A stretch of 64,000 nucleotides of DNA from Desulfosarcina widdelii (GTDB taxonomy: Bacteria; Desulfobacterota; Desulfobacteria; Desulfobacterales; Desulfosarcinaceae). Below are positions 1 to 64,000 of the stretch, one piece after another (position 1 is the stretch's first letter; each line of letters starts with the position of its first letter). Location: positions 1,984,001 through 2,048,000 of the forward strand of contig NZ_AP021875.1 of NCBI RefSeq assembly GCF_009688965.1, written 5' to 3'. The position numbers and the translations under genes were made by a program. The notes below the pieces were generated by a model. The model saw only the letters and a program-made list of their open reading frames with translations. It was not told where the DNA came from and did not search any database.

Positions 1-225
1 CTCCTGGGCATACCACTTGGCCAAAGCCAACGATTCGATCACCGAACCGGTGAAGCGCGTGCTGTCCACCGGCAGAAAGAAGAACAGCAGGAAGCCGCCG
101 ACGATCCAGGCCAATGGTTTCCAGATCTCTTTCCAGTCGATCAGGCTGGGTTCCTCGGGTTCGACCGCGACATCCGAGGGTTGGACGTTGCTATTGGATG
201 AGGCCACGGATAGGGTTTCGCTCAT
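1..225 (-). CDS. ArsP/UPF0718-type permease, N-terminal part (runs off left edge)
   Basis: The first 75 codons of a minus-strand gene are visible. ATG is at 225-223 with an AGGAGC ribosome site about nine bases upstream. About 35 polar residues are followed by WKPLAW and a first membrane segment (IVGGFLLFFFLPV), then ALAKWYAQE. This head resembles the predicted permease family PF03773 (UPF0718/ArsP), whose members export organoarsenicals or act as metal/thiol-linked permeases, and which often sit beside ArsR genes. The upstream neighbour here is an ArsR gene, with a candidate operator between them. The family call is inferred from a short stretch plus context; the catalytic/transport core lies outside the window. 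Confidence 0.6.
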   Translation of the reverse strand, partial: MSETLSVASSNSNVQPSDVAVEPEEPSLIDWKEIWKPLAWIVGGFLLFFFLPVDSTRFTGSVIESLALAKWYAQE

Positions 226-294
226 GATACGTTGCTCCTGGATTTTTCCGGGTTCCTGCTGTCAGCAGGTGCCCAAGACGGTCATTGTTTTCTT

Positions 295-316
295 ATATCG
301 TGATTTATTCATATAA
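295..316. promoter_or_regulatory. Candidate ArsR operator in front of the permease gene
   Basis: ATATCG, ten bases, then ATATAA. A second element of the same length and design lies at 689-710 just before the arsR start codon; the two agree at about 14 of 22 positions. TTATAT/ATATAA also forms a 6-bp inverted repeat here. It lies between the arsR stop and the permease start, so it could repress the permease separately. Confidence 0.45.
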
Positions 317-331
317 AAGAGACAAAAAAAA

Positions 332-679
332 TCAGTTCCTGTTCAGGATCTGGAAGCGATCGATCCCCTCTATGCCGTCCATCAGTGTGCTGATCTCGTC
401 CGCATCGTTCAGCCAGTGGCGCAGATTTCCAAGAATCGACGCGGCGTAAGGGCTCTGTCGGCCGTCGGCCAGGGTGTAATTGACCCACAGTCCGTCCTTG
501 TGGGATGCGGCCAGCCCGGCATCCTCGAGAATCTTCAGGTGCTTGCTGGTTGTGGACTGGGCCGTGCCCAGGGCAGTCTGCAGTTCGCATACACACATGG
601 AGCGACGCTCCAGAATCTTGAGAATTTTTACCCGGGTGGGATCGGAAAGGGCCTTCATGACCCGGACAAACTCTTTCAT
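332..679 (-). CDS. ArsR/SmtB-family transcriptional repressor
   Basis: 115 residues, normal for ArsR-type winged-helix repressors. The helix-turn-helix covers roughly residues 10-85 (LSDPTRVKILKIL ... QSTTSKHLKILEDAGL). The helix after the first strand holds MCVCEL at residues 28-33, the CxC metalloid site of ArsR proteins, so As(III)/Sb(III) or a related thiophilic ligand is the probable inducer; a third cysteine is not evident. The start ATG (679) has a GGAGG site six bases upstream. It is transcribed toward the permease gene 106 bases downstream. Family membership is clear; the ligand is inferred from the cysteine pair. Confidence 0.9.
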   Translation of the reverse strand: MKEFVRVMKALSDPTRVKILKILERRSMCVCELQTALGTAQSTTSKHLKILEDAGLAASHKDGLWVNYTLADGRQSPYAASILGNLRHWLNDADEISTLMDGIEGIDRFQILNRN

Positions 680-688
680 ACAACCTCC

Positions 689-710
689 ATATCGCTTTTT
701 TGGAATATAT
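689..710. promoter_or_regulatory. Candidate ArsR autoregulatory operator
   Basis: ATATCG, ten bases, then ATATAT, ending ten bases before the arsR start codon. The arrangement matches the element at 295-316 (same total length, same ATATCG arm). The position between promoter and ribosome site is typical for autorepression by ArsR proteins. Confidence 0.45.
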
Positions 711-777
711 AGGCCTCACAGGCGGGATTGTCAACGGAAAAAAACATGAGGCCTGAAGCGATGCTGTTGATGCACGC

Positions 778-1305
778 TTACCGGTTGACCGGTCGATGGC
801 GGCAAATGGCCGGGACGATCCGCTTCGCAATGCGGCGCAGCGGCCGGAATTTGAAAAAGCGGATCAGGCGGCTGAAACCGCCCATGACCCGGCCGATCTC
901 TTTTTCGATGGAGGGCTCGACCCGGCAAAAGGAGATGATGCAGCGTTCCGGCCGCAGGTCGTCAGGAAAAAGGCAAGGCCCGACACCGTTTGCAAGAAAA
1001 ATGCAGTCGGAAGGGAAAAAGTCTTCGCTGGAGAGGCAGGCGGCAATGGCCGGTTCGAGCTGCGGCACCATGGCCAGAATGTAGACCAGATCCCACTCGG
1101 TGACGATATCGGCCGGGCGAATGTTGCGGCAACACAGCCCCTGGCACCGGTCCACGCACGCTTGCAGCAGGGGGACTGCCTTTTCGCTCAGGGCCTGCTC
1201 GGCGCGCCGGATTTCTTTGCAGATCTCCAGCAGCCTGGCCCGTTCATCGGCTTCCAGTCGGTCGATCTTCTTTTTGGCGGCCCTGAAGCTGTAGTCGAGT
1301 CCCAT
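778..1305 (-). CDS. Cysteine-rich protein, YkgJ-like putative metal-cluster protein
   Basis: 175 residues. Cysteines lie in two groups: C-x3-C-x3-CC at about residues 50-59 (ACVDRCQGLCCRN) and a second set in SDCIF...GPCLFP...PERCIISFC near residues 100-127. This spacing recalls the CxxCxxCC (YkgJ, PF03692) proteins proposed to bind Zn or an Fe-S cluster, but the match is loose. The N-terminal 45 residues are charged and helical; the C-terminus is rich in Arg/Lys. The start at 1305 has a GAGAA site. No enzymatic function is assigned. It is about 100 bp upstream of, and in the same direction as, arsR, but a promoter between them suggests a separate unit. Confidence 0.6.
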   Translation of the reverse strand: MGLDYSFRAAKKKIDRLEADERARLLEICKEIRRAEQALSEKAVPLLQACVDRCQGLCCRNIRPADIVTEWDLVYILAMVPQLEPAIAACLSSEDFFPSDCIFLANGVGPCLFPDDLRPERCIISFCRVEPSIEKEIGRVMGGFSRLIRFFKFRPLRRIAKRIVPAICRHRPVNR

Positions 1306-1612
1306 GGGGTTCTCTTTTTAAGGCGCAAAGCAAATACGCTAAACCAACTTCGCTTTACTTCCCCCTCACCCTGTCCCTCTCCCTAAGGGCGACGGAACGT
1401 TTTCACAACCTTGGTCAAGAAATGGGAAAATCCTCATTTTTCTACCAGTGCCCGGTCGAAACGGTAATGTCAATGCCGTTGAAAATGGGTAGCTGGAGGT
1501 TCAGGCCAAGGCCGCAGCGAGGTTGAAACCGGAGGCGTAGCAGCGCTACGTCGAGGATTTCAGCCGAGTGAGAACGCCGGCCTGGGCCGCCAGATGCCAA
1601 TTTTTATCGGCA
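1306..1612. repeat. Gene-free spacer with repeat-like palindromes
   Basis: 307 bases with no plausible gene. At 1363-1389 there is a CCCTC/CTCCC-type pyrimidine-rich motif (CCCTCACC...CTCTCCCTAAGGG) common in intergenic repeats of Gram-negative genomes. Around 1535-1552 lies a 6-bp hairpin CGTAGC-AGC-GCTACG inside a GC-rich stretch (about 1495-1600) that reads like an extragenic repeat. No second copy of this stretch was found in the window. Confidence 0.35.
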
Positions 1613-2779
1613 TTAGATGAAGCGTTTCATTATTTCGTCAATCATCTGGTCCACATTCTCCGGCCCGATGCCATACTGCCGGCAAAAGGCATCGACCTTG
1701 GCCCGCCGCTTCGGGCTTTCCAGGTCGGCCACCCGGCTGAAGATACCCAGGCGCCGCCCCACCTGGAACAGGCACTGGTCCTTGGGGTCCAGGGCCAGAA
1801 AGCCGTCCAGCACGGCCAGGATGCCCGGTTTGGCATCGGGCAGACGGCCTTGCACCTCTTCGAACAGGTTGAGGATGTGGTCGCTGACGATCATGCTTTC
1901 GATGCCGTCGAGGGTCTCGATAAACAGGCGGATCTCGCGGACCATTTCGAGATCGTTGAGTTTGATAAATTGTCCGGAACGCTGCAGCTCGGCCAGGGGG
2001 ATCCCGCCGGGGATGGCCAGGGTGCGCAGGCGGATGAAATCCGGCTTGATCTGGTTCAAGGCGTCGGCGGTTTCAAGGGCATGGTCGCGGGAAAGGTCGC
2101 GCCCCCCCAGGCCCGGCATGACGTATTCGGACAGTTCCATTCCGGCCTTTTTCGCCTTTCTGCCGGCTTTGATCTGGGTCGATTTGTCCACCCCTTTGCG
2201 CATCTGCTTGAGGACAGCATCCGAACCGGACTCCAGGCCGATGTGAATCCGGTTTAGGCCGGCTTCGCGCATCGCCTTTAAATGGTCATCGCTGATGCGG
2301 GCCACGGTGTGGGAGCGCGCGTAAGAGGTGATGCGCTCGACCCAGGAAAAACGGGATCGAATGTGGCGCAGAATTCGGATCAGGCTGTCGGGCCTGATGA
2401 CCAGACTGTTGGCGTCCTGGAGAAAAATGGAGGTCATGCCGCCGGCGAACCAGTTGAATGCCGCGGCAAACGCCTGCTGGTCGTGTTCGGCCAGGTTTTG
2501 AGCGTGCAATTCGATTTCCTGGTGGGAAATCCGCCCCTGCCCGTCGGCAAGCTTCCTCAGACGGTCCACATGGTGGTGGACGTCATCGATGTCTGCGATG
2601 ACATGGTCTTCGGGTCGAACGGAAAACCGCGTCCCTTTGTAAACTGGACAGAAGGCGCAGCGGTTCCAGGGACAGTTGCGGGTCACCCGGATCAGCAGGC
2701 TGCGCGCCTCGCTGGGCGGTCGTATGGGGCCCTGCTCGAAACCGTGGTAGCGCTCCCGTTTTTCGGTTTTCGGTGTCAT
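1613..2779 (-). CDS. Radical SAM protein with CX4CX2C cluster motif
   Basis: 388 residues from the chosen start. The motif NCPWNRCAFC near residues 37-46 gives C-x4-C-x2-C in place of the classical C-x3-C-x2-C and should hold the [4Fe-4S] cluster that cleaves S-adenosylmethionine. Further along, GGMTSIFLQDANSLV and GLESGSDAVLKQMRKG resemble the SAM-binding strands of the Elp3/HemN-like group. A longer reading frame to 2860 exists, but AGGAG at about 2795-2790 is correctly spaced only for the ATG at 2779 (MTPKTEKRERY). The substrate is unknown. It is divergent from mltG, separated by a 175-bp promoter region. Confidence 0.8.
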   Translation of the reverse strand: MTPKTEKRERYHGFEQGPIRPPSEARSLLIRVTRNCPWNRCAFCPVYKGTRFSVRPEDHVIADIDDVHHHVDRLRKLADGQGRISHQEIELHAQNLAEHDQQAFAAAFNWFAGGMTSIFLQDANSLVIRPDSLIRILRHIRSRFSWVERITSYARSHTVARISDDHLKAMREAGLNRIHIGLESGSDAVLKQMRKGVDKSTQIKAGRKAKKAGMELSEYVMPGLGGRDLSRDHALETADALNQIKPDFIRLRTLAIPGGIPLAELQRSGQFIKLNDLEMVREIRLFIETLDGIESMIVSDHILNLFEEVQGRLPDAKPGILAVLDGFLALDPKDQCLFQVGRRLGIFSRVADLESPKRRAKVDAFCRQYGIGPENVDQMIDEIMKRFI

Positions 2780-2885
2780 AACGATCATTCTCCTGTACCA
2801 TAGCGATGCGTTTTCCTGTATACCTTGCCATCCAATAAAATGGAACTCCATTGCCATCATGTCAAAGATTGACCTTCATTCTCCT

Positions 2886-2915
2886 TTGACAACCATCGAC
2901 AGCATGCCTTATGGT
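2886..2915 (+). promoter_or_regulatory. Candidate sigma-70 promoter for mltG-cobO
   Basis: TTGACA at 2886-2891, 18-bp spacer, TATGGT at 2910-2915, about 40 bases before the mltG start codon. Confidence 0.45.
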
Positions 2916-2954
2916 AGCTTTTTTGGAATGATGACCCATAGGAAGTGTTGGTGA

Positions 2955-3971
2955 ATGTTCAGAAAACTGCTTTTTATCCTTTTTGCCCTGGTCTTTGTGG
3001 CCATCTGCACAGCCGGGCTGTTCTACATGCACCTGATGTCCTGGGCGGATCGGCCGGCGCAAACAAATGCCGCGGAAAAGCTGTTTACCGTCGCTCCGGG
3101 ACAGGGGTTGGGAAAAACCGCTGATGCGCTGCGACAGGAAGGGCTCGTTTCCGACGCCCTGCGTTTCACCATCCTGGCCCGACTCAACAAGCAGGACAAA
3201 CAGATCAAGGCCGGAGAGTACATCTTCTCGCCTGCCATGACACCCAACGAGATCCTGGGCCAGATGGTGGAAGGCAGGGTTCACCTGTACCGGGTCACCA
3301 TCCCGGAAGGGTTCAACATGGTTCAGATCGCGGCCACGGTGGCCGCAGCCGGCCTTTCTACGGAAGCGGACTTTCTGAAGACGGCCCGCGATCCGAAAAC
3401 GGCCGAATCGCTGAATATCCAGGCCAAAACCGTTGAGGGCTACCTGTTCCCCGACACCTACTATTTTCCCCGGGGATTGGACAGCGCCACCATCATCGCC
3501 ACCATGGTCAAGCAGTTCGAAGCCGCTTTCCGGCCCGAATGGCGCCAGCGGGCCGAGGCATTGGGACTGAGCGTTCACGAAGTGGTCACCCTGGCCTCGA
3601 TCATCGAAAAAGAGACCGGCGCTCCCGAAGAGCGCCCCCTGATCGCCTCGGTGTTTCACAATCGCTTGAAAAAGGGCATGCGCCTGGAGACCGACCCCAC
3701 CGTGATTTACGGCATCCCCGATTTTGACGGCAACATCAAGCGGCGGCATCTGGAAACCTACACGCCGTACAACACATACAAAATAAAGGGACTGCCCCCC
3801 GGCCCCATTGCCAGCCCGGGTACTCTGGCCATCGAAGCAGCCCTCTATCCGGCCCAGTCGGACTACCTCTACTTCGTTTCGAAAAAAGACGGCACCCATC
3901 ACTTCTCGAAAACGCACCAAGAACACAAAGCTGCCGTGAGAAAATACCAGTTGCGGAGGAAAAAGCGCTGA
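2955..3971 (+). CDS. mltG: Endolytic murein transglycosylase MltG
   Basis: 338 residues, usual length. It cleaves nascent peptidoglycan strands at the inner membrane and is thought to set glycan length. One N-terminal membrane segment (residues 5-27) is followed by a LysM-like region (about 45-110) and the YceG catalytic domain. The motif LASIIEKETG carries Glu218 in the same numbered position as the catalytic Glu218 of the E. coli enzyme, followed by SVFHNRL and METDP-like MRLETDPTVIYG. The start has GGAAG nine bases upstream. cobO begins two bases after its stop, so mltG and the corrinoid gene share a transcript although their functions are unrelated. Confidence 0.95.
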   Translation: MFRKLLFILFALVFVAICTAGLFYMHLMSWADRPAQTNAAEKLFTVAPGQGLGKTADALRQEGLVSDALRFTILARLNKQDKQIKAGEYIFSPAMTPNEILGQMVEGRVHLYRVTIPEGFNMVQIAATVAAAGLSTEADFLKTARDPKTAESLNIQAKTVEGYLFPDTYYFPRGLDSATIIATMVKQFEAAFRPEWRQRAEALGLSVHEVVTLASIIEKETGAPEERPLIASVFHNRLKKGMRLETDPTVIYGIPDFDGNIKRRHLETYTPYNTYKIKGLPPGPIASPGTLAIEAALYPAQSDYLYFVSKKDGTHHFSKTHQEHKAAVRKYQLRRKKR

Positions 3972-3973
3972 TC

Positions 3974-4489
3974 ATGAAAGGCTACGTTCAAATCTACACC
4001 GGCGACGGTAAGGGCAAAACCACCGCCTCGTTAGGACTGGCCCTGCGGGCGGCCGGTGCCGGCCTCAGGGTTTACATCGCCCAGTTCATCAAATCCGGCG
4101 ACTACAGCGAAATCAAGGCCCTGGCCCGCTTTGCGGAGACGATCACCATTGAGCAGTTCGGCCGGGGCCGGTTTATCAAAGGGAAGCCTGCACCGGAAGA
4201 TGTGGCCGCCGCCCGAAAAGGACTGCAGGCGATCCGCAGCGCCCTGGATTCTGGTGATTACCAGGTGGTGATCATGGAAGAAGGCAATGTGGCCGCCGCC
4301 TGCGGCTTGTTTGCCGTCGATGAGATCCTGGATATCATGGCCGGAAAACCGGAAAATGTGGAACTGGTGATCACCGGCCGCAACGCCGATCCCCGCGTCA
4401 TCGAAAAGGCCGATCTGGTCACCGAGATGAAAGCCGTCAAACATTATTATGAGGCTGGGGTGCCGGCACGGGTCGGGATAGAAAAATAA
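3974..4489 (+). CDS. cobO: Cob(I)yrinic acid a,c-diamide adenosyltransferase
   Basis: 171 residues. It transfers the 5'-deoxyadenosyl group of ATP to the cobalt of reduced corrinoids, making the adenosylated forms needed by later steps. The P-loop GDGKGKTT lies at residues 10-17, typical of the CobA/CobO/BtuR family (not the PduO or EutT types). VVIMEEGNVAAACGLF and ELVITGRNADPRVIEKADLVTEMK match the family's conserved C-terminal half. It is two bases behind mltG and is the first cobamide gene of the cluster. Called cobO rather than btuR because it lies with de novo genes; the activities are equivalent. Confidence 0.93.
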   Translation: MKGYVQIYTGDGKGKTTASLGLALRAAGAGLRVYIAQFIKSGDYSEIKALARFAETITIEQFGRGRFIKGKPAPEDVAAARKGLQAIRSALDSGDYQVVIMEEGNVAAACGLFAVDEILDIMAGKPENVELVITGRNADPRVIEKADLVTEMKAVKHYYEAGVPARVGIEK

Positions 4490-4597
4490 TAAGCGTTCAC
4501 AGGGTGCCGCAGATGTGAGGCGCCGGGCACGCAGACGGTTTGGTCAACCATATCAGTGCCCGGGAAAAAAGCAGATGCGGTACCCTGTGAACGCTTA
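4490..4597. repeat. Large imperfect cruciform between cobO and cobQ
   Basis: Arms 4490-4511 and 4576-4597 are 22-base inverted repeats with one mismatch (TAAGCGTTCACAGGGT...). A second nested stem, CCGGGCAC/GTGCCCGG, lies at about 4523-4530 and 4556-4563, and GGTT/AACC pairs in the centre. The left arm starts directly after the cobO stop codon. No T-run follows, so it is not an ordinary intrinsic terminator, and no B12-box like that of cobalamin riboswitches is visible. It may be a mobile palindromic repeat or an RNA processing site. Confidence 0.7.
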
Positions 4598-4662
4598 CAG
4601 GTTAGGCAGTTGCAGCACATTTGGCATTTCAATCCCGTGAACGCATACGAAAAATAGATACC

Positions 4663-6189
4663 ATGCACTTGGACTCACCCGGTAACAATCAGAATTATAC
4701 AGCCCCCTGCCTCGCCGTCTTCGGCACCGGATCGGATGTAGGCAAAAGCGTCATCGGCGCAGCCCTGTGCCGGGTGTTCGCCGACCGGGGTGTACGGGTG
4801 GCGCCTTATAAAGCCCAGAACATGTCCAACAACTCCGGTGTCACGCCCGAAGGGCTGGAGATGGGCCGGGCCCAGATCGTCCAGGCCGAGGCGGCCGGCA
4901 TCGCCCCCCACGTGGACATGAACCCCATCCTGCTCAAACCCACCAGCGACGTGGGTTCCCAGGTGGTGCTCCTGGGCGAGGCCATCGGCAACCAGACGGC
5001 CATGGCCTACCACCGGGAAAAGACCCGTCTGGTTCAAGCCGCCAACGCGGCCCTGGATCGGCTGCGCCGACGATACGACCTGATCGTCATGGAAGGCGCC
5101 GGCTCCTGCGCGGAAGTCAATCTCATGGACCACGACATCGTCAATTTCTCCGTGGCGGAACACGCCGACGCACCGGTGATACTGGTGGGAGACATCCACC
5201 GCGGCGGAATTTTCGCGCAACTGGTCGGCACCCTGGAATGCCTGCCCCGAAACTATCGAGACCGGGTGGCCGGATTCATCGTCAACCGCTTCCGGGGCGA
5301 TCAACGGCTGTTCGCCGACGGCGTTTCCTGGATCGAAGAGAAAACCGGCCGGCCGGTTTTCGGGGTGCTGCCCTGGTACGATCACATCCGCATCGATCCG
5401 GAAGATTCGGTGGTCATCGAACGTCCTCGCTCGGTCTCCCCCGATAGGGACGGAAAACCGGCCGTGGCCGTCATCCGCATTCCCCACATCTCCAATTTCA
5501 GCGATTTCGACCCGTTGGCGGACATTAATGGCCTGCAGCTTCATTTTTTGGAGACACCCCAGGATCTATCGGCCTTTGCGGCTGTGATCCTGCCCGGATC
5601 CAAAAACACCCGCTTTGATTTGAACTGGTTGAAAACCAGTGGATGGCAGTCCCGCCTGGACGCCTTCTATGCCGAAGGCGGCCACGTTACCGGGATTTGC
5701 GGCGGCTATCAGATGATGGGAACAAGGGTTCATGATCCCGACGGTCTGGAAGGTCCGCCGGGCGAGACTCCCGGGCTCGGTCTGCTACCTGTGGAAACCG
5801 TCCTCCAGGCGCCTAAGACCACAACGCTGACCCGCTTTTCCTGGGACGGCATCGAAGGCACCGGCTATGAAATTCACATGGGCCAAACCCGCCGGCAAAA
5901 AGGGCGGGACCTGCTGTGCATCGCCGAGCGCAACGGAAAGGCGGTGGATGACGCCGACGGTTGCCTGACGGACGACCGGCGGGCCATGGGTACCTATGTC
6001 CACGGCCTGTTCGACACACCGGATCTGATCCGCCGGTGGCTTGAGGCAGTGGGCCTGAAAGGCATCGATGTACCGGCCACCGGTGGACTGGCCGCCAAAC
6101 AGGAGCAGTATACCCTGCTGGCCGAGCATTTTCGGCGGCATATCGATGTGGATCGGATTGCTGCGCTTATGGGTATCGATTGGGCGTAA
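4663..6189 (+). CDS. cobQ: Cobyric acid synthase (adenosylcobyrate amidase)
   Basis: 508 residues from ATG 4663. It amidates the b, d, e and g carboxylates of adenosylcobyrinic acid a,c-diamide using glutamine and ATP. The N-terminal dethiobiotin-synthetase-like ATPase domain begins FGTGSDVGKSV and continues APYKAQNMSNNSG; the C-terminal class I glutamine amidotransferase domain has the nucleophile in GICGGYQMMG. A longer frame opens with TTG at 4621, but the ATG fits the family N-terminus. No strong Shine-Dalgarno is visible before either. The preceding cruciform may affect its translation or expression. Confidence 0.95.
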   Translation: MHLDSPGNNQNYTAPCLAVFGTGSDVGKSVIGAALCRVFADRGVRVAPYKAQNMSNNSGVTPEGLEMGRAQIVQAEAAGIAPHVDMNPILLKPTSDVGSQVVLLGEAIGNQTAMAYHREKTRLVQAANAALDRLRRRYDLIVMEGAGSCAEVNLMDHDIVNFSVAEHADAPVILVGDIHRGGIFAQLVGTLECLPRNYRDRVAGFIVNRFRGDQRLFADGVSWIEEKTGRPVFGVLPWYDHIRIDPEDSVVIERPRSVSPDRDGKPAVAVIRIPHISNFSDFDPLADINGLQLHFLETPQDLSAFAAVILPGSKNTRFDLNWLKTSGWQSRLDAFYAEGGHVTGICGGYQMMGTRVHDPDGLEGPPGETPGLGLLPVETVLQAPKTTTLTRFSWDGIEGTGYEIHMGQTRRQKGRDLLCIAERNGKAVDDADGCLTDDRRAMGTYVHGLFDTPDLIRRWLEAVGLKGIDVPATGGLAAKQEQYTLLAEHFRRHIDVDRIAALMGIDWA

Positions 6190-6221
6190 ATACCAATACC
6201 GACTTCGATGAAACCGCAAAA

Positions 6222-6286
6222 CGTGGAAGCGGCGTCCTCCCCGCGATATGTTCCGGCCCCATCGCTGCGGGGACGCCGCTCCTACG
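6222..6286. repeat. GC-rich extragenic palindrome (GTAGGAGCGGC type)
   Basis: Imperfect inverted repeat after cobQ: left arm about 6222-6246 (GGAAGCGGCGTCC...CGCGAT), right arm 6261-6286 (ATCGCTGCGGGGACGCCGC...). Reading the minus strand it starts CGTAGGAGCGGCGTCC, a form common among bacterial extragenic palindromes. Confidence 0.55.
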
Positions 6287-6318
6287 ACGCATTGGAGTAC
6301 TTTGCATCAGTTAAAGTT

Positions 6319-6416
6319 GATGGACTTGTAAAAAGGGCCAGACTCGTCATACCGGACTTGATCCGGTATCCAGGACATATTTACAAGACTGGATTCCGGC
6401 CTCCGCCGGAATGACG
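6319..6416. repeat. Second extragenic inverted repeat before cobU
   Basis: CGTCATACCGG at 6345-6355 pairs with CCGGAATGACG at 6406-6416 (one mismatch), with nested GGACTTGTAAA/TTTACAAG arms. The left boundary GATGGACTTGTAAAAAGG resembles the end of the repeat family at 50.5, 52.4 and 54.7 kb (GACGGATTCGTAAAAAGG). The 75 bases between it and cobU are AT-rich and show nothing further. Confidence 0.5.
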
Positions 6417-6491
6417 AAAAAATGGGACTTGATACCTATTACGAAACCATCAAAGTTCAATATTCAAAAGGCGAGTTTTAAATCAATTGCA

Positions 6492-7055
6492 ATGATCAAA
6501 TCTAAAATCTCTAACAATTCTAAAATTCTCATCCTCGGCGGCTGCCGCAGCGGCAAAAGTTCTCAAGCCCTGCAACTGGCCGAGAACATGGGGCCGCGCC
6601 GTATCTTCGTGGCGACCTGCGTGCCCCATGACAAGGAGATGCAGCGCCGGGTGGACCTTCATCGGCATGAACGCGGTGACAGTTGGACCACCCGGGAAGT
6701 TCCCCTGGATCTGGCCGGTACCATCCGCAAGACCGGATCGTCGGCCGATGTGATGCTGGTGGACTGCCTGACCCTGTGGTTGAGCAACCTGCTCATGGAA
6801 AACGATGATGAGGCCCGAATAAAAGAATCGATCCGCGACCTGGCCCAAGCCGTGGGTTCGGCGGCCTGCGGGGTGATCCTGGTTTCCAACGAGGTGGGTG
6901 CCGGCATCGTTCCCGAAAACCGGCTGGCCAGGCACTACCGGGATCTGGCCGGATGGACCAATCAGGCCATGGCCGCCGTATGCGACCGGGTGGTGTGGAC
7001 CGTAGCCGGTATTCCCGTGACCATCAAGCCTTCTCCTCAGGAGTGCGCCCCATGA
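6492..7055 (+). CDS. cobU: Adenosylcobinamide kinase / adenosylcobinamide-phosphate guanylyltransferase
   Basis: 187 residues from ATG 6492. It phosphorylates adenosylcobinamide and then attaches GMP, giving the activated AdoCbi-GDP for nucleotide-loop assembly. The P-loop GGCRSGKSS is near residues 16-24, the region RRVDLHRHERGDSWTTREVP contains the histidine that carries GMP in this family, and VDCLTLWLSNLL and SNEVGAGIVPENRLAR are diagnostic. A frame extends to 6411 but runs back into an extragenic repeat, so the shorter start is preferred; its ribosome site is weak. Stop and cobS start overlap as ATGA. Confidence 0.93.
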   Translation: MIKSKISNNSKILILGGCRSGKSSQALQLAENMGPRRIFVATCVPHDKEMQRRVDLHRHERGDSWTTREVPLDLAGTIRKTGSSADVMLVDCLTLWLSNLLMENDDEARIKESIRDLAQAVGSAACGVILVSNEVGAGIVPENRLARHYRDLAGWTNQAMAAVCDRVVWTVAGIPVTIKPSPQECAP

Positions 7056-7780
7056 ATGCGCTGATCGCCTCGCTCCAGTTCATCAGCGCCCTTCCGTTGG
7101 GAAGACCGCGCCCCTTCGATCCAAAGGGCATCATCGCCGCCTTCCCCCTGGCCGGTCTGGCCATCGGCCTGGTGCTGGCCATCTGCGACCGAATCTTCGT
7201 TGCCTTCTGGGCGCCACCGGTGGCCGGCGTTCTGGACACGGTGCTGCTGGCCGCCGTCACCGGGGCCTTGCACCTGGACGGGCTGGCCGACATGGCCGAC
7301 GGTCTTTACGGACGCCGCGAACGCGAAAAAGCCCTGGCCATTATGAAGGACAGCCGGGTGGGTGCCATGGGGCTGGTGGCCGTTGCCTGTGTTCTGCTGA
7401 CCAAGAGCGCGGCGCTGGGCCATGTGGATCACGCCCGCTTCCTGGCCTTGGTCCTGGTCCCGGCATACGCGCGCTCGGCAATGATTTTCGGCATCCATTT
7501 TCTGCCCTACGCCCGGGGTAGGGAGGGTACCGGCAGCCCCTTTTTCGAAACGCCCTTGGCGGCCAGGGATTTCATCTTCGTCGCCGTGCCGGTGGTGCTC
7601 TCCCTGTTTCTCGGGTGGCGCGGCCTGCTGCTCAACCTGGTTTTCGTCCTGGGTACGGCCGGTCTGATCATCCTGTACCGCCGCAAACTCGGCGGCATCA
7701 CCGGCGACCTGCTCGGCGCCATGACCGAGGTTCTGGAAGCCGCTCTCTTCCTGGCGGTGTGTGTGAGAGGAGCCCCATGA
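7052..7780 (+). CDS. cobS: Adenosylcobinamide-GDP ribazoletransferase (cobalamin synthase)
   Basis: 242 residues, polytopic membrane protein. It joins AdoCbi-GDP to alpha-ribazole (phosphate), the last step of cobamide nucleotide-loop assembly. The motif LHLDGLADMADGLYGRR carries the conserved acidic residues that bind Mg and the diphosphate; about six to seven hydrophobic segments are seen. Start 7052 lies in the ATGA overlap with cobU behind a CAGGAG site; the stop again overlaps the next start by ATGA, implying translational coupling through cobU-cobS-cobD. Confidence 0.93.
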   Translation: MNALIASLQFISALPLGRPRPFDPKGIIAAFPLAGLAIGLVLAICDRIFVAFWAPPVAGVLDTVLLAAVTGALHLDGLADMADGLYGRREREKALAIMKDSRVGAMGLVAVACVLLTKSAALGHVDHARFLALVLVPAYARSAMIFGIHFLPYARGREGTGSPFFETPLAARDFIFVAVPVVLSLFLGWRGLLLNLVFVLGTAGLIILYRRKLGGITGDLLGAMTEVLEAALFLAVCVRGAP

Positions 7781-8886
7781 TCGGCGGCCACGGCGGCAAC
7801 ATCTACCAGTTGGCCCGGCGCCTGAACTGCGAGCCGTCCGATATCTGCGACATGAGCGCCAATGTCAACCCTTTAGGCCCCATGCCTGAGCTGGTCGAGC
7901 ATTTGAGAGAATGCCTGCCGGCCATGGCCTCCCTGCCCGAAGTGGACGCCGGAACCATGGTTAGGGCTTTTGCCGATTACCATGGCATCGATCCGGCAAC
8001 CGTGACGGCGGGCAACGGCACCACCCAGTTGATCTACCGCATTCCCCGGGCCTTTGGCGTCAAAAAAACCCTGGTGATCGGTCCCACCTATGCGGACTAC
8101 CAGGACGCCTGCGCCATGCACGGGGTGGCCTGCGAGCATTTGATCTGCCGGGAAGCAGACGATTTCATCCCCGACATGGATGCCGTTTGCCGGTCGGCGG
8201 CTTCAGCCGGTCTGGTCTTTTTGTGCAATCCCAATAATCCCACCGGTGCGATGGTCGCCAGAGAAGCGATTGCCGACTTGTGCCGCGCCCTTCCCGGCAC
8301 GGTTTTCGTCGTCGACGAATCCTATCTGCCCTTTGCACCACATCCGGAAGAAGTCACCCTGATTGGCTCGGACCTGCCCAACCTCATGGTGCTCAACTCC
8401 ATGTCCAAGGCATTCAGGATCCCCGGCCTGCGCATCGGTTTTGTCAAGGCGCCGGCAAACCTGCTGGAAAAACTCAACGCCTTTGCCCTGCCCTGGTCGG
8501 TCAACAGCCTGGCCCAGGTTGCCGTCCAGTGGCTAATGACCCACCCGGATGCCGTGGAACCGTTTCTGGCCGCCACCCGAACCATGATAGAACACGAGAA
8601 AGGACGAATAGAAGAAAGTATCCATCAGAAGAATGGTGTCCGATGTTTCCCTTCGGCCACCTCCTTTATTCTCATGCATCTGCCCCGGGGGCTCAAGGCG
8701 GCCGCGGTATGGGAACATATGGCCACCCAACGCATCCTGATCCGGGACTGCGCCAATTTTACCGGCCTGTCCGACGAATTCATCCGCATCTCCATGAAAA
8801 GCGAGGACGAAAACCGGCGGGCCGCCGACCTGCTGATCGAGCTGTTCCACGACCACCATATCCAAAGGAAGGTCCATGGGAACTGA
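7777..8886 (+). CDS. cobD: L-threonine-O-3-phosphate decarboxylase
   Basis: 369 residues, fold-type I PLP enzyme of the HisC-like group. It makes (R)-1-aminopropan-2-ol phosphate, the linker between the corrin ring and the nucleotide loop. N-terminal GGHGGNIYQLA and DMSANVNPLGP are typical; CNPNNPTG and VDESYLPFA line the cofactor site; SMSKAFRIPGLRIGF contains the Schiff-base lysine. The gene starts at 7777 (GGAG seven bases upstream), overlapping cobS. It is the Salmonella CobD / Pseudomonas CobC equivalent; the neighbouring cbiB is sometimes also called cobD. The last 11 bases overlap cbiB. Confidence 0.92.
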   Translation: MIGGHGGNIYQLARRLNCEPSDICDMSANVNPLGPMPELVEHLRECLPAMASLPEVDAGTMVRAFADYHGIDPATVTAGNGTTQLIYRIPRAFGVKKTLVIGPTYADYQDACAMHGVACEHLICREADDFIPDMDAVCRSAASAGLVFLCNPNNPTGAMVAREAIADLCRALPGTVFVVDESYLPFAPHPEEVTLIGSDLPNLMVLNSMSKAFRIPGLRIGFVKAPANLLEKLNAFALPWSVNSLAQVAVQWLMTHPDAVEPFLAATRTMIEHEKGRIEESIHQKNGVRCFPSATSFILMHLPRGLKAAAVWEHMATQRILIRDCANFTGLSDEFIRISMKSEDENRRAADLLIELFHDHHIQRKVHGN

Positions 8887-9838
8887 AGCATTGGTCCTGG
8901 CCTTGACCGTTGCCGTGGTGCTGGACCTGTTGCTGGGCGATCCGCTGTGGCTGCCCCATCCCGTGCGCTGGATGGGCAAGGCCATCAATGTCCTGGAACC
9001 CCGTTTCCGGCGGCTGAATCTCTCAGTCCTTTACTCCGGAGCACTGATGGCCGCCGGCCTGGTTCTGGCCGTATGGATCGGATGCCTGCTGCTGGTCGCT
9101 CTGGCCGCGAAGCTGCATCCCGTAGCCGCCGTCGTTGTCCAGACGCTGATGATCTATACCTGCATCTCGGCTCGCGACCTTCGAGACGCCGCCCTGGCGG
9201 TGGCCAAGGCCCTTTCGGAAAAAGGCCTGGCCGCCGGCCGCCGAGCCGTGTCCATGATCGTGGGCCGGGAAACGGATCGTCTGGACGAAACCGCCGTAAC
9301 CCGGGCAGCGGTGGAAACCGTGGCCGAGAACCTGGTTGACGGATTCGTATCCCCCCTGTTCTTTTTCGTACTGGGGGGCGGCCCGCTGGCCATGGCCTAC
9401 AAGATGATCAACACCCTGGATTCCATGATCGGGTACAAAAACGACCGCTACCTGCTTTTCGGCCGTTTTGCCGCCCGTCTGGACGACGTGGCCAACTATC
9501 TGCCCGCCCGCATCAGCCCCCTGTTCATCGCCCTGACCGCCCAGTCGATCGACAGGACGGGACGAATCGCCTTGTCCACCGCCTGGCGTGACGGGCGCGC
9601 CCATGCCAGCCCCAATGCCGGCTATCCCGAGGCCGCCTTTGCCGGCGCACTGGGGCTGTGGATGGGCGGCCCCAATTTTTACCACGGTCGGTTGGTGGAC
9701 AAACCGGTTATCGGTAAAGGCCTTGCCGACGCCCGGCCGGTTCATATCCGTCGGGCCTGCCGGTTGATGCTGGCCACGGCGATGCTGGTTTTCATGGCCG
9801 CCGCGGTGGCGGTTTTGCTGTTGGCAGGATTTTGCTAA
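8876..9838 (+). CDS. cbiB: Adenosylcobinamide-phosphate synthase CbiB
   Basis: 320 residues, membrane protein. It condenses adenosylcobyric acid with aminopropanol phosphate from the preceding enzyme, giving adenosylcobinamide phosphate. LDLLLGDPLWLPHPVRWMGK near the N-terminus, SMIVGRETDRLDE, ETVAENLVDGFVSPLFFF, and AYKMINTLDSMIGYKNDRY are conserved CbiB motifs; PNAGYPEAAFAGALG is near the end. It overlaps cobD by 11 bases. The following 185-bp spacer is occupied by an AT-rich palindrome. Confidence 0.94.
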   Translation: MGTEALVLALTVAVVLDLLLGDPLWLPHPVRWMGKAINVLEPRFRRLNLSVLYSGALMAAGLVLAVWIGCLLLVALAAKLHPVAAVVVQTLMIYTCISARDLRDAALAVAKALSEKGLAAGRRAVSMIVGRETDRLDETAVTRAAVETVAENLVDGFVSPLFFFVLGGGPLAMAYKMINTLDSMIGYKNDRYLLFGRFAARLDDVANYLPARISPLFIALTAQSIDRTGRIALSTAWRDGRAHASPNAGYPEAAFAGALGLWMGGPNFYHGRLVDKPVIGKGLADARPVHIRRACRLMLATAMLVFMAAAVAVLLLAGFC

Positions 9839-9869
9839 CAACGTAATTAGGAATCCGGAAATCAATACT

Positions 9870-10008
9870 CAAATCACAAAATCCAAATCTCAAACAAATC
9901 CCAATTTCCAAATCTCAAATTCCAAGTCATCGGTGTTTTGCCCGTTTGAGATTTGATGATTGTTTTTTGGAATTTATTTGAAATTTGGTGCTTGTCATTT
10001 GTGATTTG
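9870..10008. repeat. AT-rich imperfect palindrome between cbiB and cbiR
   Basis: The ends are perfect 11-base inverted copies (CAAATCACAAA at 9870-9880, TTTGTGATTTG at 9998-10008). The interior is built from repeated CAAATCTCAAA / CCAAATTTC-like words with imperfect complementarity, such as AAATCTCAAA at 9885-9894 against TTTGAGATTT at 9945-9954. Base composition is far more AT-rich than the flanking cob genes, indicating an inserted element. AAAGGA just after it is the ribosome site for cbiR. Confidence 0.65.
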
Positions 10009-10023
10009 AAAGGAAAGCACGCC

Positions 10024-10863
10024 ATGCCCAACCAAGGCAACCCAAAGCATTTTTTTCCCCCATTGACCACCGTCTGCAAAAACCGGTTCCCCTTTCCCGT
10101 TGCCTGCCCATCCTTTGTCTATCCGGCGGGATACGAAGAGAATGTGTGCCGCTTGGCCCCCTTCGTGGACGAGATTCAACTGCTCTTTTTCGAAAGCGAG
10201 CCCCGAAGCCTTCCCACGCCGGCGTTAATACAGGAACTTTCGGATCTGGCTGCCAGCCACGACATTGCCTACCATATTCATCTGCCCTCGGATATCTATC
10301 CCGGCCACCCCGACCCGGACGAACGCCGGCGGGCCGTGGTAGCCATTCATACGATCATGGAACGCTGTCAGGTTCTCTCTCCCTCCACGTTCACGCTGCA
10401 CCTGGAACGCAATCCCGCCGGCACCGAGAATCTGCCGGTTGAGCGTTGGCGTCAATACCTGCTCGAAAGCCTGGAGCGCATGCTGCCGCAAAAGACGTCA
10501 CCAGGGAAAATCTCCGTGGAAACCCTGGACTACCCCCTGGAATGGGCGGCACCTGTCATCGAGGCCATGGACCTTTCCGTCTGCATGGACATGGGCCACC
10601 TTCTGGTGCACGGTGAAGATCTTCAGGCTTTTTATGAAAACTGGAAAGACCGCATCACCGTCATCCATCTTCACGGGGTTGACGGAAGCGAGGATCATCT
10701 GGCCCTGGACAGACTGTCCGACGAGCGAATGAGAACGGTTCTTGGGCTTCTGCAGGCGCTTAAAAAGGTGGTGGTCATAGAGAATTACTCCTACCCACGG
10801 TTGAACGCCTCGCTGGCCTGCCTGGCTGAGGGCTGGTCCAGGACAGCGAACAAAGGGATGTAA
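10024..10863 (+). CDS. cbiR: Probable cobamide-remodelling hydrolase CbiR (AP-endonuclease-2 fold)
   Basis: 279 residues. It is predicted to be a TIM barrel of the xylose isomerase / AP endonuclease 2 superfamily. CbiR, described from Akkermansia muciniphila, cuts the nucleotide loop of adenosylcobamides so the lower ligand can be exchanged. Support: PFVDEIQLLFFES, YHIHLPSDIYPGHPD, LHLERN, ISVETLDYPL, VCMDMGHLLVHGED and VIHLHGV carry the His/Asp/Glu pattern of a metal-dependent barrel, and the gene sits inside a late cobamide cluster. ATG 10024 has AAAGGA upstream. Alternatives are a generic sugar phosphate isomerase annotation; context favours CbiR. The U32 gene starts directly at the stop codon. 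Confidence 0.72.
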   Translation: MPNQGNPKHFFPPLTTVCKNRFPFPVACPSFVYPAGYEENVCRLAPFVDEIQLLFFESEPRSLPTPALIQELSDLAASHDIAYHIHLPSDIYPGHPDPDERRRAVVAIHTIMERCQVLSPSTFTLHLERNPAGTENLPVERWRQYLLESLERMLPQKTSPGKISVETLDYPLEWAAPVIEAMDLSVCMDMGHLLVHGEDLQAFYENWKDRITVIHLHGVDGSEDHLALDRLSDERMRTVLGLLQALKKVVVIENYSYPRLNASLACLAEGWSRTANKGM

Positions 10864-12108
10864 ATGGCCCAGAGCACACAAAAAGTGGAACTGCTGGCGC
10901 CGGCCGGTACGCCGGAGAAGCTGGAAATCGCCATTCACTATGGCGCCGATGCGGTCTACCTGGCCGGCAAGGCCTTCAGCCTGAGAAATTTCTCGGCAAA
11001 TTTCTCGCCGGATGAAATGCTGGCGGCCCGACGGCTGACCCGTGAACATAACGTACGCATGTACGTGGCGGTGAACGTCTACCCGCGGGACAGCGAGGAG
11101 CAGGCCATCACCGACTATCTATATTTTCTGAAAACCGTTGAACCGGATGCCCTGATCGTCGCCGATCCCGGCATCTTTGTCCAGGCGCGGCGGCAGTTGC
11201 CGCAGACCCCTTTGCATGTGAGCACCCAGGCCAACACCACCAGCAGCGCCACGGCGGCATTTTGGAAGGAACTCGGCGCGGTGCGGGTCAACGCTGCCCG
11301 GGAACTGAGCCTTGAGGAGATCCGGCAGATGGTTTCCCGCAGCGGCATGGAGGTGGAGGCCTTTGTCCACGGGGCCATGTGCATGGCCTACTCGGGACGC
11401 TGCCTGCTGTCCAGCTATCTCACCCAGCGGGACAGCAACCGCGGCATGTGCAGCCAGCCCTGCCGCTTCCACTACACCGTCATGGAACAGACTCGGCCCG
11501 GTAAACATTTTCCCATCGCCGAGGACTCTCGGGGCGCCTATCTTTTCAACTCACGGGATTTGTGCATGATCGAACATCTGCCTGCGCTGATCAATGCCGG
11601 CATCCGTTCCTTCAAGATCGAAGGACGCATGAAAAGCGTTCACTACCTGGCCGGGGTGGTCAAAGTCTATCGCGAGGCCATCGATGCCTGGTACAGCGAT
11701 CCGCAAGCCTTTCGGGTGCAGGAGCACTGGCTGACCGAATTGGCAGCCATCAGCCACCGGGGATACTGCACCGGTTTTTATTTCGGTGATCCGGACCAGA
11801 CCGCGGCCAATCTGGACAACCTTGTCCTTCCCGGCTACCGCTTCGTGGCCCAGGTGATCGGGCCGGCGGCCCATGGCGGCGTGAGGGTGCGGGTAAAAAA
11901 CAAAATCGTTGTCGGCGAGCAGGTTGATGTTCTCTCTCCCGGCGTCGCCGCCCGGCGGGACGTGATCCGAAAAATTACGGACGAATACGGCATTTCCCGG
12001 CCCCTGGCCCAACCGGGAGCAGAGGTGATTGTCCATCTCGATACGCCTCCCGAGCCGATGGACCTGATCCGCCGCCCGGAGGAAGAAGAGGAAACAAAAG
12101 GCTCATGA
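10864..12108 (+). CDS. U32 peptidase-family protein (TrhP/YegQ-like)
   Basis: 414 residues. ELLAPAGTPEKLEIAIHYGADAVYLAGKAFSLRNFSANF is the signature of the U32 family, and VEAFVHGAMCMAYSGRCLLSSYL...GMCSQPCR holds the conserved cysteine cluster. Family members characterised in E. coli and Bacillus (TrhP group) hydroxylate tRNA U34 with prephenate; others (RlhA, UbiU/V) modify rRNA or ubiquinone precursors and carry Fe-S clusters. A small C-terminal barrel domain (about 325-405) is present as in TrhP. The link to cobamide genes is positional only. It overlaps the next gene by four bases. Confidence 0.85.
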   Translation: MAQSTQKVELLAPAGTPEKLEIAIHYGADAVYLAGKAFSLRNFSANFSPDEMLAARRLTREHNVRMYVAVNVYPRDSEEQAITDYLYFLKTVEPDALIVADPGIFVQARRQLPQTPLHVSTQANTTSSATAAFWKELGAVRVNAARELSLEEIRQMVSRSGMEVEAFVHGAMCMAYSGRCLLSSYLTQRDSNRGMCSQPCRFHYTVMEQTRPGKHFPIAEDSRGAYLFNSRDLCMIEHLPALINAGIRSFKIEGRMKSVHYLAGVVKVYREAIDAWYSDPQAFRVQEHWLTELAAISHRGYCTGFYFGDPDQTAANLDNLVLPGYRFVAQVIGPAAHGGVRVRVKNKIVVGEQVDVLSPGVAARRDVIRKITDEYGISRPLAQPGAEVIVHLDTPPEPMDLIRRPEEEEETKGS

Positions 12109-12887
12109 TCGTCGTTGCGGACAACCTGCGAATCACCCTGCCGAACATTGGCAAAGCCGTGGACCTGCTGGATCCGGAGCCGATCCGGCAGTTGGCCGAA
12201 GCCTGCAAGGCTGCAGGCGCCCGGGCCATGGATATCAACAGCGGCCCCCTCACCCGCAACCCCGCCGAGAAAATGACCTTCCTGGTTCGCAGCGTAAAGT
12301 CGTGCGTCGATCTGCCACTGGTGTTGGATACCACCAACCCCGATGCCATGGCCGCGGGACTGACGGCCTGCAACGGCCGGGCGACCATCAACGGGGTCTC
12401 CCTGGAACCTGAGAAGTTGAAGCGCATCCTGCCCCTGGCCCGACAGACGGACGCCGACCTGGTTGCCTATCTCCTGCGTCCCGACGGCCACGTGCCGGCA
12501 GACGCCGCCGGACGCATGGAGGCCGCCGTGCAGCTATTCGCCGAATGCGAGAAAGCCGGCATCACTCCGGACCGGCTGATCTTCGATCCCATCGTGGCGC
12601 CTCTAACCTGGCAGGACGGCAACCGCCAGAACATGGCGGTGTTGGAAACCATCCGAACCCTGCCCGATCTGCTGGGAACGCCCGTTCGGACCATGGCCGG
12701 CCTGTCCAACCTGACCACCGGCGCCCCCGATGCCGCAGCCCGCAAACGCTACCAGCAGGCCTTTTTGCCCATGCTGGCCGCCGCCGGAACCGACCTCATC
12801 CTGATGAACGTCCTCGACCCGGATCTCATGCGCACCATCGAAGCCTGCCGCAACATTACCGCTGAAAGCATCTTTTCCTGGCGGTGA
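12105..12887 (+). CDS. Methyltetrahydrofolate:corrinoid methyltransferase-like (pterin-binding domain)
   Basis: 260 residues, the length of the AcsE/MeTr subunit. The dihydropteroate-synthase-like barrel includes AMDINSGPLTRNPAEKM, LVLDTTNPDAMAAGL, INGVSLE, LIFDPIVAPLTW and MAGLSNLTTG, matching methyltransferases that move the methyl group of methyl-H4folate to a corrinoid protein in the Wood-Ljungdahl pathway. No corrinoid protein or CODH/ACS gene is in the window. The ATG overlaps the U32 stop region by four bases, and the gene ends the 10-kb plus-strand run. Folate P synthase (FolP) is less likely because the usual FolP signatures are absent. Confidence 0.82.
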   Translation: MIVVADNLRITLPNIGKAVDLLDPEPIRQLAEACKAAGARAMDINSGPLTRNPAEKMTFLVRSVKSCVDLPLVLDTTNPDAMAAGLTACNGRATINGVSLEPEKLKRILPLARQTDADLVAYLLRPDGHVPADAAGRMEAAVQLFAECEKAGITPDRLIFDPIVAPLTWQDGNRQNMAVLETIRTLPDLLGTPVRTMAGLSNLTTGAPDAAARKRYQQAFLPMLAAAGTDLILMNVLDPDLMRTIEACRNITAESIFSWR

Positions 12888-13037
12888 GGATAGGCCCCGC
12901 CAATTGGAAATATTGGATGGGTAGGCAAATCAACTGAATTTGATTCGAGACTTGACTCAGATCTAGTTTATATTCTAATTGAGCATTGTCGTTTGAACCA
13001 CCAAGCACCATGCACTTTGGGCAGAACAGGATTTTTA

Positions 13038-13466
13038 ATGGCGTTCACCCGAAATTTTCACCGAAAACTCAACTTCGCTTTCACCCAATGCCATGGGATT
13101 CTCGATGACAACAGCCTTCGCATTCATATTCTCAGTTACAATATCGAAGCCAAGGGGATGAAAAACATCCGGGAGATCGCAGACGCCCGCAAACTCGACA
13201 ATGCATCGAAAATCACCGTCAAAGGACTTCTCGAACTGTCCGAACTGGCCAATGAACGTGCCGCCGGCAAAGACGGCTTGCTCGCCATTGTCGTTCCCGA
13301 CAACCCCATGTTCGAAAAAATGGCTGAACTTTACGGTTATGCGATCGGTGATCAAAAAAAAGAGACCCGCAGCTTTCGCGATCCAAGAGAGGCCCTCGCC
13401 TGGCTGGGATACGAAGGGAACGATATCGAAAAACTTCTCCGTTTCATGAGAAGGCATCAGGTGTAA
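13038..13466 (+). CDS. SpoIIAA/STAS-like small protein
   Basis: 142 residues from ATG 13038 (AGGA six bases upstream); a longer TTG frame from 12993 is possible. The pattern HRKLNFAFTQCHGILDDNSL..., REIADARKLDNASKITVKGLLELSEL, LAIVVPDNPMFEKMAELYGYAIGDQKKETRSFRDPREALAWLGYEG matches the SpoIIAA-like family (PF11964 type), alpha/beta proteins of unclear function in many proteobacteria. No phosphorylatable serine typical of true anti-anti-sigma factors is evident. It stands alone, convergent with the oxidoreductase gene that ends at 13592. Confidence 0.65.
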   Translation: MAFTRNFHRKLNFAFTQCHGILDDNSLRIHILSYNIEAKGMKNIREIADARKLDNASKITVKGLLELSELANERAAGKDGLLAIVVPDNPMFEKMAELYGYAIGDQKKETRSFRDPREALAWLGYEGNDIEKLLRFMRRHQV

Positions 13467-13591
13467 AAACGCCTTTTGTCTATCATGAAAACATGCCAAA
13501 AAAAAGAGATAATTCTATTTTTGCGAATCATCCGTCTTTAGACAATGCGCTGCGATGGTCTTGTGTCGGGGGATCTTCGTCCAGTTTGTAT

Positions 13592-14536
13592 TCAGGGAAT
13601 GGTCACCACCAGTTTGCCCCGGGTATGTTTGGTTGCCTGCTGGCGATGTGCATCGGCAATTTTTTCCATTGGGAGTACGTCGTGAATGACCGGCTTTACC
13701 ACGGCTGTCTCAACCCATTGACGCAGCGTTGCCAAATCTCTGATGTCCGGTCGAACAATTACCAATCGAGCGCGCTTTCCGGGGGTATCCTTCGTACGGT
13801 CCACCGCTGCAATGACTTCAGGGCGTAGCACGGTTGACACCCAGACACCATTCTCCGAAAGGACCGGCTCCACGGTCTCGAAGAGCCGGTTCCCGAAAAC
13901 ATCGAAGAAGATATCAAAGGTCCTGCGGCTGTTGGTGATGTCGGTCTGATGGTAGTCATAGCAAATGTCAGCGCCCAGGGTTTTAAGGAGGGTGTGGTTG
14001 ACGGTGCTGCCCATCGCGGTAACCGTCGCTCCAAAACGTTTGGCGATCTGTACGGCCATGCTGCCGACACCGCCGGAGGCACCGTTAATACAGACCTGCG
14101 ATTCAGCCCGGATTCCACCCTCATCGCGCAGGGCCTGCATGGCGGTTAAAGAGACCAGAGGAAGTGCCGCCGCTTCCTCAAATGACAAATTATCCGGTTT
14201 TTGACTGAATTGATGCACCTTAACGGTAATGAATTGAGCGCAGGTGCCCCCTCCCCAGCCGTCAAGCATTCCGTACACGGGCAGGCCCGTTTCGAAGCCT
14301 TGCACCTGGCTGCCTTTACCGACAATTTCACCGGCGAAATCAAACCCTGTCCGCATGGGAAAATCGTTTCCGGTCCGTTCTTTAAAATAGCCCTTGCGAA
14401 TAAATATATCCTTTGGATTGATCGCCGCGGCCTTGACCTTTATCAGCACTTCGTCTTCCATTGGGGTCGGGGGGTCGATATCGGTGATCTCAAGCACGTC
14501 AGCGTCACCAAATGAACGAAACACAACTGCTTTCAT
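13592..14536 (-). CDS. Zinc-independent MDR-family oxidoreductase (quinone/enoyl reductase-like)
   Basis: 314 residues. GroES-like N-domain (MKAVVFRSFGDADVLEITDIDPPTP) followed by a Rossmann domain with INGASGGVGSMAVQIAKRFGATVTA for NADPH. The zinc-binding cysteines of alcohol dehydrogenases are missing, as in quinone oxidoreductases and enoyl-thioester reductases. It is the last gene of the 34-kb minus-strand island, 48 bases after a hot-dog thioesterase, so an enoyl-CoA reduction or redox balancing role in that pathway is plausible but not shown. Confidence 0.85.
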   Translation of the reverse strand: MKAVVFRSFGDADVLEITDIDPPTPMEDEVLIKVKAAAINPKDIFIRKGYFKERTGNDFPMRTGFDFAGEIVGKGSQVQGFETGLPVYGMLDGWGGGTCAQFITVKVHQFSQKPDNLSFEEAAALPLVSLTAMQALRDEGGIRAESQVCINGASGGVGSMAVQIAKRFGATVTAMGSTVNHTLLKTLGADICYDYHQTDITNSRRTFDIFFDVFGNRLFETVEPVLSENGVWVSTVLRPEVIAAVDRTKDTPGKRARLVIVRPDIRDLATLRQWVETAVVKPVIHDVLPMEKIADAHRQQATKHTRGKLVVTIP

Positions 14537-14584
14537 TTTTAAATCTCCTGATCGACCGGTTTAATCGCGAATGGGTGATACATA

Positions 14585-14989
14585 CTAATCCCTCATCAAG
14601 CTTACGAGCCTCTCTTTAAGCCCGCCTTCCAACATGGTTGCCTTTTGGGTTTTAACATCCACCATCACGAAAGTAACCTCGGCGTCAGCTATCACATGTT
14701 CATCTTTTTTATTCTTGACTTGCTGATACAAGATTGCCGATCGGCTTCCCCATTTCTTCACATTCGTTTCCACCATCAGCAGGTCATGGAGAAAAGCAGG
14801 CTGCCGAAAGTTAATGTTGATATTTACAACTGTTAAAACAAATCCCTCCTGAGCTAGAACTTCAAGCCCCATTTTATGATCAAAAAGCGCCCAACGCGCC
14901 TCTTCTAAAAACTCCAGATAACGGGCGTTATTGACATGGCCAAATACATCCATGTGGTATCCTCTTATCATTATTTCAGTGGCGCCCAT
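14585..14989 (-). CDS. 4HBT-type acyl-CoA thioesterase
   Basis: 134 residues, single hot-dog domain. RGYHMDVFGHVNNARYLEFLEEAR carries the aspartate (here Asp14 by this start) of the 4-hydroxybenzoyl-CoA thioesterase family, followed by ININFRQPAFLHDLLMVET and SRSAILYQQV. It would release CoA from an acyl-CoA, perhaps protecting the CoA pool or letting an intermediate leave. Start at 14989; internal Met codons at positions 7 and 13 could also serve. Downstream of the split hydratase genes in the same operon. Confidence 0.85.
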   Translation of the reverse strand: MGATEIMIRGYHMDVFGHVNNARYLEFLEEARWALFDHKMGLEVLAQEGFVLTVVNININFRQPAFLHDLLMVETNVKKWGSRSAILYQQVKNKKDEHVIADAEVTFVMVDVKTQKATMLEGGLKERLVSLMRD

Positions 14990-15039
14990 TATCTCTCCAT
15001 TTTAATGTTTTTTTAAAAAAGGGCATTGGTTACCACAAG

Positions 15040-15468
15040 TCAGTCGGCAAGCTGAACCGTTCCGGTTCCTTTGGCAACCAACTCACGATTTTGGTTGAGC
15101 ATCAACAGATCGAATTCGATCTGGGTGTCCGCCACTTGCTCATGAATTTGTTTAACCACTCCTGAGCAGGTCAAGGTGTCTCCCGGAACAGCGCTTTGGA
15201 GAACTCTCCATTCCAGTCGCAGGATGTCTGCACAATGATGCATCCCATTTTCCAGAAGTTGAGCGAAATAATTGCCGATCAATCCACGTTGGACAACCAC
15301 GTCGGGCAGCCCTTCATCTCTTGCCTTCTGGCGGTTGTAATGGATGACATGCCGATTCCATGTTATGGCGCTGTACATGAAAATTTGTTGATAATCGGGT
15401 TTGATCACCAAGCTTTTCAATTCCGTCCCAACCATCCAGTTTTCTTTTTTTATGCCTTGCTGTTCCAT
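15040..15468 (-). CDS. MaoC-like hydratase, catalytic-half protein (FAS1/HTD2 type)
   Basis: 142 residues, one hot-dog domain. SAITWNRHVIHYNRQKARDEGLPDVVVQRGL follows the pattern N-x-H-x-I-H of the C-terminal half of FAS1-like hydratases such as mesaconyl-C4-CoA hydratase and HTD2, placing the catalytic His five residues after Asn. The gene 12 bases upstream (15481-15963) looks like the other half. Together they should form an enoyl-CoA hydratase heterodimer with one active site per pair. The substrate is not predictable. Confidence 0.78.
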   Translation of the reverse strand: MEQQGIKKENWMVGTELKSLVIKPDYQQIFMYSAITWNRHVIHYNRQKARDEGLPDVVVQRGLIGNYFAQLLENGMHHCADILRLEWRVLQSAVPGDTLTCSGVVKQIHEQVADTQIEFDLLMLNQNRELVAKGTGTVQLAD

Positions 15469-15480
15469 GATCGACTGTAA

Positions 15481-15963
15481 CTATCGGCGTTTAATGAAAG
15501 TGGTCACCTCTCTGGCCGCCAACTCATTCATTTGTTTGTAAAAGCAGGTTTCATGGACGATAAAATACAAGCGGCCTCTTTTTCCCTGCTTGGTATAAAT
15601 ATCAGTAATTTTAGATTGAACGATTATTTTATCCCCGGGTTTGAAACGGATGAAATTTTCAAACACGCTTCCGCCGCCCACAAGCTTTCTGGCCGGTATG
15701 GGGATCGCCGCTTCGATCGGCGATCCGTCCAGCTGGAGCTGCTCGGGAGGAACGTCTTCAAACCCGAATGCCTGCCCGAACAAGGGCGGTGCGACGATCG
15801 ATTTGAACCGTGTCCCTTTAGCATATTCTTCATCGTAATAGAGCGGATTGGGGTCACCGATGGCTTGAGCAAATCGTCGGATATCTTTCTTGGTGACCAG
15901 ATATTCTCTTCGTTTTTCCACTCCGATCAACTTGAAGGCAGCATCCGGTATATCATCATTCAT
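15481..15963 (-). CDS. FAS1-like dehydratase N-terminal-domain protein
   Basis: 160 residues. It matches the MaoC_dehydrat_N type (PF13452): YLVTKKDIRRFAQAIGDPNPLYYDEEYAKGTRFKSIVAPPLFG. In true MaoC hydratases the last residue of DxNPLH is the catalytic His; here it is Tyr (DPNPLYYD), so this half is probably structural and substrate-binding. Its partner is the gene 12 bases downstream. The spacing to etfA (36 bp) suggests one transcript. Confidence is high for the fold, lower for the exact reaction. Confidence 0.8.
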   Translation of the reverse strand: MNDDIPDAAFKLIGVEKRREYLVTKKDIRRFAQAIGDPNPLYYDEEYAKGTRFKSIVAPPLFGQAFGFEDVPPEQLQLDGSPIEAAIPIPARKLVGGGSVFENFIRFKPGDKIIVQSKITDIYTKQGKRGRLYFIVHETCFYKQMNELAAREVTTFIKRR

Positions 15964-15999
15964 CTATAGTTTCTTCTTTCAACCGATTGGAACTGAACG

Positions 16000-16968
16000 T
16001 TATAGATCGCCAATTGCCTCGCTCAGCTCAGGCAGAAACTCGAGTATGTCGGCTTCGATGCCCACGTCGGCCACCTGGAAGATCGGCGCCTTGACGTTCT
16101 TGTTGATGGCCACAATAAACGGAGAGCCCTTGATCCCGCCCATGTGCTGGAAGCTGCCGGAAATCCCGCAGGCCAGGTACACCTTGGGCTTGACCGTCTG
16201 GCCGGAAGTGCCCACCTGGCGGGATTTTTCCAGCCACTTGGCATCCACGATGGGACGCGAGCAGGATACCACTGCGCCCATGGCCTCGGCCAGTTCCTGG
16301 GCGATTTCGATGTTCTCTTCGTCTTCGATGCCGCGGCCCACGGATACCAGCACGTCTTCCTTGGTGATGTCCACGTCACCCACTTCGGCTTCCACGATTT
16401 CCAGGAAGGTGCGTTTGGCCGAAAGGTCGCCCGCATCGCCAGATTTGTCTTCCACGCTGCCGCCGGCGGATTTGCTCTCGTCCGGAGCGAAGGCGCCGGG
16501 ACGCACGTTGATCACAGCACCGTTGGAAATGTCGGCGCTCACGTGGGTGCTGACCATGCCGCTGTACTCCTGGCGGATGACCTTCAGGGTGCCGCCGTCG
16601 GCGCCTTCGATGTCGACCGCGTCCGAGACGAAGACCGAATCCAGCTTGATGGACAGGCCGGGACCCAGGTCCATACCGAAGGTGTCGTGAGGCATCAGGA
16701 TGATGGCATCAGCCGGCAAAACATTGACCAGCAGTTTGCGCACCACCTCGGCGTTGGGATAGGCCAGCGCCTCGTTGCTGTATTTGAACACCTTGGGATA
16801 GGTGGCGGCCACTTCGTCGGCCACCTTGTCGCAATCGGCGCCTGATCCGGTCACGATGGCCGTTACGGCCGCACCGGCATCGATTTTCCTGGCCGCGTTT
16901 ACCAGTTCCAGGGCCGAATCGTCGGCCACACCACCCTTGTGTGTAATGTATGCATAGATATCCGCCAT
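16000..16968 (-). CDS. etfA: Electron transfer flavoprotein alpha subunit
   Basis: 322 residues. The C-terminal FAD domain is complete: VSVGRGIEDEENIEIAQELAEAMGAVVSCSRPIVDAKWLEKSRQVGTSGQTVKPKVYLACGISGSFQHMGG, then AINKN. With EtfB it accepts electrons from acyl-CoA dehydrogenases and passes them toward the quinone pool. The start codon overlaps the etfB stop by one base (TAATG), typical of tightly coupled subunits. The gene is clearly more GC-rich than the flanking 13.6-16 kb and 17.8-20 kb blocks. The N-terminal part shows no extra ferredoxin domain, so this is a classical rather than obviously bifurcating form. Confidence 0.96.
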   Translation of the reverse strand: MADIYAYITHKGGVADDSALELVNAARKIDAGAAVTAIVTGSGADCDKVADEVAATYPKVFKYSNEALAYPNAEVVRKLLVNVLPADAIILMPHDTFGMDLGPGLSIKLDSVFVSDAVDIEGADGGTLKVIRQEYSGMVSTHVSADISNGAVINVRPGAFAPDESKSAGGSVEDKSGDAGDLSAKRTFLEIVEAEVGDVDITKEDVLVSVGRGIEDEENIEIAQELAEAMGAVVSCSRPIVDAKWLEKSRQVGTSGQTVKPKVYLACGISGSFQHMGGIKGSPFIVAINKNVKAPIFQVADVGIEADILEFLPELSEAIGDL

Positions 16969-17756
16969 TATTTCAACCCTCCTTTGGCCTTCAAGAGTTC
17001 AATCAGCTTGGCAACGATCTCTTCGGTGCTGCCTTCCAGCATCTCGGCGCCCTCGCCCAGTTCAGGCACGAAGTAATCCAGGCGCTTTACCTTGGCGCCA
17101 TCGGCGCCCACGCTGGACGCGTCCACGCCCAGGTCGCCGGCGCCCATCTCGGGGATCTCCACCGAGGCCACCTTGCGGATGCCGCGGATACCCACGTAGC
17201 GCGGTTCGTTGATGCCGGTCTGGATCGACAGCACGCAGGGCATTTCGATGCTGTTCATCTCCTGGTTACCGCCCTCGATCTCGCGGCCCACCTTGAGCTT
17301 GTCCCCGTCCACCTCGACCTTGTTGACCAGCGAGGCGTAGGGGTAGTCCAGCATGGCGGCCAGCATGCCGCCCACTTCGCCGGCACCGTCGTCGGCCTGG
17401 GCGCCGGTGAGGATCAGGTCGTACTTGCCCTTTTCCACGGCCGCCTTGAGCAGCGTGGCAATTCCTTTACCGTCCGAGCCTTCGAAGGCGTCATCGCACA
17501 GCAAAAGTCCGTTGTCCGCGCCCATGGCCATCTCGCGGCGCAGCACCTCTTCGGACTCGTCGTCGCCCACGGTAACCACCGTAACACTGCCGCCCACGTT
17601 GTCGCGGATCTGAATGGCCTCTTCCACCGCGTAATTGTCCCATTCGTTGACCGAGTAAACCAGGTCGTCGCGTTCGATATCGCTGCCGTCGCCGTTGACT
17701 TCGATCTCGTTCTCAGCGGTATCGGGAACCCGTTTCACACAAACTAAGATTTCCAT
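16968..17756 (-). CDS. etfB: Electron transfer flavoprotein beta subunit
   Basis: 262 residues. MEILVCVKRVPDTAENEIEVNGDG and SVNEWDNYAVEEAIQIRD are standard EtfB starts; VTVGDDESEEVLRREMAMGADNGLLL and LTGAQADDGAGEVGGMLAAMLDYPYASLV form the nucleotide-binding core. It forms the ETF heterodimer with the overlapping etfA product. It is the natural electron acceptor for the three acyl-CoA dehydrogenase genes of the island. No ETF:quinone oxidoreductase gene is in the window. Confidence 0.96.
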   Translation of the reverse strand: MEILVCVKRVPDTAENEIEVNGDGSDIERDDLVYSVNEWDNYAVEEAIQIRDNVGGSVTVVTVGDDESEEVLRREMAMGADNGLLLCDDAFEGSDGKGIATLLKAAVEKGKYDLILTGAQADDGAGEVGGMLAAMLDYPYASLVNKVEVDGDKLKVGREIEGGNQEMNSIEMPCVLSIQTGINEPRYVGIRGIRKVASVEIPEMGAGDLGVDASSVGADGAKVKRLDYFVPELGEGAEMLEGSTEEIVAKLIELLKAKGGLK

Positions 17757-17813
17757 TGTGATACTCCTATCTCAGGCAATTAAAATAAAAAGAAGGAACA
17801 CCTTTTCCTTGTT

Positions 17814-19046
17814 TCAATCGTTCAAACACCTTTTCATCATCGGTTTTCCGGTGATCAGTATGGAAGTCATAGCCAACGAATAAATGATTAAAAATGTTAT
17901 CAGTGCAGGATGATACTGATGGTAATGATCATAGATCAGTCCTGCACTGTATGCACCGATTGCGGCTCCACACGATTGACCCAGAGAAATAATGCCCAGC
18001 AGAACACTGAATGACTTCAATCCGAAGAACTGACCCACAGCCAGCGGCTGAAGCACAAGGATCCCCCCCATCCCAAAACCAAAAATCATTGCATAGATCC
18101 AAATTGTCAAGTTACTTCCCACGTTCAATAGGATGAAGATACCCAGGCACTGCAGAAGATAGCTGCTCGTGACGACCCATCGAATTGGAAACAGATCCGC
18201 CATTTTACCAAAACAGAACTTTCCGATACCTCCCATACCGGATGTCAGACCCAACGCAGCTGCTGCCAATCCATAAGAAATTTCCTTTTCAGCCATGATG
18301 GCGACCTGATGCTGCAATACGGCCATTTGGGCCATCGCACCCAAAAAAAAAGTAATAACGATACCCCAAAAAGATGACGTTAATAACGCATCTTTGAACG
18401 CAAGACTGTCTTTGGTCCTTTTTCCGAAGGGTATCTTTTCCGGAAAAACTGGTTCACTATCATCCGTTTTTTCACGAATTATGAAAATCGATAGCGGGAT
18501 AGCAACGACCCATATCAGAATGCCCAGAAAGACGAATGAAATACGCCAACCGTAATTCACGTTAATGTGACCGATTAATGGGGCATAGACGAACCCACCT
18601 GCCGACAGGCCCATATAGGCCAAACCAATGGCTGTTCCTCTATTTCGCTCAAACCATCCTGCGATAACCGTACTTACCGGTATATAACCCATTGCCACCA
18701 AGTGGACAGCCAGCAATGCATACAAAATATATAAATAAAGAATATCCTGGATGAAGCTTATCAGGACAAAACACAAGCCTGCACCACTGGCACCGAACAA
18801 CATAACCTTTTTGGCACCGATCGACTGTACCAGACGGCCAATAAATGGTGATACGCACCCATTGACTAAAAGGTAAATTGAAATGGTAAGTGCAATCGCC
18901 GAGCGACTCCATCCGAATTCATTCTCGAGAGGTTTGATGAACACACCAAAAGAGTAAAAACCTGAGCCGGCAAAACAAAAAAGAATGATGAATCCGGCAG
19001 CTACGACATACCATCCGTAATAAGAATTCGTTTTCGAGGTTTTCAC
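17814..19046 (-). CDS. MFS transporter, oxalate/formate-antiporter-like (OFA) group
   Basis: 410 residues with about 12 hydrophobic segments. SYYGWYVVAAGFIILFCFAGSGFYSFGVFIKPLENEFGWSRSAI is typical of the OFA/monocarboxylate branch, and GWFERNRGTAIGLAYMGLSAGGFVYAPL marks the mid region. Translation begins at GTG 19046, overlapping the end of a decayed dehydrogenase reading frame (stop at 19045-19043). It probably carries a carboxylic acid. Its AT-richer composition, shared with the pseudogene and hydratase to its right, differs from etfBA. Confidence 0.88.
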   Translation of the reverse strand: MKTSKTNSYYGWYVVAAGFIILFCFAGSGFYSFGVFIKPLENEFGWSRSAIALTISIYLLVNGCVSPFIGRLVQSIGAKKVMLFGASGAGLCFVLISFIQDILYLYILYALLAVHLVAMGYIPVSTVIAGWFERNRGTAIGLAYMGLSAGGFVYAPLIGHINVNYGWRISFVFLGILIWVVAIPLSIFIIREKTDDSEPVFPEKIPFGKRTKDSLAFKDALLTSSFWGIVITFFLGAMAQMAVLQHQVAIMAEKEISYGLAAAALGLTSGMGGIGKFCFGKMADLFPIRWVVTSSYLLQCLGIFILLNVGSNLTIWIYAMIFGFGMGGILVLQPLAVGQFFGLKSFSVLLGIISLGQSCGAAIGAYSAGLIYDHYHQYHPALITFLIIYSLAMTSILITGKPMMKRCLND

Positions 19047-19697
19047 ATTGGCCTGTTCGTTTTCAACCAGTTGATCTGATGCTTGACCGAGCCAACCGAT
19101 ACGTTGATCGCTTGACCCGTCACCCCTGAAGATTCATCGGAGGCCCGAAACAACGCCAGGTTAACCACTTCTTCGGCATATAGAATTCGTCCCATTGTGG
19201 TATGTGTTGTTTCGAGCTCTTTAATATTTAATAGTTTTGCTTTCTTTCTCCGCTCCAATTTTTAGGCGGGTTAGCAACTTCTCCGTGCGGACGGGCCCGA
19301 GACAAATCGAATTGACGGTGAATCCGGATTTTGCATGATCAAAATTGACGGCTCTGGTAAGTCCGATCAACGCATGTTTGGAAACGCAATAAGCCGAGGC
19401 ATAGAAAAAGCCTTTCTTGCGCGCCGAAGATGAGACATTGGCGATACACCCATATTTTTGAGCAACCATCATCTTTGAAAATGCATTTGTCAGCAGATAG
19501 GGAACATTTAAATTCAGAAAAAGACTCTTCTTTCAAAATCAATCGTCAAATTCTTCGATTGTTTTGGGATTTTAGCTGCTTCCGATTCAAATGTTGTTCA
19601 CGAGGATGTGAAGAGTCTTAAATTCAGATTTGACCGTCTCAACCAGTGAAGCAACGCCTCTTGACTTCCAAGATCAACGCTCAAGCCGGGCGAACGG
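19043..19697 (-). pseudogene. Short-chain dehydrogenase/reductase, decayed and N-terminally truncated
   Basis: Reading 19697 to 19043, fragments of one SDR appear in order: VDLGSQEA, then VASLVETVKSEFKTLHILVNN, PKTIEEFDD, LNLNVPYLLTNAFSKMM, GCIANVSSSARKKGFFYASAYCVSKHALIGLTRAVNFDHAKSGFTVNSICLGPVRTEKLL, and MGRILYAEEVVNLALFRASDESSGVTGQAINVSVG. Four in-frame stop codons lie between NN and LNLNV, and frame changes occur near 19650 and 19250. The Rossmann TGxxxGIG start is missing; the fragment begins right next to the maoC stop. Catalytic Ser/Tyr/Lys remnants are still legible. This is a dead gene, not a sequencing artefact of a single base, because damage is spread over the whole length. Confidence 0.9.
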
Positions 19698-19700
19698 ACG

Positions 19701-20147
19701 CTAGTCGGTTTCGCGAATGGCTAAGAGAACAGTGATCAATCCATCCTGAACGGCATCGTTATCTTGATTAATCAGTTCCTTTTTAAAGGTTAGAATTCCC
19801 CTTCTTCCATCGGACGTTTCACGCATTTCTTCGACAGTTTGTTCTACATGGATAGTGTCACCGATAAACACGGGTTTTTTGAAATTCCAATTGATATTCA
19901 GCAGGGCAATAATACTGTTTCCGGTGAGAAAAGAGGTAAGTCCTGCCTGAAAAGCGATGCCTATCATTCCGTGAGCAATCCGTTTCCCGAAAGCTGTTCC
20001 CTTGGCGTATTCCTTGTCTATGTGCAAGCTGTTATGGTCCCAGGTCAAATTTGAAAAGTTTACAACATCCGTCTCGGTTACGGTTCGGGCTTTAGAAATA
20101 AATTTCTGTCCTTGGGAGAAATCATTAAAATAAAGTGAATCAAGCAT
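19701..20147 (-). CDS. MaoC-family (R)-enoyl-CoA hydratase
   Basis: 148 residues, one hot-dog domain. NLTWDHNSLHIDKEYAKGTAFGKRIAHGMIGIAF is the hydratase-2 motif with Asp37 and His42 at the expected five-residue spacing. It would hydrate a trans-2-enoyl-CoA to the (R)-3-hydroxyacyl-CoA. It shares the AT-rich composition of the MFS gene and pseudogene to its left and is separated from the CoA-transferase to its right by a degraded 314-bp spacer. Confidence 0.87.
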   Translation of the reverse strand: MLDSLYFNDFSQGQKFISKARTVTETDVVNFSNLTWDHNSLHIDKEYAKGTAFGKRIAHGMIGIAFQAGLTSFLTGNSIIALLNINWNFKKPVFIGDTIHVEQTVEEMRETSDGRRGILTFKKELINQDNDAVQDGLITVLLAIRETD

Positions 20148-20461
20148 CTATTTTCTCATTGTTTTAATTTAAAATCATTAAGATTTTTTTCCACGGCGCC
20201 CGTTGTTTAACTATTCTTTCGATTCATTTAACTAATATTCTGACCTCCACGGAATCTTCTTCTTTTTGAATAATTGCATAAAAAAGAAAATCCATAATAT
20301 CCTCAGTATACGATGGCAACGCTTGCGCGTTCTACTATCATGGCCATGAAGACAAATATTCTTTGATTGTAGTATGTTGTCGCAAGCGGGACACGGCTTA
20401 CGACCGGTCCCGCGTCACGACCCAGACCAGCATTGAGGTATCGGCGATGGCTAATTTTCGC
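20148..20461. other. Gene-free 314-bp spacer with degraded inverted repeat
   Basis: No gene with a start, ribosome site and family match is seen. GCTTGCG at about 20319 and CGCAAGC at about 20381 form ends of an imperfect inverted repeat that also includes ACTA/TAGT words. The left part is AT-rich, the right part GC-rich, so the composition boundary between the MFS-maoC patch and the main island lies here. It may be the scar of an insertion or deletion. Confidence 0.4.
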
Positions 20462-21703
20462 CTATTGGGGAGCTAATTTTACAGCATTTCGTTTTTCCAA
20501 CGCCTCCACTTCTGATTCCGTGTAGCCCAGATCCAAAAGCACTTCACGGGTATGTTCACCGATGCGCGTTCCGCATCCGGCCGGGGGATTTTCCATCTTG
20601 AAGCTGGCAAACTGGACCGGTGTACGGGGCAGGATGCCAGTGTTGCCGCTCCGGAACGTGTGTTCGAATATGAATTCATTGGCCCAGGCTTGGGGATCTT
20701 TCGTCACTTCGGAAAAATGCTTGACTCTTTCATAGGCAATGTCCGCCGCATCCAACAATGCGGCCCAATCTTCGGAGTCTTTCGATAAAAAAGTGGTTTT
20801 GAGGATCTCATACAGCGTTGTGTTATTTTTAATCATAGCAGCCTTGGTGCTGAAGCGGTCGTCAGCGGCCAATTCCGGCCGATCGATCACTTTTTCGCAG
20901 AATACCGGCCAATATCGTTCATGGGCCAGGATGGACACAAGAAGCCATCTGCCGTCCTTGCATTGATAGGTATGCCCCACAGGATTGGTCGGCCGCGACA
21001 GGTAGCGCGGGAAGGTGTCACCATATTTCTCTTGGGTGGAGGTAATCATGCAACTCGTTCCAAAAATGGCGCTGCCGAAAAGGGAGATGTAGACTTTGTC
21101 GCCCTTTCCGGTTCTTTCCCGGCGATACAGTGCCGCACAAATACCGCCGGTAAGGGTTGCCCCGGTGATGTGGTCGCCGAAACCATACGGCGCGGTAAGG
21201 GGCACATTGTACTCGGCCGGGACAAAATCGATCATGGCGCCGCTGCGCGCCCAATAGCAAACCACATCGAATCCGGCCCGTTCGGAATCCGGTCCTTTCT
21301 CGCCGTACCCCAGCAGGTGGCCATAAATCAGGCGTGGGTATTTCGGGGCCAGGTCTTCATAGGAAAGATGAAGTCTATCCAAAGCATCAGGGCGGAAATT
21401 GGTCACAAAAATATCCGCTTTGGAAAGCATGCGATCCATGATTTCCTTTCCCTCGGCGGTTTTAATATTCAACGCAAGAAATTTTTTGTTGAGATGTTCC
21501 AGATCAAAAAGCGGATTTTCATCGGGATTGCATGGCATATTGTAGTTCATCCCGTAATAACGCCAAACATCACCTTCGATTTTCTCGACTTTTACAACAT
21601 CGGCGCCCCAGTCGGCCAGCAGCTTTCCTACTGCCGGCGCGGCTACGAATTCGGAAAAATCCACGACACGAACACCCTTCAACGGCAGATCATCATTGCG
21701 CAT
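20462..21703 (-). CDS. CaiB/BaiF family (class III) CoA-transferase
   Basis: 413 residues. It would move CoA from one acyl-CoA to a free acid. LKGVRVVDFSEFVAAPAVGKLLADWGADVVKVE is the family start and RAGFDVVCYWARSG places Asp146 at the position of the catalytic aspartate of formyl-CoA transferase. It resembles the branch containing 2-hydroxyisocaproate and phenyllactate CoA-transferases. It is distinct from the second CaiB-like gene at 28913-30097, which carries a racemase-type His/Asp pair. Sixty-eight bases separate it from the PaaI gene upstream. Confidence 0.9.
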   Translation of the reverse strand: MRNDDLPLKGVRVVDFSEFVAAPAVGKLLADWGADVVKVEKIEGDVWRYYGMNYNMPCNPDENPLFDLEHLNKKFLALNIKTAEGKEIMDRMLSKADIFVTNFRPDALDRLHLSYEDLAPKYPRLIYGHLLGYGEKGPDSERAGFDVVCYWARSGAMIDFVPAEYNVPLTAPYGFGDHITGATLTGGICAALYRRERTGKGDKVYISLFGSAIFGTSCMITSTQEKYGDTFPRYLSRPTNPVGHTYQCKDGRWLLVSILAHERYWPVFCEKVIDRPELAADDRFSTKAAMIKNNTTLYEILKTTFLSKDSEDWAALLDAADIAYERVKHFSEVTKDPQAWANEFIFEHTFRSGNTGILPRTPVQFASFKMENPPAGCGTRIGEHTREVLLDLGYTESEVEALEKRNAVKLAPQ

Positions 21704-21771
21704 TTCATTTTACTCCTGATTCAATTGGGTACAAACACGATTCAGCGGTCAAGTGGCTTATAAGAATTGTA

Positions 21772-22218
21772 TTATTGATTTTTCAGGACAGCGATCACGC
21801 AGGTCCCCGTCGCCGTGGCGAGCTTATTGCCGGCGGCATCGCTGAGGATTCCGTCGGCCACCCCGATTTTCCGGGAAAGATGGACGATGCGCCCCTCGGC
21901 GGTAAGGGTTCCATTATCGGCAAACACGGGTTTGAGAAAATGGAGTTCCAACCCCACCGTGACGACATACAAACCGGCTTCGAGAAGAGAATGTATGGCA
22001 AAGCCCGTGGCCGCATCCAGGATGCTCGCGGAGACACCACCCTGGACGATCCCTGAGCTGTTCAGATGGTTCCGATCCGGTTCGGCAACAACCTGTACCA
22101 TCCCCTCTTCTGCATGGGCGATGCGCATGGCCATGGTTTTAAAAACCGGTGGATCCGGAAGCTCTCCGGTTACCCGTTTTCGTAGATACGCCAATCCTGA
22201 TAGATGCGAAGGAATCAT
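21772..22218 (-). CDS. PaaI-type hot-dog thioesterase
   Basis: 148 residues. NHLNSSGIVQGGVSASILDAATGFAIHSLL corresponds to the PaaI pattern in which HGG is replaced by QGG and the acidic residue Asp in the central helix is kept. It probably hydrolyses an acyl-CoA of the pathway. The gene begins 17 bases after the end of the large hydratase/dehydrogenase gene, so co-transcription is likely. Confidence 0.83.
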   Translation of the reverse strand: MIPSHLSGLAYLRKRVTGELPDPPVFKTMAMRIAHAEEGMVQVVAEPDRNHLNSSGIVQGGVSASILDAATGFAIHSLLEAGLYVVTVGLELHFLKPVFADNGTLTAEGRIVHLSRKIGVADGILSDAAGNKLATATGTCVIAVLKNQ

Positions 22219-22235
22219 TTGTTTTGATCAGGTCT

Positions 22236-24317
22236 CTAATTGAGGGAACCGAACCCCTTGCCTTCCCGGATCAATTGTTCAAGTAGGGGGGCCGGGGCAA
22301 AATCGTCGCCTAACTGTTCCTGAAAGGCCTTCATCCGATCAAGAATTTTGTCCAACCCCACCAGGTCCGCGTAGAACATGGGACCGCCTCGGTACAGCGG
22401 CCACCCGAAGCCTTTGACCCAGATCACGTCCAGGTCACTGGGCCGATGGACAATCTTCTCTTCGAGGATTTTGGCGCCTTCGTTGATCATGGGATAGATG
22501 CAGCGTTCAAGAATCTCATCGTCGCCGATCTTTCGGCGGACAATCCCCTGTTTCTCGGAAAATTCGACGATCAAATGGTCGATCTCAGGTGCCGGTTCGG
22601 GCCGGTGGCTTCCCGGAGCGTAGTTGTAGTATCCCTTGCCCGCTTTAATCCCCAATCGTCCGGATTCGCAAAGCAACTCACGGATCGTTTCGCTGCGGGA
22701 ATCCTCACGGCGCCATCCCAGATCGTTGCCAACCAGATCGTACAGGGCGAATGGCCCCATGGGGAAACCAAAATCGAAAAGCACCCGATCGACCTGTTCC
22801 GGCAAGGTCCCTTCGAGGATCAGGCTGTCGCACGCCCGCTTGCGTTGAAAGTACATCCGATTGGCGGCAAATCCATTGCAAACGCCCACCATCACGGCAA
22901 TCTTCTTCAGTCTTTTGGCCAGGGCCATGGCAGTCGCCAGAACCGTTTTGTCGGTCTTTTGCGCCCGCACGATTTCGATCAACCCCATGACATGGGCCGG
23001 GCTGAAAAAATGAAAACCGAGGACCGATTCAGGCCGTCGGGTCCGGGCCGCAATCTCGTCGACATTCAGATAGGAGGTGTTGGTGGCCAGAATGGCGTCC
23101 GGCTTGCAAATGGAATCGAGCTGAGAAAAAATGTTCTGCTTGAGTGCCATCTCCTCATAGACCGCTTCGACCACCAAATCCGCATCCGCCAAATCTTCAA
23201 TTTGGGTGGTACCGGCAATGCGGCCCAACCGTTGGTCGATTTCGCTGTCGTCAATTTTTCCTTTGGCTGCCGCCGCCGTGTAATGCTTGCGGATGCCTGC
23301 CAGCGCCTCATCCAGCAGTGCGCCTTCGGCCTCCACAATGGTGACGGGAATGCCTGCGTCGATCAGACTGATGGCGATGCCACGGCCCATGGTACCGGCG
23401 CCGACAATTCCAGCGGTTTGAATCTGCCGCACGGGCGTTGTCTTCTCGATATCGGGGATCTTGGCCGCCGCCCGTTCGGCAAAAAAATAGTAGCGCTGGG
23501 CAGCGGACTGATCGCCGGCCCTGAGTTTCAGAAACAATTCCCGTTCGAACCGACAGCCCTCGGCAAACGGAAGTCGGACGGCGGCTTCCACCGCCTTGAT
23601 GCAAGCTTCGGGGGCCTCGAAACCGCGACGGGACTTGGCGATCTGCCGTCGATAGTCTTCGAAAAATTCGGGTTGTTCGCGAATGGCATCGATTTTATCC
23701 GTCATGGCACTGACACGCACCAGCGGCTTGCCTTCTTCCAGCACGCGATGGGCAAACGCTAAGGCGGCATCGGCCAGATCGTCTTCGACGACCGCATCGA
23801 TCACACCTTCGGCAAAAGCGGTTTGCGCATCCATCGGATCGCCGGCCAGGATTCTGTTCAACGCCTTTTCAGGGCCGATCAGCCGCGGCAGACGCTGGGT
23901 TCCCCCGGCGGCCGGTATCAATCCCAGCTTGACTTCAGGAAGTCCCAACTTGGCCGAAGATACGGCCACGCGAAAGTGGCAGGCCAGGGCCGTTTCCATG
24001 CCCCCGCCCAGGGCGGTGCCGTGAAGAGCGGCGATAACGGGTTTGTCGCTTTGGTCGATGCGATTGAGCGCGTCCGGCAGATGTGGTTCCACCGGCGGTT
24101 TTCCCATCTCCTTGATATCGGCCCCGGCGCAGAAGGTGCGCCCCTTGCAAATAATGACGATGGCGCGGATCTCATCGTCACTGACGGCCAGGTCGATGCC
24201 GTCGGACAATCCCTTGCGCACGGGGTACCCCAGGGCATTGACCGGTGGATTGTCGATCCAGAGCATTCCCACCGACCCGATTTTTTCCAGCGATACCGCT
24301 TCGGTAATGGTCTGCAT
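22236..24317 (-). CDS. Bifunctional enoyl-CoA hydratase / 3-hydroxyacyl-CoA dehydrogenase (FadB/FadJ-like)
   Basis: 693 residues from ATG 24317 (GGGAG eight bases upstream; an upstream extension to 24365 is less likely). The crotonase domain spans about 1-190: GRTFCAGADIKEM, HGTALGGGMETALACHFRVA and GLPEVKLGLIPAAGGTQRLPRL with both glutamates. The NAD domain starts near residue 295 with GIVGAGTMGRGIAISLIDAG, followed by LVVEAVYEEMALKQNIF and NTSYLNV, FHFFSPAHVMGLIEIV. The C-terminal domain includes VGVCNGFAANRMYFQRKR. It performs two steps of beta-oxidation. Same order of domains as FadJ/PaaZ-unrelated multifunctional proteins, slightly shorter than FadB. Confidence 0.93.
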   Translation of the reverse strand: MQTITEAVSLEKIGSVGMLWIDNPPVNALGYPVRKGLSDGIDLAVSDDEIRAIVIICKGRTFCAGADIKEMGKPPVEPHLPDALNRIDQSDKPVIAALHGTALGGGMETALACHFRVAVSSAKLGLPEVKLGLIPAAGGTQRLPRLIGPEKALNRILAGDPMDAQTAFAEGVIDAVVEDDLADAALAFAHRVLEEGKPLVRVSAMTDKIDAIREQPEFFEDYRRQIAKSRRGFEAPEACIKAVEAAVRLPFAEGCRFERELFLKLRAGDQSAAQRYYFFAERAAAKIPDIEKTTPVRQIQTAGIVGAGTMGRGIAISLIDAGIPVTIVEAEGALLDEALAGIRKHYTAAAAKGKIDDSEIDQRLGRIAGTTQIEDLADADLVVEAVYEEMALKQNIFSQLDSICKPDAILATNTSYLNVDEIAARTRRPESVLGFHFFSPAHVMGLIEIVRAQKTDKTVLATAMALAKRLKKIAVMVGVCNGFAANRMYFQRKRACDSLILEGTLPEQVDRVLFDFGFPMGPFALYDLVGNDLGWRREDSRSETIRELLCESGRLGIKAGKGYYNYAPGSHRPEPAPEIDHLIVEFSEKQGIVRRKIGDDEILERCIYPMINEGAKILEEKIVHRPSDLDVIWVKGFGWPLYRGGPMFYADLVGLDKILDRMKAFQEQLGDDFAPAPLLEQLIREGKGFGSLN

Positions 24318-24439
24318 GCTGATTACTCCCGATGAAAGTATAATTGAAGCTCCCACGCGGGGCATGGGAGCGAGGTGTGGTTTACTGAAGTTTCACAACA
24401 ACCGTTTGACTCAACTTCTCTTCCCGTCCGTTGCATCAA

Positions 24440-25624
24440 TCAGGAAAGCCTTTCGATGATCATCGTGCCGGACATCCCCTGGGCCGCACACAATGTGATC
24501 AGCCCGTAACGCAAATCTTCGCGTTCCAGTTCGTTGAGCATGGTGGCCAGCAGGATACCACCGGTGGCGCCCAGGGGGTGGCCCATGGCAATGGCGCCTC
24601 CGTTGACGTTTACCTTCTCCTCGGGAATGCCAAGAGTTTTCATCCATGCCAGAGGCACGCTGGCAAAGGCTTCGTTGATTTCGAAGCGATCGATTTGATC
24701 AAGGGTCAGGCCGGCGCGCTTCAGCGCCAGGCGGGTACCGGGGATGACGCCGTCAAGCATCTCGGTGGGATTGACGCCCCAGTTGGCGTTGGACAGAATA
24801 CGGGCCCTCGGCTTGAGACCGAACTCTTTGGCTGCGTCCCCCGACACCCACAGGGCCATGGAAGAGCCATCGCAGATTCCGGAGGAAGCGGCGGCATGAA
24901 TTACGCCGCCCTCTTTGAACGGCCTCGGGAGGGCGTTGATCTTCTCGGCCGTGGTTCCCGGTTTGATGTTGCTGTCCCGGTCCAGCACCTGAGGATTGCC
25001 GTCCTGATCGGTGTAGGCAATCGGAATGATTTCGTTCTTGAATTTTCCGGCTTCCGTGGCAGCGTGGGCCTTCTGCTGGCTTCTCACCGAGAACGCGTTG
25101 ATCTCTTCCTGGGAGATGCCGTACTTCTCGGAAATGATCTCCGCAGACATTCCCTGGGGAACGATCTTGTACTTTTCGCGGATCGCATCGGTGATCGCCA
25201 GGCGTGCCGGGTCGTTGCGATCCGACCCCAGAGGCACCCGGTTCATGTGTTCTCCGCCGCCGGCCAAAACAACATCGTAATCTCCCACCCGGATGGAAGC
25301 ATTGGCAAAGGCGCTGGCCTGCAGGGAGCCGGAACAAAATCGGTTCAGGTGAACCCCGGATGTCGTTACGGGAAGCTTGGAGGCCAGCACGATCCAGCGG
25401 GCGATATCCTGGGCCTGCTCCTTGACCGCGATGGTGGTTGAGTAAATCAGGTCTTCGACCTTCTCGGGCGGCACGGAGGGATTGCGGCCAAGGATTGCAT
25501 CGACGAGCATGGCCCCCAGCGAGGTCGGGTGGATTTCGGCAAATTCGCCAATGAATCCTTTTTTGGGTCGGCTCAAACGTCCGCGGCCGGTGCGAACCGC
25601 GTCGATCAGATAACAATCTTGCAT
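24440..25624 (-). CDS. Thiolase (acetyl-CoA acyltransferase)
   Basis: 394 residues. Catalytic cysteine Cys97 in NRFCSGSLQA; NEAFASVPLAW; GGAIAMGHPLGATGG with the base His; and CAAQGMSG in place of the more usual CxGGGxG for the second cysteine. It cleaves a 3-oxoacyl-CoA. The altered last motif and the position in the pathway suggest a specialised long or branched substrate rather than acetoacetyl-CoA. A second pathway thiolase is at 32855. Confidence 0.93.
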   Translation of the reverse strand: MQDCYLIDAVRTGRGRLSRPKKGFIGEFAEIHPTSLGAMLVDAILGRNPSVPPEKVEDLIYSTTIAVKEQAQDIARWIVLASKLPVTTSGVHLNRFCSGSLQASAFANASIRVGDYDVVLAGGGEHMNRVPLGSDRNDPARLAITDAIREKYKIVPQGMSAEIISEKYGISQEEINAFSVRSQQKAHAATEAGKFKNEIIPIAYTDQDGNPQVLDRDSNIKPGTTAEKINALPRPFKEGGVIHAAASSGICDGSSMALWVSGDAAKEFGLKPRARILSNANWGVNPTEMLDGVIPGTRLALKRAGLTLDQIDRFEINEAFASVPLAWMKTLGIPEEKVNVNGGAIAMGHPLGATGGILLATMLNELEREDLRYGLITLCAAQGMSGTMIIERLS

Positions 25625-25691
25625 GGGTTGTCTCCCTTATTCGTGGAAAAATTAACGGATATAAGCGGTAAAAGGAACAGGCCCTTCAATC

Positions 25692-26477
25692 CTATCGCTT
25701 TTTCTTGGCTTTGATTTCATCCAGCATCTGGCATACGGCAGCGTAGTGCTCTTGGGTCTGACAGCTCTGCTGGAAAGCGGCGGACTCGTATTCCAACGTC
25801 TGCTGCATAGTCGACTGACTTCCATGACGCAGCAAACGCTTGGACATCTGCAGCGCCCATGCCGGCATTCGTGCGATTTCCTCGGCCATGGATTGGGCCT
25901 CGTCGAGCAGTTTCTCAGGGGGAACGACGCGGTTGACCAGGCCAAGACTCAGGGCTTCGTCGGCGTCGATCATCCTTGCCCGGAAAACCAGCTCGGCCGC
26001 TTTTCCCGATCCGATCAACCGCGGAAGAAAATAAGAGCTGCAGAATTCCGGAGTGACACCCAGTCTGGCAAATGCGAAACTAAACCGGGCTTTGGTGGAG
26101 GCGATGCGGATGTCGCAGATCAGCGGCATGGTTGCCCCGAAGCCGACGGCCGTCCCGTTGATGGCGACAAGAATCGGCTTGGAAAAAGTCATCAGCGTCC
26201 GGGGAAGACGCAGGCGGTGGGAGGCATCCTGCGATCCTTCCCGGGTAAACGTTTCATAGCGTTCTTTCAAGACGTTCAGGTCGATGCCGGCACTGAAGGC
26301 CCGCCCGCTGCCGGTCACGACGAGAACACGCAAATCCGGGTCCGTTTCCGCCTGCAAGAAGAAATGCAGCAATTCTTCGCGCATCTCGTCGGTGAGAATA
26401 TTGAGCACCTCGGGCTGGTCAAGATACAACGTCTGGACATGACCGCTGCGTTCGATTCGAATCGTTTGATAATCCAT
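25692..26477 (-). CDS. Enoyl-CoA hydratase/isomerase family protein
   Basis: 261 residues, crotonase fold. Oxyanion-hole segments GSGRAFSAGIDLNVLKE and INGTAVGFGATMPLICDIRIASTKARFSFAFARLGVTPEFCSSYFLPRLIG are present. At the position of the first hydratase glutamate the sequence is not clearly Glu, while the second (TPEF) is, a pattern closer to isomerases or ring-cleaving hydrolases of the family than to plain hydratases. The exact reaction is open. It lies 26 bases upstream... in the operon between an acyl-CoA dehydrogenase and a thiolase. Confidence 0.85.
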   Translation of the reverse strand: MDYQTIRIERSGHVQTLYLDQPEVLNILTDEMREELLHFFLQAETDPDLRVLVVTGSGRAFSAGIDLNVLKERYETFTREGSQDASHRLRLPRTLMTFSKPILVAINGTAVGFGATMPLICDIRIASTKARFSFAFARLGVTPEFCSSYFLPRLIGSGKAAELVFRARMIDADEALSLGLVNRVVPPEKLLDEAQSMAEEIARMPAWALQMSKRLLRHGSQSTMQQTLEYESAAFQQSCQTQEHYAAVCQMLDEIKAKKKR

Positions 26478-26502
26478 CGATTCTCTCCTCAGGAAGAATG
26501 TT

Positions 26503-27660
26503 TCAGATGCTCATGAACAAAGGCACCTGATCTTCGAGTTCGGCAACGATTCGTTCACGGTGGAATTCCGATCCACCGAGGTCGAACTCCATTGACTTGG
26601 TGCGCAGGTGATACAATCCCACATCCATTTCCTCGGTGAATCCGATAGCGCCGTGAATGGTGATGCCGTCGATGCACATCTGTTCATAAACCGTGTTGGC
26701 CTTGACCTTCGCCATCGATACCAGGGTCTTGCATGGCTCGCCGATGTTGAGGAGGGACGCCGCTTCATACACCAGGTTCTTGAGCCCCTCGACCCAAATA
26801 AAGTCATTGGCCAGTTTGTGCTGAATCGCCTGCAGGGAGCCGATGGGTTTGCCGAACTGAATTCTCTCCCTGGCATATCGGCTGGTCAGATCCAAAACCG
26901 CCTGGGCGCCGCCGGACATCTCCGCGCACTTGAGAACGGTTGCATACTGAAGGAGGTATTCGACGATTTCCCATCCGGTATCCGACTGTCCCAGGATATC
27001 GGTATCGGAAACCTGCACGTTTTCGAATATCACTTCGTATTGCTGATTGCCCGCGCCGGTGGGAATCATGGTTTTTTGAATGCCGGGCGCATTCGCGTCG
27101 ACGATGAAGACGCCAATCCCTTCGCGCGGATCGTTTCCGTTTCCGGTGCGGGCCACCACCAGAAAGTTTTCGGCGGCGTTGGCAAAGGGCACGAACAGCT
27201 TGGTTCCGCTCAGAACATAGCCGTTGCTTTCCTTGACCGCCGACATTTCAATGTGTTCCGGTCCATAATCTGCCGCCGCTTCCATCAGGGCCAGGGTCCA
27301 TATCTGTCCGTCCACGATGGCCGGCAGCAGTTTCTGTTTCTGTTCATCGCTGCCGAACTGCATGATTGGCAGGGCACAGAGGACCACCGTGGCAAAAAAC
27401 GGCGACGGCAGCAATTTGCGTCCCGCTTCTTCCATGAAAATCATCAATTCGATATATTCGCCCCCCATGCCCTCATACGCTTCGGGAACGGCTAGCCCCA
27501 GATAGCCGAGTTCGGCCAACTGGTCCCATAGTTTGGGATCATATCCCCGGGCATCGACGGCAAGTTCGCGAACCCTGTCCGAGGGGCATTCTTTTTTAAG
27601 AAACTCCTGGATCGACTTTCGCAACAACGCCTGACTCTTTGACCAACCAAAATCAACCAT
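26503..27660 (-). CDS. Acyl-CoA dehydrogenase, small-subunit type of a heteromeric pair
   Basis: 385 residues. Domains: N-terminal helical (about 1-115), beta (LALMEAAADYGPEHIEMSAVKESNGYVLSGTKLFVPFANAAENFLVV), C-terminal helical. The end, GITIHGAIGFTEEMDVGLYHLRTKSMEFDLGGSEFHRERI, is the form seen in PimD/FadE32-type subunits. The next acyl-CoA dehydrogenase gene lies 12 bases upstream, and such neighbours are known to form alpha2beta2 enzymes with only two FAD sites. It passes electrons to EtfAB. Confidence 0.88.
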   Translation of the reverse strand: MVDFGWSKSQALLRKSIQEFLKKECPSDRVRELAVDARGYDPKLWDQLAELGYLGLAVPEAYEGMGGEYIELMIFMEEAGRKLLPSPFFATVVLCALPIMQFGSDEQKQKLLPAIVDGQIWTLALMEAAADYGPEHIEMSAVKESNGYVLSGTKLFVPFANAAENFLVVARTGNGNDPREGIGVFIVDANAPGIQKTMIPTGAGNQQYEVIFENVQVSDTDILGQSDTGWEIVEYLLQYATVLKCAEMSGGAQAVLDLTSRYARERIQFGKPIGSLQAIQHKLANDFIWVEGLKNLVYEAASLLNIGEPCKTLVSMAKVKANTVYEQMCIDGITIHGAIGFTEEMDVGLYHLRTKSMEFDLGGSEFHRERIVAELEDQVPLFMSI

Positions 27661-27672
27661 GTCATCCCCCCA

Positions 27673-28866
27673 TCAATATGCTTTCGGCAACTGCAACGCA
27701 GACCTGCCGATAATGTTTCGCTGATTGTCCGTGGTGCCGCCGGCGCTTGCGTATCCCGTCCAGCGGTAATAGAGTCGCTCCACCCGTCCTTGAATCTTGG
27801 ACCACTTGCTGTCGACCAATAGGGGATCCACCTGCGTATAGGCGCCGATGATCTCCGTTCCGATCTTCGACAGCTGGTCATTGATCATGTCCCGGAAGGC
27901 CTTGTCCCTGGGCGGCTCCCAACGGACCTTTTTCCCTTTGCTCATTTTCCAGACGGTTTCATAGGCCAGCACCTTCAAGGTTTCTATTTCTATGGCGACG
28001 TCGGCGAGTTTCTGGCGAATAGCAGGCCTCTTGATGGCGCCGGTCTCTTTCGCATATTGGACCATCTCATCGAACAGGCGTTTGCTTTCGCCCAAAGCGA
28101 CCAAGGCCTGGTTGCCCCTTTCAAAAGCCAGGGAGAGCATGACTTGGCGCCACCCGTCGTCTTCAATCCCGACGAGGTTCGTTTCCGGGACACGAACGTT
28201 ATCGAAAAAAACCTCGTTGAAAATATGCAGCCCGAAAAAACTCTTTATCGGCCGTATGGTCACACCTTCGCTTTTCATATCGACAGCCAGGAGGCTGATG
28301 CCGTCGTGCTTCCTCGGGGCATCGGGGTCGGTGCGAACGGCAAGCCAGCACCAGCGCGACCGATGGGCGGCGCTGATCCAGACTTTCTGGCCGTTGACGA
28401 TATACTCATCGCCTTTTTTTTCTGCGCGGGTGGAAAGGTTGGCGAAATCACTGCCGGCATCCGGTTCACTGTATCCCGTGCACCAGACGCCGTCGGCCTC
28501 CCCGGAGGAGATGAGCGGCAAATGCTTTTTCTTCAGCTCCTCCGATCCATACAGCATGATGGACGGCCCGACCCACCGGATCCCACTGACGCCCATGCCG
28601 TATCCGGGAATACCCCAATAACCGACCTCCTCCAGATAGACGGCCTGCTCCCAATCAGAGGCGCCCATCCCGCCGTATTCCTCCGGCCAATTGATCGTCA
28701 GCCACTTTTTTTCCGACAATTTTTTGGCCATCGACATGGCAAACGCCCACTCCTCGTCATAGTGTTCCTCCAGGTAAGGGACCTGATCCAAGGGCAGGTT
28801 CTCCTTGACGAATTGCCGGATCTCCTCCCGCAACTTGCGTTCTTTTTCTCCAAACTGAAAATCCAT
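27673..28866 (-). CDS. Acyl-CoA dehydrogenase, large-subunit type of a heteromeric pair
   Basis: 397 residues. INWPEEYGGMGASDWEQAVYLEEVG, GVWCTGYSEPDAGSDFANLSTRAEKKGDEYIVNGQKVWISAAHRSRWCWLAVRTD, and the C-terminus YASAGGTTDNQRNIIGRSALQLPK are typical of PimC/FadE-type large subunits. The gene precedes the small-subunit-type gene by 12 bases. Together they should introduce the 2,3-double bond into a bulky or dicarboxylic acyl-CoA, as in pimelate or steroid C/D-ring degradation. GGAGAAG precedes the start. Confidence 0.9.
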   Translation of the reverse strand: MDFQFGEKERKLREEIRQFVKENLPLDQVPYLEEHYDEEWAFAMSMAKKLSEKKWLTINWPEEYGGMGASDWEQAVYLEEVGYWGIPGYGMGVSGIRWVGPSIMLYGSEELKKKHLPLISSGEADGVWCTGYSEPDAGSDFANLSTRAEKKGDEYIVNGQKVWISAAHRSRWCWLAVRTDPDAPRKHDGISLLAVDMKSEGVTIRPIKSFFGLHIFNEVFFDNVRVPETNLVGIEDDGWRQVMLSLAFERGNQALVALGESKRLFDEMVQYAKETGAIKRPAIRQKLADVAIEIETLKVLAYETVWKMSKGKKVRWEPPRDKAFRDMINDQLSKIGTEIIGAYTQVDPLLVDSKWSKIQGRVERLYYRWTGYASAGGTTDNQRNIIGRSALQLPKAY

Positions 28867-28912
28867 AATGGTTCTTCTCCTTTTGGTGATGCGCTCAACC
28901 GCAAGATGTCAA

Positions 28913-30097
28913 TCAAGCGTCCGTATTGCTCTTGACGACGCCCTCTTTTTCAAGGTTGTCGATGGTGCTTTGATCTAATCCCTGTTCGCTCAAAATTTCG
29001 CGGCTGTGCTGACCCGGCCGGGACGGCAGCCGCCGCAGGGTTCCCGGCGTCATAGAAAAGCGTGGAACGACACCGGCCTGAACCGATCGGGTACCGTCGA
29101 CATCGATCTCTTCATGGATCATTTTTCGGTAAACGTACTGACGGTTGCTGCAAACCTCTTCCATATCGAGGACCGGTGCATAGCAGACCTCCTTGTCGTC
29201 AAGCAGGCGATCCCATTCGGCACGGGTCCGTGTTGCGAAAATCGACTGGAGCGTCTCTACCGTCTCGCCGCTGGTATCTTCCTTGCGGTCGATCAGGTCC
29301 TCCCGGTCGAGCAGCCGGCAAAGGGTTGCCCAAAACTTGGGCTCCAGCGCTCCGATGGTGATATACTCGTCGTCCTTCGTACGATAGATATTGTAGCAGG
29401 GGGTGGCGCCCAGGTTGCGGTATCCCTGGCGCACCGGTGCTTTGCCGGCGTTCGAATACTCCAGAAAGGCCAGCGGATTGAGCGCCAGGGCGCCATCGGT
29501 CATGGAGACGTCGATATGCTGACCATTGCCGGTCTGCTGCCGGTGATACAGCGCCGCCATGATCGAAAAAGCGGAAAGCATGCCGCCGCCGGCGATATCG
29601 GAGACCTGGGTGGCGAATATCACCGGTCCCGTATCCTTTCGGCCGTTGAGGTGCAGAAGGCCCGCCGTGGCCGCATAGTTGAGATCGTGGCCGACACGCA
29701 GCCGGTCGGGCCCGTCCTGGCCGTAGCCGCTGATCGAGCAGTAGATCAGGCCGGGGTTGGTTCTTTTAAGCGTGGGATAATCTATTTCCAGCCGTTCGGT
29801 AACCCCGGGTCGGAAGCCCTCGACGAACACATCCGCATCCGCTACCAGCCGGTAGAGAATTTTCCGTGCGCGCTCGTCTTTGAGGTTCAGCGCCATACTG
29901 CGCTTGTTGCGATCCACGTAGAAATTCTTTCTTCGCGGTCCCAACGCCGGTCCGGAAGGCTGTTCGACCACGATCACATCGGCACCCAGGTCCGCCAGCA
30001 GCATGGTTCCGAAAGGCCCAGGCAGCATGCGGGTCAGGTCGACAACTTTCAGCCCGTCCAAAGGTCCGGCCGGTTTTTGCCGATTTTTCTCGCTCAT
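28913..30097 (-). CDS. Alpha-methylacyl-CoA racemase-like CaiB-family protein
   Basis: 394 residues. LTRMLPGPFGTMLLADLGADVIVVEQP is the CaiB/BaiF start. GHDLNYAATAGLL gives His137 and QVSDIAGGGML gives Asp167; the 30-residue spacing equals that of the His126/Asp156 acid-base pair of Mycobacterium methylacyl-CoA racemase. A racemase role implies a 2-methyl-branched acyl-CoA in the pathway. A CoA-transferase function cannot be excluded because the families are related, but the catalytic pair argues for racemisation. Confidence 0.82.
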   Translation of the reverse strand: MSEKNRQKPAGPLDGLKVVDLTRMLPGPFGTMLLADLGADVIVVEQPSGPALGPRRKNFYVDRNKRSMALNLKDERARKILYRLVADADVFVEGFRPGVTERLEIDYPTLKRTNPGLIYCSISGYGQDGPDRLRVGHDLNYAATAGLLHLNGRKDTGPVIFATQVSDIAGGGMLSAFSIMAALYHRQQTGNGQHIDVSMTDGALALNPLAFLEYSNAGKAPVRQGYRNLGATPCYNIYRTKDDEYITIGALEPKFWATLCRLLDREDLIDRKEDTSGETVETLQSIFATRTRAEWDRLLDDKEVCYAPVLDMEEVCSNRQYVYRKMIHEEIDVDGTRSVQAGVVPRFSMTPGTLRRLPSRPGQHSREILSEQGLDQSTIDNLEKEGVVKSNTDA

Positions 30098-30110
30098 CGT
30101 CGATCCTTTG

Positions 30111-30884
30111 TTATTTCCGGTTGAATCCCATTCTCAGGCCGCCGTCCAGACGGATAGACTCCCCATTGAGATAGGTGTTTTCGATGATGTGACAGGCCAG
30201 TTTTGCGAATTCGGACGACTTGCCCAAACGCGCCGGAAACGGCACCTGTTTGGCCAGGCTTTCGAGAATATGTGGCGGGTTCTTGGCCAGCAGGGGAGTA
30301 TCCATGATGCCCGGCAGAATCGACATGACCCGGATGCCGTTGTTGGCGAATTCCCTGGCCAGCGGCAGGGCCATGGAGACGATGCCGCCCTTGGTGGAGG
30401 CATAGGCCGACTGTCCGATCTGGCCGTCAAAGGCCGCGATGGAAGCGGTATTGATGCATACGCCGCGTTCGCCCTCTTCGTTGGGCGTGTTCTCCATCAT
30501 CAGCGGCGCCGCCGCCCGGATCAGGTTGAACGTTCCGATGAGGTTGATGTCCACACGGGTGGTGAACCACTCCATGGGCATGATCCCTTTTTTGCCCGAT
30601 ATCTTCATGGATCCGCCTAGTCCGGCGCAATTGACGATCACATGAACCGTTCCGAACTGCTCTTTGATCTTCCCGATGACCGTTTCTACAGCTTCGGTTT
30701 TAGATACATCCAGTTGAAAAAACGAACCATTGTCCCCGAGTTCGTCGGCAAGGGCCTTGCCTCTCTCCTCGTTCAGGTCCAGGATGGCCACCTTCCCACC
30801 GGCGGCGGCAATGGCCCGTGCGGTGGTTTCGCCCAGTCCCGAGGCGCCGCCGGTAATAGCGACGATACTGCCTTTGATATCCAT
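30111..30884 (-). CDS. HSD10-like short-chain 3-hydroxyacyl-CoA dehydrogenase
   Basis: 257 residues. TGGASGLGETTARAIAAAGGKVAILDLN binds NAD; NCAGLGG; INTASIAAFDGQIGQSAYASTKGGIVSM contains Ser, Tyr and Lys of the SDR active site. The C-terminus LNGESIRLDGGLRMGF is characteristic of the HSD17B10-like (type II 3-hydroxyacyl-CoA dehydrogenase) group, which acts on branched acyl-CoA and steroids. It is a close paralogue of the gene at 35230-36003. The start overlaps no neighbour; the racemase-like gene starts 13 bases downstream. Confidence 0.9.
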   Translation of the reverse strand: MDIKGSIVAITGGASGLGETTARAIAAAGGKVAILDLNEERGKALADELGDNGSFFQLDVSKTEAVETVIGKIKEQFGTVHVIVNCAGLGGSMKISGKKGIMPMEWFTTRVDINLIGTFNLIRAAAPLMMENTPNEEGERGVCINTASIAAFDGQIGQSAYASTKGGIVSMALPLAREFANNGIRVMSILPGIMDTPLLAKNPPHILESLAKQVPFPARLGKSSEFAKLACHIIENTYLNGESIRLDGGLRMGFNRK

Positions 30885-30997
30885 ATTTCCTCCTTGTTCG
30901 ATGATCGCTTAGTAGTTGAGACAGGTTCCCTGCTCTGCCGGCCTTAGGGCCGGCGGTTCGTTCCTTCGGCAAAACGTTTTTTCAGCGGGTTCTCCGC

Positions 30998-32821
30998 CTA
31001 ACGCAAAAACTGTTTAAAGGGGTCGTAAAGCCTGAGAATATAGAGTTCTTCCTGACTTGGCGCCTCCATGGCTGTCAGATGCTGGCTGACGACCAGATCC
31101 CACCCCACATGGGAACGAATTTTTGCGACCGCTTCCTCGGCATTCGCAAAACCCGTCGGACCGGAGGTGTAGTAAGTTGTCAGCACGAGTTCCTCTTCTC
31201 CAGGCGGCTTTTCGAAGATGCCGTAATCGGTCGCCACGCAGCGTACGTTCGTTCCCGGCGAGGTGATATAGTCGACATTCTCCTTGAATTTCCCTTTTCC
31301 CAGGTAGGCGGTTACCACCACGGCTTTGGAGTTGGTGGCCACATCATTGCCGCCGCCCGAACCCAACAGGTGCATCTTGCCGGGGATGCAGGTGGAATTG
31401 AAGTTGGCCAGCCGGTCCACCTGGGCAGCGCCGAGGGATCCGAGGTTCATTCCGTTGGGCACCATCTGACCGAGAATGTTCAGGATATCGGAGGTCATGA
31501 TGCAGGTCGGCGTGTTCTTGAAATTAAAAATATAAGGATCTCCCGGACGGGGTTCATATCCGTAATAACCGACCTCGGCCATGATCTGCACGGCATGGCC
31601 CGTATCCTGCAACTTGTGCGATGCCAGCCAGGCCGATAGATTGGCGGCCCCGACGCCGGCCAGGATGTTTTTCAGCTTCAGTTCCCGGACCAGTTCGGCC
31701 TGTTTGCGGGCCGCGGCAACCAGCATCATTTCAGAACCGAGAAAAGAATCCGCTCCGACGGGAAGTTCCCCATGCCTGTCATTCTCTCCCAATTCTCCTG
31801 TTGCGGCGGACAGGGTTTCCTCGAACCACACGTTGGCTTGGGCCTTTCCTCTCAGCCGTTTGACTCTTTCCGCACCCAGTTTTTCGATAAACGCGTCATG
31901 GGTCTCGCACGAGAGAATCCATTCGTCGATCCATTCGATCAGTGCTTCTTTTCCGCGGCGGGCGGCCCAATTCACCTCGTACATGTACTGGTAATCTTCG
32001 GCGTACTGGGTCAATTCGGGTACGCCCACATTGGTAACCCCTCTAGGATGGCTGCCCATGGGCAGTTCGACAACGGCCTTGACGATACTGGCCGGTATTT
32101 TTACCAGATGGTTGTTGCGCCTGAGGTAGTCGGTGGATACGATGGCATCGGTGGAGAGAATTACACCCTCTTTGGCCGCGTATGGCCCCAAAGCGCTCTC
32201 CCCCAAGGGGGCGGTGATGATGGCATTGCCCGCACAATCGCAGGCGGCCACATGGATGAGGCTGATGTCCGGTCGATAAGCGGACACCAGCCCCACCTTG
32301 TCTTTCGAGCCAAAGGGGTCGTCAATTTCCTGGAACGTTCCTGCCGCCTGGTTGTCCGCAGCCATCGTGGTGCCGACCATGGAACGGGTCACCAGAAAAG
32401 GCAGCCGCAGGGCGCCGGCCAGAAGGCGTTCAGCATAGCTCAGAATGCTCCAATGCTCGATTTCCACGGCACCGGAAAGCCAGGCCTCGTTGACAAAGGG
32501 GTTGGGCGACGGTGAAGGCCACAGGTCGCCGACCAGGGTCGTGACGACTTTTTTCAGCATGCCACCCAAAAAAAGGGCCACACACGAATCGGCGAAGGAA
32601 AGCATGGCAATTTCGAATTGCGGGTCTTTCTGCCAGTATTGCCGGATTATTTCGTGCATGAGCCCGTATGGACGAGAATTGGTATGGGCCATGTGGATCT
32701 TCTGTCCGGGGCGAATATGATCGGCAATGGCTTCGGCCAGAGAGACCCGTTTGTCTGCATCGCATTGGGGCAGATTTCCGAGAAACCGCCGCTGCAATAA
32801 TTCGCGATAATCCGCATCCAT
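30998..32821 (-). CDS. Fused class I CoA-transferase (glutaconate CoA-transferase / IpdAB-like)
   Basis: 607 residues made of an alpha-like half (about 1-325) and a beta-like half (about 360-607) that are usually separate proteins. The alpha half has LAEAIADHIRPGQKIHMAHTNSRP and ELPMGSHPRGVTNVGVPE; the beta half has ILAGVGAANLSAWLA and IMAEVGYYG, putting Glu416 in the E-x-G position of the catalytic glutamate of class I transferases. GSGGGNDVATNSKAVVV follows. In the IpdAB branch, which opens the last steroid ring, the glutamate is missing and the enzyme is a hydrolase; its presence here favours transferase chemistry. Confidence 0.83.
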   Translation of the reverse strand: MDADYRELLQRRFLGNLPQCDADKRVSLAEAIADHIRPGQKIHMAHTNSRPYGLMHEIIRQYWQKDPQFEIAMLSFADSCVALFLGGMLKKVVTTLVGDLWPSPSPNPFVNEAWLSGAVEIEHWSILSYAERLLAGALRLPFLVTRSMVGTTMAADNQAAGTFQEIDDPFGSKDKVGLVSAYRPDISLIHVAACDCAGNAIITAPLGESALGPYAAKEGVILSTDAIVSTDYLRRNNHLVKIPASIVKAVVELPMGSHPRGVTNVGVPELTQYAEDYQYMYEVNWAARRGKEALIEWIDEWILSCETHDAFIEKLGAERVKRLRGKAQANVWFEETLSAATGELGENDRHGELPVGADSFLGSEMMLVAAARKQAELVRELKLKNILAGVGAANLSAWLASHKLQDTGHAVQIMAEVGYYGYEPRPGDPYIFNFKNTPTCIMTSDILNILGQMVPNGMNLGSLGAAQVDRLANFNSTCIPGKMHLLGSGGGNDVATNSKAVVVTAYLGKGKFKENVDYITSPGTNVRCVATDYGIFEKPPGEEELVLTTYYTSGPTGFANAEEAVAKIRSHVGWDLVVSQHLTAMEAPSQEELYILRLYDPFKQFLR

Positions 32822-32854
32822 GGGTATTGCTCTTTCTCTTTTGCGGTTGCTTTA

Positions 32855-34120
32855 TTATTTGCGTTCGACCACCATGGCAATGCCCTGGCCGCCGCCGCCG
32901 CAGATGGTCTCCAGTCCGTATCGGACCTTGCTCCGGTTCATTTCGTGCAGCAGGGTCACCATGCGCATGACGCCGGTGGCGCCGATGGGATGGCCCAGGG
33001 AAATGCCCGATCCGTTCACGTTGACCTTGTGGTCCATATCTTCTTCCGATACGCCCATCAGCTTGGCATCGGCCAGCAGTTGAACGGCAAAGGCCTCCTG
33101 GATTTCGATCAGATCCATGTCGTCGATGGTCAGCCCGGCTTTGTCCAGGGCTTTGTTCACGGCCGCAGGAACCGCCGGATAGGTCAGGGTCGGATCGGCG
33201 CCGGCGACTCCGAAAGAGGTTACCGTCGCTAAAGGCGTGAGCCCCATGTCCGCTGCTTTCGAACGCGTCATCAGAACAATCGCCGCAGCGCCGTCGTTCT
33301 CTGTGGAAGAGTTGCCGGCGGTACAGATGCCATCCGGATAGACGGCCCGCAGCTTTGAAAGCTTATCCATAGAGGCGTCCGGACGGGGCGGTTCGTCGGT
33401 ATCGACGATGGTGGTCTGTCCTTTTTTGCCCGGAATTTCGACGGGGACGATCTCGCCTTTAAACCGGCCGGCCTGGATGGCTCCGCAGGCTTTCTGCTGG
33501 CTGCGCAGGGACCACCGGTCGGCCGCTTCACGGGTGATGCCCTCTTCCTTGGCTGCGATCTCGGCCCAGGACATCATCGAGTTGAGTTCTCCGAACCGTT
33601 CGATGGGTTGGGACATGACCCGGGCCCGTTGGATACGGTCGAAAAGCGGCAGGCCCCACATGGGCAGGGCACCGTGGCCCCGGGGCATGAATCCGAATTT
33701 GGGATCGACTTTTCCACCCAGGCCCTTTTTGACATACTCGCCGGGGATGTAGAGTTCCGCACGGCTCATGCTTTCGATGCCTCCAGCAACGGCGATGTCG
33801 GCATAGCCGCAGAGGATTTTCATGGTTGCAAAACAGATGGCATCCAGACCCGAGCAGCAGCGGCGGTCCAGGGTGATGCCTGTGGTCTCCACCGGCCAGT
33901 CGGCCGCCAGCAGGGCCATTCGGGCGATGTTGACCGATTCGCCGTTCTGATAAGACTGGCCGATAATGACGTCGTCCACGGTCGCCGGATCGACCTTGGC
34001 CCGCTTGACCGCTTCGTTTAAGACCAGGGCGCCGAGCCGATAGGCCGGAAGATCGGATAGTCCACCCAGATAGGCCCCGATCGGAGTTCTTACCGCACTT
34101 ACGATTACGACATCTTCCAT
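32855..34120 (-). CDS. Thiolase (acetyl-CoA acetyltransferase family)
   Basis: 421 residues from ATG 34120, which has GGAGGG five bases upstream; an earlier ATG at 34132 is too far upstream of it. DRRCCSGLDAI holds the nucleophile (Cys89), QEAFAVQLLAD replaces the usual NEAFA, NVNGSGISLGHPIGATGVMR contains the base His, and CGGGGQGIAMVVE the second Cys. It is about 25 residues longer than typical thiolases, mainly in the loop region after residue 125 (IPGEYVKKGLGGKVDPKFGFMPRGHG). It is likely a second, substrate-specific thiolase of the pathway. Confidence 0.92.
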   Translation of the reverse strand: MEDVVIVSAVRTPIGAYLGGLSDLPAYRLGALVLNEAVKRAKVDPATVDDVIIGQSYQNGESVNIARMALLAADWPVETTGITLDRRCCSGLDAICFATMKILCGYADIAVAGGIESMSRAELYIPGEYVKKGLGGKVDPKFGFMPRGHGALPMWGLPLFDRIQRARVMSQPIERFGELNSMMSWAEIAAKEEGITREAADRWSLRSQQKACGAIQAGRFKGEIVPVEIPGKKGQTTIVDTDEPPRPDASMDKLSKLRAVYPDGICTAGNSSTENDGAAAIVLMTRSKAADMGLTPLATVTSFGVAGADPTLTYPAVPAAVNKALDKAGLTIDDMDLIEIQEAFAVQLLADAKLMGVSEEDMDHKVNVNGSGISLGHPIGATGVMRMVTLLHEMNRSKVRYGLETICGGGGQGIAMVVERK

Positions 34121-34177
34121 TTTTCCCTCCACGCGTTTCGGGTCGTTCCGAAACCGGTTGTGAGCTGTTTTAAATAT

Positions 34178-35143
34178 CTATTCGCTTTTCGCCCATCGGC
34201 AGCGGATGGATTCCGCCTGGTCCATGATTTTACGGAAATACTCGGCTACCGGCAGCGACTGTTTGACCAGACCGGCGGCCTGCCCGCAAGCCCACACGCC
34301 ACCGTCCAGATCGCCTTTTCGATAGGCCTCCAATCCGCGTTCGCCTTTCATTTTGGGGAGGATATCCTCCAGGGGGGCGCAAGCTGTTTCCAATTCCAGC
34401 ACCTCCTGCGCCGTACGGTTGTTGAACGCGCGAACGGGCTTCTTGACGGAATTGAGCAGCAGGCAGGTCGAGGTTTCGTCGGCAGCGATCAGCGCCTTTT
34501 TGAAGCTTTCATGGATGGGGCATTCCGTGGTGGCCATCAGCGCCGTACCGATGACGATGCCCTCGGCGCCCATGGCAAAAGCCGCCATCAGGGCACGCCC
34601 ATCCGTGAAACCGCCGCCGGCCACTACCGGGATGGAAACCGAGTCGATCGTCTGGGGCAGCAGCACCATGGTGGTGACCCCTTCGGCGCTGGGGTGTCCG
34701 CCGCATTCGGTTCCAACGATGGTGAGCATATCCACACCCATTTTCTCCGCCTTGACGGCATCCTTGCGTCGTGCGCATTTGTGCATGTGGATCCGCCCGC
34801 CGCGCTTCAGGCGTTCGAGGTATTTTTCGGGGCTGTTGCCCGCCGTCTCGACGATCGTCACGCCTTCGTCATCGATGGCATCCAGCATATCCTCCACCGA
34901 AAAGGGGCGCAGGGAGGGGAACAGGTTGATATTTATAGCGAAGGGCTTGTCGGTTAGTTCCCTCACCTTTCGAATTTCCGCACGCAGGTCTTCTTTGGAA
35001 GCGAAGGTCGCCGAAGTGATAATTCCCAAACCTCCGGCGTTGCTGACTGCCGCAGCGAGTTCCGCCCGGCTCAGCCACTGCATGGCGCCGCCAATGATCG
35101 GCAGTTCGATGCCAAGAAGTTTGGTTACTCTCGTTTCCCACAT
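34178..35143 (-). CDS. Nitronate monooxygenase-family FMN protein (FabK/IpdC-like)
   Basis: 321 residues from ATG 35143 (GGGAG eight bases upstream). TIM barrel: LGIELPIIGGAMQWLSRAELAAAVSNAGGLGIITSATF, INLFPSLRP, GTECGGHPS, PVVAGGGFTDGRALMAAFAMGAEGIVIGTALMATTEC. FMN is bound at the C-terminal GGG/GT motifs. The family contains nitronate monooxygenase, the enoyl-ACP reductase FabK and the steroid-ring reductase/lyase partner IpdC. In a strict anaerobe with this gene neighbourhood a flavin-dependent C=C or carbonyl-CoA redox step is more plausible than an oxygenase. Confidence 0.85.
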   Translation of the reverse strand: MWETRVTKLLGIELPIIGGAMQWLSRAELAAAVSNAGGLGIITSATFASKEDLRAEIRKVRELTDKPFAININLFPSLRPFSVEDMLDAIDDEGVTIVETAGNSPEKYLERLKRGGRIHMHKCARRKDAVKAEKMGVDMLTIVGTECGGHPSAEGVTTMVLLPQTIDSVSIPVVAGGGFTDGRALMAAFAMGAEGIVIGTALMATTECPIHESFKKALIAADETSTCLLLNSVKKPVRAFNNRTAQEVLELETACAPLEDILPKMKGERGLEAYRKGDLDGGVWACGQAAGLVKQSLPVAEYFRKIMDQAESIRCRWAKSE

Positions 35144-35229
35144 GGTTTTTCTCCCGTTGGGCTGATTCCTGATTCTAAGTCTTTTCACTATATGCGTTCA
35201 TGATTCATGCTGCAGTTGAGCCGACTGCA

Positions 35230-36003
35230 TCATCTTCTACCGAATCCCATGCGCAAGGCGCCGTCCAGCCGGATCGATTCACCGTTAAGGTACCGGTTGT
35301 TAATGATGTGAAGCGCCAAAGCGGCGTATTCTTCTACCTGTCCGAGCCTCGAAGGAAAGGGCACCTGCTTGTTCAGCCGCTCTTTGGCCTCCGGAGGGAG
35401 CGTTCCGAGAAGGGGCGTGTCGAAAATACCCGGCAGAATCGTCATCACACGGATGCCGGTGTTGGCGAATTCCCGAGCCAGGGTCAGGGTCATGGAAACG
35501 ATGCCACCCTTTGAGGCCGAATAGGCCGCCTGGCCGATCTGGCCGTCGAAGGCGGCGATGGAGGCCGTATTGATATAAACGCCTCGTTCCCCACCTTCAT
35601 CAGGAGGATTTTCGCTGATGAGGGCAACCGTTGAACGGACCAGGTTAAAGGTTCCGACCAGGTTGACATTGACGATATTGGGGAACCATTCCGGAGCGAC
35701 CAATCCTTTCTTGCCAAGGATGCGGGTGGAACCACCGATGCCGGCGCAACTGGCGACAATATGGACGGTCCCGAAAGCGTTGCGGACCTGCGCGACAGCG
35801 TCGTCCACCGATGTGTGATCGGCGACATTGGCCGGCACGAAGATAGTTTCGCCGCCGAGTTCCGCGGCAGCCTTGGCGCCGTTTTCGGCATTCATATCGA
35901 AAAGAGCCACCTTGGCTCCGGATTGGACCAATGCCTGGGCCGTGGCCTTCCCCAATCCGGAAGCCCCGCCGGTTACGATTGCAACTTGATTCTCGGTTTT
36001 CAT
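35230..36003 (-). CDS. HSD10-like short-chain 3-hydroxyacyl-CoA dehydrogenase (paralogue)
   Basis: 257 residues, same length as the paralogue at 30111-30884 and sharing INTASIAAFDGQIGQ, KGGIVSM, LAREFAN-GIRVM-ILPGI-DTPLL, and LNGESIRLDG-LRMGF. TGGASGLGKATAQALVQSG is the NAD site. First gene behind the palindromic operator at 36036-36067, hence probably the head of the long catabolic operon. The two copies may act on different stereo- or chain-length intermediates. Confidence 0.9.
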   Translation of the reverse strand: MKTENQVAIVTGGASGLGKATAQALVQSGAKVALFDMNAENGAKAAAELGGETIFVPANVADHTSVDDAVAQVRNAFGTVHIVASCAGIGGSTRILGKKGLVAPEWFPNIVNVNLVGTFNLVRSTVALISENPPDEGGERGVYINTASIAAFDGQIGQAAYSASKGGIVSMTLTLAREFANTGIRVMTILPGIFDTPLLGTLPPEAKERLNKQVPFPSRLGQVEEYAALALHIINNRYLNGESIRLDGALRMGFGRR

Positions 36004-36035
36004 AAAAACTCCTTTTCAAAAGATGGAATTTTATT

Positions 36036-36086
36036 TTGATAATATATTTTATAAAATTTTATATCAAATAAGTTTCCGTTCGGCAA
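36036..36086 (-). promoter_or_regulatory. Operator site 1 and promoter of the long catabolic operon
   Basis: A 32-base palindromic region (36036-36067) begins TTGATA and ends TATCAA, centred on ATTTTATAAAAT at 36046-36057. On the minus strand a -35 TTGCCG (36086-36081), a 17-bp spacer and a -10 TATAAA (36063-36058) abut the core on its upstream side, so a protein bound at the core would block transcription of the gene starting at 36003. The same core occurs at 41574, 46803 and 47836. Confidence 0.65.
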
Positions 36087-36247
36087 TTGAATATTTTAAA
36101 TTCCTATAAAGATGATGAGAAAACGGTAAGCGCTTTGAAAATCTGCTTCTTGAAAGAGCGTATCACGGCAACTGCGGATTCACATGAAAAGACGGTAGCA
36201 AAAATTCGGTTATCAACCTCACGCGTGACAAGATTGTTTCGCATCAA

Positions 36248-37552
36248 TTACACCATCATGCTCGACAGCCAAAGCGCTAGCTGCGGAAATATCATGACCA
36301 GAGCCAGGCACAGGCCTTGGAGCAGAAGGAAGGGTACGATTGCCACATAGATGTGGGCCATGGTTACGGAAGGCGGCATGATACCCTTCATGATAAACAG
36401 GTTCAAACCGAAGGGCGGGGTGAGATAGCCCATTTCCATGTTGATGACAAAGAGAATGCCGAACCACAGCGGATCGAAACCCAGGTCTATGATGATGGGA
36501 ACGAACAGCGGCCCGCAAAGCATCACAATGGCAGCGGGATTCAGGAACATCCCGAGAATGAAAAAGATCCCCTGCATGAAAATAACGATCCACCAGCGCC
36601 AGATATCCAGCCCCGTCAATGCTTCGTTGATGACATCGTGAATTCCGGCCACGGCAATAAAATGAGAAAAGCATGAAGCACCCATGATGATCCACATAAT
36701 CATTGCGTTCGTGGATAGTGTGGTAACCAATGCCTTTTTGACATTCGCATAGGTTGCCCTGCCGTAGGCCGCCATACACAAGAAGGCGCCGAAAGCACCG
36801 ATACCGGCAGCTTCCGTGGGTGTTGCAACCCCGGTGTAAATCAGACCGAGAACGAGGAATATGAGCAGCACAGGTAAAGCAAAGCCCTTGAGCGCAACGA
36901 TTTTTTCCCGAAGCGAAAAGGATGTATCCACGGGCGGCCCCATCTCCGGTTTGATCCAGCAATAGATGGAGATATAGCCGATATACAAAAAGATCAGCAG
37001 GATTCCCGGCAGTACGCCTCCCATAAACAGCTTTCCAACCGAAACTTCGGCGACGCCCGCATAAACAACCATGATAATACTCGGCGGTATCAGGATTCCC
37101 AGCGTTCCACCAGCCATGATGCTTCCCAGCACCATGGACCGGTCGTATCCCCGCTTCATCATGGAGGGTGCGGCAATCAGCCCCATGGTTACGGTGGCCA
37201 CGGAACTGATGCCGGACATCGCACCGAAAATACCCGAGATCACCACCGTGCCCGAGGCGAGACCACCCCGAACCTTTCCCGCCCACCGGTAGATGATCTC
37301 GTACATGTCATCGCCCATTCCGCTGCTCTGCAGGAAGTTGGCCATCAGCAGAAACAAGGGAATGGCGATGTATATGAAATTATTGCTGTTTGCAAATGTG
37401 GTACTGACCACCATGTAAAGGCCGGACCAACCCCAGACATAGATGGTTCCAAAAATCGCAAGCCCCGACATCGTAAAAGCAATGGGAAACCCCAGTGCAA
37501 GCAAAAGAAACATGACTACGAGAATCGCGAAAGACAGCATCAAAACATCCAT
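36248..37552 (-). CDS. dctM: TRAP transporter large membrane subunit DctM
   Basis: 434 residues with about 12 membrane segments. FAILVVMFLLLALGFPIAFTMSG, ATVTMGLIAAPSMMKRGYDRSMVLGSIMAGGTLGILIPPSIIMVVYAGVAEVSVGKLFMGGVLPG and the last segments match DctM/TRAP-GI. It couples Na+ entry to uptake of the acid delivered by the periplasmic protein. It follows dctQ by 75 bases and dctP further upstream, transcribed as P-Q-M. A 244-bp AT-rich spacer with the operator follows it. Confidence 0.95.
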   Translation of the reverse strand: MDVLMLSFAILVVMFLLLALGFPIAFTMSGLAIFGTIYVWGWSGLYMVVSTTFANSNNFIYIAIPLFLLMANFLQSSGMGDDMYEIIYRWAGKVRGGLASGTVVISGIFGAMSGISSVATVTMGLIAAPSMMKRGYDRSMVLGSIMAGGTLGILIPPSIIMVVYAGVAEVSVGKLFMGGVLPGILLIFLYIGYISIYCWIKPEMGPPVDTSFSLREKIVALKGFALPVLLIFLVLGLIYTGVATPTEAAGIGAFGAFLCMAAYGRATYANVKKALVTTLSTNAMIMWIIMGASCFSHFIAVAGIHDVINEALTGLDIWRWWIVIFMQGIFFILGMFLNPAAIVMLCGPLFVPIIIDLGFDPLWFGILFVINMEMGYLTPPFGLNLFIMKGIMPPSVTMAHIYVAIVPFLLLQGLCLALVMIFPQLALWLSSMMV

Positions 37553-37627
37553 CAGGCGCCCCTCCGGTACGTGGCTGTGTATTTACGTATCGCCTGCAAC
37601 CGGTAATTGCAGACCGATACACGAGAT

Positions 37628-38131
37628 CTATTTGCTATTTTCTTCGATAAGAACTTGAATATTTTTGATGTACCTTGCAATAACCTGCAAGAGCAGCAAC
37701 AGGCCGCCCAGCGGTATCATCAACCATACCGGCCAAAGAGGTAAAGCGGCAATCGAGTCCGAGCGCTTCATGCTCGAAAGCACTCTCCAGAATTCGTCTC
37801 CCCCGAGCCAGATGAGTATGACACAGAGAAGAACGGTAAGCGAATAGGTTACAATTTCAACCCAGGCCTGGGTTTTCGGTGTCATGTTGGGATAGAATAA
37901 ATCGACGCGGACATGCCCGTCCCGCAACAGGCAATACCCACCGGCCAGCATGCTGATGGCGCAAAACATGTATTGCGTCACTTCCATGGACCAGAAAGTA
38001 GGGGCGTCGAAAAAATAGCGAACGATCACTTCGTAAACCACGAGCAATGTAAGTAACACCAGAATGCCGGCGGATACGACCTCGGTGATGAACGTGTTGA
38101 TGGATGCAATGATTTTCGAGATTCCGTCCAT
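37628..38131 (-). CDS. dctQ: TRAP transporter small membrane subunit DctQ
   Basis: 167 residues with four membrane segments (ISKIIASINTFITEVVSAGILVLLTLLVVYEVIVRYFF at the start, WLMIPLGGLLLLLQVIARY at the end). VIVRYFFDAPTFWSMEVTQYMF is typical of DctQ. The ATG at 38131 is chosen; a TTG three codons earlier (38140) is only three bases from AGGAG and therefore less likely. It pairs with DctM. Confidence 0.9.
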   Translation of the reverse strand: MDGISKIIASINTFITEVVSAGILVLLTLLVVYEVIVRYFFDAPTFWSMEVTQYMFCAISMLAGGYCLLRDGHVRVDLFYPNMTPKTQAWVEIVTYSLTVLLCVILIWLGGDEFWRVLSSMKRSDSIAALPLWPVWLMIPLGGLLLLLQVIARYIKNIQVLIEENSK

Positions 38132-38269
38132 GAATTTCAACGTCTCCTTTTCACGTTAAACCCACCCAATCCGGATCATTTTGTGTTTGCGCAACAAAAA
38201 CAATAAAGGACGTTGCACGAACCGGACGAATCGATATCAAATGACCGGGATTGGGCGGTCTCAAAACAT

Positions 38270-39265
38270 TTATTTTTTGGACTTCAGAAAGTCCTGGATT
38301 AACTTCACCTGCTTGGCACAGTTTTCGGAACGCTTGGCATGCTCTTCGTACAACCCATTGGTCGCTTCATGAAATTTTTTCTGCTCCTCTTTGGACAGTT
38401 CTATGGTTTCCACCCCATGCTTATTGTTAAAGGCTGCGATGTTATAATCCTGGGATTCGCAGAAGATAAACGAAAAATACATCGCTTCTTTTCCAGCCTG
38501 TTTCAACGCCATCTGATTTTCTTTCGACAACTTTTCCCAGGTGCGCTTACCGACAAACAGGTCTACGAACCCCGGCGAATAAGGGGGAGGAGAAGTCACA
38601 TAACTGACCACTTCGTGCAATCTGTATGCTTTGGTGGCATAAATCGGAAAAATCAGACCATCGATGGTGCCCCGCTGTAATGCAATATATTGCTCGGCCG
38701 GTGCCAGATTAACGGGAGTCGCGCCTAGTTTTTGGGCAACAGCGCCCAGCATTCCTGCGGCTCTCAGCTTTTGCCCTTTCATATCCTCCAGGCTTTTTAT
38801 CGGGGTTTTCGTCATGATGCCGAAACGTCCGGCCGCAACCGGGGCCAAATAGTAGAAATCGTATTTCGCCGAGGTTTCCCTCCAGAATTCGAGATATCCG
38901 GATTCCCAAAATTCGAGAGCTTCCACCGAATTCTTCCATGTATAAGGCAAATAAGTGCCGAAAGCTTCCTGGACCGTTCCGGAATAGTACAAGAGACTTG
39001 CGATGCCGATGTCGATCATCCCCCGTTCAACAGCCGTCAGCAATTCTTTCGCACCGGATAGCTGACCGGGAGCATATACTTTAACTTCAACCTCTCCATT
39101 GGTATATTCTTTTACTTTTTCCGCCAAATAGTTACTGGTTTGTCCTGCGATACCATTCAACGGGTAGATGCATTGCAGTTTCAACGTCGTTTTCGCCAAT
39201 ACGGGTTGAAGCCAGAATAAACAAATCGACATTGCCAGAACGATCACCACTGCATTCTTTCTCAT
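38270..39265 (-). CDS. dctP: TRAP transporter periplasmic solute-binding protein DctP
   Basis: 331 residues, N-terminal signal peptide (RKNAVVIVLAMSICLFWLQPVLA-K). AGRFGIMTKTPIKSLEDMKGQKLRAAG contains the conserved arginine that binds a carboxylate, followed by LGATPVNLAPAEQYIALQRGTIDGLIFPIYATKAYRLHEVVSYV. It captures a carboxylic acid in the periplasm. The substrate is not deducible; context suggests the acid degraded by the adjacent CoA pathway. The synthetase gene that may activate the imported acid lies 169 bases upstream. Confidence 0.93.
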   Translation of the reverse strand: MRKNAVVIVLAMSICLFWLQPVLAKTTLKLQCIYPLNGIAGQTSNYLAEKVKEYTNGEVEVKVYAPGQLSGAKELLTAVERGMIDIGIASLLYYSGTVQEAFGTYLPYTWKNSVEALEFWESGYLEFWRETSAKYDFYYLAPVAAGRFGIMTKTPIKSLEDMKGQKLRAAGMLGAVAQKLGATPVNLAPAEQYIALQRGTIDGLIFPIYATKAYRLHEVVSYVTSPPPYSPGFVDLFVGKRTWEKLSKENQMALKQAGKEAMYFSFIFCESQDYNIAAFNNKHGVETIELSKEEQKKFHEATNGLYEEHAKRSENCAKQVKLIQDFLKSKK

Positions 39266-39434
39266 TTTCCTCTCCTTTTTCGATTAGGGCTTGATTGGGC
39301 TTACGGTAAAAACTCTTCATCTTTCATTTGGAAAACGATCAAATAAAGGCACAGGGTCAAAAATATACGAGCCGAACACTCCCTAATTGCCGTTTGGATA
39401 TGGTGTAGCGGCAACCTAAAAATCCTTGCGTCAA

Positions 39435-41213
39435 TCATCTACCGCCAGTCGCACTGCTTAAAAAATCGTAAAGCTTGAGCCGATTGGCTTTTCCACTGGC
39501 AAGCATGGGCATCTCATCCAAAAAAATGACGTCGCGGATCTTCTTATAAGGAGCGACGCGACCGTTGACGAAGTCCATGATCTCCTTCGCCGTTGCCGTC
39601 GCGTCGTTTTTCAATTGAACGAAAGCGATGGGCAGTTCACCGACAACCGGGTCTTTTTTCCCGAGAACGACACAGTGCTTGACGTCACAATGGTCGAATA
39701 ATACATTTTCGAGCATGCTCGGCGCGATATTGTACCCCTTGTACTTGATCAGCTCTTTCTTTCTTCCCGTTATATAGAAAAAGCCGTCTTCGTCCATTTT
39801 TCCGATATCGCCGGTATACAGCCAGCCATCCCGATATGCACTGGCGGTGTCTTTGGGTTTTCCGAAATAGCCTTGGGTCACGGTCGGCCCTTTCTGGATC
39901 AACTCGCCCTCTTCACCAACCGGCATCTCCGTGAGCCCGTCAACCGGATCGACGACCTTGATCCAAGTAAATGGCACGGGAACGCCGACCGACACGCTCT
40001 TCTTAAAGCCGTTTCGATTGGCAAAATTCTTTGTCGACGTCATCGTACCTTCGGTGAGCGCCCAGGCCTCGCTAATTTTACCACTGATGCGCTTTTCGAA
40101 TTTTTCGGTCACGGCTTCGGGAACGGTCGAACCACCGACGGCCCATGTACGTATGCACGAAATATCCTGAGTTTCGATATCCGGACGCGACAGGATCGTC
40201 GAAAGCATCATCGGCGCGCCGCCGCCAAAGGATATTTTGTAACGTTGAATCATATCCAGCATCGAGTCCATATTGAAAACCGGCAAATGGATAAGCGGCA
40301 GCGCAGACATGAGCGGGTACATCAGGCGGCCCAAAAACCCCATCATATGCGTCCACGGAGGCACCGAAAGAATCCAGTCGATTCCATGGCGCAAGGGAAA
40401 GTCCCAGTCCGTGGAAAGGTCCTTTTCAAGATTCGTGAACTTCAAAAGCCCGTCGGTGTCCTGAACCGGGAATTGACCTGTGAGCGTCGATCCGTAAACA
40501 ATGCAGGCCGAAACGACATTGTAATGGGAAATCATGACGCCTTTTGGATAGCTCGTCGTCCCTGAGGTATATAGAATGGAGTAAATATCCTTTTTCGGCT
40601 CGATTGTGGGCTCGATCAGGCTGTCATCCGAAAAAATGTCGCAAAAACCGTAAAACGGTGATTGGTAATCTGGGGATTCTTTTTTTAGCAAAGAAAGTTT
40701 CAGTTCCTGGTCGTGTGAAAAAACGATAACGCTTTCCATGGCCGTTTTTTTCTCATCGACCAGATCCCGAATCACTGGCAGCAATTCATCCGAAACAACA
40801 ACGACTTTGGCTGCGGTATCGTTAAGTTGATACGCGACTTCATCTTTGATCAGTAAGGAATTGCATCCCACGTAAACGGCGCCGACCATGCTGATGGCAA
40901 TAATTGCGACGGCTACCTCGGGACAATTGCGGGCATAAACGGCCACCATGTCGCCTTTTTTTACTCCCATCTTATTCTGCAATCCTGATGCAAACCGCTC
41001 ACACAGTTCTTGAAATTCCACGTAGTTAACAATGAAATTTTCAGGTTCGTAAACCAAGGCGGTTGTCGATGGATAATACCTGGCGGAAGACCTCAGCCCC
41101 CAGTGAGCCGGTATTTCGGGGAGAACATATCCTGCATCGAGGGATCTTTTTATTTCCTCAGGGTACGCTGCAAACCATCGCGCGTTTTTTATTTCATCGG
41201 AACCGGTACGCAT
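39435..41213 (-). CDS. AMP-forming acyl-CoA synthetase
   Basis: 592 residues. SILYTSGTTSYPKGVMISHYN is the ATP/AMP-binding P-loop motif; EAWALTEGTMT, GWLYTGDIGKMDEDGFFYITGRKKELIKYKGYNIAPSMLEN (hinge) and the final GKANRLKLYDF with the catalytic lysine are complete. It activates a carboxylic acid to its CoA thioester. It probably activates the substrate brought in by the TRAP system and is the entry step of the pathway. Its promoter region contains operator site 2, and an insertion sequence lies directly behind that. The 360-bp leader before it carries no gene. Confidence 0.92.
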   Translation of the reverse strand: MRTGSDEIKNARWFAAYPEEIKRSLDAGYVLPEIPAHWGLRSSARYYPSTTALVYEPENFIVNYVEFQELCERFASGLQNKMGVKKGDMVAVYARNCPEVAVAIIAISMVGAVYVGCNSLLIKDEVAYQLNDTAAKVVVVSDELLPVIRDLVDEKKTAMESVIVFSHDQELKLSLLKKESPDYQSPFYGFCDIFSDDSLIEPTIEPKKDIYSILYTSGTTSYPKGVMISHYNVVSACIVYGSTLTGQFPVQDTDGLLKFTNLEKDLSTDWDFPLRHGIDWILSVPPWTHMMGFLGRLMYPLMSALPLIHLPVFNMDSMLDMIQRYKISFGGGAPMMLSTILSRPDIETQDISCIRTWAVGGSTVPEAVTEKFEKRISGKISEAWALTEGTMTSTKNFANRNGFKKSVSVGVPVPFTWIKVVDPVDGLTEMPVGEEGELIQKGPTVTQGYFGKPKDTASAYRDGWLYTGDIGKMDEDGFFYITGRKKELIKYKGYNIAPSMLENVLFDHCDVKHCVVLGKKDPVVGELPIAFVQLKNDATATAKEIMDFVNGRVAPYKKIRDVIFLDEMPMLASGKANRLKLYDFLSSATGGR

Positions 41214-41573
41214 GGGTCACTCCTTAAAATTGTCGGATTGCTCGTTACGTTCTCTCGGCAAGTGGATGTATCGTTTCAGGAGGCTCTTTATTATCATCGA
41301 TCCATTTGTATAAATATTGCCATTTTACTTATTTTGCCCCGTCTACGTTTATGGCTCCAAAAATTTTTAGTATGGAGAAAGAAGAGGGGATTATGCCGCA
41401 AAGTAGGTTGAATTTCCAAAAAAATGGGCAAACGGCGGTGTTCTGGAAGGCAGCATTGGATATGTTTTTCCGCTTAAAAATCAAAGGAGACCGTCCCCCT
41501 AAAATCATCGGAAACAGATAGAATAAAAGCCCCTGAACCTATAACTTTTCGACCTGAATGTTTTTTATACAAT
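41214..41573. other. Long leader of the acyl-CoA synthetase gene
   Basis: No protein gene is supported in these 360 bases. The minus strand from the candidate promoter near 41590 to the start codon at 41213 would be an unusually long 5' leader. The right part (about 41470-41520) has a GC-rich stretch AGGAGACCGTCCCCCT. No recognised riboswitch or terminator hairpin was seen. Confidence 0.4.
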
Positions 41574-41614
41574 ATTTTATAAAATTTAATATAAAAAAGA
41601 TTATTTCTTGTCAA
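41574..41614 (-). promoter_or_regulatory. Operator site 2 and promoter of the acyl-CoA synthetase gene
   Basis: Core ATTTTATAAAAT at 41574-41585. On the minus strand TTGACA (41614-41609), a 17-bp spacer and TATTAA (41591-41586) directly precede the core. The layout equals that of site 1. The insertion sequence begins 37 bases upstream of the -35 element. Confidence 0.6.
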
Positions 41615-41650
41615 GTCTATTTTTAATTTATTTATCCCAATTGCTATTTA

Positions 41651-43351
41651 GGGTTTCCTGAATTAAAGATAAACACTTGAAATACTATACATTTTATGGT
41701 ATTGAGGATCGAGCTAAATGCAAATATAACCACGCTTTACCCCTCAAAACCCTTGCACTTTTCTCGGTCCTATCATGTATCGACATAATCAAAAGCAGCT
41801 GGAATTCGAAACTTTCGAATTGCCTTTCGGCGGAAAACTGCGAAGCGACAATCGCTGGGTGAAATTAGCCAAGTTTATTCCATGGGGTCAGTTCGAACCG
41901 GCCTACAGTAAATCGTTGACCAACTCCGGTTTGGGCCCTCCGGCCAAATCGGTAAGAGTCGCCTTGGGCGCCCTGATTATCAAGGAGCGCTTGGGAACCA
42001 GCGATGAAGAGACGGTAGAACAGATCCGGGAAAATCCGTATCTCCAATACTTTTTAGGCTACAAGGCCTATGAGGACGAAAAGCCCTTTGATCCGTCCCT
42101 GTTCGTATACTTCCGCAAGCGGTTTGGCAAAAAGATGCTGGCCAAGATCAATGAGTCGATTGCCCGCAAGGCACTTGAACAAGAAAAACAATCGAAAGAC
42201 CGTTCCCAAACCAAAAATGACGATGATTCCACGCCTACAGGTGGAGGTAGTGAAAACCAGGGCAAATTACTTCTGGATGCCACATGTACCCCCGCGGATA
42301 TTACTTTCCCAACCGACCTCAAGTTGTTGAATACCGCCCGGGAGAAGAGTGAAGGGATCATTGATATCCTACACAGTCCATTCAAGGGGAAATATCCCAA
42401 ACCGCGTACCTACCGTAAGTTAGCCCGCAAAGCGTTTCTATCTGCAGCCAAAAGCAAAAGATTGTCAAAGAGCAAGAGGCGTAAGGCCATTCGGAAACAG
42501 TTGGGATATCTCAAGCGCAACTTGAAAAGCATAACCAAGCTATCCCAACGAACGCCGCTAACGAAGCTCAGTCCCCGTCAGTACAAAGAGCTGCTGGTCA
42601 TTCACGAAGTCTATCGCCAGCAGCAATGGATGTATGACCAGCATGAAAATCGTATCGATGATCGCATCGTCAGCATCAGCCAACCCCATGTGCGTCCGAT
42701 CAAACGGGGTAAGGCCGGTGCGGCTACCGAATTTGGTGCCAAGATATCGGTCAGTCTCATCAATGGCATTTCATTCGTGGACCGCATCAGTTGGGATGCC
42801 TTCAATGAATCCGGGGATCTGATCGATCAGATCAAGGCATTTCGAAAACGATTTGGGCACTATCCGGCATCGGTTCATGTGGATCGGATTTACCGTAACC
42901 AAGATAATCGCCGGTTCTGCAAGAAACATGGAATCCGCCTTTCGGGTCCCCCGCTGGGCCGGCCACCGGCCGCTGTCGAGATACAGAAAGAGATCAAAAA
43001 GCAGGTCCGTCAGGATGAGCTCGATCGGATCCCGATCGAGGGAAAGTTCGGCCAGGGCAAGCGGCGCTTCAGTCTATCCAGAATCATGTGTAAGCTGGCA
43101 GTGACATCCGAGACGGCGATCGCGGTATCCTTCATCGTCATGAACTTGGAGAAATGGCTGAAAGGCCTTTCTTCTCTCTTTTTTACTTCCTCGTTGCTGT
43201 TCATGGTCCATATCAGAGTGCTTCAGAGACGATTTAACGGGCTTTTGGGTCGATTAGTCGGTAAATATTTTCAGGCTAAAATGCACCTGTCACTGTTGAG
43301 AGGGTGAATTTACCCATGCTAATGCGGCATCTTTACTAATTCAGGAAGCCC
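41651..43351 (+). mobile_element. Insertion sequence, 1.7 kb, with 6-bp target duplication
   Basis: Terminal inverted repeats: left GGGTTTCCTGAATTA (from 41651), right end reading inward GGGCTTCCTGAATTAG (to 43351), one mismatch in the first 15. TATTTA flanks both ends (41645-41650 and 43352-43357), a clean 6-bp direct duplication. One transposase gene fills the element. The insertion lies between the synthetase promoter and the 3' end of the acyl-CoA dehydrogenase gene. Confidence 0.88.
41775..43307 (+). CDS. IS5-like DDE transposase
   Basis: 510 residues. N-terminal domain with KSVRVALGALIIKERLGTSDEETVEQIRENPYLQYFLG is widespread in IS5-superfamily transposases. Candidate catalytic residues: Asp in LLDATCTPADITFPTD, Asp in VHVDRIYRN, and Glu in IPIEGKFGQGKRR. 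A basic linker of about 50 residues (near 215-265) lies between the first and second. No frameshift or stop; the element could be active. The family assignment beyond the DDE fold is from memory of similar proteins. Confidence 0.88.
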   Translation: MYRHNQKQLEFETFELPFGGKLRSDNRWVKLAKFIPWGQFEPAYSKSLTNSGLGPPAKSVRVALGALIIKERLGTSDEETVEQIRENPYLQYFLGYKAYEDEKPFDPSLFVYFRKRFGKKMLAKINESIARKALEQEKQSKDRSQTKNDDDSTPTGGGSENQGKLLLDATCTPADITFPTDLKLLNTAREKSEGIIDILHSPFKGKYPKPRTYRKLARKAFLSAAKSKRLSKSKRRKAIRKQLGYLKRNLKSITKLSQRTPLTKLSPRQYKELLVIHEVYRQQQWMYDQHENRIDDRIVSISQPHVRPIKRGKAGAATEFGAKISVSLINGISFVDRISWDAFNESGDLIDQIKAFRKRFGHYPASVHVDRIYRNQDNRRFCKKHGIRLSGPPLGRPPAAVEIQKEIKKQVRQDELDRIPIEGKFGQGKRRFSLSRIMCKLAVTSETAIAVSFIVMNLEKWLKGLSSLFFTSSLLFMVHIRVLQRRFNGLLGRLVGKYFQAKMHLSLLRG

Positions 43352-43510
43352 TATTTATGAATAGTATTCAATAAAATTTCAGCGGTTTTTGCGCAGCAGA
43401 AAATCGATTGGCTGTATGTTAAGCCGGCAATATCGCTCTATTGCCCACCGAAACTTATATTTTAACCGTTCAGGCTGCATACGCACTCAAGCAGGGGATC
43501 GGGTTGTCAG

Positions 43511-43552
43511 TTTTTTTGTCTAATAGAAGCAGGCAGCCTCATGACTGCCTGC
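43511..43552 (-). terminator. Intrinsic terminator after the 572-residue acyl-CoA dehydrogenase gene
   Basis: Reading the minus strand, GCAGGCAG (43552-43545) pairs with CTGCCTGC (43536-43529), with an 8-base loop, followed by TTCTATT and a short A/C run. The stem is perfect. It lies 15 bases after the stop codon at 43567. Confidence 0.75.
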
Positions 43553-43566
43553 GGAACAGATCAGCC

Positions 43567-45285
43567 TTACTTGGGCATGGAAAACACATCGTTGAGAGGT
43601 TCGACATCTTCTGTCCATACCGCATTCCATTCCTCAATATCGATAACCGGTGTGGTTCCCACAATCTCTTTGAGATATGAAATTTGTTGGTCGTTCATGG
43701 GATATTTGGAAATCTGATCCAAGGCGTAAGCTGCCATATCGGATACATATAACCCGAAAAGCTGGTTAACGGTCCTCTTATGAATATCGTTGTTGTTTGC
43801 ACCTTCGAGAATTAGCTGACCGTAAACGACCACTACAAGCATATGGCCGAGGTTAAGCATATAATCCATCTGTCTTTTGAGTGCTTTTTCAATGGGGCAC
43901 TCCAGAAATAATTTTTCTAAAATTTCGACCTGTTTGTAGAGTTGAGCAACGTTGGGCATATCCAGATATTTTTTATAGGTTTTGCTGTAATCATTAAACT
44001 GGATCGATGCGATGCTTCCATATGTCTGATTAAAAAGGTTGTTGTCATCACAAAGGTCCACTCGGACGGGAATATCGGGATATTCTTTATGGTTGCTGAA
44101 AAAGCTTTGAATACACTTGATAACAAGGCTCATATTCACATGCGCCGTTCCTTCTAATCGTGGCGGCCCCTGGATATCTCTTGTTGCCGTTTCGGTATAG
44201 GTATCTTTTTCGAAAGCCTTGGCCGAAGCGGCATCGAGGATGTTGGTCATCACCTTAACGCCTTCAAGGCCCGTCTTCATTTTAACGATCGGATTATAAA
44301 GAAGATATCTTCTGTCTTCGGATGAGCTGCACCGAAAGTAATCGCAAGCTCTGTAAACATACAGACGCATTCCGAGAAGACGCAGGTACGCTTCTGAATA
44401 GAAACGGCGGATATGAACCATATCGGTAACTTTTTTACCGTAGAGAATACGGTTATATGAATGACGCAGGGATTCATAGAAAGAGTGCGTGCAGATACCG
44501 ATAGGTGAAACGCCAACCATGAACTTGCCGATATTGATAGCGGCCAGGGCTTCTTCCCATGCTTTCTTACCGAAAGCGTAAACATCCTCTTTAGGAACGG
44601 GATAGTCTACAAGACGATATTCGCCGACATAGCCTGATCCATAAGTTGACGTTCGAATTCTTTTAACATCGTTATAATGCGGATGCTGTGAATCCGCAGC
44701 AAACATCACCCACTCATCCACGGTATCCTTAATTTTCGCAAATGTCGTTGTGATGGCGACGTTTGAAAAACCGATGTAATATTTGGAGCCGTCAGCACGA
44801 TAATTGCCGTCCGGCAATTCCGAAATACACATTTCGTTCGAGTACAGGTCGGCGCCGTGCTCCTTTTCTGAAATACCATAGGCGAAGATACGGCCTTCTT
44901 TAAGTTTTTGCGCGGCCCATTTCTGAACCTTTTTGTTCGTTCCCATCCAGATGGGAGCAAGACCGAGCATGGTGACTTGGAATGGATAGCGGTTGCCGAT
45001 CCCATAGAAAGCGAGAAGTTCGTTGAACTCGGTAATCCGTCTTAAATCGAAATAAGAGTTTTCGTCACCGTGTTCCTTAGGCGTAAGCAGACGGGCAAAA
45101 ATTTGATTCTTCGCCTGAAATTTCAGCATGTCATAACAGACTTTATAGTCCGCGTCATCCTCGTTGAGGTTGTCCAAGCCTTTGTCTTCATAGTACTTTA
45201 TGACTGACCTGAACATCTCCTTCGTTTCGTCATCATGATGTTCACCGGCATAGGTCTGTGGATTTAAGAGATAATTGGCCCCCAT
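43567..45285 (-). CDS. Long acyl-CoA dehydrogenase-family protein (572 residues)
   Basis: About 190 residues longer than normal acyl-CoA dehydrogenases. SEKEHGADLYSNEMCISELPDGNYRADGSKYYIGFSNVAITTTFAKI is the beta-domain flavin site; RDIQGPPRLEGTAHVNMSL corresponds to the C-terminal R-x-EGT motif. The extra C-terminal region (about 425-572) is helical, as in acyl-CoA oxidases and the ACAD variants of Desulfobacterota. No substrate is inferable. Preceded by a 187-bp spacer after the flavoenzyme gene and closed by a terminator; probably co-regulated with the island. Confidence 0.8.
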   Translation of the reverse strand: MGANYLLNPQTYAGEHHDDETKEMFRSVIKYYEDKGLDNLNEDDADYKVCYDMLKFQAKNQIFARLLTPKEHGDENSYFDLRRITEFNELLAFYGIGNRYPFQVTMLGLAPIWMGTNKKVQKWAAQKLKEGRIFAYGISEKEHGADLYSNEMCISELPDGNYRADGSKYYIGFSNVAITTTFAKIKDTVDEWVMFAADSQHPHYNDVKRIRTSTYGSGYVGEYRLVDYPVPKEDVYAFGKKAWEEALAAINIGKFMVGVSPIGICTHSFYESLRHSYNRILYGKKVTDMVHIRRFYSEAYLRLLGMRLYVYRACDYFRCSSSEDRRYLLYNPIVKMKTGLEGVKVMTNILDAASAKAFEKDTYTETATRDIQGPPRLEGTAHVNMSLVIKCIQSFFSNHKEYPDIPVRVDLCDDNNLFNQTYGSIASIQFNDYSKTYKKYLDMPNVAQLYKQVEILEKLFLECPIEKALKRQMDYMLNLGHMLVVVVYGQLILEGANNNDIHKRTVNQLFGLYVSDMAAYALDQISKYPMNDQQISYLKEIVGTTPVIDIEEWNAVWTEDVEPLNDVFSMPK

Positions 45286-45472
45286 ATCGTTCCTCCTTTA
45301 AATTCATGGCTTATGCGGAAAACCATCATGCATTTTTATTTCTTTGAGATTGGCAATAATGGTTTACTCATTAGCGTTTGGTAAAAATGTCAGTTCTTGC
45401 CTATCCTCTTTTTCTGCCGGTAAATTTTGACTTGTTTTTTATTTCAGTGTGTTTGGGAAAGCGTTCAAACTT

Positions 45473-46615
45473 CTATAAAAGATAACATCTAAGCCCCTCT
45501 TCCTCTCGAAGCGTTTCCAGGCATTGATTGCAGGAGATGCAACTCGCCCTTTCACTGCCACCGTTAAGCCAGCGATTGGGGAGATCGGGTTCGCGGATCA
45601 ACGGCCGGCTCAATGCAACAAGGTCGGCATCGCCGCAGCAGACGATTTCATCCATTAACGACGGTGTTTTCATTCCACCGACGAGGATGATCTTCGCCCT
45701 TTGCATTTTTTGTCGGAAGGCTCTGGCGAACCTGCGGTGATATGCTTCATCAGCGACAGTTCCAATCCGCTTACGGGCCTCTGGAATCCGTTCCGCCCGC
45801 CAGCCAATGTCTTCGGGATCCCGGGTAATCGTTTCCCACATGCCACTGCTGATCTCCAGAGCGGCATAACCGGATTCCTCGAAAATTTCTCCGAGTTCGA
45901 GCGCCTCGGCAAGCTCAATGCCTGATTCCAAAAAATCGCAGGCATTCATTTTAACCAACACAGGAAAATCCATGCCAATTAGGTCTTTGGCCTGCCGAAT
46001 GATCTCTGTCATAATCCGGGCCCGATTCTCCGTTTTCCCTCCAAACTGATCTTTCCTGTGGTTGGTATGGGGCGAGAGGAAAGAACTCAACAACCAGCCG
46101 TGCGCGGCATGAACCTGAACAGCGTCGAAGCCGGCTCGCTTCGCGTAACCAATGGCAGCAGCACTTTTTTCGATAAAGGCTTCGATCTCATGGCTTTTCA
46201 TCTCACGCGGCATTCTTTCAGTAAAAGGCTCAAGAATGGGCGATGGTGCAACCGGTTGACGATCGACGGTGGCAGGCAACTGCCTGCCGGTATGACCGAT
46301 CTGCAATGCCACCTTACAGTCATTGCCGACCCCATGAATCGTTTCGGGTATCTGTTTTATGGTTTCCAGGCAGTCTGCACGGTCGACAGCGATCGTACGA
46401 GGCAGCTTCCCATCCTCTTCAGGGTACGTCAAACCGGTTATGATCAACCCTACGCCCCCGTTGGCCAACCTTTTGTAAAAATCGAAATAAAGTTGTGTCG
46501 GTTTGCCATCCGGATCGGCCTTGGCTTCGTATGTCGCCGAACGGACGAGTCGATTTTTCAATGACATCGAACCTATCATGGTAGGCGAAAATAGATGAGT
46601 AAACTGGGTGGCCAC
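45473..46615 (-). CDS. Old-yellow-enzyme-family NADH:flavin oxidoreductase, barrel only
   Basis: 380 residues starting at GTG 46615 (AGGA about ten bases upstream). FMN barrel: LFSPTMIGSMSLKNRLVRSATYEAKAD, HAAHGWLLSSFLSPHTNHRKDQFGGKTENRARIM, ILVGGMKTP. The C-terminus has C-x2-C-x2-C-x11-C (residues about 361-378) fitting the [4Fe-4S] site of 2,4-dienoyl-CoA reductases and related OYE enzymes, but the following FAD/NAD(P)H domain is absent. It could reduce a conjugated C=C with electrons from another protein. Preceded by operator site 3. Confidence 0.85.
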   Translation of the reverse strand: MATQFTHLFSPTMIGSMSLKNRLVRSATYEAKADPDGKPTQLYFDFYKRLANGGVGLIITGLTYPEEDGKLPRTIAVDRADCLETIKQIPETIHGVGNDCKVALQIGHTGRQLPATVDRQPVAPSPILEPFTERMPREMKSHEIEAFIEKSAAAIGYAKRAGFDAVQVHAAHGWLLSSFLSPHTNHRKDQFGGKTENRARIMTEIIRQAKDLIGMDFPVLVKMNACDFLESGIELAEALELGEIFEESGYAALEISSGMWETITRDPEDIGWRAERIPEARKRIGTVADEAYHRRFARAFRQKMQRAKIILVGGMKTPSLMDEIVCCGDADLVALSRPLIREPDLPNRWLNGGSERASCISCNQCLETLREEEGLRCYLL

Positions 46616-46692
46616 AATAGTTAATTCCTGTGAAAAGAGAAGTATTTATCAGTTTTTCCGTCACAGCGTGCAGCGCAGCAACGATGCGTCCC

Positions 46693-46795
46693 TGCTCTTA
46701 CAACGTTACGACCCTAACATTTTTCAGGCTGCCAACCATGTGTTCCATATTGGATCGGACAGGAAGCGCTCTGTTCATGGAAAGCTTTTTTTCAC
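46693..46795 (-). pseudogene. 3' remnant of a duplicated gntR gene
   Basis: On the minus strand this encodes SNMEHMVGSLKNV, matching the end of the intact regulator (SGMEHMIDSLKNGRV). The DNA from 46706 to 46752 is about 80 percent identical to 47106-47152. The rest of the gene is missing; the fragment ends 8 bases before operator site 3. It marks the left copy of an old tandem duplication. Confidence 0.8.
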
Positions 46796-46802
46796 GTAAA
46801 AT

Positions 46803-46855
46803 ATTTTATAAAATTTTTTGTAAACATTGCTAAGTTATTATTGAAGGCTTGTCAA
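46803..46855 (-). promoter_or_regulatory. Operator site 3 upstream of the flavoenzyme gene
   Basis: Core ATTTTATAAAAT at 46803-46814. A TTGACA on the minus strand (46855-46850) lies 35 bases upstream of it, further than at sites 1 and 2, and no good -10 is evident, so this copy may be partly decayed. In the duplicated unit it is the equivalent of site 4. Confidence 0.5.
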
Positions 46856-47004
46856 GACAAATCTTGAAAACCTTCTACGTATCCTCTATTTTTCGTTTGA
46901 GTTACAAATAGTTAAATCATTCCTGATAAAAAATGGGGAGGGGAAGGAAGGTGACGACATGTTTCTCTCATGTGCGCATGGCGTGAAACAATTTTGTCGT
47001 AAAG
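46856..47004. other. Non-coding spacer inside the duplicated region
   Basis: No gene seen. TTGTCAAG at 46849-46856 is shared with the regions right of sites 2 and 4 (TGTCAAG at 41609 and 47876), consistent with common ancestry of promoter regions. The remaining sequence is AT-rich then G-rich (GGGGAGGGGAAGGAAGG near 46934) with no recognisable function. Confidence 0.35.
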
Positions 47005-47086
47005 TTGGGAAGGCGTTTGAGCTTCTATAAATGATGACAATCGCTGCTATAATCCGGGCTTGATTGTCCGTTGTCCCTCCAGATTG
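47005..47086 (-). pseudogene. Remnant of a duplicated old-yellow-enzyme gene
   Basis: On the minus strand 47086-47044 encodes QSGGTTDNQARII, matching QFGGKTENRARIM of the intact flavoenzyme. The stretch 47005-47043 matches the 3' end of that gene and its downstream bases (GGGAAGGCGTTTGAGCTTCTATAAA against GGGAAAGCGTTCAAACTTCTATAAA at 45457 onward). The middle and 5' parts are deleted. It lies directly behind the intact gntR gene, the position its partner would have had. Confidence 0.78.
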
Positions 47087-47089
47087 AAT

Positions 47090-47800
47090 TTACAAGGACA
47101 CCACCCTACCGTTTTTCAGACTGTCAATCATATGTTCCATACCGGATCGAATGTGTTCACGAACGAGTTGAATGGTTTTTTTTTCATCCTTTTTGCTAAG
47201 ATACTGCAACATATCCCGATGGTCTTTTATTATTTTTTTAATCCGCTCTTCAGAAACGTATTCCGCTCTGTACTTTAAATAGATACGTTCCATAACCGTC
47301 TCGAGAAGATCGACCATGACCTGATTTCCTGATGCCTTGGCTATCGTCAAGTGGAAAGAGGCATCTGTCAGCATCATTTTTCTCCGATTCGTCGGTACCG
47401 TACTGTCCTTTTGAAGCCGAAACGACTCTCGAATCGCTTCAACTTTATCTGCAGTTAATTTATTGATCGAAATCGGAATCAAATAAACCTCTAACGCCTC
47501 TCTTGCCTGATATAGTTGCCTGGCCTCGGTTTCGGTTATTTCAGCAACGAAAAAGCCCTTGTTCTGCTCATATCGGACCAGTTTTGCATTTTCCAACCGG
47601 TGTAATGCCTGCAGCAAGGGGGTCGTGCTCACATTTAACTGCCGGGCCAAGTCCTGAAGGATCAGTTTCTGCCCGGGAGAAAGATCCTGATTGTACATCA
47701 TGGTCTTTATCTGGGTATAAAGCGTCTCAATGGATTTTCTTTTGGAAGGGCCTTTTTTCCGGGGTTTGCTCTGGGATTCTACGGTTGCAGTTGCTCTCAT
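47090..47800 (-). CDS. GntR-family regulator, FCD (FadR) subfamily
   Basis: 236 residues. Winged helix about residues 20-95 (IKTMMYNQDLSPGQKLILQDLARQLNVSTTPLLQALHRLENAKLVRYEQNKGFFV); FCD ligand domain 100-230 with metal/ligand residues in TDASFHLTIAKASGN, KDHRDML and REHIRSGMEHM. FadR-type proteins respond to organic acids or acyl-CoA and usually repress. The N-terminal 20 residues are basic. It heads the 34-kb catabolic run on the same strand and lies 36 bases behind operator site 4, so autoregulation and control of the island are likely. Confidence 0.92.
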   Translation of the reverse strand: MRATATVESQSKPRKKGPSKRKSIETLYTQIKTMMYNQDLSPGQKLILQDLARQLNVSTTPLLQALHRLENAKLVRYEQNKGFFVAEITETEARQLYQAREALEVYLIPISINKLTADKVEAIRESFRLQKDSTVPTNRRKMMLTDASFHLTIAKASGNQVMVDLLETVMERIYLKYRAEYVSEERIKKIIKDHRDMLQYLSKKDEKKTIQLVREHIRSGMEHMIDSLKNGRVVSL

Positions 47801-47835
47801 TGCTCGTTCACCTGATTAAATATCATTTATAATAT

Positions 47836-47881
47836 ATTTTATAAAATTTGATAAATGCGCAAAAAATGGACCACCTGTCAA
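47836..47881 (-). promoter_or_regulatory. Operator site 4 upstream of gntR
   Basis: Core ATTTTATAAAAT at 47836-47847, 35 bases before the gntR start codon; TTGACA on the minus strand at 47881-47876. AATATATTTTATAAAATTT is identical here and at site 1. Autoregulatory position. Confidence 0.6.
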
Positions 47882-47988
47882 GCCGAATTATTGAATTGTA
47901 AAAATTCAGTCTGAACCTGTGCAGCCTGATTTTGCCGTTTGTCAGGTAAAAAACTTGATTTAGCCATAGATCATTTTTAGATTGGACG

Positions 47989-48297
47989 TTACTTCACTTT
48001 TCCGCCGGCCTCATGAAACCGCTGCGTGATTGTGTCGGTCAGTTCAGCGGCGGTATCGAGCAACTCGGCCACGGCATCCTGACCGTTTTCACGGGACTGG
48101 GCGGCCCACTTGCGGTAATCCTCGGCGTGATGATCGTTGTGCTGGATCCAATGGTCCAGTAATTTGACGAGCTTTTCCGGAAAAGATAGCGCCCCGTGGC
48201 TGTGGGTGTGGGTGTGATCGTGGTCATGGTCATGGTGGTGATCGTGATCGTGGTGATGATGATCGTGTCCGTGGTCGTGATCATGGTGGTGGGACAT
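47989..48297 (-). CDS. His/Asp-rich small metal-binding protein
   Basis: 102 residues from the ATG at 48297, which is better placed behind AGGAG than the ATG two codons upstream (48303). Residues 1-33 are almost only His and Asp, a tail able to bind Ni, Zn or Co. The second half (LSFPEKLVKLLDHWIQHNDHHAEDYRKWAAQSRENGQDAVAELLDTAAELTD) is a compact helical domain found in small metal-related proteins, with WIQHNDHHAEDYRKWA conserved in my recollection of homologues in archaea and Desulfobacterota. Candidate metal storage or chaperone. A promoter is visible upstream. Confidence 0.75.
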   Translation of the reverse strand: MSHHHDHDHGHDHHHHDHDHHHDHDHDHTHTHSHGALSFPEKLVKLLDHWIQHNDHHAEDYRKWAAQSRENGQDAVAELLDTAAELTDTITQRFHEAGGKVK

Positions 48298-48365
48298 TTG
48301 CATTCTCCTGTGCGCTTGGGTGAATCGCCGAATCCAGCCTGCCGTCCTTTTTTCTCAGCTTACAC

Positions 48366-48394
48366 AATTTATGCCCCCGCGATCCCGAAGTCAA
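48366..48394 (-). promoter_or_regulatory. Promoter of the His-rich gene
   Basis: On the minus strand TTGACT (48394-48389), 17-bp spacer, TAAATT (48371-48366), about 70 bases before the start codon. No Fur- or NikR-like operator was recognised. Confidence 0.5.
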
Positions 48395-48503
48395 CCACCC
48401 GATGTCGCGGTTTTTTCAATCCGCTCTTGCCTATGAGAGCGATGGCAGCTAAAACCGAAACCATCGGCAAGGCACCGCTTCTATACAACGGATCTGGGAC
48501 ACG

Positions 48504-50465
48504 ATGGGCAACCGCAAACCTTTTAAAATCCGAACCCTGATCGCCATTACCGCCCTGGTGGGCCTTTTCTCGGGCGCCACGGCGGGCGCATTTCTGGCCC
48601 TCACCCGGGACCTGCCCCAGATACGGGAGTTGGAAAACTTCGAACCTTCGGCCGTCACCCGCGTCTATTCGGCCGACGGGGTGCTGTTGTCCGAACTGTT
48701 TCTCGAAAAGCGGATACCGGTTCCCATCGATCAGATGCCCGCAGCCTTGAAAAAGGCCCTCATCGTGACCGAAGACCGCCAGTTCTATTCCCACAGCGGC
48801 ATCGATCTTAGGGGCATTCTTCGTGCCATCGTCAAGGACATCATGGCCGGACAATTTGTCGAAGGGGCCAGCACCATCACCCAGCAACTGGCCAAAACCC
48901 TGTTTCTGACGCCGGAGAAAACCCTTGGCCGCAAGATCAAGGAAGCCCTGCTGGCCATCCAGTTGGAGCGGCGCTATACCAAGGGCGAACTGCTGGCCCT
49001 GTATCTGAACCAGATCTATCTGGGCAGCGGAGCCTACGGCGTGGAGTCGGCTGCCCGGCTGTTCTTCGGCATACCCGCCTCCCGGATGAACCTGGCCCAA
49101 TGCGCCCTGATCGCCGGACTCCCCCAGGCGCCCTCCAGATTCAGCCCCCTGGTCAATCCCGATCTGGCCAGAAAGCGGCGCAACCTGGTCCTGACCATCA
49201 TGCGCAGCCAGGGCATCGTCAACGAGACGCAGTACCGGCAGGCCATTTCCGAACCGGTGACGGTCGGATCGCCCCAAAGGGTCCAGGGAAGCGCACCTTA
49301 CTTTCTGCAGTATATCAAACCAGCCTTAGAAGCGGCCGTCGGTCCCGACCTGTTGTACAAAGGTGGTCTGACCGTGCATACCACCTTGTCCCACCGTTTT
49401 CAGCAGGCGGCCGAGCAGGCCGTAAAGACGGGGATTGACGATCTTTACAAACGAACGTCACAGGGTAAAGAGAACAGCGTTCCGCCCCAGGGGGCACTGG
49501 TTGCCCTGGACGTGCGAACCGGCGGCATCCTGGCCATGGTCGGCGGCAGGGATTTTTCCGAAAGCCCCTTCAATCGTGCGGTGGATGCCAGGCGGCAGCC
49601 CGGATCGGCCTTCAAACCCATCGTTTACGCCCTGGCCATCGCCCGCGGCTTCACCCAGGCCAGCCTGGTGCTGGACGCACCGGTGGTTTTCAAGGGAGGG
49701 CCGGACAACGCAGACTGGCGGCCGGAGAACTATTCGGGCCACTACCTGGGCGAGATGACGTTGCGCCGTGCATTGGCACTTTCCAAAAACATTCCGGCCG
49801 TCCGTCTGGCGGAACGGTTGGGGCCGTCGGACCTGGTGCAGTTCGCCCATAAAATGGGCATTCAGACGCCCCTTTCACCGAATCTGTCCCTTGCTTTAGG
49901 GACCGCCGGCACCCATCTGCTTGAACTGACGGGGGCAATGTCCGTCTTTCCCCAGGGAGGCAACCACATCGCCCCCTTCGGTGTCGCCGAAATTCTGGAT
50001 CGGGACGGCGACGCTCTCTGGCGGGCCAGGCCCGCCGTCCGTCCGGTTCTCACCACCGTCCAGGCGGCCATCATGGTGGACATGCTCCAGGGGGTGGTTC
50101 AGGAGGGAACCGGAAAACGGGCCCGTCGATTGAACATGCCCGTGGGCGGCAAAACCGGCACCACCAACGATTTCAAGGATGCGCTCTTTTTGGGATTTTC
50201 TCCGGAAGCAGCCTGCGGGGTCTGGGTGGGTATGGACGATGCGTCGCCTTTGGGCGACAGGGAGACCGGTGCCCGGGCGGCCCTGCCCATCTGGATCGAT
50301 TTCATGGCTGCCACCCGTCCGGAATCAACACCGCTTTATTTCGATATCCCGGATGGCACGACTAAAATTTTCATGGATCCCGTCACCGGCCGCCGGGTGA
50401 ATGAAACCGAGAAAAATGCGGTCCGGGCCTTGTTTGCAAAGGGGACGGAACCGTCTAAAAAATAG
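48504..50465 (+). CDS. Class A penicillin-binding protein (PBP1A family)
   Basis: 653 residues, bifunctional cell-wall synthase. One N-terminal membrane anchor (about 10-32). Glycosyltransferase domain: VTEDRQFYSHSGIDLRGILRA with the catalytic Glu, GASTITQQLAKTLFL, AYGVESAARLFFG. Transpeptidase domain: Ser368 in GSAFKPIVYA (SxxK), LSKNIPAV (SxN), and GGKTGTTNDFKDALFLGF (KTG). It lacks the long OB-like insert of some PBP1A. Start ATG 48504; the ribosome site is weak (GGGA). It is followed by a repeat that may serve as terminator. Confidence 0.93.
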   Translation: MGNRKPFKIRTLIAITALVGLFSGATAGAFLALTRDLPQIRELENFEPSAVTRVYSADGVLLSELFLEKRIPVPIDQMPAALKKALIVTEDRQFYSHSGIDLRGILRAIVKDIMAGQFVEGASTITQQLAKTLFLTPEKTLGRKIKEALLAIQLERRYTKGELLALYLNQIYLGSGAYGVESAARLFFGIPASRMNLAQCALIAGLPQAPSRFSPLVNPDLARKRRNLVLTIMRSQGIVNETQYRQAISEPVTVGSPQRVQGSAPYFLQYIKPALEAAVGPDLLYKGGLTVHTTLSHRFQQAAEQAVKTGIDDLYKRTSQGKENSVPPQGALVALDVRTGGILAMVGGRDFSESPFNRAVDARRQPGSAFKPIVYALAIARGFTQASLVLDAPVVFKGGPDNADWRPENYSGHYLGEMTLRRALALSKNIPAVRLAERLGPSDLVQFAHKMGIQTPLSPNLSLALGTAGTHLLELTGAMSVFPQGGNHIAPFGVAEILDRDGDALWRARPAVRPVLTTVQAAIMVDMLQGVVQEGTGKRARRLNMPVGGKTGTTNDFKDALFLGFSPEAACGVWVGMDDASPLGDRETGARAALPIWIDFMAATRPESTPLYFDIPDGTTKIFMDPVTGRRVNETEKNAVRALFAKGTEPSKK

Positions 50466-50506
50466 GTTTATTTACGTTTTATGGGTTCCTTTGAAGTCGA
50501 GTTTCC

Positions 50507-50721
50507 GGCGGGCTCGTAAAAAGGCCGAGATCAAGGCTTGCGGGCCGCGACAGCGAGCGTGAGCGAGCGAACGGAAAATCGATCTTCCTCCTTTCGGCGA
50601 ACATTTGTGTTCCATCCTGAGAATACCGCAATCGCGGGTGCCGAAGGCAGCGTACTCTGGCGTACGCCGCAGTGACGAAGGATGGGTGTAACGCCGATAT
50701 CGGCCTTTTTACGAGTCCGTC
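50507..50721. repeat. Palindromic repeat family, copy R1 (215 bp)
   Basis: Ends: GGCGGGCTCGTAAAAAGGCC at the left; right end reading inward GACGGACTCGTAAAAAGG. Internal segments such as GCGAGCGAACGGAAAATCGATCTTC, GAACATTTGTGTTCCATCCTGAG (each read in part) and GGCGTACGCCGCAGTGACGAAGGATG recur in copy R2. The right end supplies the TGA stop codon of yhbY. Sits between two convergent genes. Confidence 0.85.
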
Positions 50722-51043
50722 AAGTTTTGACGGCACGGGCAGGGAGGACAATCTTCCGTTTCTCGGGGTCGCTCTGCTGGCGGTAGAACGTGGCCGTATG
50801 GCCGATAAGGCCCACCATATCACAATTGACGGCCTTTTCCAGCTTCTGGATCATTGCCGTCTTCTTCTCTTTTTCCTTGAATTCTACAAATTTCACCTTG
50901 ACCAGTTCATGGCGATCCAGGGCCTCATCCATGGCCTTGACCAAGGTCGGCGAAAAACCCTTTTGCCCGACGAATACAACCGGTTTGAGGGAATGGGCCA
51001 AACCCCGAAGAAATCGTCTCTGGAAACCTTTTATTTTTTCCAT
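50720..51043 (-). CDS. yhbY: YhbY/CRM-domain RNA-binding protein
   Basis: 107 residues. CRM fold: GFQRRFLRGLAHSLKPVVFVGQKGFSPTLVKAMDEALDRHELVKVKF, with GQKG as the conserved GxxG RNA-binding loop, and KLEKAVNCDMVGLIGHTATFYRQ. YhbY associates with pre-50S ribosomal particles. The last codons read ACT TGA, with TGA contributed by the terminal repeat of R1. It starts one base after the small membrane protein gene. Confidence 0.92.
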   Translation of the reverse strand: MEKIKGFQRRFLRGLAHSLKPVVFVGQKGFSPTLVKAMDEALDRHELVKVKFVEFKEKEKKTAMIQKLEKAVNCDMVGLIGHTATFYRQQSDPEKRKIVLPARAVKT

Positions 51044-51044
51044 G

Positions 51045-51308
51045 CTAACGTCGCCGTATACGCTGGTGGATCGAATTCACTTTGCCGGCCATTTCATCTA
51101 CCTTTTCCTTGATATTGGCGACATTGGCATCCGTGCTGATGAGGATGCTCTCGATGGAATCCACGTCGGAAATCAGCTTTGCGCAAGCCTGCCTCGTCTC
51201 CTGGATCGTGCCGTTCAGGTAAAACAGAAAACCGGTCACAGCAATCATCCACAGTGCCATTACGTAAACTTTCCACTCTCTTTTCACATGAGCAGTAAAA
51301 TTGTCCAT
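51045..51308 (-). CDS. Small single-span membrane protein with coiled-coil tail
   Basis: 87 residues from ATG 51308 (AAGGA seven bases upstream); a longer frame to 51614 overlaps the divergent lipase gene and is rejected. One membrane segment (VYVMALWMIAVTGFLFYLNG, residues 13-32) is followed by a heptad-like helix (DVDSIESILISTDANVANIKEKVDEMAGKVNSIHQRI). It probably lies in the inner membrane with the helix on one side. No family recognised. It is directly coupled to yhbY (one base apart). Confidence 0.75.
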   Translation of the reverse strand: MDNFTAHVKREWKVYVMALWMIAVTGFLFYLNGTIQETRQACAKLISDVDSIESILISTDANVANIKEKVDEMAGKVNSIHQRIRRR

Positions 51309-51488
51309 GTTTTTTCCTTTTTTCCCGGGCAGTGATGCGTTCCATCCGGTGACTGCAGTTAACGCCTTTTCATTTGGAACGGTACCGGTTCTGCCGGCAC
51401 ATTTCAAGTCATTTATCGGCAAATTGTCTTTACTCAGGGAGTATGGTAAAAACGATGCATTGACGATACCAACCAAAAAGGATCTGCC

Positions 51489-52352
51489 ATGACAATCCAG
51501 GAAGAAAAGAGAGACCGTTTTGCCGGCAGCGACGGCAAGAGTATTTTTTATCGCCGATTGATTCCGGAAAAGCCGCGCTTTCGGGTTGTCGTGTCCCACG
51601 GTCTGGGCGAGCATTCCGGGCGCTATGGCAACGTAGCCGAGGCCTTATTCCCCATAGGAGCATCCCTTTGGATCCTTGACCATCGGGGCCACGGCCGAAG
51701 CCAGGGAAAACGGGGCCATGTCAGCAATTTTGGGGACTATGTCAGTGATTTGAAAACCATGGTGGCCATGGCCGCGGCCGAGGGCAAGGGCAAGGGCGAA
51801 AAAATGATTCCGACCCTTGTACTGGGTCATAGCATGGGCGGTTTGATCGCCCTCTCCTATGCCAGGCAATACCCGGAAACGATCGATGGCCTGGTCGTTT
51901 CTTCTCCCCTTCTCGGTGTGGAGCCACAGCCTCCAGCCGCCCTGCAGGTGATTGTCCGCCTCTTATCGGTTCTATGGCCGACGCTCTCCTTGAGCAACAA
52001 ACTGGACCCGACCTTCATCAGCCACGACAGCGACCAGGTGGACGCCTATGTGCAAAGTTCTTGGGTGCATGACAGAATCACTGCCCGGTGGTTTGTCCAG
52101 TGTATGGCCGAGATCCAGCGAACCGTCGCCGCCCCGCAGGAAATCCGGGTGCCCGTTCTCATGCAAATTGCCGGAGACGATCATCTGGTGGACTGCCAGG
52201 CGTCCCTGTCCTTCTTCAACGCATTGACGGTATCCGACAAAACGTTGTGCCACTACGAAACGCTTTACCACGAAATTTACAATGAGAAGCTCCCGGACCG
52301 GGAAAAGGTACTGGCAGATTTGAAAAAGTGGATCGGCGAGCGATTTGTGTAG
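51489..52352 (+). CDS. Alpha/beta hydrolase, monoacylglycerol lipase/lysophospholipase-like
   Basis: 287 residues. VVVSHGLGEHSGRYGNVAEAL and LDHRGHGRSQGKRGHV are the HG and cap motifs of the MGL family; GHSMGG carries the nucleophile Ser; the acid is in AGDDHLVD and the base His in YHEIYNE. It hydrolyses acylglycerols or lysophospholipids. No signal peptide. Divergent from the small membrane protein gene across a 180-bp promoter region; its 3' end is next to repeat R2. Confidence 0.88.
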   Translation: MTIQEEKRDRFAGSDGKSIFYRRLIPEKPRFRVVVSHGLGEHSGRYGNVAEALFPIGASLWILDHRGHGRSQGKRGHVSNFGDYVSDLKTMVAMAAAEGKGKGEKMIPTLVLGHSMGGLIALSYARQYPETIDGLVVSSPLLGVEPQPPAALQVIVRLLSVLWPTLSLSNKLDPTFISHDSDQVDAYVQSSWVHDRITARWFVQCMAEIQRTVAAPQEIRVPVLMQIAGDDHLVDCQASLSFFNALTVSDKTLCHYETLYHEIYNEKLPDREKVLADLKKWIGERFV

Positions 52353-52410
52353 CCCTTCCCCGGCTTGGTTCAATGCGCTACAAGGCAGGCTCGTCAAGAG
52401 ACGTATTTCC

Positions 52411-52632
52411 GACGGCTTCGTAAGAAAACCAAGATCTCCCGCTAAACATCAGACGGAACAAGAAGGCTTGCGGCCCGCGATAGCGAACGTGAAGCGAGCG
52501 AACAGAAAATCGATCTTCATCTTTACGGCGAACATTTATGTTCCATCCTGAGCAAGGAGACGTAATTTGGCGTACGCCGCAGTGACGAAGGATGAAGCGT
52601 AACGCCGATATCGGCCTTCCGACGAAGTCGTC
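52411..52632. repeat. Palindromic repeat family, copy R2 (222 bp)
   Basis: Left end GACGGCTTCGTAAG, right end reading inward GACGACTTCGTCGG. The interior is collinear with R1 (GGCTTGCGG...GCGAGCGAACAGAAAATCGATCTTC, GCGAACATTTATGTTCCATCC, GGCGTACGCCGCAGTG). It lies between the 3' ends of two convergent genes, and its right end again supplies the TGA of the minus-strand gene. Confidence 0.85.
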
Positions 52633-53692
52633 AAGTATAGATCAGGTTGAGGTTGATTGGCGGATACTTCCTCACCCCGGGTTTGGGCAGTACATGTTCG
52701 GTACCGACGGTAAGCCAGTTCACGTCGGGATTGATCTCCCGCAGCTTACCGTCGTCCGGCGGTCTGGAGTGGTCGGTATAGGCATAGGTAGCCAGAAAGA
52801 TGCAGACATTGTATTTGCCCTTTTTGGCAATGACGTAGTTCTTCTTGAACGTCCGGGGAGACATCCGCTGGGAATCGGCGATCTGCCGGATCTCGTCATT
52901 GGAAAAACGCATCAGAGCGGCTTTGGACACGCCGCGTTCGGAAATTCGATACAGGGCACGGGATTCGCTGCTGCCGGCATAAACCGTGGAAATGCAGGGA
53001 ATGCGCTTTAAGTACTGGGCCGCCACCATGGCAGCCGTGCGGCGCCCGCCCACCATCACCGGCATCCCATAGTACTCGAAAAGTTTGCGCTGAACCACTT
53101 CGGCGTATTTGTCTCCCTTCTCGTACAAATCCTTGGAGATATAGCGAAGGCTCTGGGCCAGGTCCTCGGCGGCATCGGCAATGGGCCAGTCGATTCTCAC
53201 GTGAAAATGCGTCAGGCTGTAGCGGTTCGCGGACAGGGTCGTGGGGTCGCGTTGGATGAGCAGCGCGTAATCCACCGGCAGCAACACATTGAGAAAGTCG
53301 TAAAACTGCGCGGCATCCAGATACTTGTGCGTCCGGTCGAACTTCTCGGGAAGCGGCAGGGACTTGGATTGCAGCAAGTTGGTCTTGGTGGGTTTGTTCA
53401 CATCGAAAAAGCGGATGTATTTTTTGTGCGCCGCGGGGATGACATCCTCCACGAAAATGACGAGGAAGGTTTTCTGGCTCTCGTACTCGATGCCGGGAAT
53501 TCTGGCCCGGGGTTTGAGTTCCCGTTTTTCGATGAAGGGATACGGCAGCTTACGGTCTGTGAACTGCCGGTAGGACTCGATCAGCGCGTAGTTCAGCATA
53601 AACTGATCCAACTCGTCCCGATACAATTCGTAGTAGGATCTCCGTAAACGGTTAAACTGACTGAGTTCTTCTCTAACACTCCAGAAGGCCAA
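52631..53692 (-). CDS. Conserved-looking protein of unknown function (353 residues)
   Basis: Starts at TTG 53692, supported by GGGGAG seven bases upstream; the next in-frame Met is at residue 32. Soluble, no signal peptide or membrane segment. The N-terminal third is rich in Tyr/Arg/Leu (SQFNRLRRSYYELYRDELDQFMLNYALIESYRQF); residues 75-120 read as beta strands with KTFLVIFVEDVIPAAHKKYIRFFDVN; the centre has DPTTLSANRYSLTHFHVRIDWP and VMVGGRRTAAMVAAQYLKRIP; the end VNWLTVGTEHVLPKPGVRKYPPINLNLIYT. No family recognised and no catalytic motif obvious. It is bracketed by two unrelated palindromic repeats, which suggests a cassette-like, separately acquired gene. Confidence 0.8.
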   Translation of the reverse strand: MAFWSVREELSQFNRLRRSYYELYRDELDQFMLNYALIESYRQFTDRKLPYPFIEKRELKPRARIPGIEYESQKTFLVIFVEDVIPAAHKKYIRFFDVNKPTKTNLLQSKSLPLPEKFDRTHKYLDAAQFYDFLNVLLPVDYALLIQRDPTTLSANRYSLTHFHVRIDWPIADAAEDLAQSLRYISKDLYEKGDKYAEVVQRKLFEYYGMPVMVGGRRTAAMVAAQYLKRIPCISTVYAGSSESRALYRISERGVSKAALMRFSNDEIRQIADSQRMSPRTFKKNYVIAKKGKYNVCIFLATYAYTDHSRPPDDGKLREINPDVNWLTVGTEHVLPKPGVRKYPPINLNLIYT

Positions 53693-53720
53693 TGCGACTC
53701 CCCTCGAGGCGGATTGGGGG

Positions 53721-53885
53721 TTAGGGCTCGCGCAAAAATAACTTCACATTTTGAAAGCCGACGCATCCCACCCGCCTTCGTTGTGAAAATGCGACATATT
53801 CCCAATATGCCTTGCATTTTCACGCCTTGTCGGCTGGGCGCCTAAGCTACCAAATCTGTGAACTTATTTTTGTGCGAACCCTTAG
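53721..53885. repeat. MITE-like element with terminal repeats and a strong central hairpin
   Basis: Terminal inverted repeats of about 26 bases: left AGGGCTCGCGCAAAAATAAC... at 53723, right (reading inward from 53882) AGGGTTCGCACAAAAATAAG..., about four mismatches. The centre 53783-53823 is a nested hairpin: GTGAAAATGC pairs with GCATTTTCAC, and within it CATATT pairs with AATATG around CCC. No gene inside. It lies upstream of the orphan gene and downstream of the VTT gene. Confidence 0.85.
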
Positions 53886-53947
53886 CAACTGCAGTGGGTG
53901 CGATGCTTAGTGTTGTTTTTATTAATTAACACAAACAAATAGGAGGG

Positions 53948-54724
53948 TCAACGGTCTGTGCCGCTTTTTCCGTTGAGTTTTTCGAGCCACCGATAAATGG
54001 CGTCGCGAAAACGAATCGTCAGGAAGGCCACCAGCGCCGTCACTGCAAAAACAACGGCAAATACCACGTAGTTCTTTTTGAATAAAAAGTCTCCCTGAAG
54101 GCTCAGCAACAGCGTGCCCGGTATGCGCCCGACGGAAGCAATGATTAGAAAGACCTTGAGAGGAATCGCGGTGATGCCCAGAAACAGGCACAGATAGTCC
54201 TTGGGAAATCCGGGAAAAACGAACAGGATGAACATGACGATGACCCCCTGCCTCTTGGCCAGGTGATCGAATCGCTTCAGGGTGGGATCGGGAATCCATC
54301 CTCTGACGTAGCGCTTCCCGAGAAATCTGCCGATGCCAAAGTTGATCCAGGAACCCAAAGACAAAGCCACCGTCGAATAGAGAAATCCCTTGAAGCTGCC
54401 AAAAAGATAACCGCCGATAAATCCGGTGGCCTCACCGGGCACCGGTGCGATGATGACCTGAAGGATCTGAATCCCCATGAAGGCAAGGGGCGCGCCGTCG
54501 CCGAAAGCGGTGACCAACTGCTCGATCCGATCACGGTCCGCAAGAAAACGATAAGCCGTCATCAACCCGCTGGCGATCTCATGGCGGAACAATACACCCA
54601 GCAGAAGGGCAGCCAGCGTGCCACCGGCGACCCAGTACCGTTTCCTGGCGATTAGTTTTTTCAAAGGATCATCCGAGGCAGTCGCTTGCCGATTTACTTT
54701 TAATGAACTCCCAAAAAGTCGCAT
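53948..54724 (-). CDS. VTT-domain membrane protein (TVP38/TMEM64, DedA-like)
   Basis: 258 residues with about six hydrophobic segments. IIAPVPGEATGFIGGYLFGSFKGFLYSTVALSLGSWINFGIGRFLGKRYVRG and FILFVFPGFPKDYLCLFLGITAIPLKVFLIIASVGRIPGTLL are the reentrant-loop motifs of the VTT superfamily (lipid scramblase-like; DedA relatives). The start codon at 54724 lies four bases from repeat R3, so its ribosome site would be inside the repeat and no Shine-Dalgarno is seen; expression may have been changed by the insertion. Confidence 0.88.
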   Translation of the reverse strand: MRLFGSSLKVNRQATASDDPLKKLIARKRYWVAGGTLAALLLGVLFRHEIASGLMTAYRFLADRDRIEQLVTAFGDGAPLAFMGIQILQVIIAPVPGEATGFIGGYLFGSFKGFLYSTVALSLGSWINFGIGRFLGKRYVRGWIPDPTLKRFDHLAKRQGVIVMFILFVFPGFPKDYLCLFLGITAIPLKVFLIIASVGRIPGTLLLSLQGDFLFKKNYVVFAVVFAVTALVAFLTIRFRDAIYRWLEKLNGKSGTDR

Positions 54725-54728
54725 TTCC

Positions 54729-54811
54729 GACGGATTCGTAAAAAGGCCGAGATCGCTCCAGTGACGAAAGATGAAGCGTAACGCCGATATCGGCCTTTTT
54801 ACGAATCCGTC
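54729..54811. repeat. Palindromic repeat family, copy R3 (83 bp, internally deleted)
   Basis: Terminal repeats GACGGATTCGTAAAAAGG...GATC at the left and, inverted, at the right are perfect over 22 bases. The centre keeps only about 30 bases of the R1/R2 interior (GTGACGAAAGATGAAGCGTAACGCC). GGCCGA and TCGGCC followed by TTTTT on both strands make a bidirectional terminator-like stem. It follows the pgk stop codon by ten bases and gives a second in-frame TGA. Confidence 0.85.
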
Positions 54812-54821
54812 AATTTTCGGT

Positions 54822-56018
54822 TCAGCGGTCTGTCAGTGCAGCCACACCAGGCAGTTCTTTTCCTTCCAAAAATTCCAGGGATGCACCACCGCCGGTGGAG
54901 ATGTGGGTCATCTGGTCCGCCAGACCGGCCTTTTCCACCGCCGCCGCAGAATCGCCGCCGCCAATCACTGAAATGGCACCATTGCGGGTCGCCTCGGCCA
55001 TGGCGTTGGCCACGGCATAGGTGCCGGCGGACGTTGCGTCGATTTCGAATACGCCCATGGGTCCGTTCCAGACGACGGTGCGGGCGTCGCCGATAATCTT
55101 CTGAAAACACGCCACGGTTTCGGGACCGATATCCAGGCCGAAATGGTCAGGGGCTATGGCATCGACTGCCGTCGGGACCAGTTCTCCTAAGGTGCGCGCT
55201 GAAAAATCGAAGCGGTCGCTGCAAATGCAGTCCACCGGCAGCACCAGTTTGTCGCCGCCCTTCTCCATCAGGGATAGGGCGAGGTCCAGCTTGTCCGCCT
55301 CCACCAGGGAGTTGCCAATCTCCAGTCCCCGGGCCTTGAAAAAGGTATAGGCCATACCGCCGCCGACAATCAGGCGATCCACTTTGGGCAGAAGGTTGTC
55401 AATGACATCGATCTTCCCTGAGATTTTGGCGCCGCCCAGAATGGCCACGAAGGGCCGTTCGGGCTGCTGCAGAGCATCGCCCAGATAGGCGATCTCCTTT
55501 TCGATAAGCAACCCCATGGCGCAGGGCGAGATGTAGCGGGTGACCCCGGCAGTCGAGGCGTGGGCCCGGTGGGCGGTCCCGAAAGCGTCGTTGACATACT
55601 GATCGCCAAGGGCGGCCAGAGATCGGGAAAAGCCTTCGTCGTTATCCGTCTCCTCTTTGTGGAACCGCAGGTTTTCCAGCAGCAGCACGTCGCCTGAGGA
55701 AAGGGCACCGGCGGCCGATTCGGCGGTGGGTCCGACACAGTCGTCGGCAAAGGCAACCGGCTTTTGCAGCAAAGCTTGCAGGGCTTCGGCGCACGGTTTC
55801 AGGGACAGTTCCGGCACCCGCTTGCCTTTGGGGCGTCCCAGGTGAGACATCAGAATCAGTGCGCCGCCCTTTTCGAGAATGTACTGGATTGTGGGCAAGG
55901 CGGCCCGCAGCCGTTTGTCGTTGGCCACACGCCCGTTTTCCAGAGGAACGTTGAAATCTACCCGCATGAGCACGCGGCGACCCTTTAAGTCAAGATCGGA
56001 GACAGTCAATTTCGCCAT
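54822..56018 (-). CDS. pgk: Phosphoglycerate kinase
   Basis: 398 residues, full length. It transfers phosphate from 1,3-bisphosphoglycerate to ADP in central carbon metabolism. [73 protein letters not shown] and the C-terminal [13 protein letters not shown]...[20 protein letters not shown] (nucleotide and substrate sites, hinge) are all present. It is followed by repeat R3; 61 bases separate it from the small gene upstream. Confidence 0.97.
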
Positions 56019-56079
56019 AATATGCTCCTTCCTTGTATGATTTTTTATTCAATTGCGGAGTCAGACGATTTCGTCAATT

Positions 56080-56349
56080 TTACTTTTTGGACTGTTTTTT
56101 GGCAGCCAGCGCTTTTTTGCGGGACCAGCGTTCGAAGAAGCCCACCGTACCGGATTCGTAGGCCCGGTCCACCATCTCCTCGCGAACGGCGATCCCGCCC
56201 TTTTCCTTCATGGCTTTTCTCAGGCACTCGGTCTTGTAGACACAGACCATACAGGACTCCGGGGTCTGTCTCAGACCGGCTTCCCCCAAGGGAAATACGG
56301 CTTCCAGATCTCCGAAGCAGGGAGGAAATTTCTGGCGGTTTACGGTCAT
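56080..56349 (-). CDS. Small cysteine-containing protein of unknown function
   Basis: 89 residues. Cys at PPCFGD, SCMVCVY and TECLRKAM give C-x(22)-C-x2-C-x5-C, suitable for a zinc or Fe-S site. The C-terminus is basic (RWSRKKALAAKKQSKK). No family name recognised. It lies between pgk and radC on the same strand. The start at 56349 has no strong ribosome site in view. Confidence 0.7.
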   Translation of the reverse strand: MTVNRQKFPPCFGDLEAVFPLGEAGLRQTPESCMVCVYKTECLRKAMKEKGGIAVREEMVDRAYESGTVGFFERWSRKKALAAKKQSKK

Positions 56350-56436
56350 GAGGTTTGTCTCTTTCCATGGGAGAGGGCTTCGCGGCGATCCACTTTTATC
56401 CCGGGTGCCTGTCCCATTCGCCGATCTTTACGGCGG

Positions 56437-57162
56437 CTACCGGTCTTGGAGGTCGGCTTTGATTCGGGCCACGTGGCCCTGGTCGGCAAAGCTGTAATAA
56501 CCTTCCCGGCCGATGATCAGGTGTTCGTGAACGGTAACGTCCATCAGGGCGCAGGCCTCGATCAGTTTCCGGGTGATGGCCATGTCGTCCGGCGAAGGTG
56601 CCGGGTCGCCGGAGGGATGGTTGTGTGCAAAAATCACGGCGGCGGCACCGTGGGCCATAGCGGCTTTGACCACTTCCCGGGGGTAGACCGCACTTGCGGT
56701 CACTGTCCCCGTAAAAAGGATTTCGTCGGCGATCACCCGGTTTTTGGCATCCAGGTAGATGGCCATGAAACACTCCTCTTTTTTACCACGAATGGTCTGC
56801 TCGAGATAGTCGAAAAGGGCCTTGGAGTGGGTGAGCGCCTGCTTGCCTTCGATGTGCCCCTTCAGGTAGCGCCGGCATACGGCCGGTACCAGCTTGATGC
56901 CGAAAAGATTGATCGGGCCGATGCCCGGCACCCGGCACAGATCGGCCGGTTCGGCGTCCAGAACCCCCTGCAGGGTCTTGAATTGTTTCAGCGCGGCTTT
57001 GGCCGCATCCTTGCAGTCCTTTTGCGGCGTGGCCAGAGTAAGCAGCAGCTCGATGACCTCGTAGTCGTGGAAGCCGTCCAGCCCGGATTTGAGGAAACGA
57101 TCACGGAGGCGCTTGCGATGTCCGGCACCCTTGTGCGGCATCTTTTTGGTATCCTCTGTCAT
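56437..57162 (-). CDS. radC: RadC family JAMM-domain protein
   Basis: 241 residues. N-terminal helix-hairpin-helix region (LLTLATPQKDCKDAAKAALKQFKTLQGVLDAEPADLCRVPGIGPINLFGIKL) followed by the JAB/MPN metalloprotease-like domain: ECFMAIYLDAKNRVIADEILFTGTVTASAVYPREVVKAAMAHGAAAVIFAHNHPSGDPAPSPDDMAIT with the HxH-x7-S-x2-D zinc motif. The historic DNA-repair role is doubtful; members are linked to recombination. Confidence 0.94.
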   Translation of the reverse strand: MTEDTKKMPHKGAGHRKRLRDRFLKSGLDGFHDYEVIELLLTLATPQKDCKDAAKAALKQFKTLQGVLDAEPADLCRVPGIGPINLFGIKLVPAVCRRYLKGHIEGKQALTHSKALFDYLEQTIRGKKEECFMAIYLDAKNRVIADEILFTGTVTASAVYPREVVKAAMAHGAAAVIFAHNHPSGDPAPSPDDMAITRKLIEACALMDVTVHEHLIIGREGYYSFADQGHVARIKADLQDR

Positions 57163-57301
57163 CGTTCCTCACTCCTCTGCACCAATACTGCTTCAGAGCG
57201 ATTATCGAGCTTGCCGTAGATTCAAGGAAGAGGTGTTGCCGCTTTAATAAGCTATGCGGGAACGCCTCTGACACCGAAGATGCGGTAAGATCGGCAGTCG
57301 C

Positions 57302-58336
57302 TCAATTTTCGTCCAACTCCTGCTTTAGATCCCGCGTCATCAGCTGGTGCAGCGCCGTTTTGGGATCCAGGTCGTCGTAAAGCACATGGTAGACGGCATG
57401 GGAAATGGGCATTTCCACTCCCAGCTTGCGGGACAGGTTGTAGACCGAGCGTGCGGTTTTCACCCCTTCGGCCACCATGTGCATCGCCGCCAGCAGGTCA
57501 TTGAGTTTTTTTCCCTCGCCGATCTGCTTGCCGATGGTGTGGTTGCGGCTCAGGTCGCCGGTACAGGTCAGAATCAAATCGCCGGCGCCGGCCAGCCCGG
57601 TAAAGGTTCTCGGCTGGGCCCCCATGGCCAGCCCCAGCCGGCGGATCTCCACCAGGCCGCGGGTGATCAGGGCGGCACGGGTATTGAGTCCCAGCCCCAG
57701 CCCGTCGATCACCCCGGCAGCGATGGCAATCACGTTTTTCACGGCCGCGCCCAGTTCCGCACCGACGACATCGTCGATGGTGTACACCCGGAAATAGGGT
57801 GTGGCGAAGGTCTGCTGAACCAGGGCGGCCGTATCTGTGTTTTTGGAGGCCGCCGTCACCACGGTAGCCATCTTGCGGGCCACCTCCTTGGCGAAGCTGG
57901 GTCCGGTCAGGATGGCCAGCCGGTCGTCGGCAAGCCCAGGAATCACCTCTTTCAGCACCCCGGACATGGTCAGGTGGGTCTGGTTTTCGATGCCCTTGGA
58001 GGCGCTGACCACCACCGTATCCGATCCGATGGCATGGCCGCAGCGCTCCATGGTCTGGCGGGTAACATGGGAGGGCGTCACCACCAGCACCAGCTTTTTG
58101 CCGGCCACGACCGATTCCAGATCGCCGCTGGGACGAAGGTTGTCGGACAGCCTGACGCCGGGCAAAAAGCGCTGGTTCTCCTTTTCCTCGACCATCTGCT
58201 GCCGCACTTCATCTTCGTAAACCCAATGGTCAACGGCAAGGCCTTTATCGGCCAGCAGGTTGGCCAGGGCAGTTCCCCAGCTCCCGGCGCCCACGACGCC
58301 GATGGGAAACGCTGTAATCTCCTCGTTGGTTTTCAT
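57302..58336 (-). CDS. gpsA: NAD(P)H-dependent glycerol-3-phosphate dehydrogenase
   Basis: 344 residues. It makes sn-glycerol 3-phosphate for phospholipids. GVVGAGSWGTALANLLADKG binds the cofactor, VSASKGIENQT and LTGPSFAKEVARKMATVV and AAVKNVIAIAAGVIDGLGLGLNTRAALITRGLVEI (substrate site and catalytic Lys) are complete. It directly follows gyrA (21-bp gap), probably in one transcript. Confidence 0.96.
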   Translation of the reverse strand: MKTNEEITAFPIGVVGAGSWGTALANLLADKGLAVDHWVYEDEVRQQMVEEKENQRFLPGVRLSDNLRPSGDLESVVAGKKLVLVVTPSHVTRQTMERCGHAIGSDTVVVSASKGIENQTHLTMSGVLKEVIPGLADDRLAILTGPSFAKEVARKMATVVTAASKNTDTAALVQQTFATPYFRVYTIDDVVGAELGAAVKNVIAIAAGVIDGLGLGLNTRAALITRGLVEIRRLGLAMGAQPRTFTGLAGAGDLILTCTGDLSRNHTIGKQIGEGKKLNDLLAAMHMVAEGVKTARSVYNLSRKLGVEMPISHAVYHVLYDDLDPKTALHQLMTRDLKQELDEN

Positions 58337-58357
58337 CTTCGCTGTTCCCTTGAAGGT

Positions 58358-60838
58358 TTAACCGACGCTTTCAGAACCGTTGCCGGCGTCACCGTTTTCT
58401 TCTTCCTTTTCCGCCAGTCCGGCAGCGCTGACCACCCGTTCGCCCGGCGCCAGATCGATCAGCCGCACCCCCTGGGTGTTGCGGCTGATCACCGATGTGC
58501 CGGAAACCGGGATGCGGATCAGTTTGCCTGTATTGGTGACCAGCATCAGGTCGTCTTCGTCATGAACCAGAATAATTTTGACGACCTGACCATTGCGGTC
58601 GCTGGTTTTGATGGTGATCACCCCTTTGCCGCCCCGCCGGTGAATGGGGTATTCGTCGATGGAGGTCCGCTTTCCGTAGCCGTTTTCGGTCACGGCAAAC
58701 AGAGTTTGGCCATGCTGCAGCACCTCCATGGCCACGATGCGGTCGCCCGGGGACAAACTCATGCCGCGCACGCCGCGGGCAATCCGGCCAGTGGGACGCA
58801 CGTCCGATTCGTGGAAGCGGATGGACTTTCCTCCGGCGGTTCCCAGAAATACGTTCTGGGTGCCGTCGGAAAGCTTGACGGCAATCAGTTCGTCTCCCTC
58901 GGCCAGTCCCAGTGCAATGATGCCGCCCGTCCGGGGACGGGAAAAGGCCATCAGATCGGTCTTTTTGACCGTTGCGTTGCGCGTGGCCATGAGGACGTGC
59001 AGGCCCGGCTCAAATCCGGGAACGGCCAGAACCGCGGTCATGTGCTCGCCCTCGGTGAAATCCAGCAGGTTGACGATGGCCTTGCCCCGGCTCTGACGAC
59101 CGGCCTGGGGGATGTCGTAAACCTTGCACCAGTATACCTTCCCCAGATTGGTGAAGAAGAGAAAATAGTGGTGGGTGGAGGCCACGAACAGGTGGGAGAC
59201 ATAATCCTCTTCCTTGGTGCCCATGGCGGTCTTGCCTTTGCCGCCGCGCCTTTGGCTTTGATACAGGGTAATGGGATTGCGTTTGATGTAGCCGGTGTTG
59301 GTGATGGTCACCACCATGTCTTCCTCGGCGATCATGTCCTCGATGGTCAACTCGCGGGTGTCGGTAAGAATCTCCGTGCGGCGCGCATCGCCAAACTCTC
59401 CTTTGAGGATGTCCAGCTCGTTCTTGATGATGCCCAGCACGAGCTGTTCGCTGCCCAGGATCTCTTTGAAACGGGCGATATCTTTGAGCACGGCCTCGTA
59501 CTCTTCGACAATTTTGTCCCGCTCCAGGCCCGTAAGACGCTGCAGGCGCATGTCCAGAATCGCCTGGGCCTGGATCGCGCTGAGGTTGAACGCGTTAATC
59601 AGGCGCTCTTTGGCTTCCGGCGGTGTTTTGGATTCTCGGATCATCCGGACCACTTCGTCCAGATTGTCCAGGGCCACCTTCAACCCTTCGAGAATATGGG
59701 CCCGGGCCTCGGCCTTGTTCAGATCGTAGCGGGTGCGTCGGACGACGACTTCCTTGCGATGCAGGACAAAATTCTCCAGAATCTGCTTCAGATCGAGAAT
59801 TTCCGGACGGTTGTTGACCACCGCCAGCAGAATGATCCCGAAACTGCTGGCCATCTGGGTGTGCTTGTACAACTGGTTGACGACCACGCCGGACATGTGG
59901 TCTTTTTTCACGCCCATGGCGATGCGCATGCCCCGCCGGTCGGACTCGTCGCGCACATACCGCAGACCCTCGATCACCTTATGCTTCATCAGTTCGGCGA
60001 TCTTCTCGATCAGCCGCGCCTTGTTCACCTGGTAGGGAATCTCGGTGACGACGATGGTTTCCTGTCCGGTTTTCTTGTCTTCCTCCACGTTCACCCGCGC
60101 ACGCATACGCACGATGCCCCGGCCGGTTTCGTAGGCGTCCCGGATGCCCTGGATCCCGTGAATGACACCGGCGGTGGGAAAATCCGGGCCCGGAATGTGG
60201 GCCATGAGTTGCGCGCAGGTAATTTCCGGATCGTCGATCAGGGCCTTGATGCCCTCGATCACCTCGGCCAGGTTGTGTGGCGGAATGTTGGTGGCCATGC
60301 CCACCGCGATTCCGGACGACCCGTTGACCAGCAGCGCGGGAAACTTGGCCGGCAGCACCGACGGCTCCTCTAAGGACTCGTCGTAGTTGGGGATGAAGTT
60401 GACGGTTTCCTTGTCCAGGTCCTCGAGCATCTCGTGGGCCAGGCGCATCATGCGGACTTCCGTATACCGCATGGCGGCGGCCGGATCACCGTCGATGGAA
60501 CCGAAGTTGCCCTGGCCGTCCACCAGGGGGTAGCGCATGGAAAAATCCTGGGCCAGGCGGACGATGGTGTCGTAAACCGCGCTGTCGCCGTGGGGATGGT
60601 ATTTACCGATCACGTCACCGACGATGCGGGCCGATTTTTTATACGGCTTGTTGTAATCGTTTTTCAGGTCCCGCATGGCATACAACACACGGCGGTGAAC
60701 GGGCTTGAGCCCGTCACGCACATCGGGTAGCGCCCTGCCGATGATCACGCTCATGGCGTAATCGAGGTAGGATTTCTTCATCTCGGCTTCGATGCTGATC
60801 TCGGGGCTCTGTACAACTTCGCTTAGGTTGTCGTTCAT
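58358..60838 (-). CDS. gyrA: DNA gyrase subunit A
   Basis: 826 residues. Breakage-reunion domain with catalytic Tyr125 in [11 protein letters not shown]; the quinolone region [24 protein letters not shown] retains Ser86 and Asp90, the sensitive-type residues. The C-terminal beta-pinwheel contains [14 protein letters not shown], the GyrA box required for DNA wrapping. The C-terminal acidic tail is short ([15 protein letters not shown]). A 3-kb reading frame exists on the other strand but is a coding shadow. Confidence 0.98.
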
Positions 60839-60912
60839 GTTCTTAGGTTCGTCCTTGCTTTGACCTTACCGCCAAACCGCCGGGCCGTGTACCGGCGCGG
60901 CCGCCTGTCCGG

Positions 60913-61995
60913 TCAGGGTTGGGAGTGTTCGATCAAATTCTGGTAACTGCTGTGGTAAATCTCGGTAAATGTAAGAAAGGCGGTGGCGATCAGGGGCCCG
61001 TAGATAATGCCCAAGATGCCGAAAAGCTTCAGCCCGCCGATGATGGACAAAAAGACCAGCAGGGTATGCATCTGAACCCGTTTTCCCACCACCTTGGGTT
61101 TCAGAATATATTCCACGCCACCGGACAGCAACAGATAAAATATCAGAAAAAAAAGTCCGGTGCCGATGCGTCCTTTCAAAAAAAGAAAAATGACGGTTGG
61201 GACAAACACCACGCCGATGCCGATAATCGGCAAAAAGGCCAGAAGGGCCATGATGACGCCCCAAAGAAAAGCCGATTGCAGGCCGAAAATCCAGAACAAC
61301 GTGCCGCCGGCCAACCCCTGAATGACGCCGCAAAGGCCGTTGCCGATGAGGATGGCGCCGGCCATGCCACTAAACTTTTCAATCAGCCGCTCGTCCTGCT
61401 CCTCGGGCAAGGGGGACAGATCCATGAGAAATCGCACCAGTTTCGGACCGTCGATGAGCAGAAAAAAGATGACCAGCAGCATCAGAAAAAAATTGACCAG
61501 GAAAGAGAACGTGTTGGAGGCAATGGCCCGGGCCTGGTCGTAAAGAAACAGGCCCACGACCCTGCCGATATCGGAAATGGTGTTTTTCAGTTCCTCACCG
61601 GTAATTTCGATGTCAATATTGGCCAGCAGCGGATTGATGCGTTCCAGCATGGCGCTGTTGGTAAAATGGGCGGTAACGAAGCTGGACAGGGCCGGGCTCC
61701 TGGCCAGTTGCACCAGTTCGTAGGCCTCCTGGGTCAGCACCCCGACGAAGAAGACAATAGGAACGAACAGAATGAAAAAAATCAACATGCAGGTCAGAAA
61801 AGAGGCCATGCCGGGACCGATTTTCTCAAAGGACGCGATCTTGCGGTAGACCGGGTAAAAGGCGCCGGTGACCACCGCCCCCAAAACGATGATGGAAAAA
61901 AAGGGCGACAGCAACCACCCCATGAGATAGATGGAGATGATAAAACAGGCCAGAAAAAACCAAAGTATCCGATTTTGGGAGGTCCGATCCTCCAT
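60913..61995 (-). CDS. AI-2E family (PerM-like) membrane transporter
   Basis: 360 residues from ATG 61995 with GGAGGAG upstream (a longer frame starts at 62025). About eight membrane segments. FFLACFIISIYLMGWLLSPFFSIIVLGAVVTGAFYPVYRKI, NFFLMLLVIFFLLIDGPKLVRFL, GNGLCGVIQGLAGGTLFWIFGLQSAFLWGVIMALLAFLPIIGIGVVFVPTVIFLF and GLKLFGILGIIYGPLIATAFLTFTEIYH match PF01594. Functions of members include autoinducer-2 export or Na+/H+ antiport. Confidence 0.88.
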   Translation of the reverse strand: MEDRTSQNRILWFFLACFIISIYLMGWLLSPFFSIIVLGAVVTGAFYPVYRKIASFEKIGPGMASFLTCMLIFFILFVPIVFFVGVLTQEAYELVQLARSPALSSFVTAHFTNSAMLERINPLLANIDIEITGEELKNTISDIGRVVGLFLYDQARAIASNTFSFLVNFFLMLLVIFFLLIDGPKLVRFLMDLSPLPEEQDERLIEKFSGMAGAILIGNGLCGVIQGLAGGTLFWIFGLQSAFLWGVIMALLAFLPIIGIGVVFVPTVIFLFLKGRIGTGLFFLIFYLLLSGGVEYILKPKVVGKRVQMHTLLVFLSIIGGLKLFGILGIIYGPLIATAFLTFTEIYHSSYQNLIEHSQP

Positions 61996-62142
61996 GGCTC
62001 CTCCGGAATCCGGCCGCGGCGGCAACCGGCCAACGGAAAATCGGGGGTTGCGGTAAAACAGGCCGCCTCAAAGGGACGGCCGGCAGTTATTTTCGCGATT
62101 CGGATGCGGTGTTTCGGTTTACCGGCACAGGGCCCAACGAAA

Positions 62143-62188
62143 TCTGCGCAAACGCCTTGGCTAAACGAAGAGGAGGCATTTGCGCAGA
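62143..62188. repeat. 15-bp inverted repeat hairpin
   Basis: TCTGCGCAAACGCCT (62143-62157) pairs with AGGCATTTGCGCAGA (62174-62188), one mismatch, 16-base loop. It lies downstream of the 51-residue membrane-protein gene and upstream of the permease gene on the minus strand. Only a short T-run follows on that strand, so terminator function is uncertain. Confidence 0.6.
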
Positions 62189-62262
62189 AATGATAACGAA
62201 CGCGTCAGACTCGGACGGTCGGATGTCGGTCGAAATTGCCGTTGAAAAAGAGAAACGACGGC

Positions 62263-62418
62263 TTACTTGCTGACGATGGCACCGGCGAAAAGGTAGAGCA
62301 GTATCTCATAGACAACGACCGGTACGTAGCTGCCGGCCATACCGTAGATAATGCCGCCGCCGATAATGGCAGGCACCATGGTAAACACCAGAATACCCAA
62401 TTTTCTGCTGATATCCAT
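62263..62418 (-). CDS. 51-residue hydrophobic membrane protein
   Basis: MDISRKLGILVFTMVPAIIG is the start; the rest, with a second hydrophobic stretch VPVVVYEILLYLFAGAIVSK, gives two membrane-spanning segments with a glycine-rich turn (GGGIIYG). ATG at 62418 has AAGGAG about ten bases upstream, and a stop TAA follows at 62265. Too short for standard gene finders with a 60-codon cutoff. No function known; possible small membrane-complex subunit. Confidence 0.6.
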   Translation of the reverse strand: MDISRKLGILVFTMVPAIIGGGIIYGMAGSYVPVVVYEILLYLFAGAIVSK

Positions 62419-62530
62419 ACTCGACCGTCTCCTTAAGCCGGTGTTGCGCCATCGCTGGCCAGAGCGTTGATTCCGTTTGCCTTAAGCGATCTTTCTCTAT
62501 CAATAACATATGAAAAAGTAAAGAAAAAAA

Positions 62531-63817
62531 TCACTTTTCGACCACCATCGCCATCCCCATGCCGCCGCCGATGCACATGGTGATCAGGCCAGTGGAATAG
62601 CCTTTTCGTTTCATGTGATGCATGGCGGTCACCATCTGTCGGGCGCCGGTGCAGCCGATGGGGTGGCCCAGGGAGATGCCGCTGCCCAGTTCGTTGGGGC
62701 GGTCAGTGGCGATGTCCAGTTCACGCATGCAGCCAATGGCCTGGGAGGCAAAGGCCTCGTTGAGTTCGATCATGTCGATGTCGGCCAGGGTCATGCCGGT
62801 GGCGGCCAGCAGCTTATTGACGGCCGGAACCGGTCCCAGTCCCATGTAGGCCGGATCCAGACCGCCGGAGCGGAAGGCTTTGATTTTGACGATGGGCTCC
62901 AGCCCCAGATCGGCAGCCTTCTCGGCGCTCATCAGCAGAACGGCGGCCGCACCGTCGTTGATACCCGAGGCATTGCCGGCCGTCACGGTGCCGTCTTTTT
63001 TAAACGCCGGTCTCAGTTTGGCCATTTTTTCCATATTGGTGTCCATGGGGCGTTCGTCGGTGTCCACAACGATGTCCCCCTTGCGGGACTTGATGGTCAC
63101 GGGCACGATTTCTTCGGCGAACAGCCCCCCGGTGATGGCGGACCGGGCGCGGTTGTGGCTGAGAACGCCCAGTTCGTCCTGTTCCTGACGGCTGATATTA
63201 TAAAGGCTGGCGATGTTTTCGGCGGTCATTCCCATGTGGTATCCGTAAAAAATTTCGTACAGGCCGTCGAAAACCATCAGGTCGTAGATGTCGCCGGTAC
63301 CGGTAAGCTCCATTCGATGTCCCCAGCGGGCCTTGGGCAGTGCCATGGGCGCCAGGCTCATGTTCTCCATGCCGCCGGCCAGCACCACATCTGACTCCCC
63401 GGTCATGATGGCAGAAGCCCCTAAAGCGATGGCCTTCAGGCCGCTGCCGCAAACCTTGTTGATGGAAAAGGCCGGCGTCTCCTTGGGAAGCCCGGCGCGA
63501 ATCATGGCCTGCCGGGCGGGGTTCTGGCCCTGGCCCGCCTGGAGCACATTGCCCATGATGACTTCATCGATGGATACCTTGAGCGCATCGTCGGACCAGT
63601 CCATGGCATTTTTTTCCAGTTCGATAATCCCCTGGTCTTTCAAGGCCTTTGGTGCCGCCGCCTTCAGGGCGTCGCTGGGATAGGGCGCAATGCCGGCTCT
63701 TTTCACGGCTTCCTTCATGACGGTGGCACCCAGATCCACCACCGGGACACTCTTCAGGCACCCCCCGAACGATCCCACTGCAGTCCTGGCTCCGCTGACA
63801 ATGACGACCTCTCTCAT
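62531..63817 (-). CDS. Acetyl-CoA acetyltransferase (thiolase)
   Basis: 428 residues. KVCGSGLKAI holds the nucleophile Cys123 (normally near 89), NEAFASQAIGC, GSGISLGHPIGCTGARQMVTAMHH with the base His, and CIGGGMGMA with the second Cys. The shift is due to an inserted segment of about 34 residues at 43-80 (IAPYPSDALKAAAPKALKDQGIIELEKNAMDW). Otherwise it resembles biosynthetic/degradative acetoacetyl-CoA thiolases. It lies outside the 34-kb island. Confidence 0.93.
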   Translation of the reverse strand: MREVVIVSGARTAVGSFGGCLKSVPVVDLGATVMKEAVKRAGIAPYPSDALKAAAPKALKDQGIIELEKNAMDWSDDALKVSIDEVIMGNVLQAGQGQNPARQAMIRAGLPKETPAFSINKVCGSGLKAIALGASAIMTGESDVVLAGGMENMSLAPMALPKARWGHRMELTGTGDIYDLMVFDGLYEIFYGYHMGMTAENIASLYNISRQEQDELGVLSHNRARSAITGGLFAEEIVPVTIKSRKGDIVVDTDERPMDTNMEKMAKLRPAFKKDGTVTAGNASGINDGAAAVLLMSAEKAADLGLEPIVKIKAFRSGGLDPAYMGLGPVPAVNKLLAATGMTLADIDMIELNEAFASQAIGCMRELDIATDRPNELGSGISLGHPIGCTGARQMVTAMHHMKRKGYSTGLITMCIGGGMGMAMVVEK

Positions 63818-63943
63818 TGCGTTTTCCTCCTGTTGTTGATTCTTGTCGGTTCAACTGATATGCATGAATAGTAAAATCGATTGTTTTTCAAACCGAACGG
63901 TTTTGCTCATTATCACAGAATCCGCGAAGGTGTCCAACACGAA

Positions 63944-64000
63944 ATGAAACGCCGCCTCTTTGCACCGGCCGTCCTTCTCATCGGCCTGCTGAGCGCTCAG
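63944..64000 (+). CDS. Start of a plus-strand gene with signal peptide (runs off right edge)
   Basis: 19 codons: a basic start MKRRLFA followed by a hydrophobic stretch PAVLLIGLLSAQ, as in exported proteins. The ribosome site is weak (GAAGG 14 bases upstream). Family cannot be judged. Divergent from the thiolase gene across 126 bases. Confidence 0.45.
   Translation, partial: MKRRLFAPAVLLIGLLSAQ

Follow-up and report, generated by a model that had tools for sequence, protein, structure and literature searches.

Four copies of an A/T-only palindrome very probably place an acyl-CoA catabolic island under one GntR-type regulator, some relatives of which carry variants of the palindrome in their own promoters

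In the window, the whole 64,000-nt stretch of Desulfosarcina widdelii DNA that was analysed, a single GntR-type regulator very probably switches an entire catabolic island through four palindromes, and some relatives of this regulator carry variants of the unusual palindrome in their own promoters. A search of the whole window located the core ATTTTATAAAAT exactly at 36046-36057, 41574-41585, 46803-46814 and 47836-47847, as a sequence-only reading had claimed, and revealed no further match in the window even with one mismatch allowed. We regard the four palindromes as likely operators to which the FCD-type GntR protein from the gene at 47090-47800 binds, in a repressor regulon that is autoregulated and has a non-canonical operator; this prediction draws on the identical core, its clustering, its position at promoters and the finding that part of the related regulator genes have this palindrome, or one varied at its centre, in their promoters. 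An acyl-CoA catabolic island so far uncharacterised thereby gains a ready regulon hypothesis and a likely type of sensor. One site stands at the head of each of four minus-strand units (a long acyl-CoA operon; the synthetase and TRAP genes; the OYE and acyl-CoA-dehydrogenase-like genes; gntR), upstream of a minus-strand gene at the distances given below.

36046..36057, no strand: predicted operator 1, core ATTTTATAAAAT, at the promoter of the long acyl-CoA operon; 42 bases separate it from the start codon of the gene starting at 36003
41574..41585, no strand: predicted operator 2, at the promoter of the acyl-CoA synthetase and TRAP transporter genes; 360 bases separate it from the start codon of the gene starting at 41213
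46803..46814, no strand: predicted operator 3, upstream of the OYE-family flavoenzyme and acyl-CoA-dehydrogenase-like genes, 187 bases before the start codon of the gene starting at 46615
47836..47847, no strand: predicted operator 4, at gntR's own promoter (putative autoregulation), 35 bases before the start codon
47090..47800, minus strand: gntR, FCD-type GntR regulator and proposed binder (GntR 6.4e-13, FCD 7.3e-20)
45473..46615, minus strand: OYE-family flavoenzyme, unit 3 (Oxidored_FMN 2.8e-54)
43567..45285, minus strand: acyl-CoA-dehydrogenase-like protein, unit 3 (Acyl-CoA_dh_1 9.2e-8)
39435..41213, minus strand: acyl-CoA synthetase, unit 2 (AMP-binding 3.2e-73)
36248..39265, minus strand: TRAP transporter, unit 2 (dctP 38270-39265, dctQ 37628-38140, dctM 36248-37552)
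35230..36003, minus strand: short-chain dehydrogenase (SDR), first gene of unit 1
34178..35188, minus strand: FabK/nitronate-monooxygenase family flavoenzyme, unit 1
32855..34132, minus strand: thiolase, unit 1
30998..32821, minus strand: fused CoA-transferase-family protein of 607 aa, unit 1
22236..30884, minus strand: probable rest of unit 1 (SDR, CoA-transferase III, two acyl-CoA dehydrogenases, enoyl-CoA hydratase, thiolase, fused hydratase/dehydrogenase)

Strand and short gaps suggest that the genes at 22236..30884 probably belong to unit 1, and the TRAP genes are likewise predicted to be co-transcribed with the synthetase gene across a gap of 169 bases. Relatives of the acyl-CoA-dehydrogenase-like protein (43567..45285) are 40-44% identical to it and include a second copy in its own genome, and thiolase homologues near regulators are 83% identical in genome G079 and 65% in genome G153. 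Scanning the window with Rfam (gathering threshold) and for tRNAs gave no matches. The 607-aa protein matched glutaconate CoA-transferase slightly better than IpdA and keeps a Glu aligned with one in the CoA-transferase beta subunit of G153, probably the catalytic residue; on this light test a steroid-ring (HIP) compound is no more than a candidate substrate. KstR2, with which the island invites comparison, is a TetR-family protein. The KstR2 regulon, for the last two steroid rings, likewise places an SDR, a FabK-like reductase, a CoA-transferase-like protein, a thiolase, acyl-CoA dehydrogenases and an acyl-CoA ligase under one local repressor, whereas IpdB is reported with Gly where the 607-aa protein keeps Glu (available text of PMC5380842).

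The occurrence of the core was quantified by pattern searches with mismatches, used in place of a weight matrix. Shuffles of the window that keep dinucleotides contained 0.09 sites on average, and none of 100 reached four. Genome-wide (7,297,718 bases) there are seven exact copies, against three of the back-to-front control word; four of the seven fall in this one 12-kb stretch (Poisson chance of four copies in 12 kb ~2e-11, with the three copies outside the island as background). The 16-mer ATATTTTATAAAATTT occurs in the genome only at these four sites, and with up to three mismatches it is little above control (118/125 versus 101/107), so a genome-wide family of sites does not exist. Of the three copies outside the island, one lies within a long ORF in a 31% GC stretch, and the other two (local GC 0.42 and 0.49) are crossed by no long ORF, with a 61-aa frame at one of them; no genes of the island pathway were seen within 1.5 kb of the three. 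Site 1, described earlier as symmetrical over 32 bases, has that symmetry imperfectly, in 13 of 16 base pairs, and sites 2, 3 and 4 have 13, 10 and 10 symmetric pairs.

The position of the cores relative to putative promoters fits a repressor, the operator overlapping or directly following the promoter within the limits of consensus promoter calls. The −35/−10 pairs with a 17-base spacer proposed to abut the core at sites 1 and 2 were recovered on the minus strand as TTGCCG-17-TATAAA and TTGACA-17-TATTAA, the latter with TTGACA at 41609-41614 and TATTAA at 41586-41591. A perfect TTGACA is also present on the minus strand at 46850-46855 for operator 3 and at 47876-47881 for operator 4, here 28 bases from the core. 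Promoter-like pairs in general are not enriched (17 in the region versus 17.8 in shuffles). The 360-base distance of site 2 from the synthetase gene is long, and we counted it against the preferred explanation.

The gntR product combines a GntR winged helix-turn-helix (wHTH) with an all-helical FCD domain, both above cut-off, which places it in the FadR subfamily (FCD). This assignment is kept despite the operator because it rests on the protein. The structure model (pLDDT 87.7) shows six helices after the wHTH (90-113, 117-126, 136-155, 160-176, 184-202, 206-230), and its closest matches by fold are TM0439, McbR and PmiR, with Atu1419 also matched. Six C-terminal helices mark the VanR group. 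The regulator had been called FadR-type: a gene with GntR and FCD domains does lie there, but it is not of the E. coli FadR type, as FadR_C scores 20.0 bits, below its cut-off of 23.6, and a D-H-H-H metal-site signature that E. coli FadR does not have is present (D146, H150, H194, H216; the three histidines are invariant in eight aligned proteins). D-H-H-H is the pattern of metal-binding FCD proteins, according to the portion of PMC7674646 available. Taken together, the signature, the six-helix model, the fold matches and the low FadR_C score suggest that a carboxylate is a likelier ligand than an acyl-CoA.

All four cores consist of A and T only, bearing out the earlier remark that they are unlike E. 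coli FadR boxes. The operator consensus of the FadR subfamily (FadR, LldR, PdhR, DgoR and others) is given as TKGT/ACMA in PMC4494728, which names BioR and NanR as exceptions to the GT/AC consensus. The window's motif contains no such boxes and departs from the GT...AC consensus of the whole subfamily; shared with the subfamily are a palindromic operator, sites at promoters and a wHTH followed by a C-terminal FCD domain. That consensus goes with recognition-helix arginines, both of which the gntR product lacks: its helix reads STTPLLQAL, against SRTPIREAL in a canonical FCD example, with Thr59 and Leu63 in place of Arg45 and Arg49 of FadR (register to E. coli FadR set by the common S-x-T-P pattern). 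BioR resembles it as a FadR-subfamily regulator with an AT-rich palindrome off the GT/AC consensus, but its word, TTATMKATAA, differs from ATTTTATAAAAT (PMC4494728, in part). Atu1419, of the VanR group, has the palindrome ATGTATACAT, likewise short, AT-rich and placed at the −10 or between the −35 and −10, represses catabolic genes and itself and holds a metal in its effector domain, for which the window offers a metal-site signature and predicted repression; it needs a guanine read by Arg45, whereas the core here is A/T only and the gntR product has Thr at that position (PMC7797058 for Atu1419). Among the listed matches from open-licence papers for ATTTTATAAAAT, ATTTAATTAAAT, ATTTGATCAAAT and ATTTNATNAAAT, no GntR regulator appeared, as judged by title or the start of the abstract.

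An independent test in other genomes supports the link between operator and GntR, predicted from sequence. The set comprised 61 related FCD-GntR genes with 60 distinct promoters (L145 and L177 have the same promoter, with no site). Excluded before counting were second copies (L132, L135, L136, L138, L139, L183), near copies (L080, L178), genes at contig ends (L074, L081) and the 63% identical homologue in G003 (L037), which shows no site and has a transposase-like gene beginning 84 bases upstream; L055 and L058 gave no alignment. An alignment query of genome contigs returned 21 loci, a single-protein scan none, and the class search gave the matches of the order search. When all 12-bp palindromes upstream of the 61 genes were ranked de novo, ATTTAATTAAAT came first (13 genes, 0.57 expected), ATTTGATCAAAT second (nine, 0.28 expected) and the window's own word ninth (four, 0.54 expected). 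The framework ATTTNATNAAAT is exact at −250..0 in 15/61, compared with 0-1 of 58-62 in each of seven other intervals, and with at most one mismatch in 23/61, compared with 0-5 in control intervals; it ranks first of 60 patterns of the same letters. Furthermore, in 19 of the 23 site-bearing promoters a perfect TTGACA precedes the site by no more than 60 bases (random-position fraction 0.24), compared with 11/38 promoters without a site that have one anywhere in 250 bases. These promoters are not independent, 11 of the 61 coming from one sister clade that holds six of the 15 exact sites, and one site-bearing match is in a MAG labelled Propionivibrio. The other 38/61 promoters are without a site even when one mismatch is allowed, and they include those of most regulators 38-48% identical to the window's (L075, L076, L133, L134, L162-L167, L182 and others). 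In G153 an exact ATTTTATAAAAT, the only copy in the 5.6-Mb genome, precedes a regulator that is 39% identical and heads the gene run with the 65% identical thiolase, in a locus of 66% GC. In G079, whose regulator is 67% identical, the variant ATATTATCAAAT lies directly before the synthetase homologue and ATTTAATTATAT follows TTGACA in the gntR promoter; its three exact 12-mer copies are at neither gene. Among the FCD-GntR proteins of sulfate reducers and related bacteria that are still uncharacterised, the motif offers a way to tie some to their targets.

In the proposed regulon, a ligand-free GntR dimer on ATTTTATAAAAT, covering the −10 to the early transcribed region, would block RNA polymerase and so shut off the transporter, the activating ligase, the oxidation enzymes and gntR together; a small carboxylate from the pathway, either its substrate or its product, would cause release by binding in a metal-containing FCD pocket. 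The sister regulator in the same genome has ATTTGATCAAAT in its own promoter, 15 bases before the gene, which suggests that the island and sister regulons may be kept apart by the two symmetric central positions. The second of the two exact ATTTGATCAAAT copies in this genome is 23 bases before a 2-oxoacid:ferredoxin oxidoreductase-like gene, and a homologue of that gene carries ATTTGATCAAAT in 6/15 loci read from other genomes of the family.

It is unlikely that the sites are real operators bound mainly by another protein, such as the sister GntR, another regulator or a nucleoid protein. Cross-binding is conceivable given the near-identical word in the sister's promoter, AT-only sites suit many DNA-binding proteins, and many close GntR relatives lack the word in their promoters; however, the word stands upstream of gntR itself, is common to 12 kb of one pathway with only scattered copies elsewhere in the genome, and tracks the regulator's relatives into other genomes, including the GC-rich locus of G153. 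We give as little weight to the idea that GntR, once bound, chiefly activates or plays a dual role: some FCD proteins, CitO among them, do activate (PMC4746285, as far as its available text goes), but a protein bound directly after the −10 at sites 1 and 2 would block the polymerase, and in 19/23 related promoters the core is on, or at most 38 bases downstream of, TTGACA. Chance likeness among AT-rich promoters, which an AT-only word and the lack of enrichment of promoter-like pairs might suggest, is very improbable, being contradicted by the shuffles, the share of genomic copies found here, the single G153 copy at a regulator and the positional and pattern controls. Least credible is that a dispersed repeat, or the scar of a mobile element, was copied to the four positions, as the island sites have only 16 bases in common and their flanks differ. 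Such a repeat does account for three one-mismatch matches at 3.10-3.13 Mb, considered as a second regulon and rejected since their flanks are identical.

We put forward, as a tentative idea somewhat more doubtful than probable, that a branch of FCD-GntR proteins in sulfate reducers and their kin gave up arginine-guanine readout and reads the A/T framework ATTTNATNAAAT, perhaps largely by DNA shape, through a recognition helix from which the second arginine, and mostly the first as well, is missing; which paralogue binds would be decided by the two central base pairs. If true, this would be another way of DNA recognition in the largest GntR subfamily. Of FadR's two recognition-helix arginines, the second is missing from all 61 proteins and both from 49; a group keeping the second served as a small control (n=11; L149, L150 and L057 left out). 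Possession of the motif is not coupled to loss of the arginines: the site occurs in seven of the 12 members keeping Arg at the Arg45 position (exact in five) and in 16 of the 49 without both (exact in 10), and since members keeping Arg45 have the motif at least as often, arginine-free readout deserves weaker trust, as does, slightly, the preferred explanation. Inspection by eye found no simple rule linking helix residues to the two central bases.

Other genomes contain 20 exact copies of ATTTTATAAAAT, in 8 of 13 genomes. Apart from the G153 copy, none of 11 copies examined was seen beside a homologue of this regulator; the eight outside this count are those of G074 and G179 and one of G023. 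At L121 (G079) and L126 (G178), copies lie some hundred bases before a similar pair, a 553-/557-aa ORF followed by an SDR gene, and at L122 an exact copy precedes TRAP genes.

A search of the 64-kb window placed ATTTTATAAAAT at 36046, 41574, 46803 and 47836 and revealed no further copy even when one mismatch was allowed, bearing out the four exact cores that the sequence-only reading had reported. The 7.30-Mb genome contains seven exact copies, four of which fall inside the window (genome 1,984,001-2,048,000); if the three copies elsewhere are taken as background, such clustering has a Poisson probability of approximately 2 × 10−11. The four sites have 16 identical bases in common (ATATTTTATAAAATTT on the plus strand), a sequence found nowhere else in the genome, and their flanks differ. 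ATTTGATAAAAT lies within a dispersed repeat (genome 3,102,119; 3,104,722; 3,128,389; loci L067 and L068) and represents a mimic of the operator, the flanks being identical among the three copies. Each site precedes one of four units:

Unit 1 (site 1), minus strand: first gene a short-chain dehydrogenase (SDR), start 36003
Unit 2 (site 2), minus strand: acyl-CoA synthetase, followed by TRAP transporter genes
Unit 3 (site 3), minus strand: OYE-family enzyme and acyl-CoA-dehydrogenase-like protein
Unit 4 (site 4), minus strand: gntR, 47090-47800

Unit 1 also encodes a FabK/nitronate-monooxygenase-type flavoenzyme, a thiolase, a 607-aa CoA-transferase-family protein, a second SDR and a family III CoA-transferase; we infer that co-transcription extends to ~22236 through two acyl-CoA dehydrogenases, an enoyl-CoA hydratase, a second thiolase and a fused hydratase/dehydrogenase, which are separated by short gaps. 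Apart from a plus-strand IS5-family transposase, all genes identified between 28913 and 47800 are minus-strand genes that follow one or other of these sites. The IS5-family element (41627-43375; transposase 41775-43307; imperfect 39-nt terminal inverted repeats, 74% complementary) ends 12 bases upstream of the −35 hexamer of site 2, so that the insertion directly borders this promoter. On the minus strand, TTGCCG-17-TATAAA abuts site 1 and TTGACA-17-TATTAA abuts site 2, so that the −35/−10 pairs with a 17-bp spacer had been read correctly, and a perfect TTGACA lies upstream of the core by 35 bases at site 3 and 28 bases at site 4. The region showed no excess of promoter-like pairs by themselves (17 against 17.8 expected). 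Binding of GntR at the core would be likely to occlude the promoter, and gntR would repress itself through site 4; a ligand would release GntR from the operators.

The 236-aa GntR protein consists of a GntR wHTH and an FCD domain, with a FadR_C match under the cut-off. The structure model derived from eight aligned proteins (pLDDT 87.7) showed the wHTH, with the recognition helix at residues 59-71, and six C-terminal helices; its top fold matches were TM0439, McbR and PmiR, and E. coli FadR itself came no higher than rank 33. All eight proteins share H150, H194 and H216, and D. widdelii GntR also has D146; this D/H/H/H arrangement is described for metal-binding FCD proteins, and E. coli FadR lacks it (PMC7674646). 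Because of these metal-site residues and the fold evidence, a small carboxylate is favoured over acyl-CoA as the ligand, and the TRAP transporter within the regulon would also point to a carboxylate. The earlier choice of this regulator as the candidate binder is supported, whereas the candidate acyl-CoA ligands are the less likely type.

Searches that covered 30 (family), 389 (order), 389 (class; hits identical to those of the order search), 7 and 395 (phylum) genomes supplied the related loci, together with one scan of genome contigs, only the best matches becoming loci. Among the loci used, recognition helices read off the alignment gave 61 genes without arginine at the FadR Arg49 position (60 distinct promoters) and 11 with it. 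In the 250 bases upstream, every 12-bp palindrome was enumerated, one mismatch being allowed, with expectations from shuffles. The top palindromes in the 61 were ATTTAATTAAAT (13 promoters, 0.57 expected) and ATTTGATCAAAT (9 promoters, 0.28 expected), with ATTTTATAAAAT ranking ninth (4 promoters, 0.54 expected); the same enumeration revealed nothing comparable in the small Arg49-bearing group of 11 promoters. ATTTNATNAAAT occurred exactly at −250 to 0 in 15 of the 61, nine of them outside the sister clade of 11 genes, relative to 0 or 1 of 58-62 in each of seven control intervals, and ranked first among 60 same-letter patterns (mean of all 60, 0.6 exact). With up to one mismatch it was found in 23 promoters (0 to 5 in control intervals) and was absent from 38, including most regulators 38-48% identical to D. 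widdelii GntR. Of the 23, 19 carry a perfect TTGACA no more than 60 bases upstream of the site, overlapping the core by one base in locus L161; for positions chosen at random in these promoters the proportion is 0.24.

In the FadR subfamily, operators contain TKGT/ACMA and recognition-helix arginines contact the G (PMC4494728), whereas the D. widdelii operator lacks the contacted G and its GntR lacks the recognition-helix arginines. Similarly, the Atu1419 operator needs a G, binding being abolished when it is changed (PMC7797058), whereas the D. widdelii operator has none. Arg45 is kept by 12 of the 61, seven of which have a site (5 exact; for example, SRTPIINAL with ATTTAATTAAAT), as do 16 of the 49 without both arginines (10 exact). 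The common trait is therefore the absence of the second arginine rather than of both, and a joint origin of arginine loss and motif change cannot be claimed. ATTTAATTAAAT may represent a third operator version, judged by its presence in the FCD-GntR gene promoters of L078/L138, L141 and L187 (helices SRTPIINAL or SRTPVNNAL), loci from Desulfospira joergensenii, a MAG labelled Propionivibrio and one further genome.

The D. widdelii genome contains ATTTGATCAAAT exactly twice (4,650,867 and 7,185,110; L151 and L152). The first copy lies 15 bases before the sister regulator, a paralogous GntR with helix SQTPVIQALKWL; the second precedes by 23 bases an open frame whose sequence suggests a 2-oxoacid:ferredoxin oxidoreductase subunit, and its owner is not certain because it also lies 180 bases upstream of a divergent GntR-like gene, the helix of which (SRTPLR) is canonical. 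Nine of ten other family genomes carry ATTTGATCAAAT, in 23 places; among the 15 places read, six, in six genomes, are just before an oxidoreductase homologue (70-95% identical) and nine are not, while three of the other eight adjoin regulator genes by coordinates (genomes G013, G014 and G028).

In the relative G079, the regulator (67% identical) adjoins a synthetase homologue, a flavoenzyme (78% identical) and a thiolase (83% identical). ATATTATCAAAT lies directly before the synthetase homologue, and ATTTAATTATAT follows TTGACA by 27 bases in the gntR promoter; the three exact 12-mers of this genome are all away from both genes. The synthetase homologue (L092, 11177-11698) aligns only as two separate pieces (query 6-97 and 456-542) and may be internally deleted or misassembled. 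Exact ATTTTATAAAAT also occurs at position 271 of L121 (G079) and 2625 of L126 (genome G178), some hundred bases before a similar gene pair (a 553/557-aa ORF, then an SDR), with no regulator homologue seen in the stretches read. In G153 (regulator 39% identical, 66% GC locus), the only exact 12-mer of the 5.6-Mb genome lies upstream of the regulator, 181 bases from its assumed start. That gene heads a run encoding a TRAP transporter, 3-hydroxyacyl-CoA dehydrogenase, CoA-transferase subunits, a 65% identical thiolase and an acyl-CoA dehydrogenase, proteins without a window homologue being named by reading their sequences. In G003, placed in the same family, no site was found upstream of the regulator homologue (63% identical), and the start of a transposase-like gene lies 84 bases ahead of it.

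The observation of four copies is confirmed, and the data support a GntR/FCD regulon whose operator is AT-only and belongs to an operator family, the operator–GntR interpretation being supported with the ligand type corrected. GntR/FCD regulons as such are known; no published description of the AT-only operator family was found in the literature searched. The genes at 22236-41213 (minus strand) resemble the IpdF/IpdC/IpdAB/FadA6/FadD3 list for the last two steroid rings, as given in PMC5380842, so that a steroid-ring module is one possible assignment, but the 607-aa protein, which keeps a Glu, matches glutaconate CoA-transferase slightly better than IpdA. Just upstream of gntR, 47989-48303 (minus strand) encodes a small protein with a long His/Asp-rich N-terminus that looks metal-binding.
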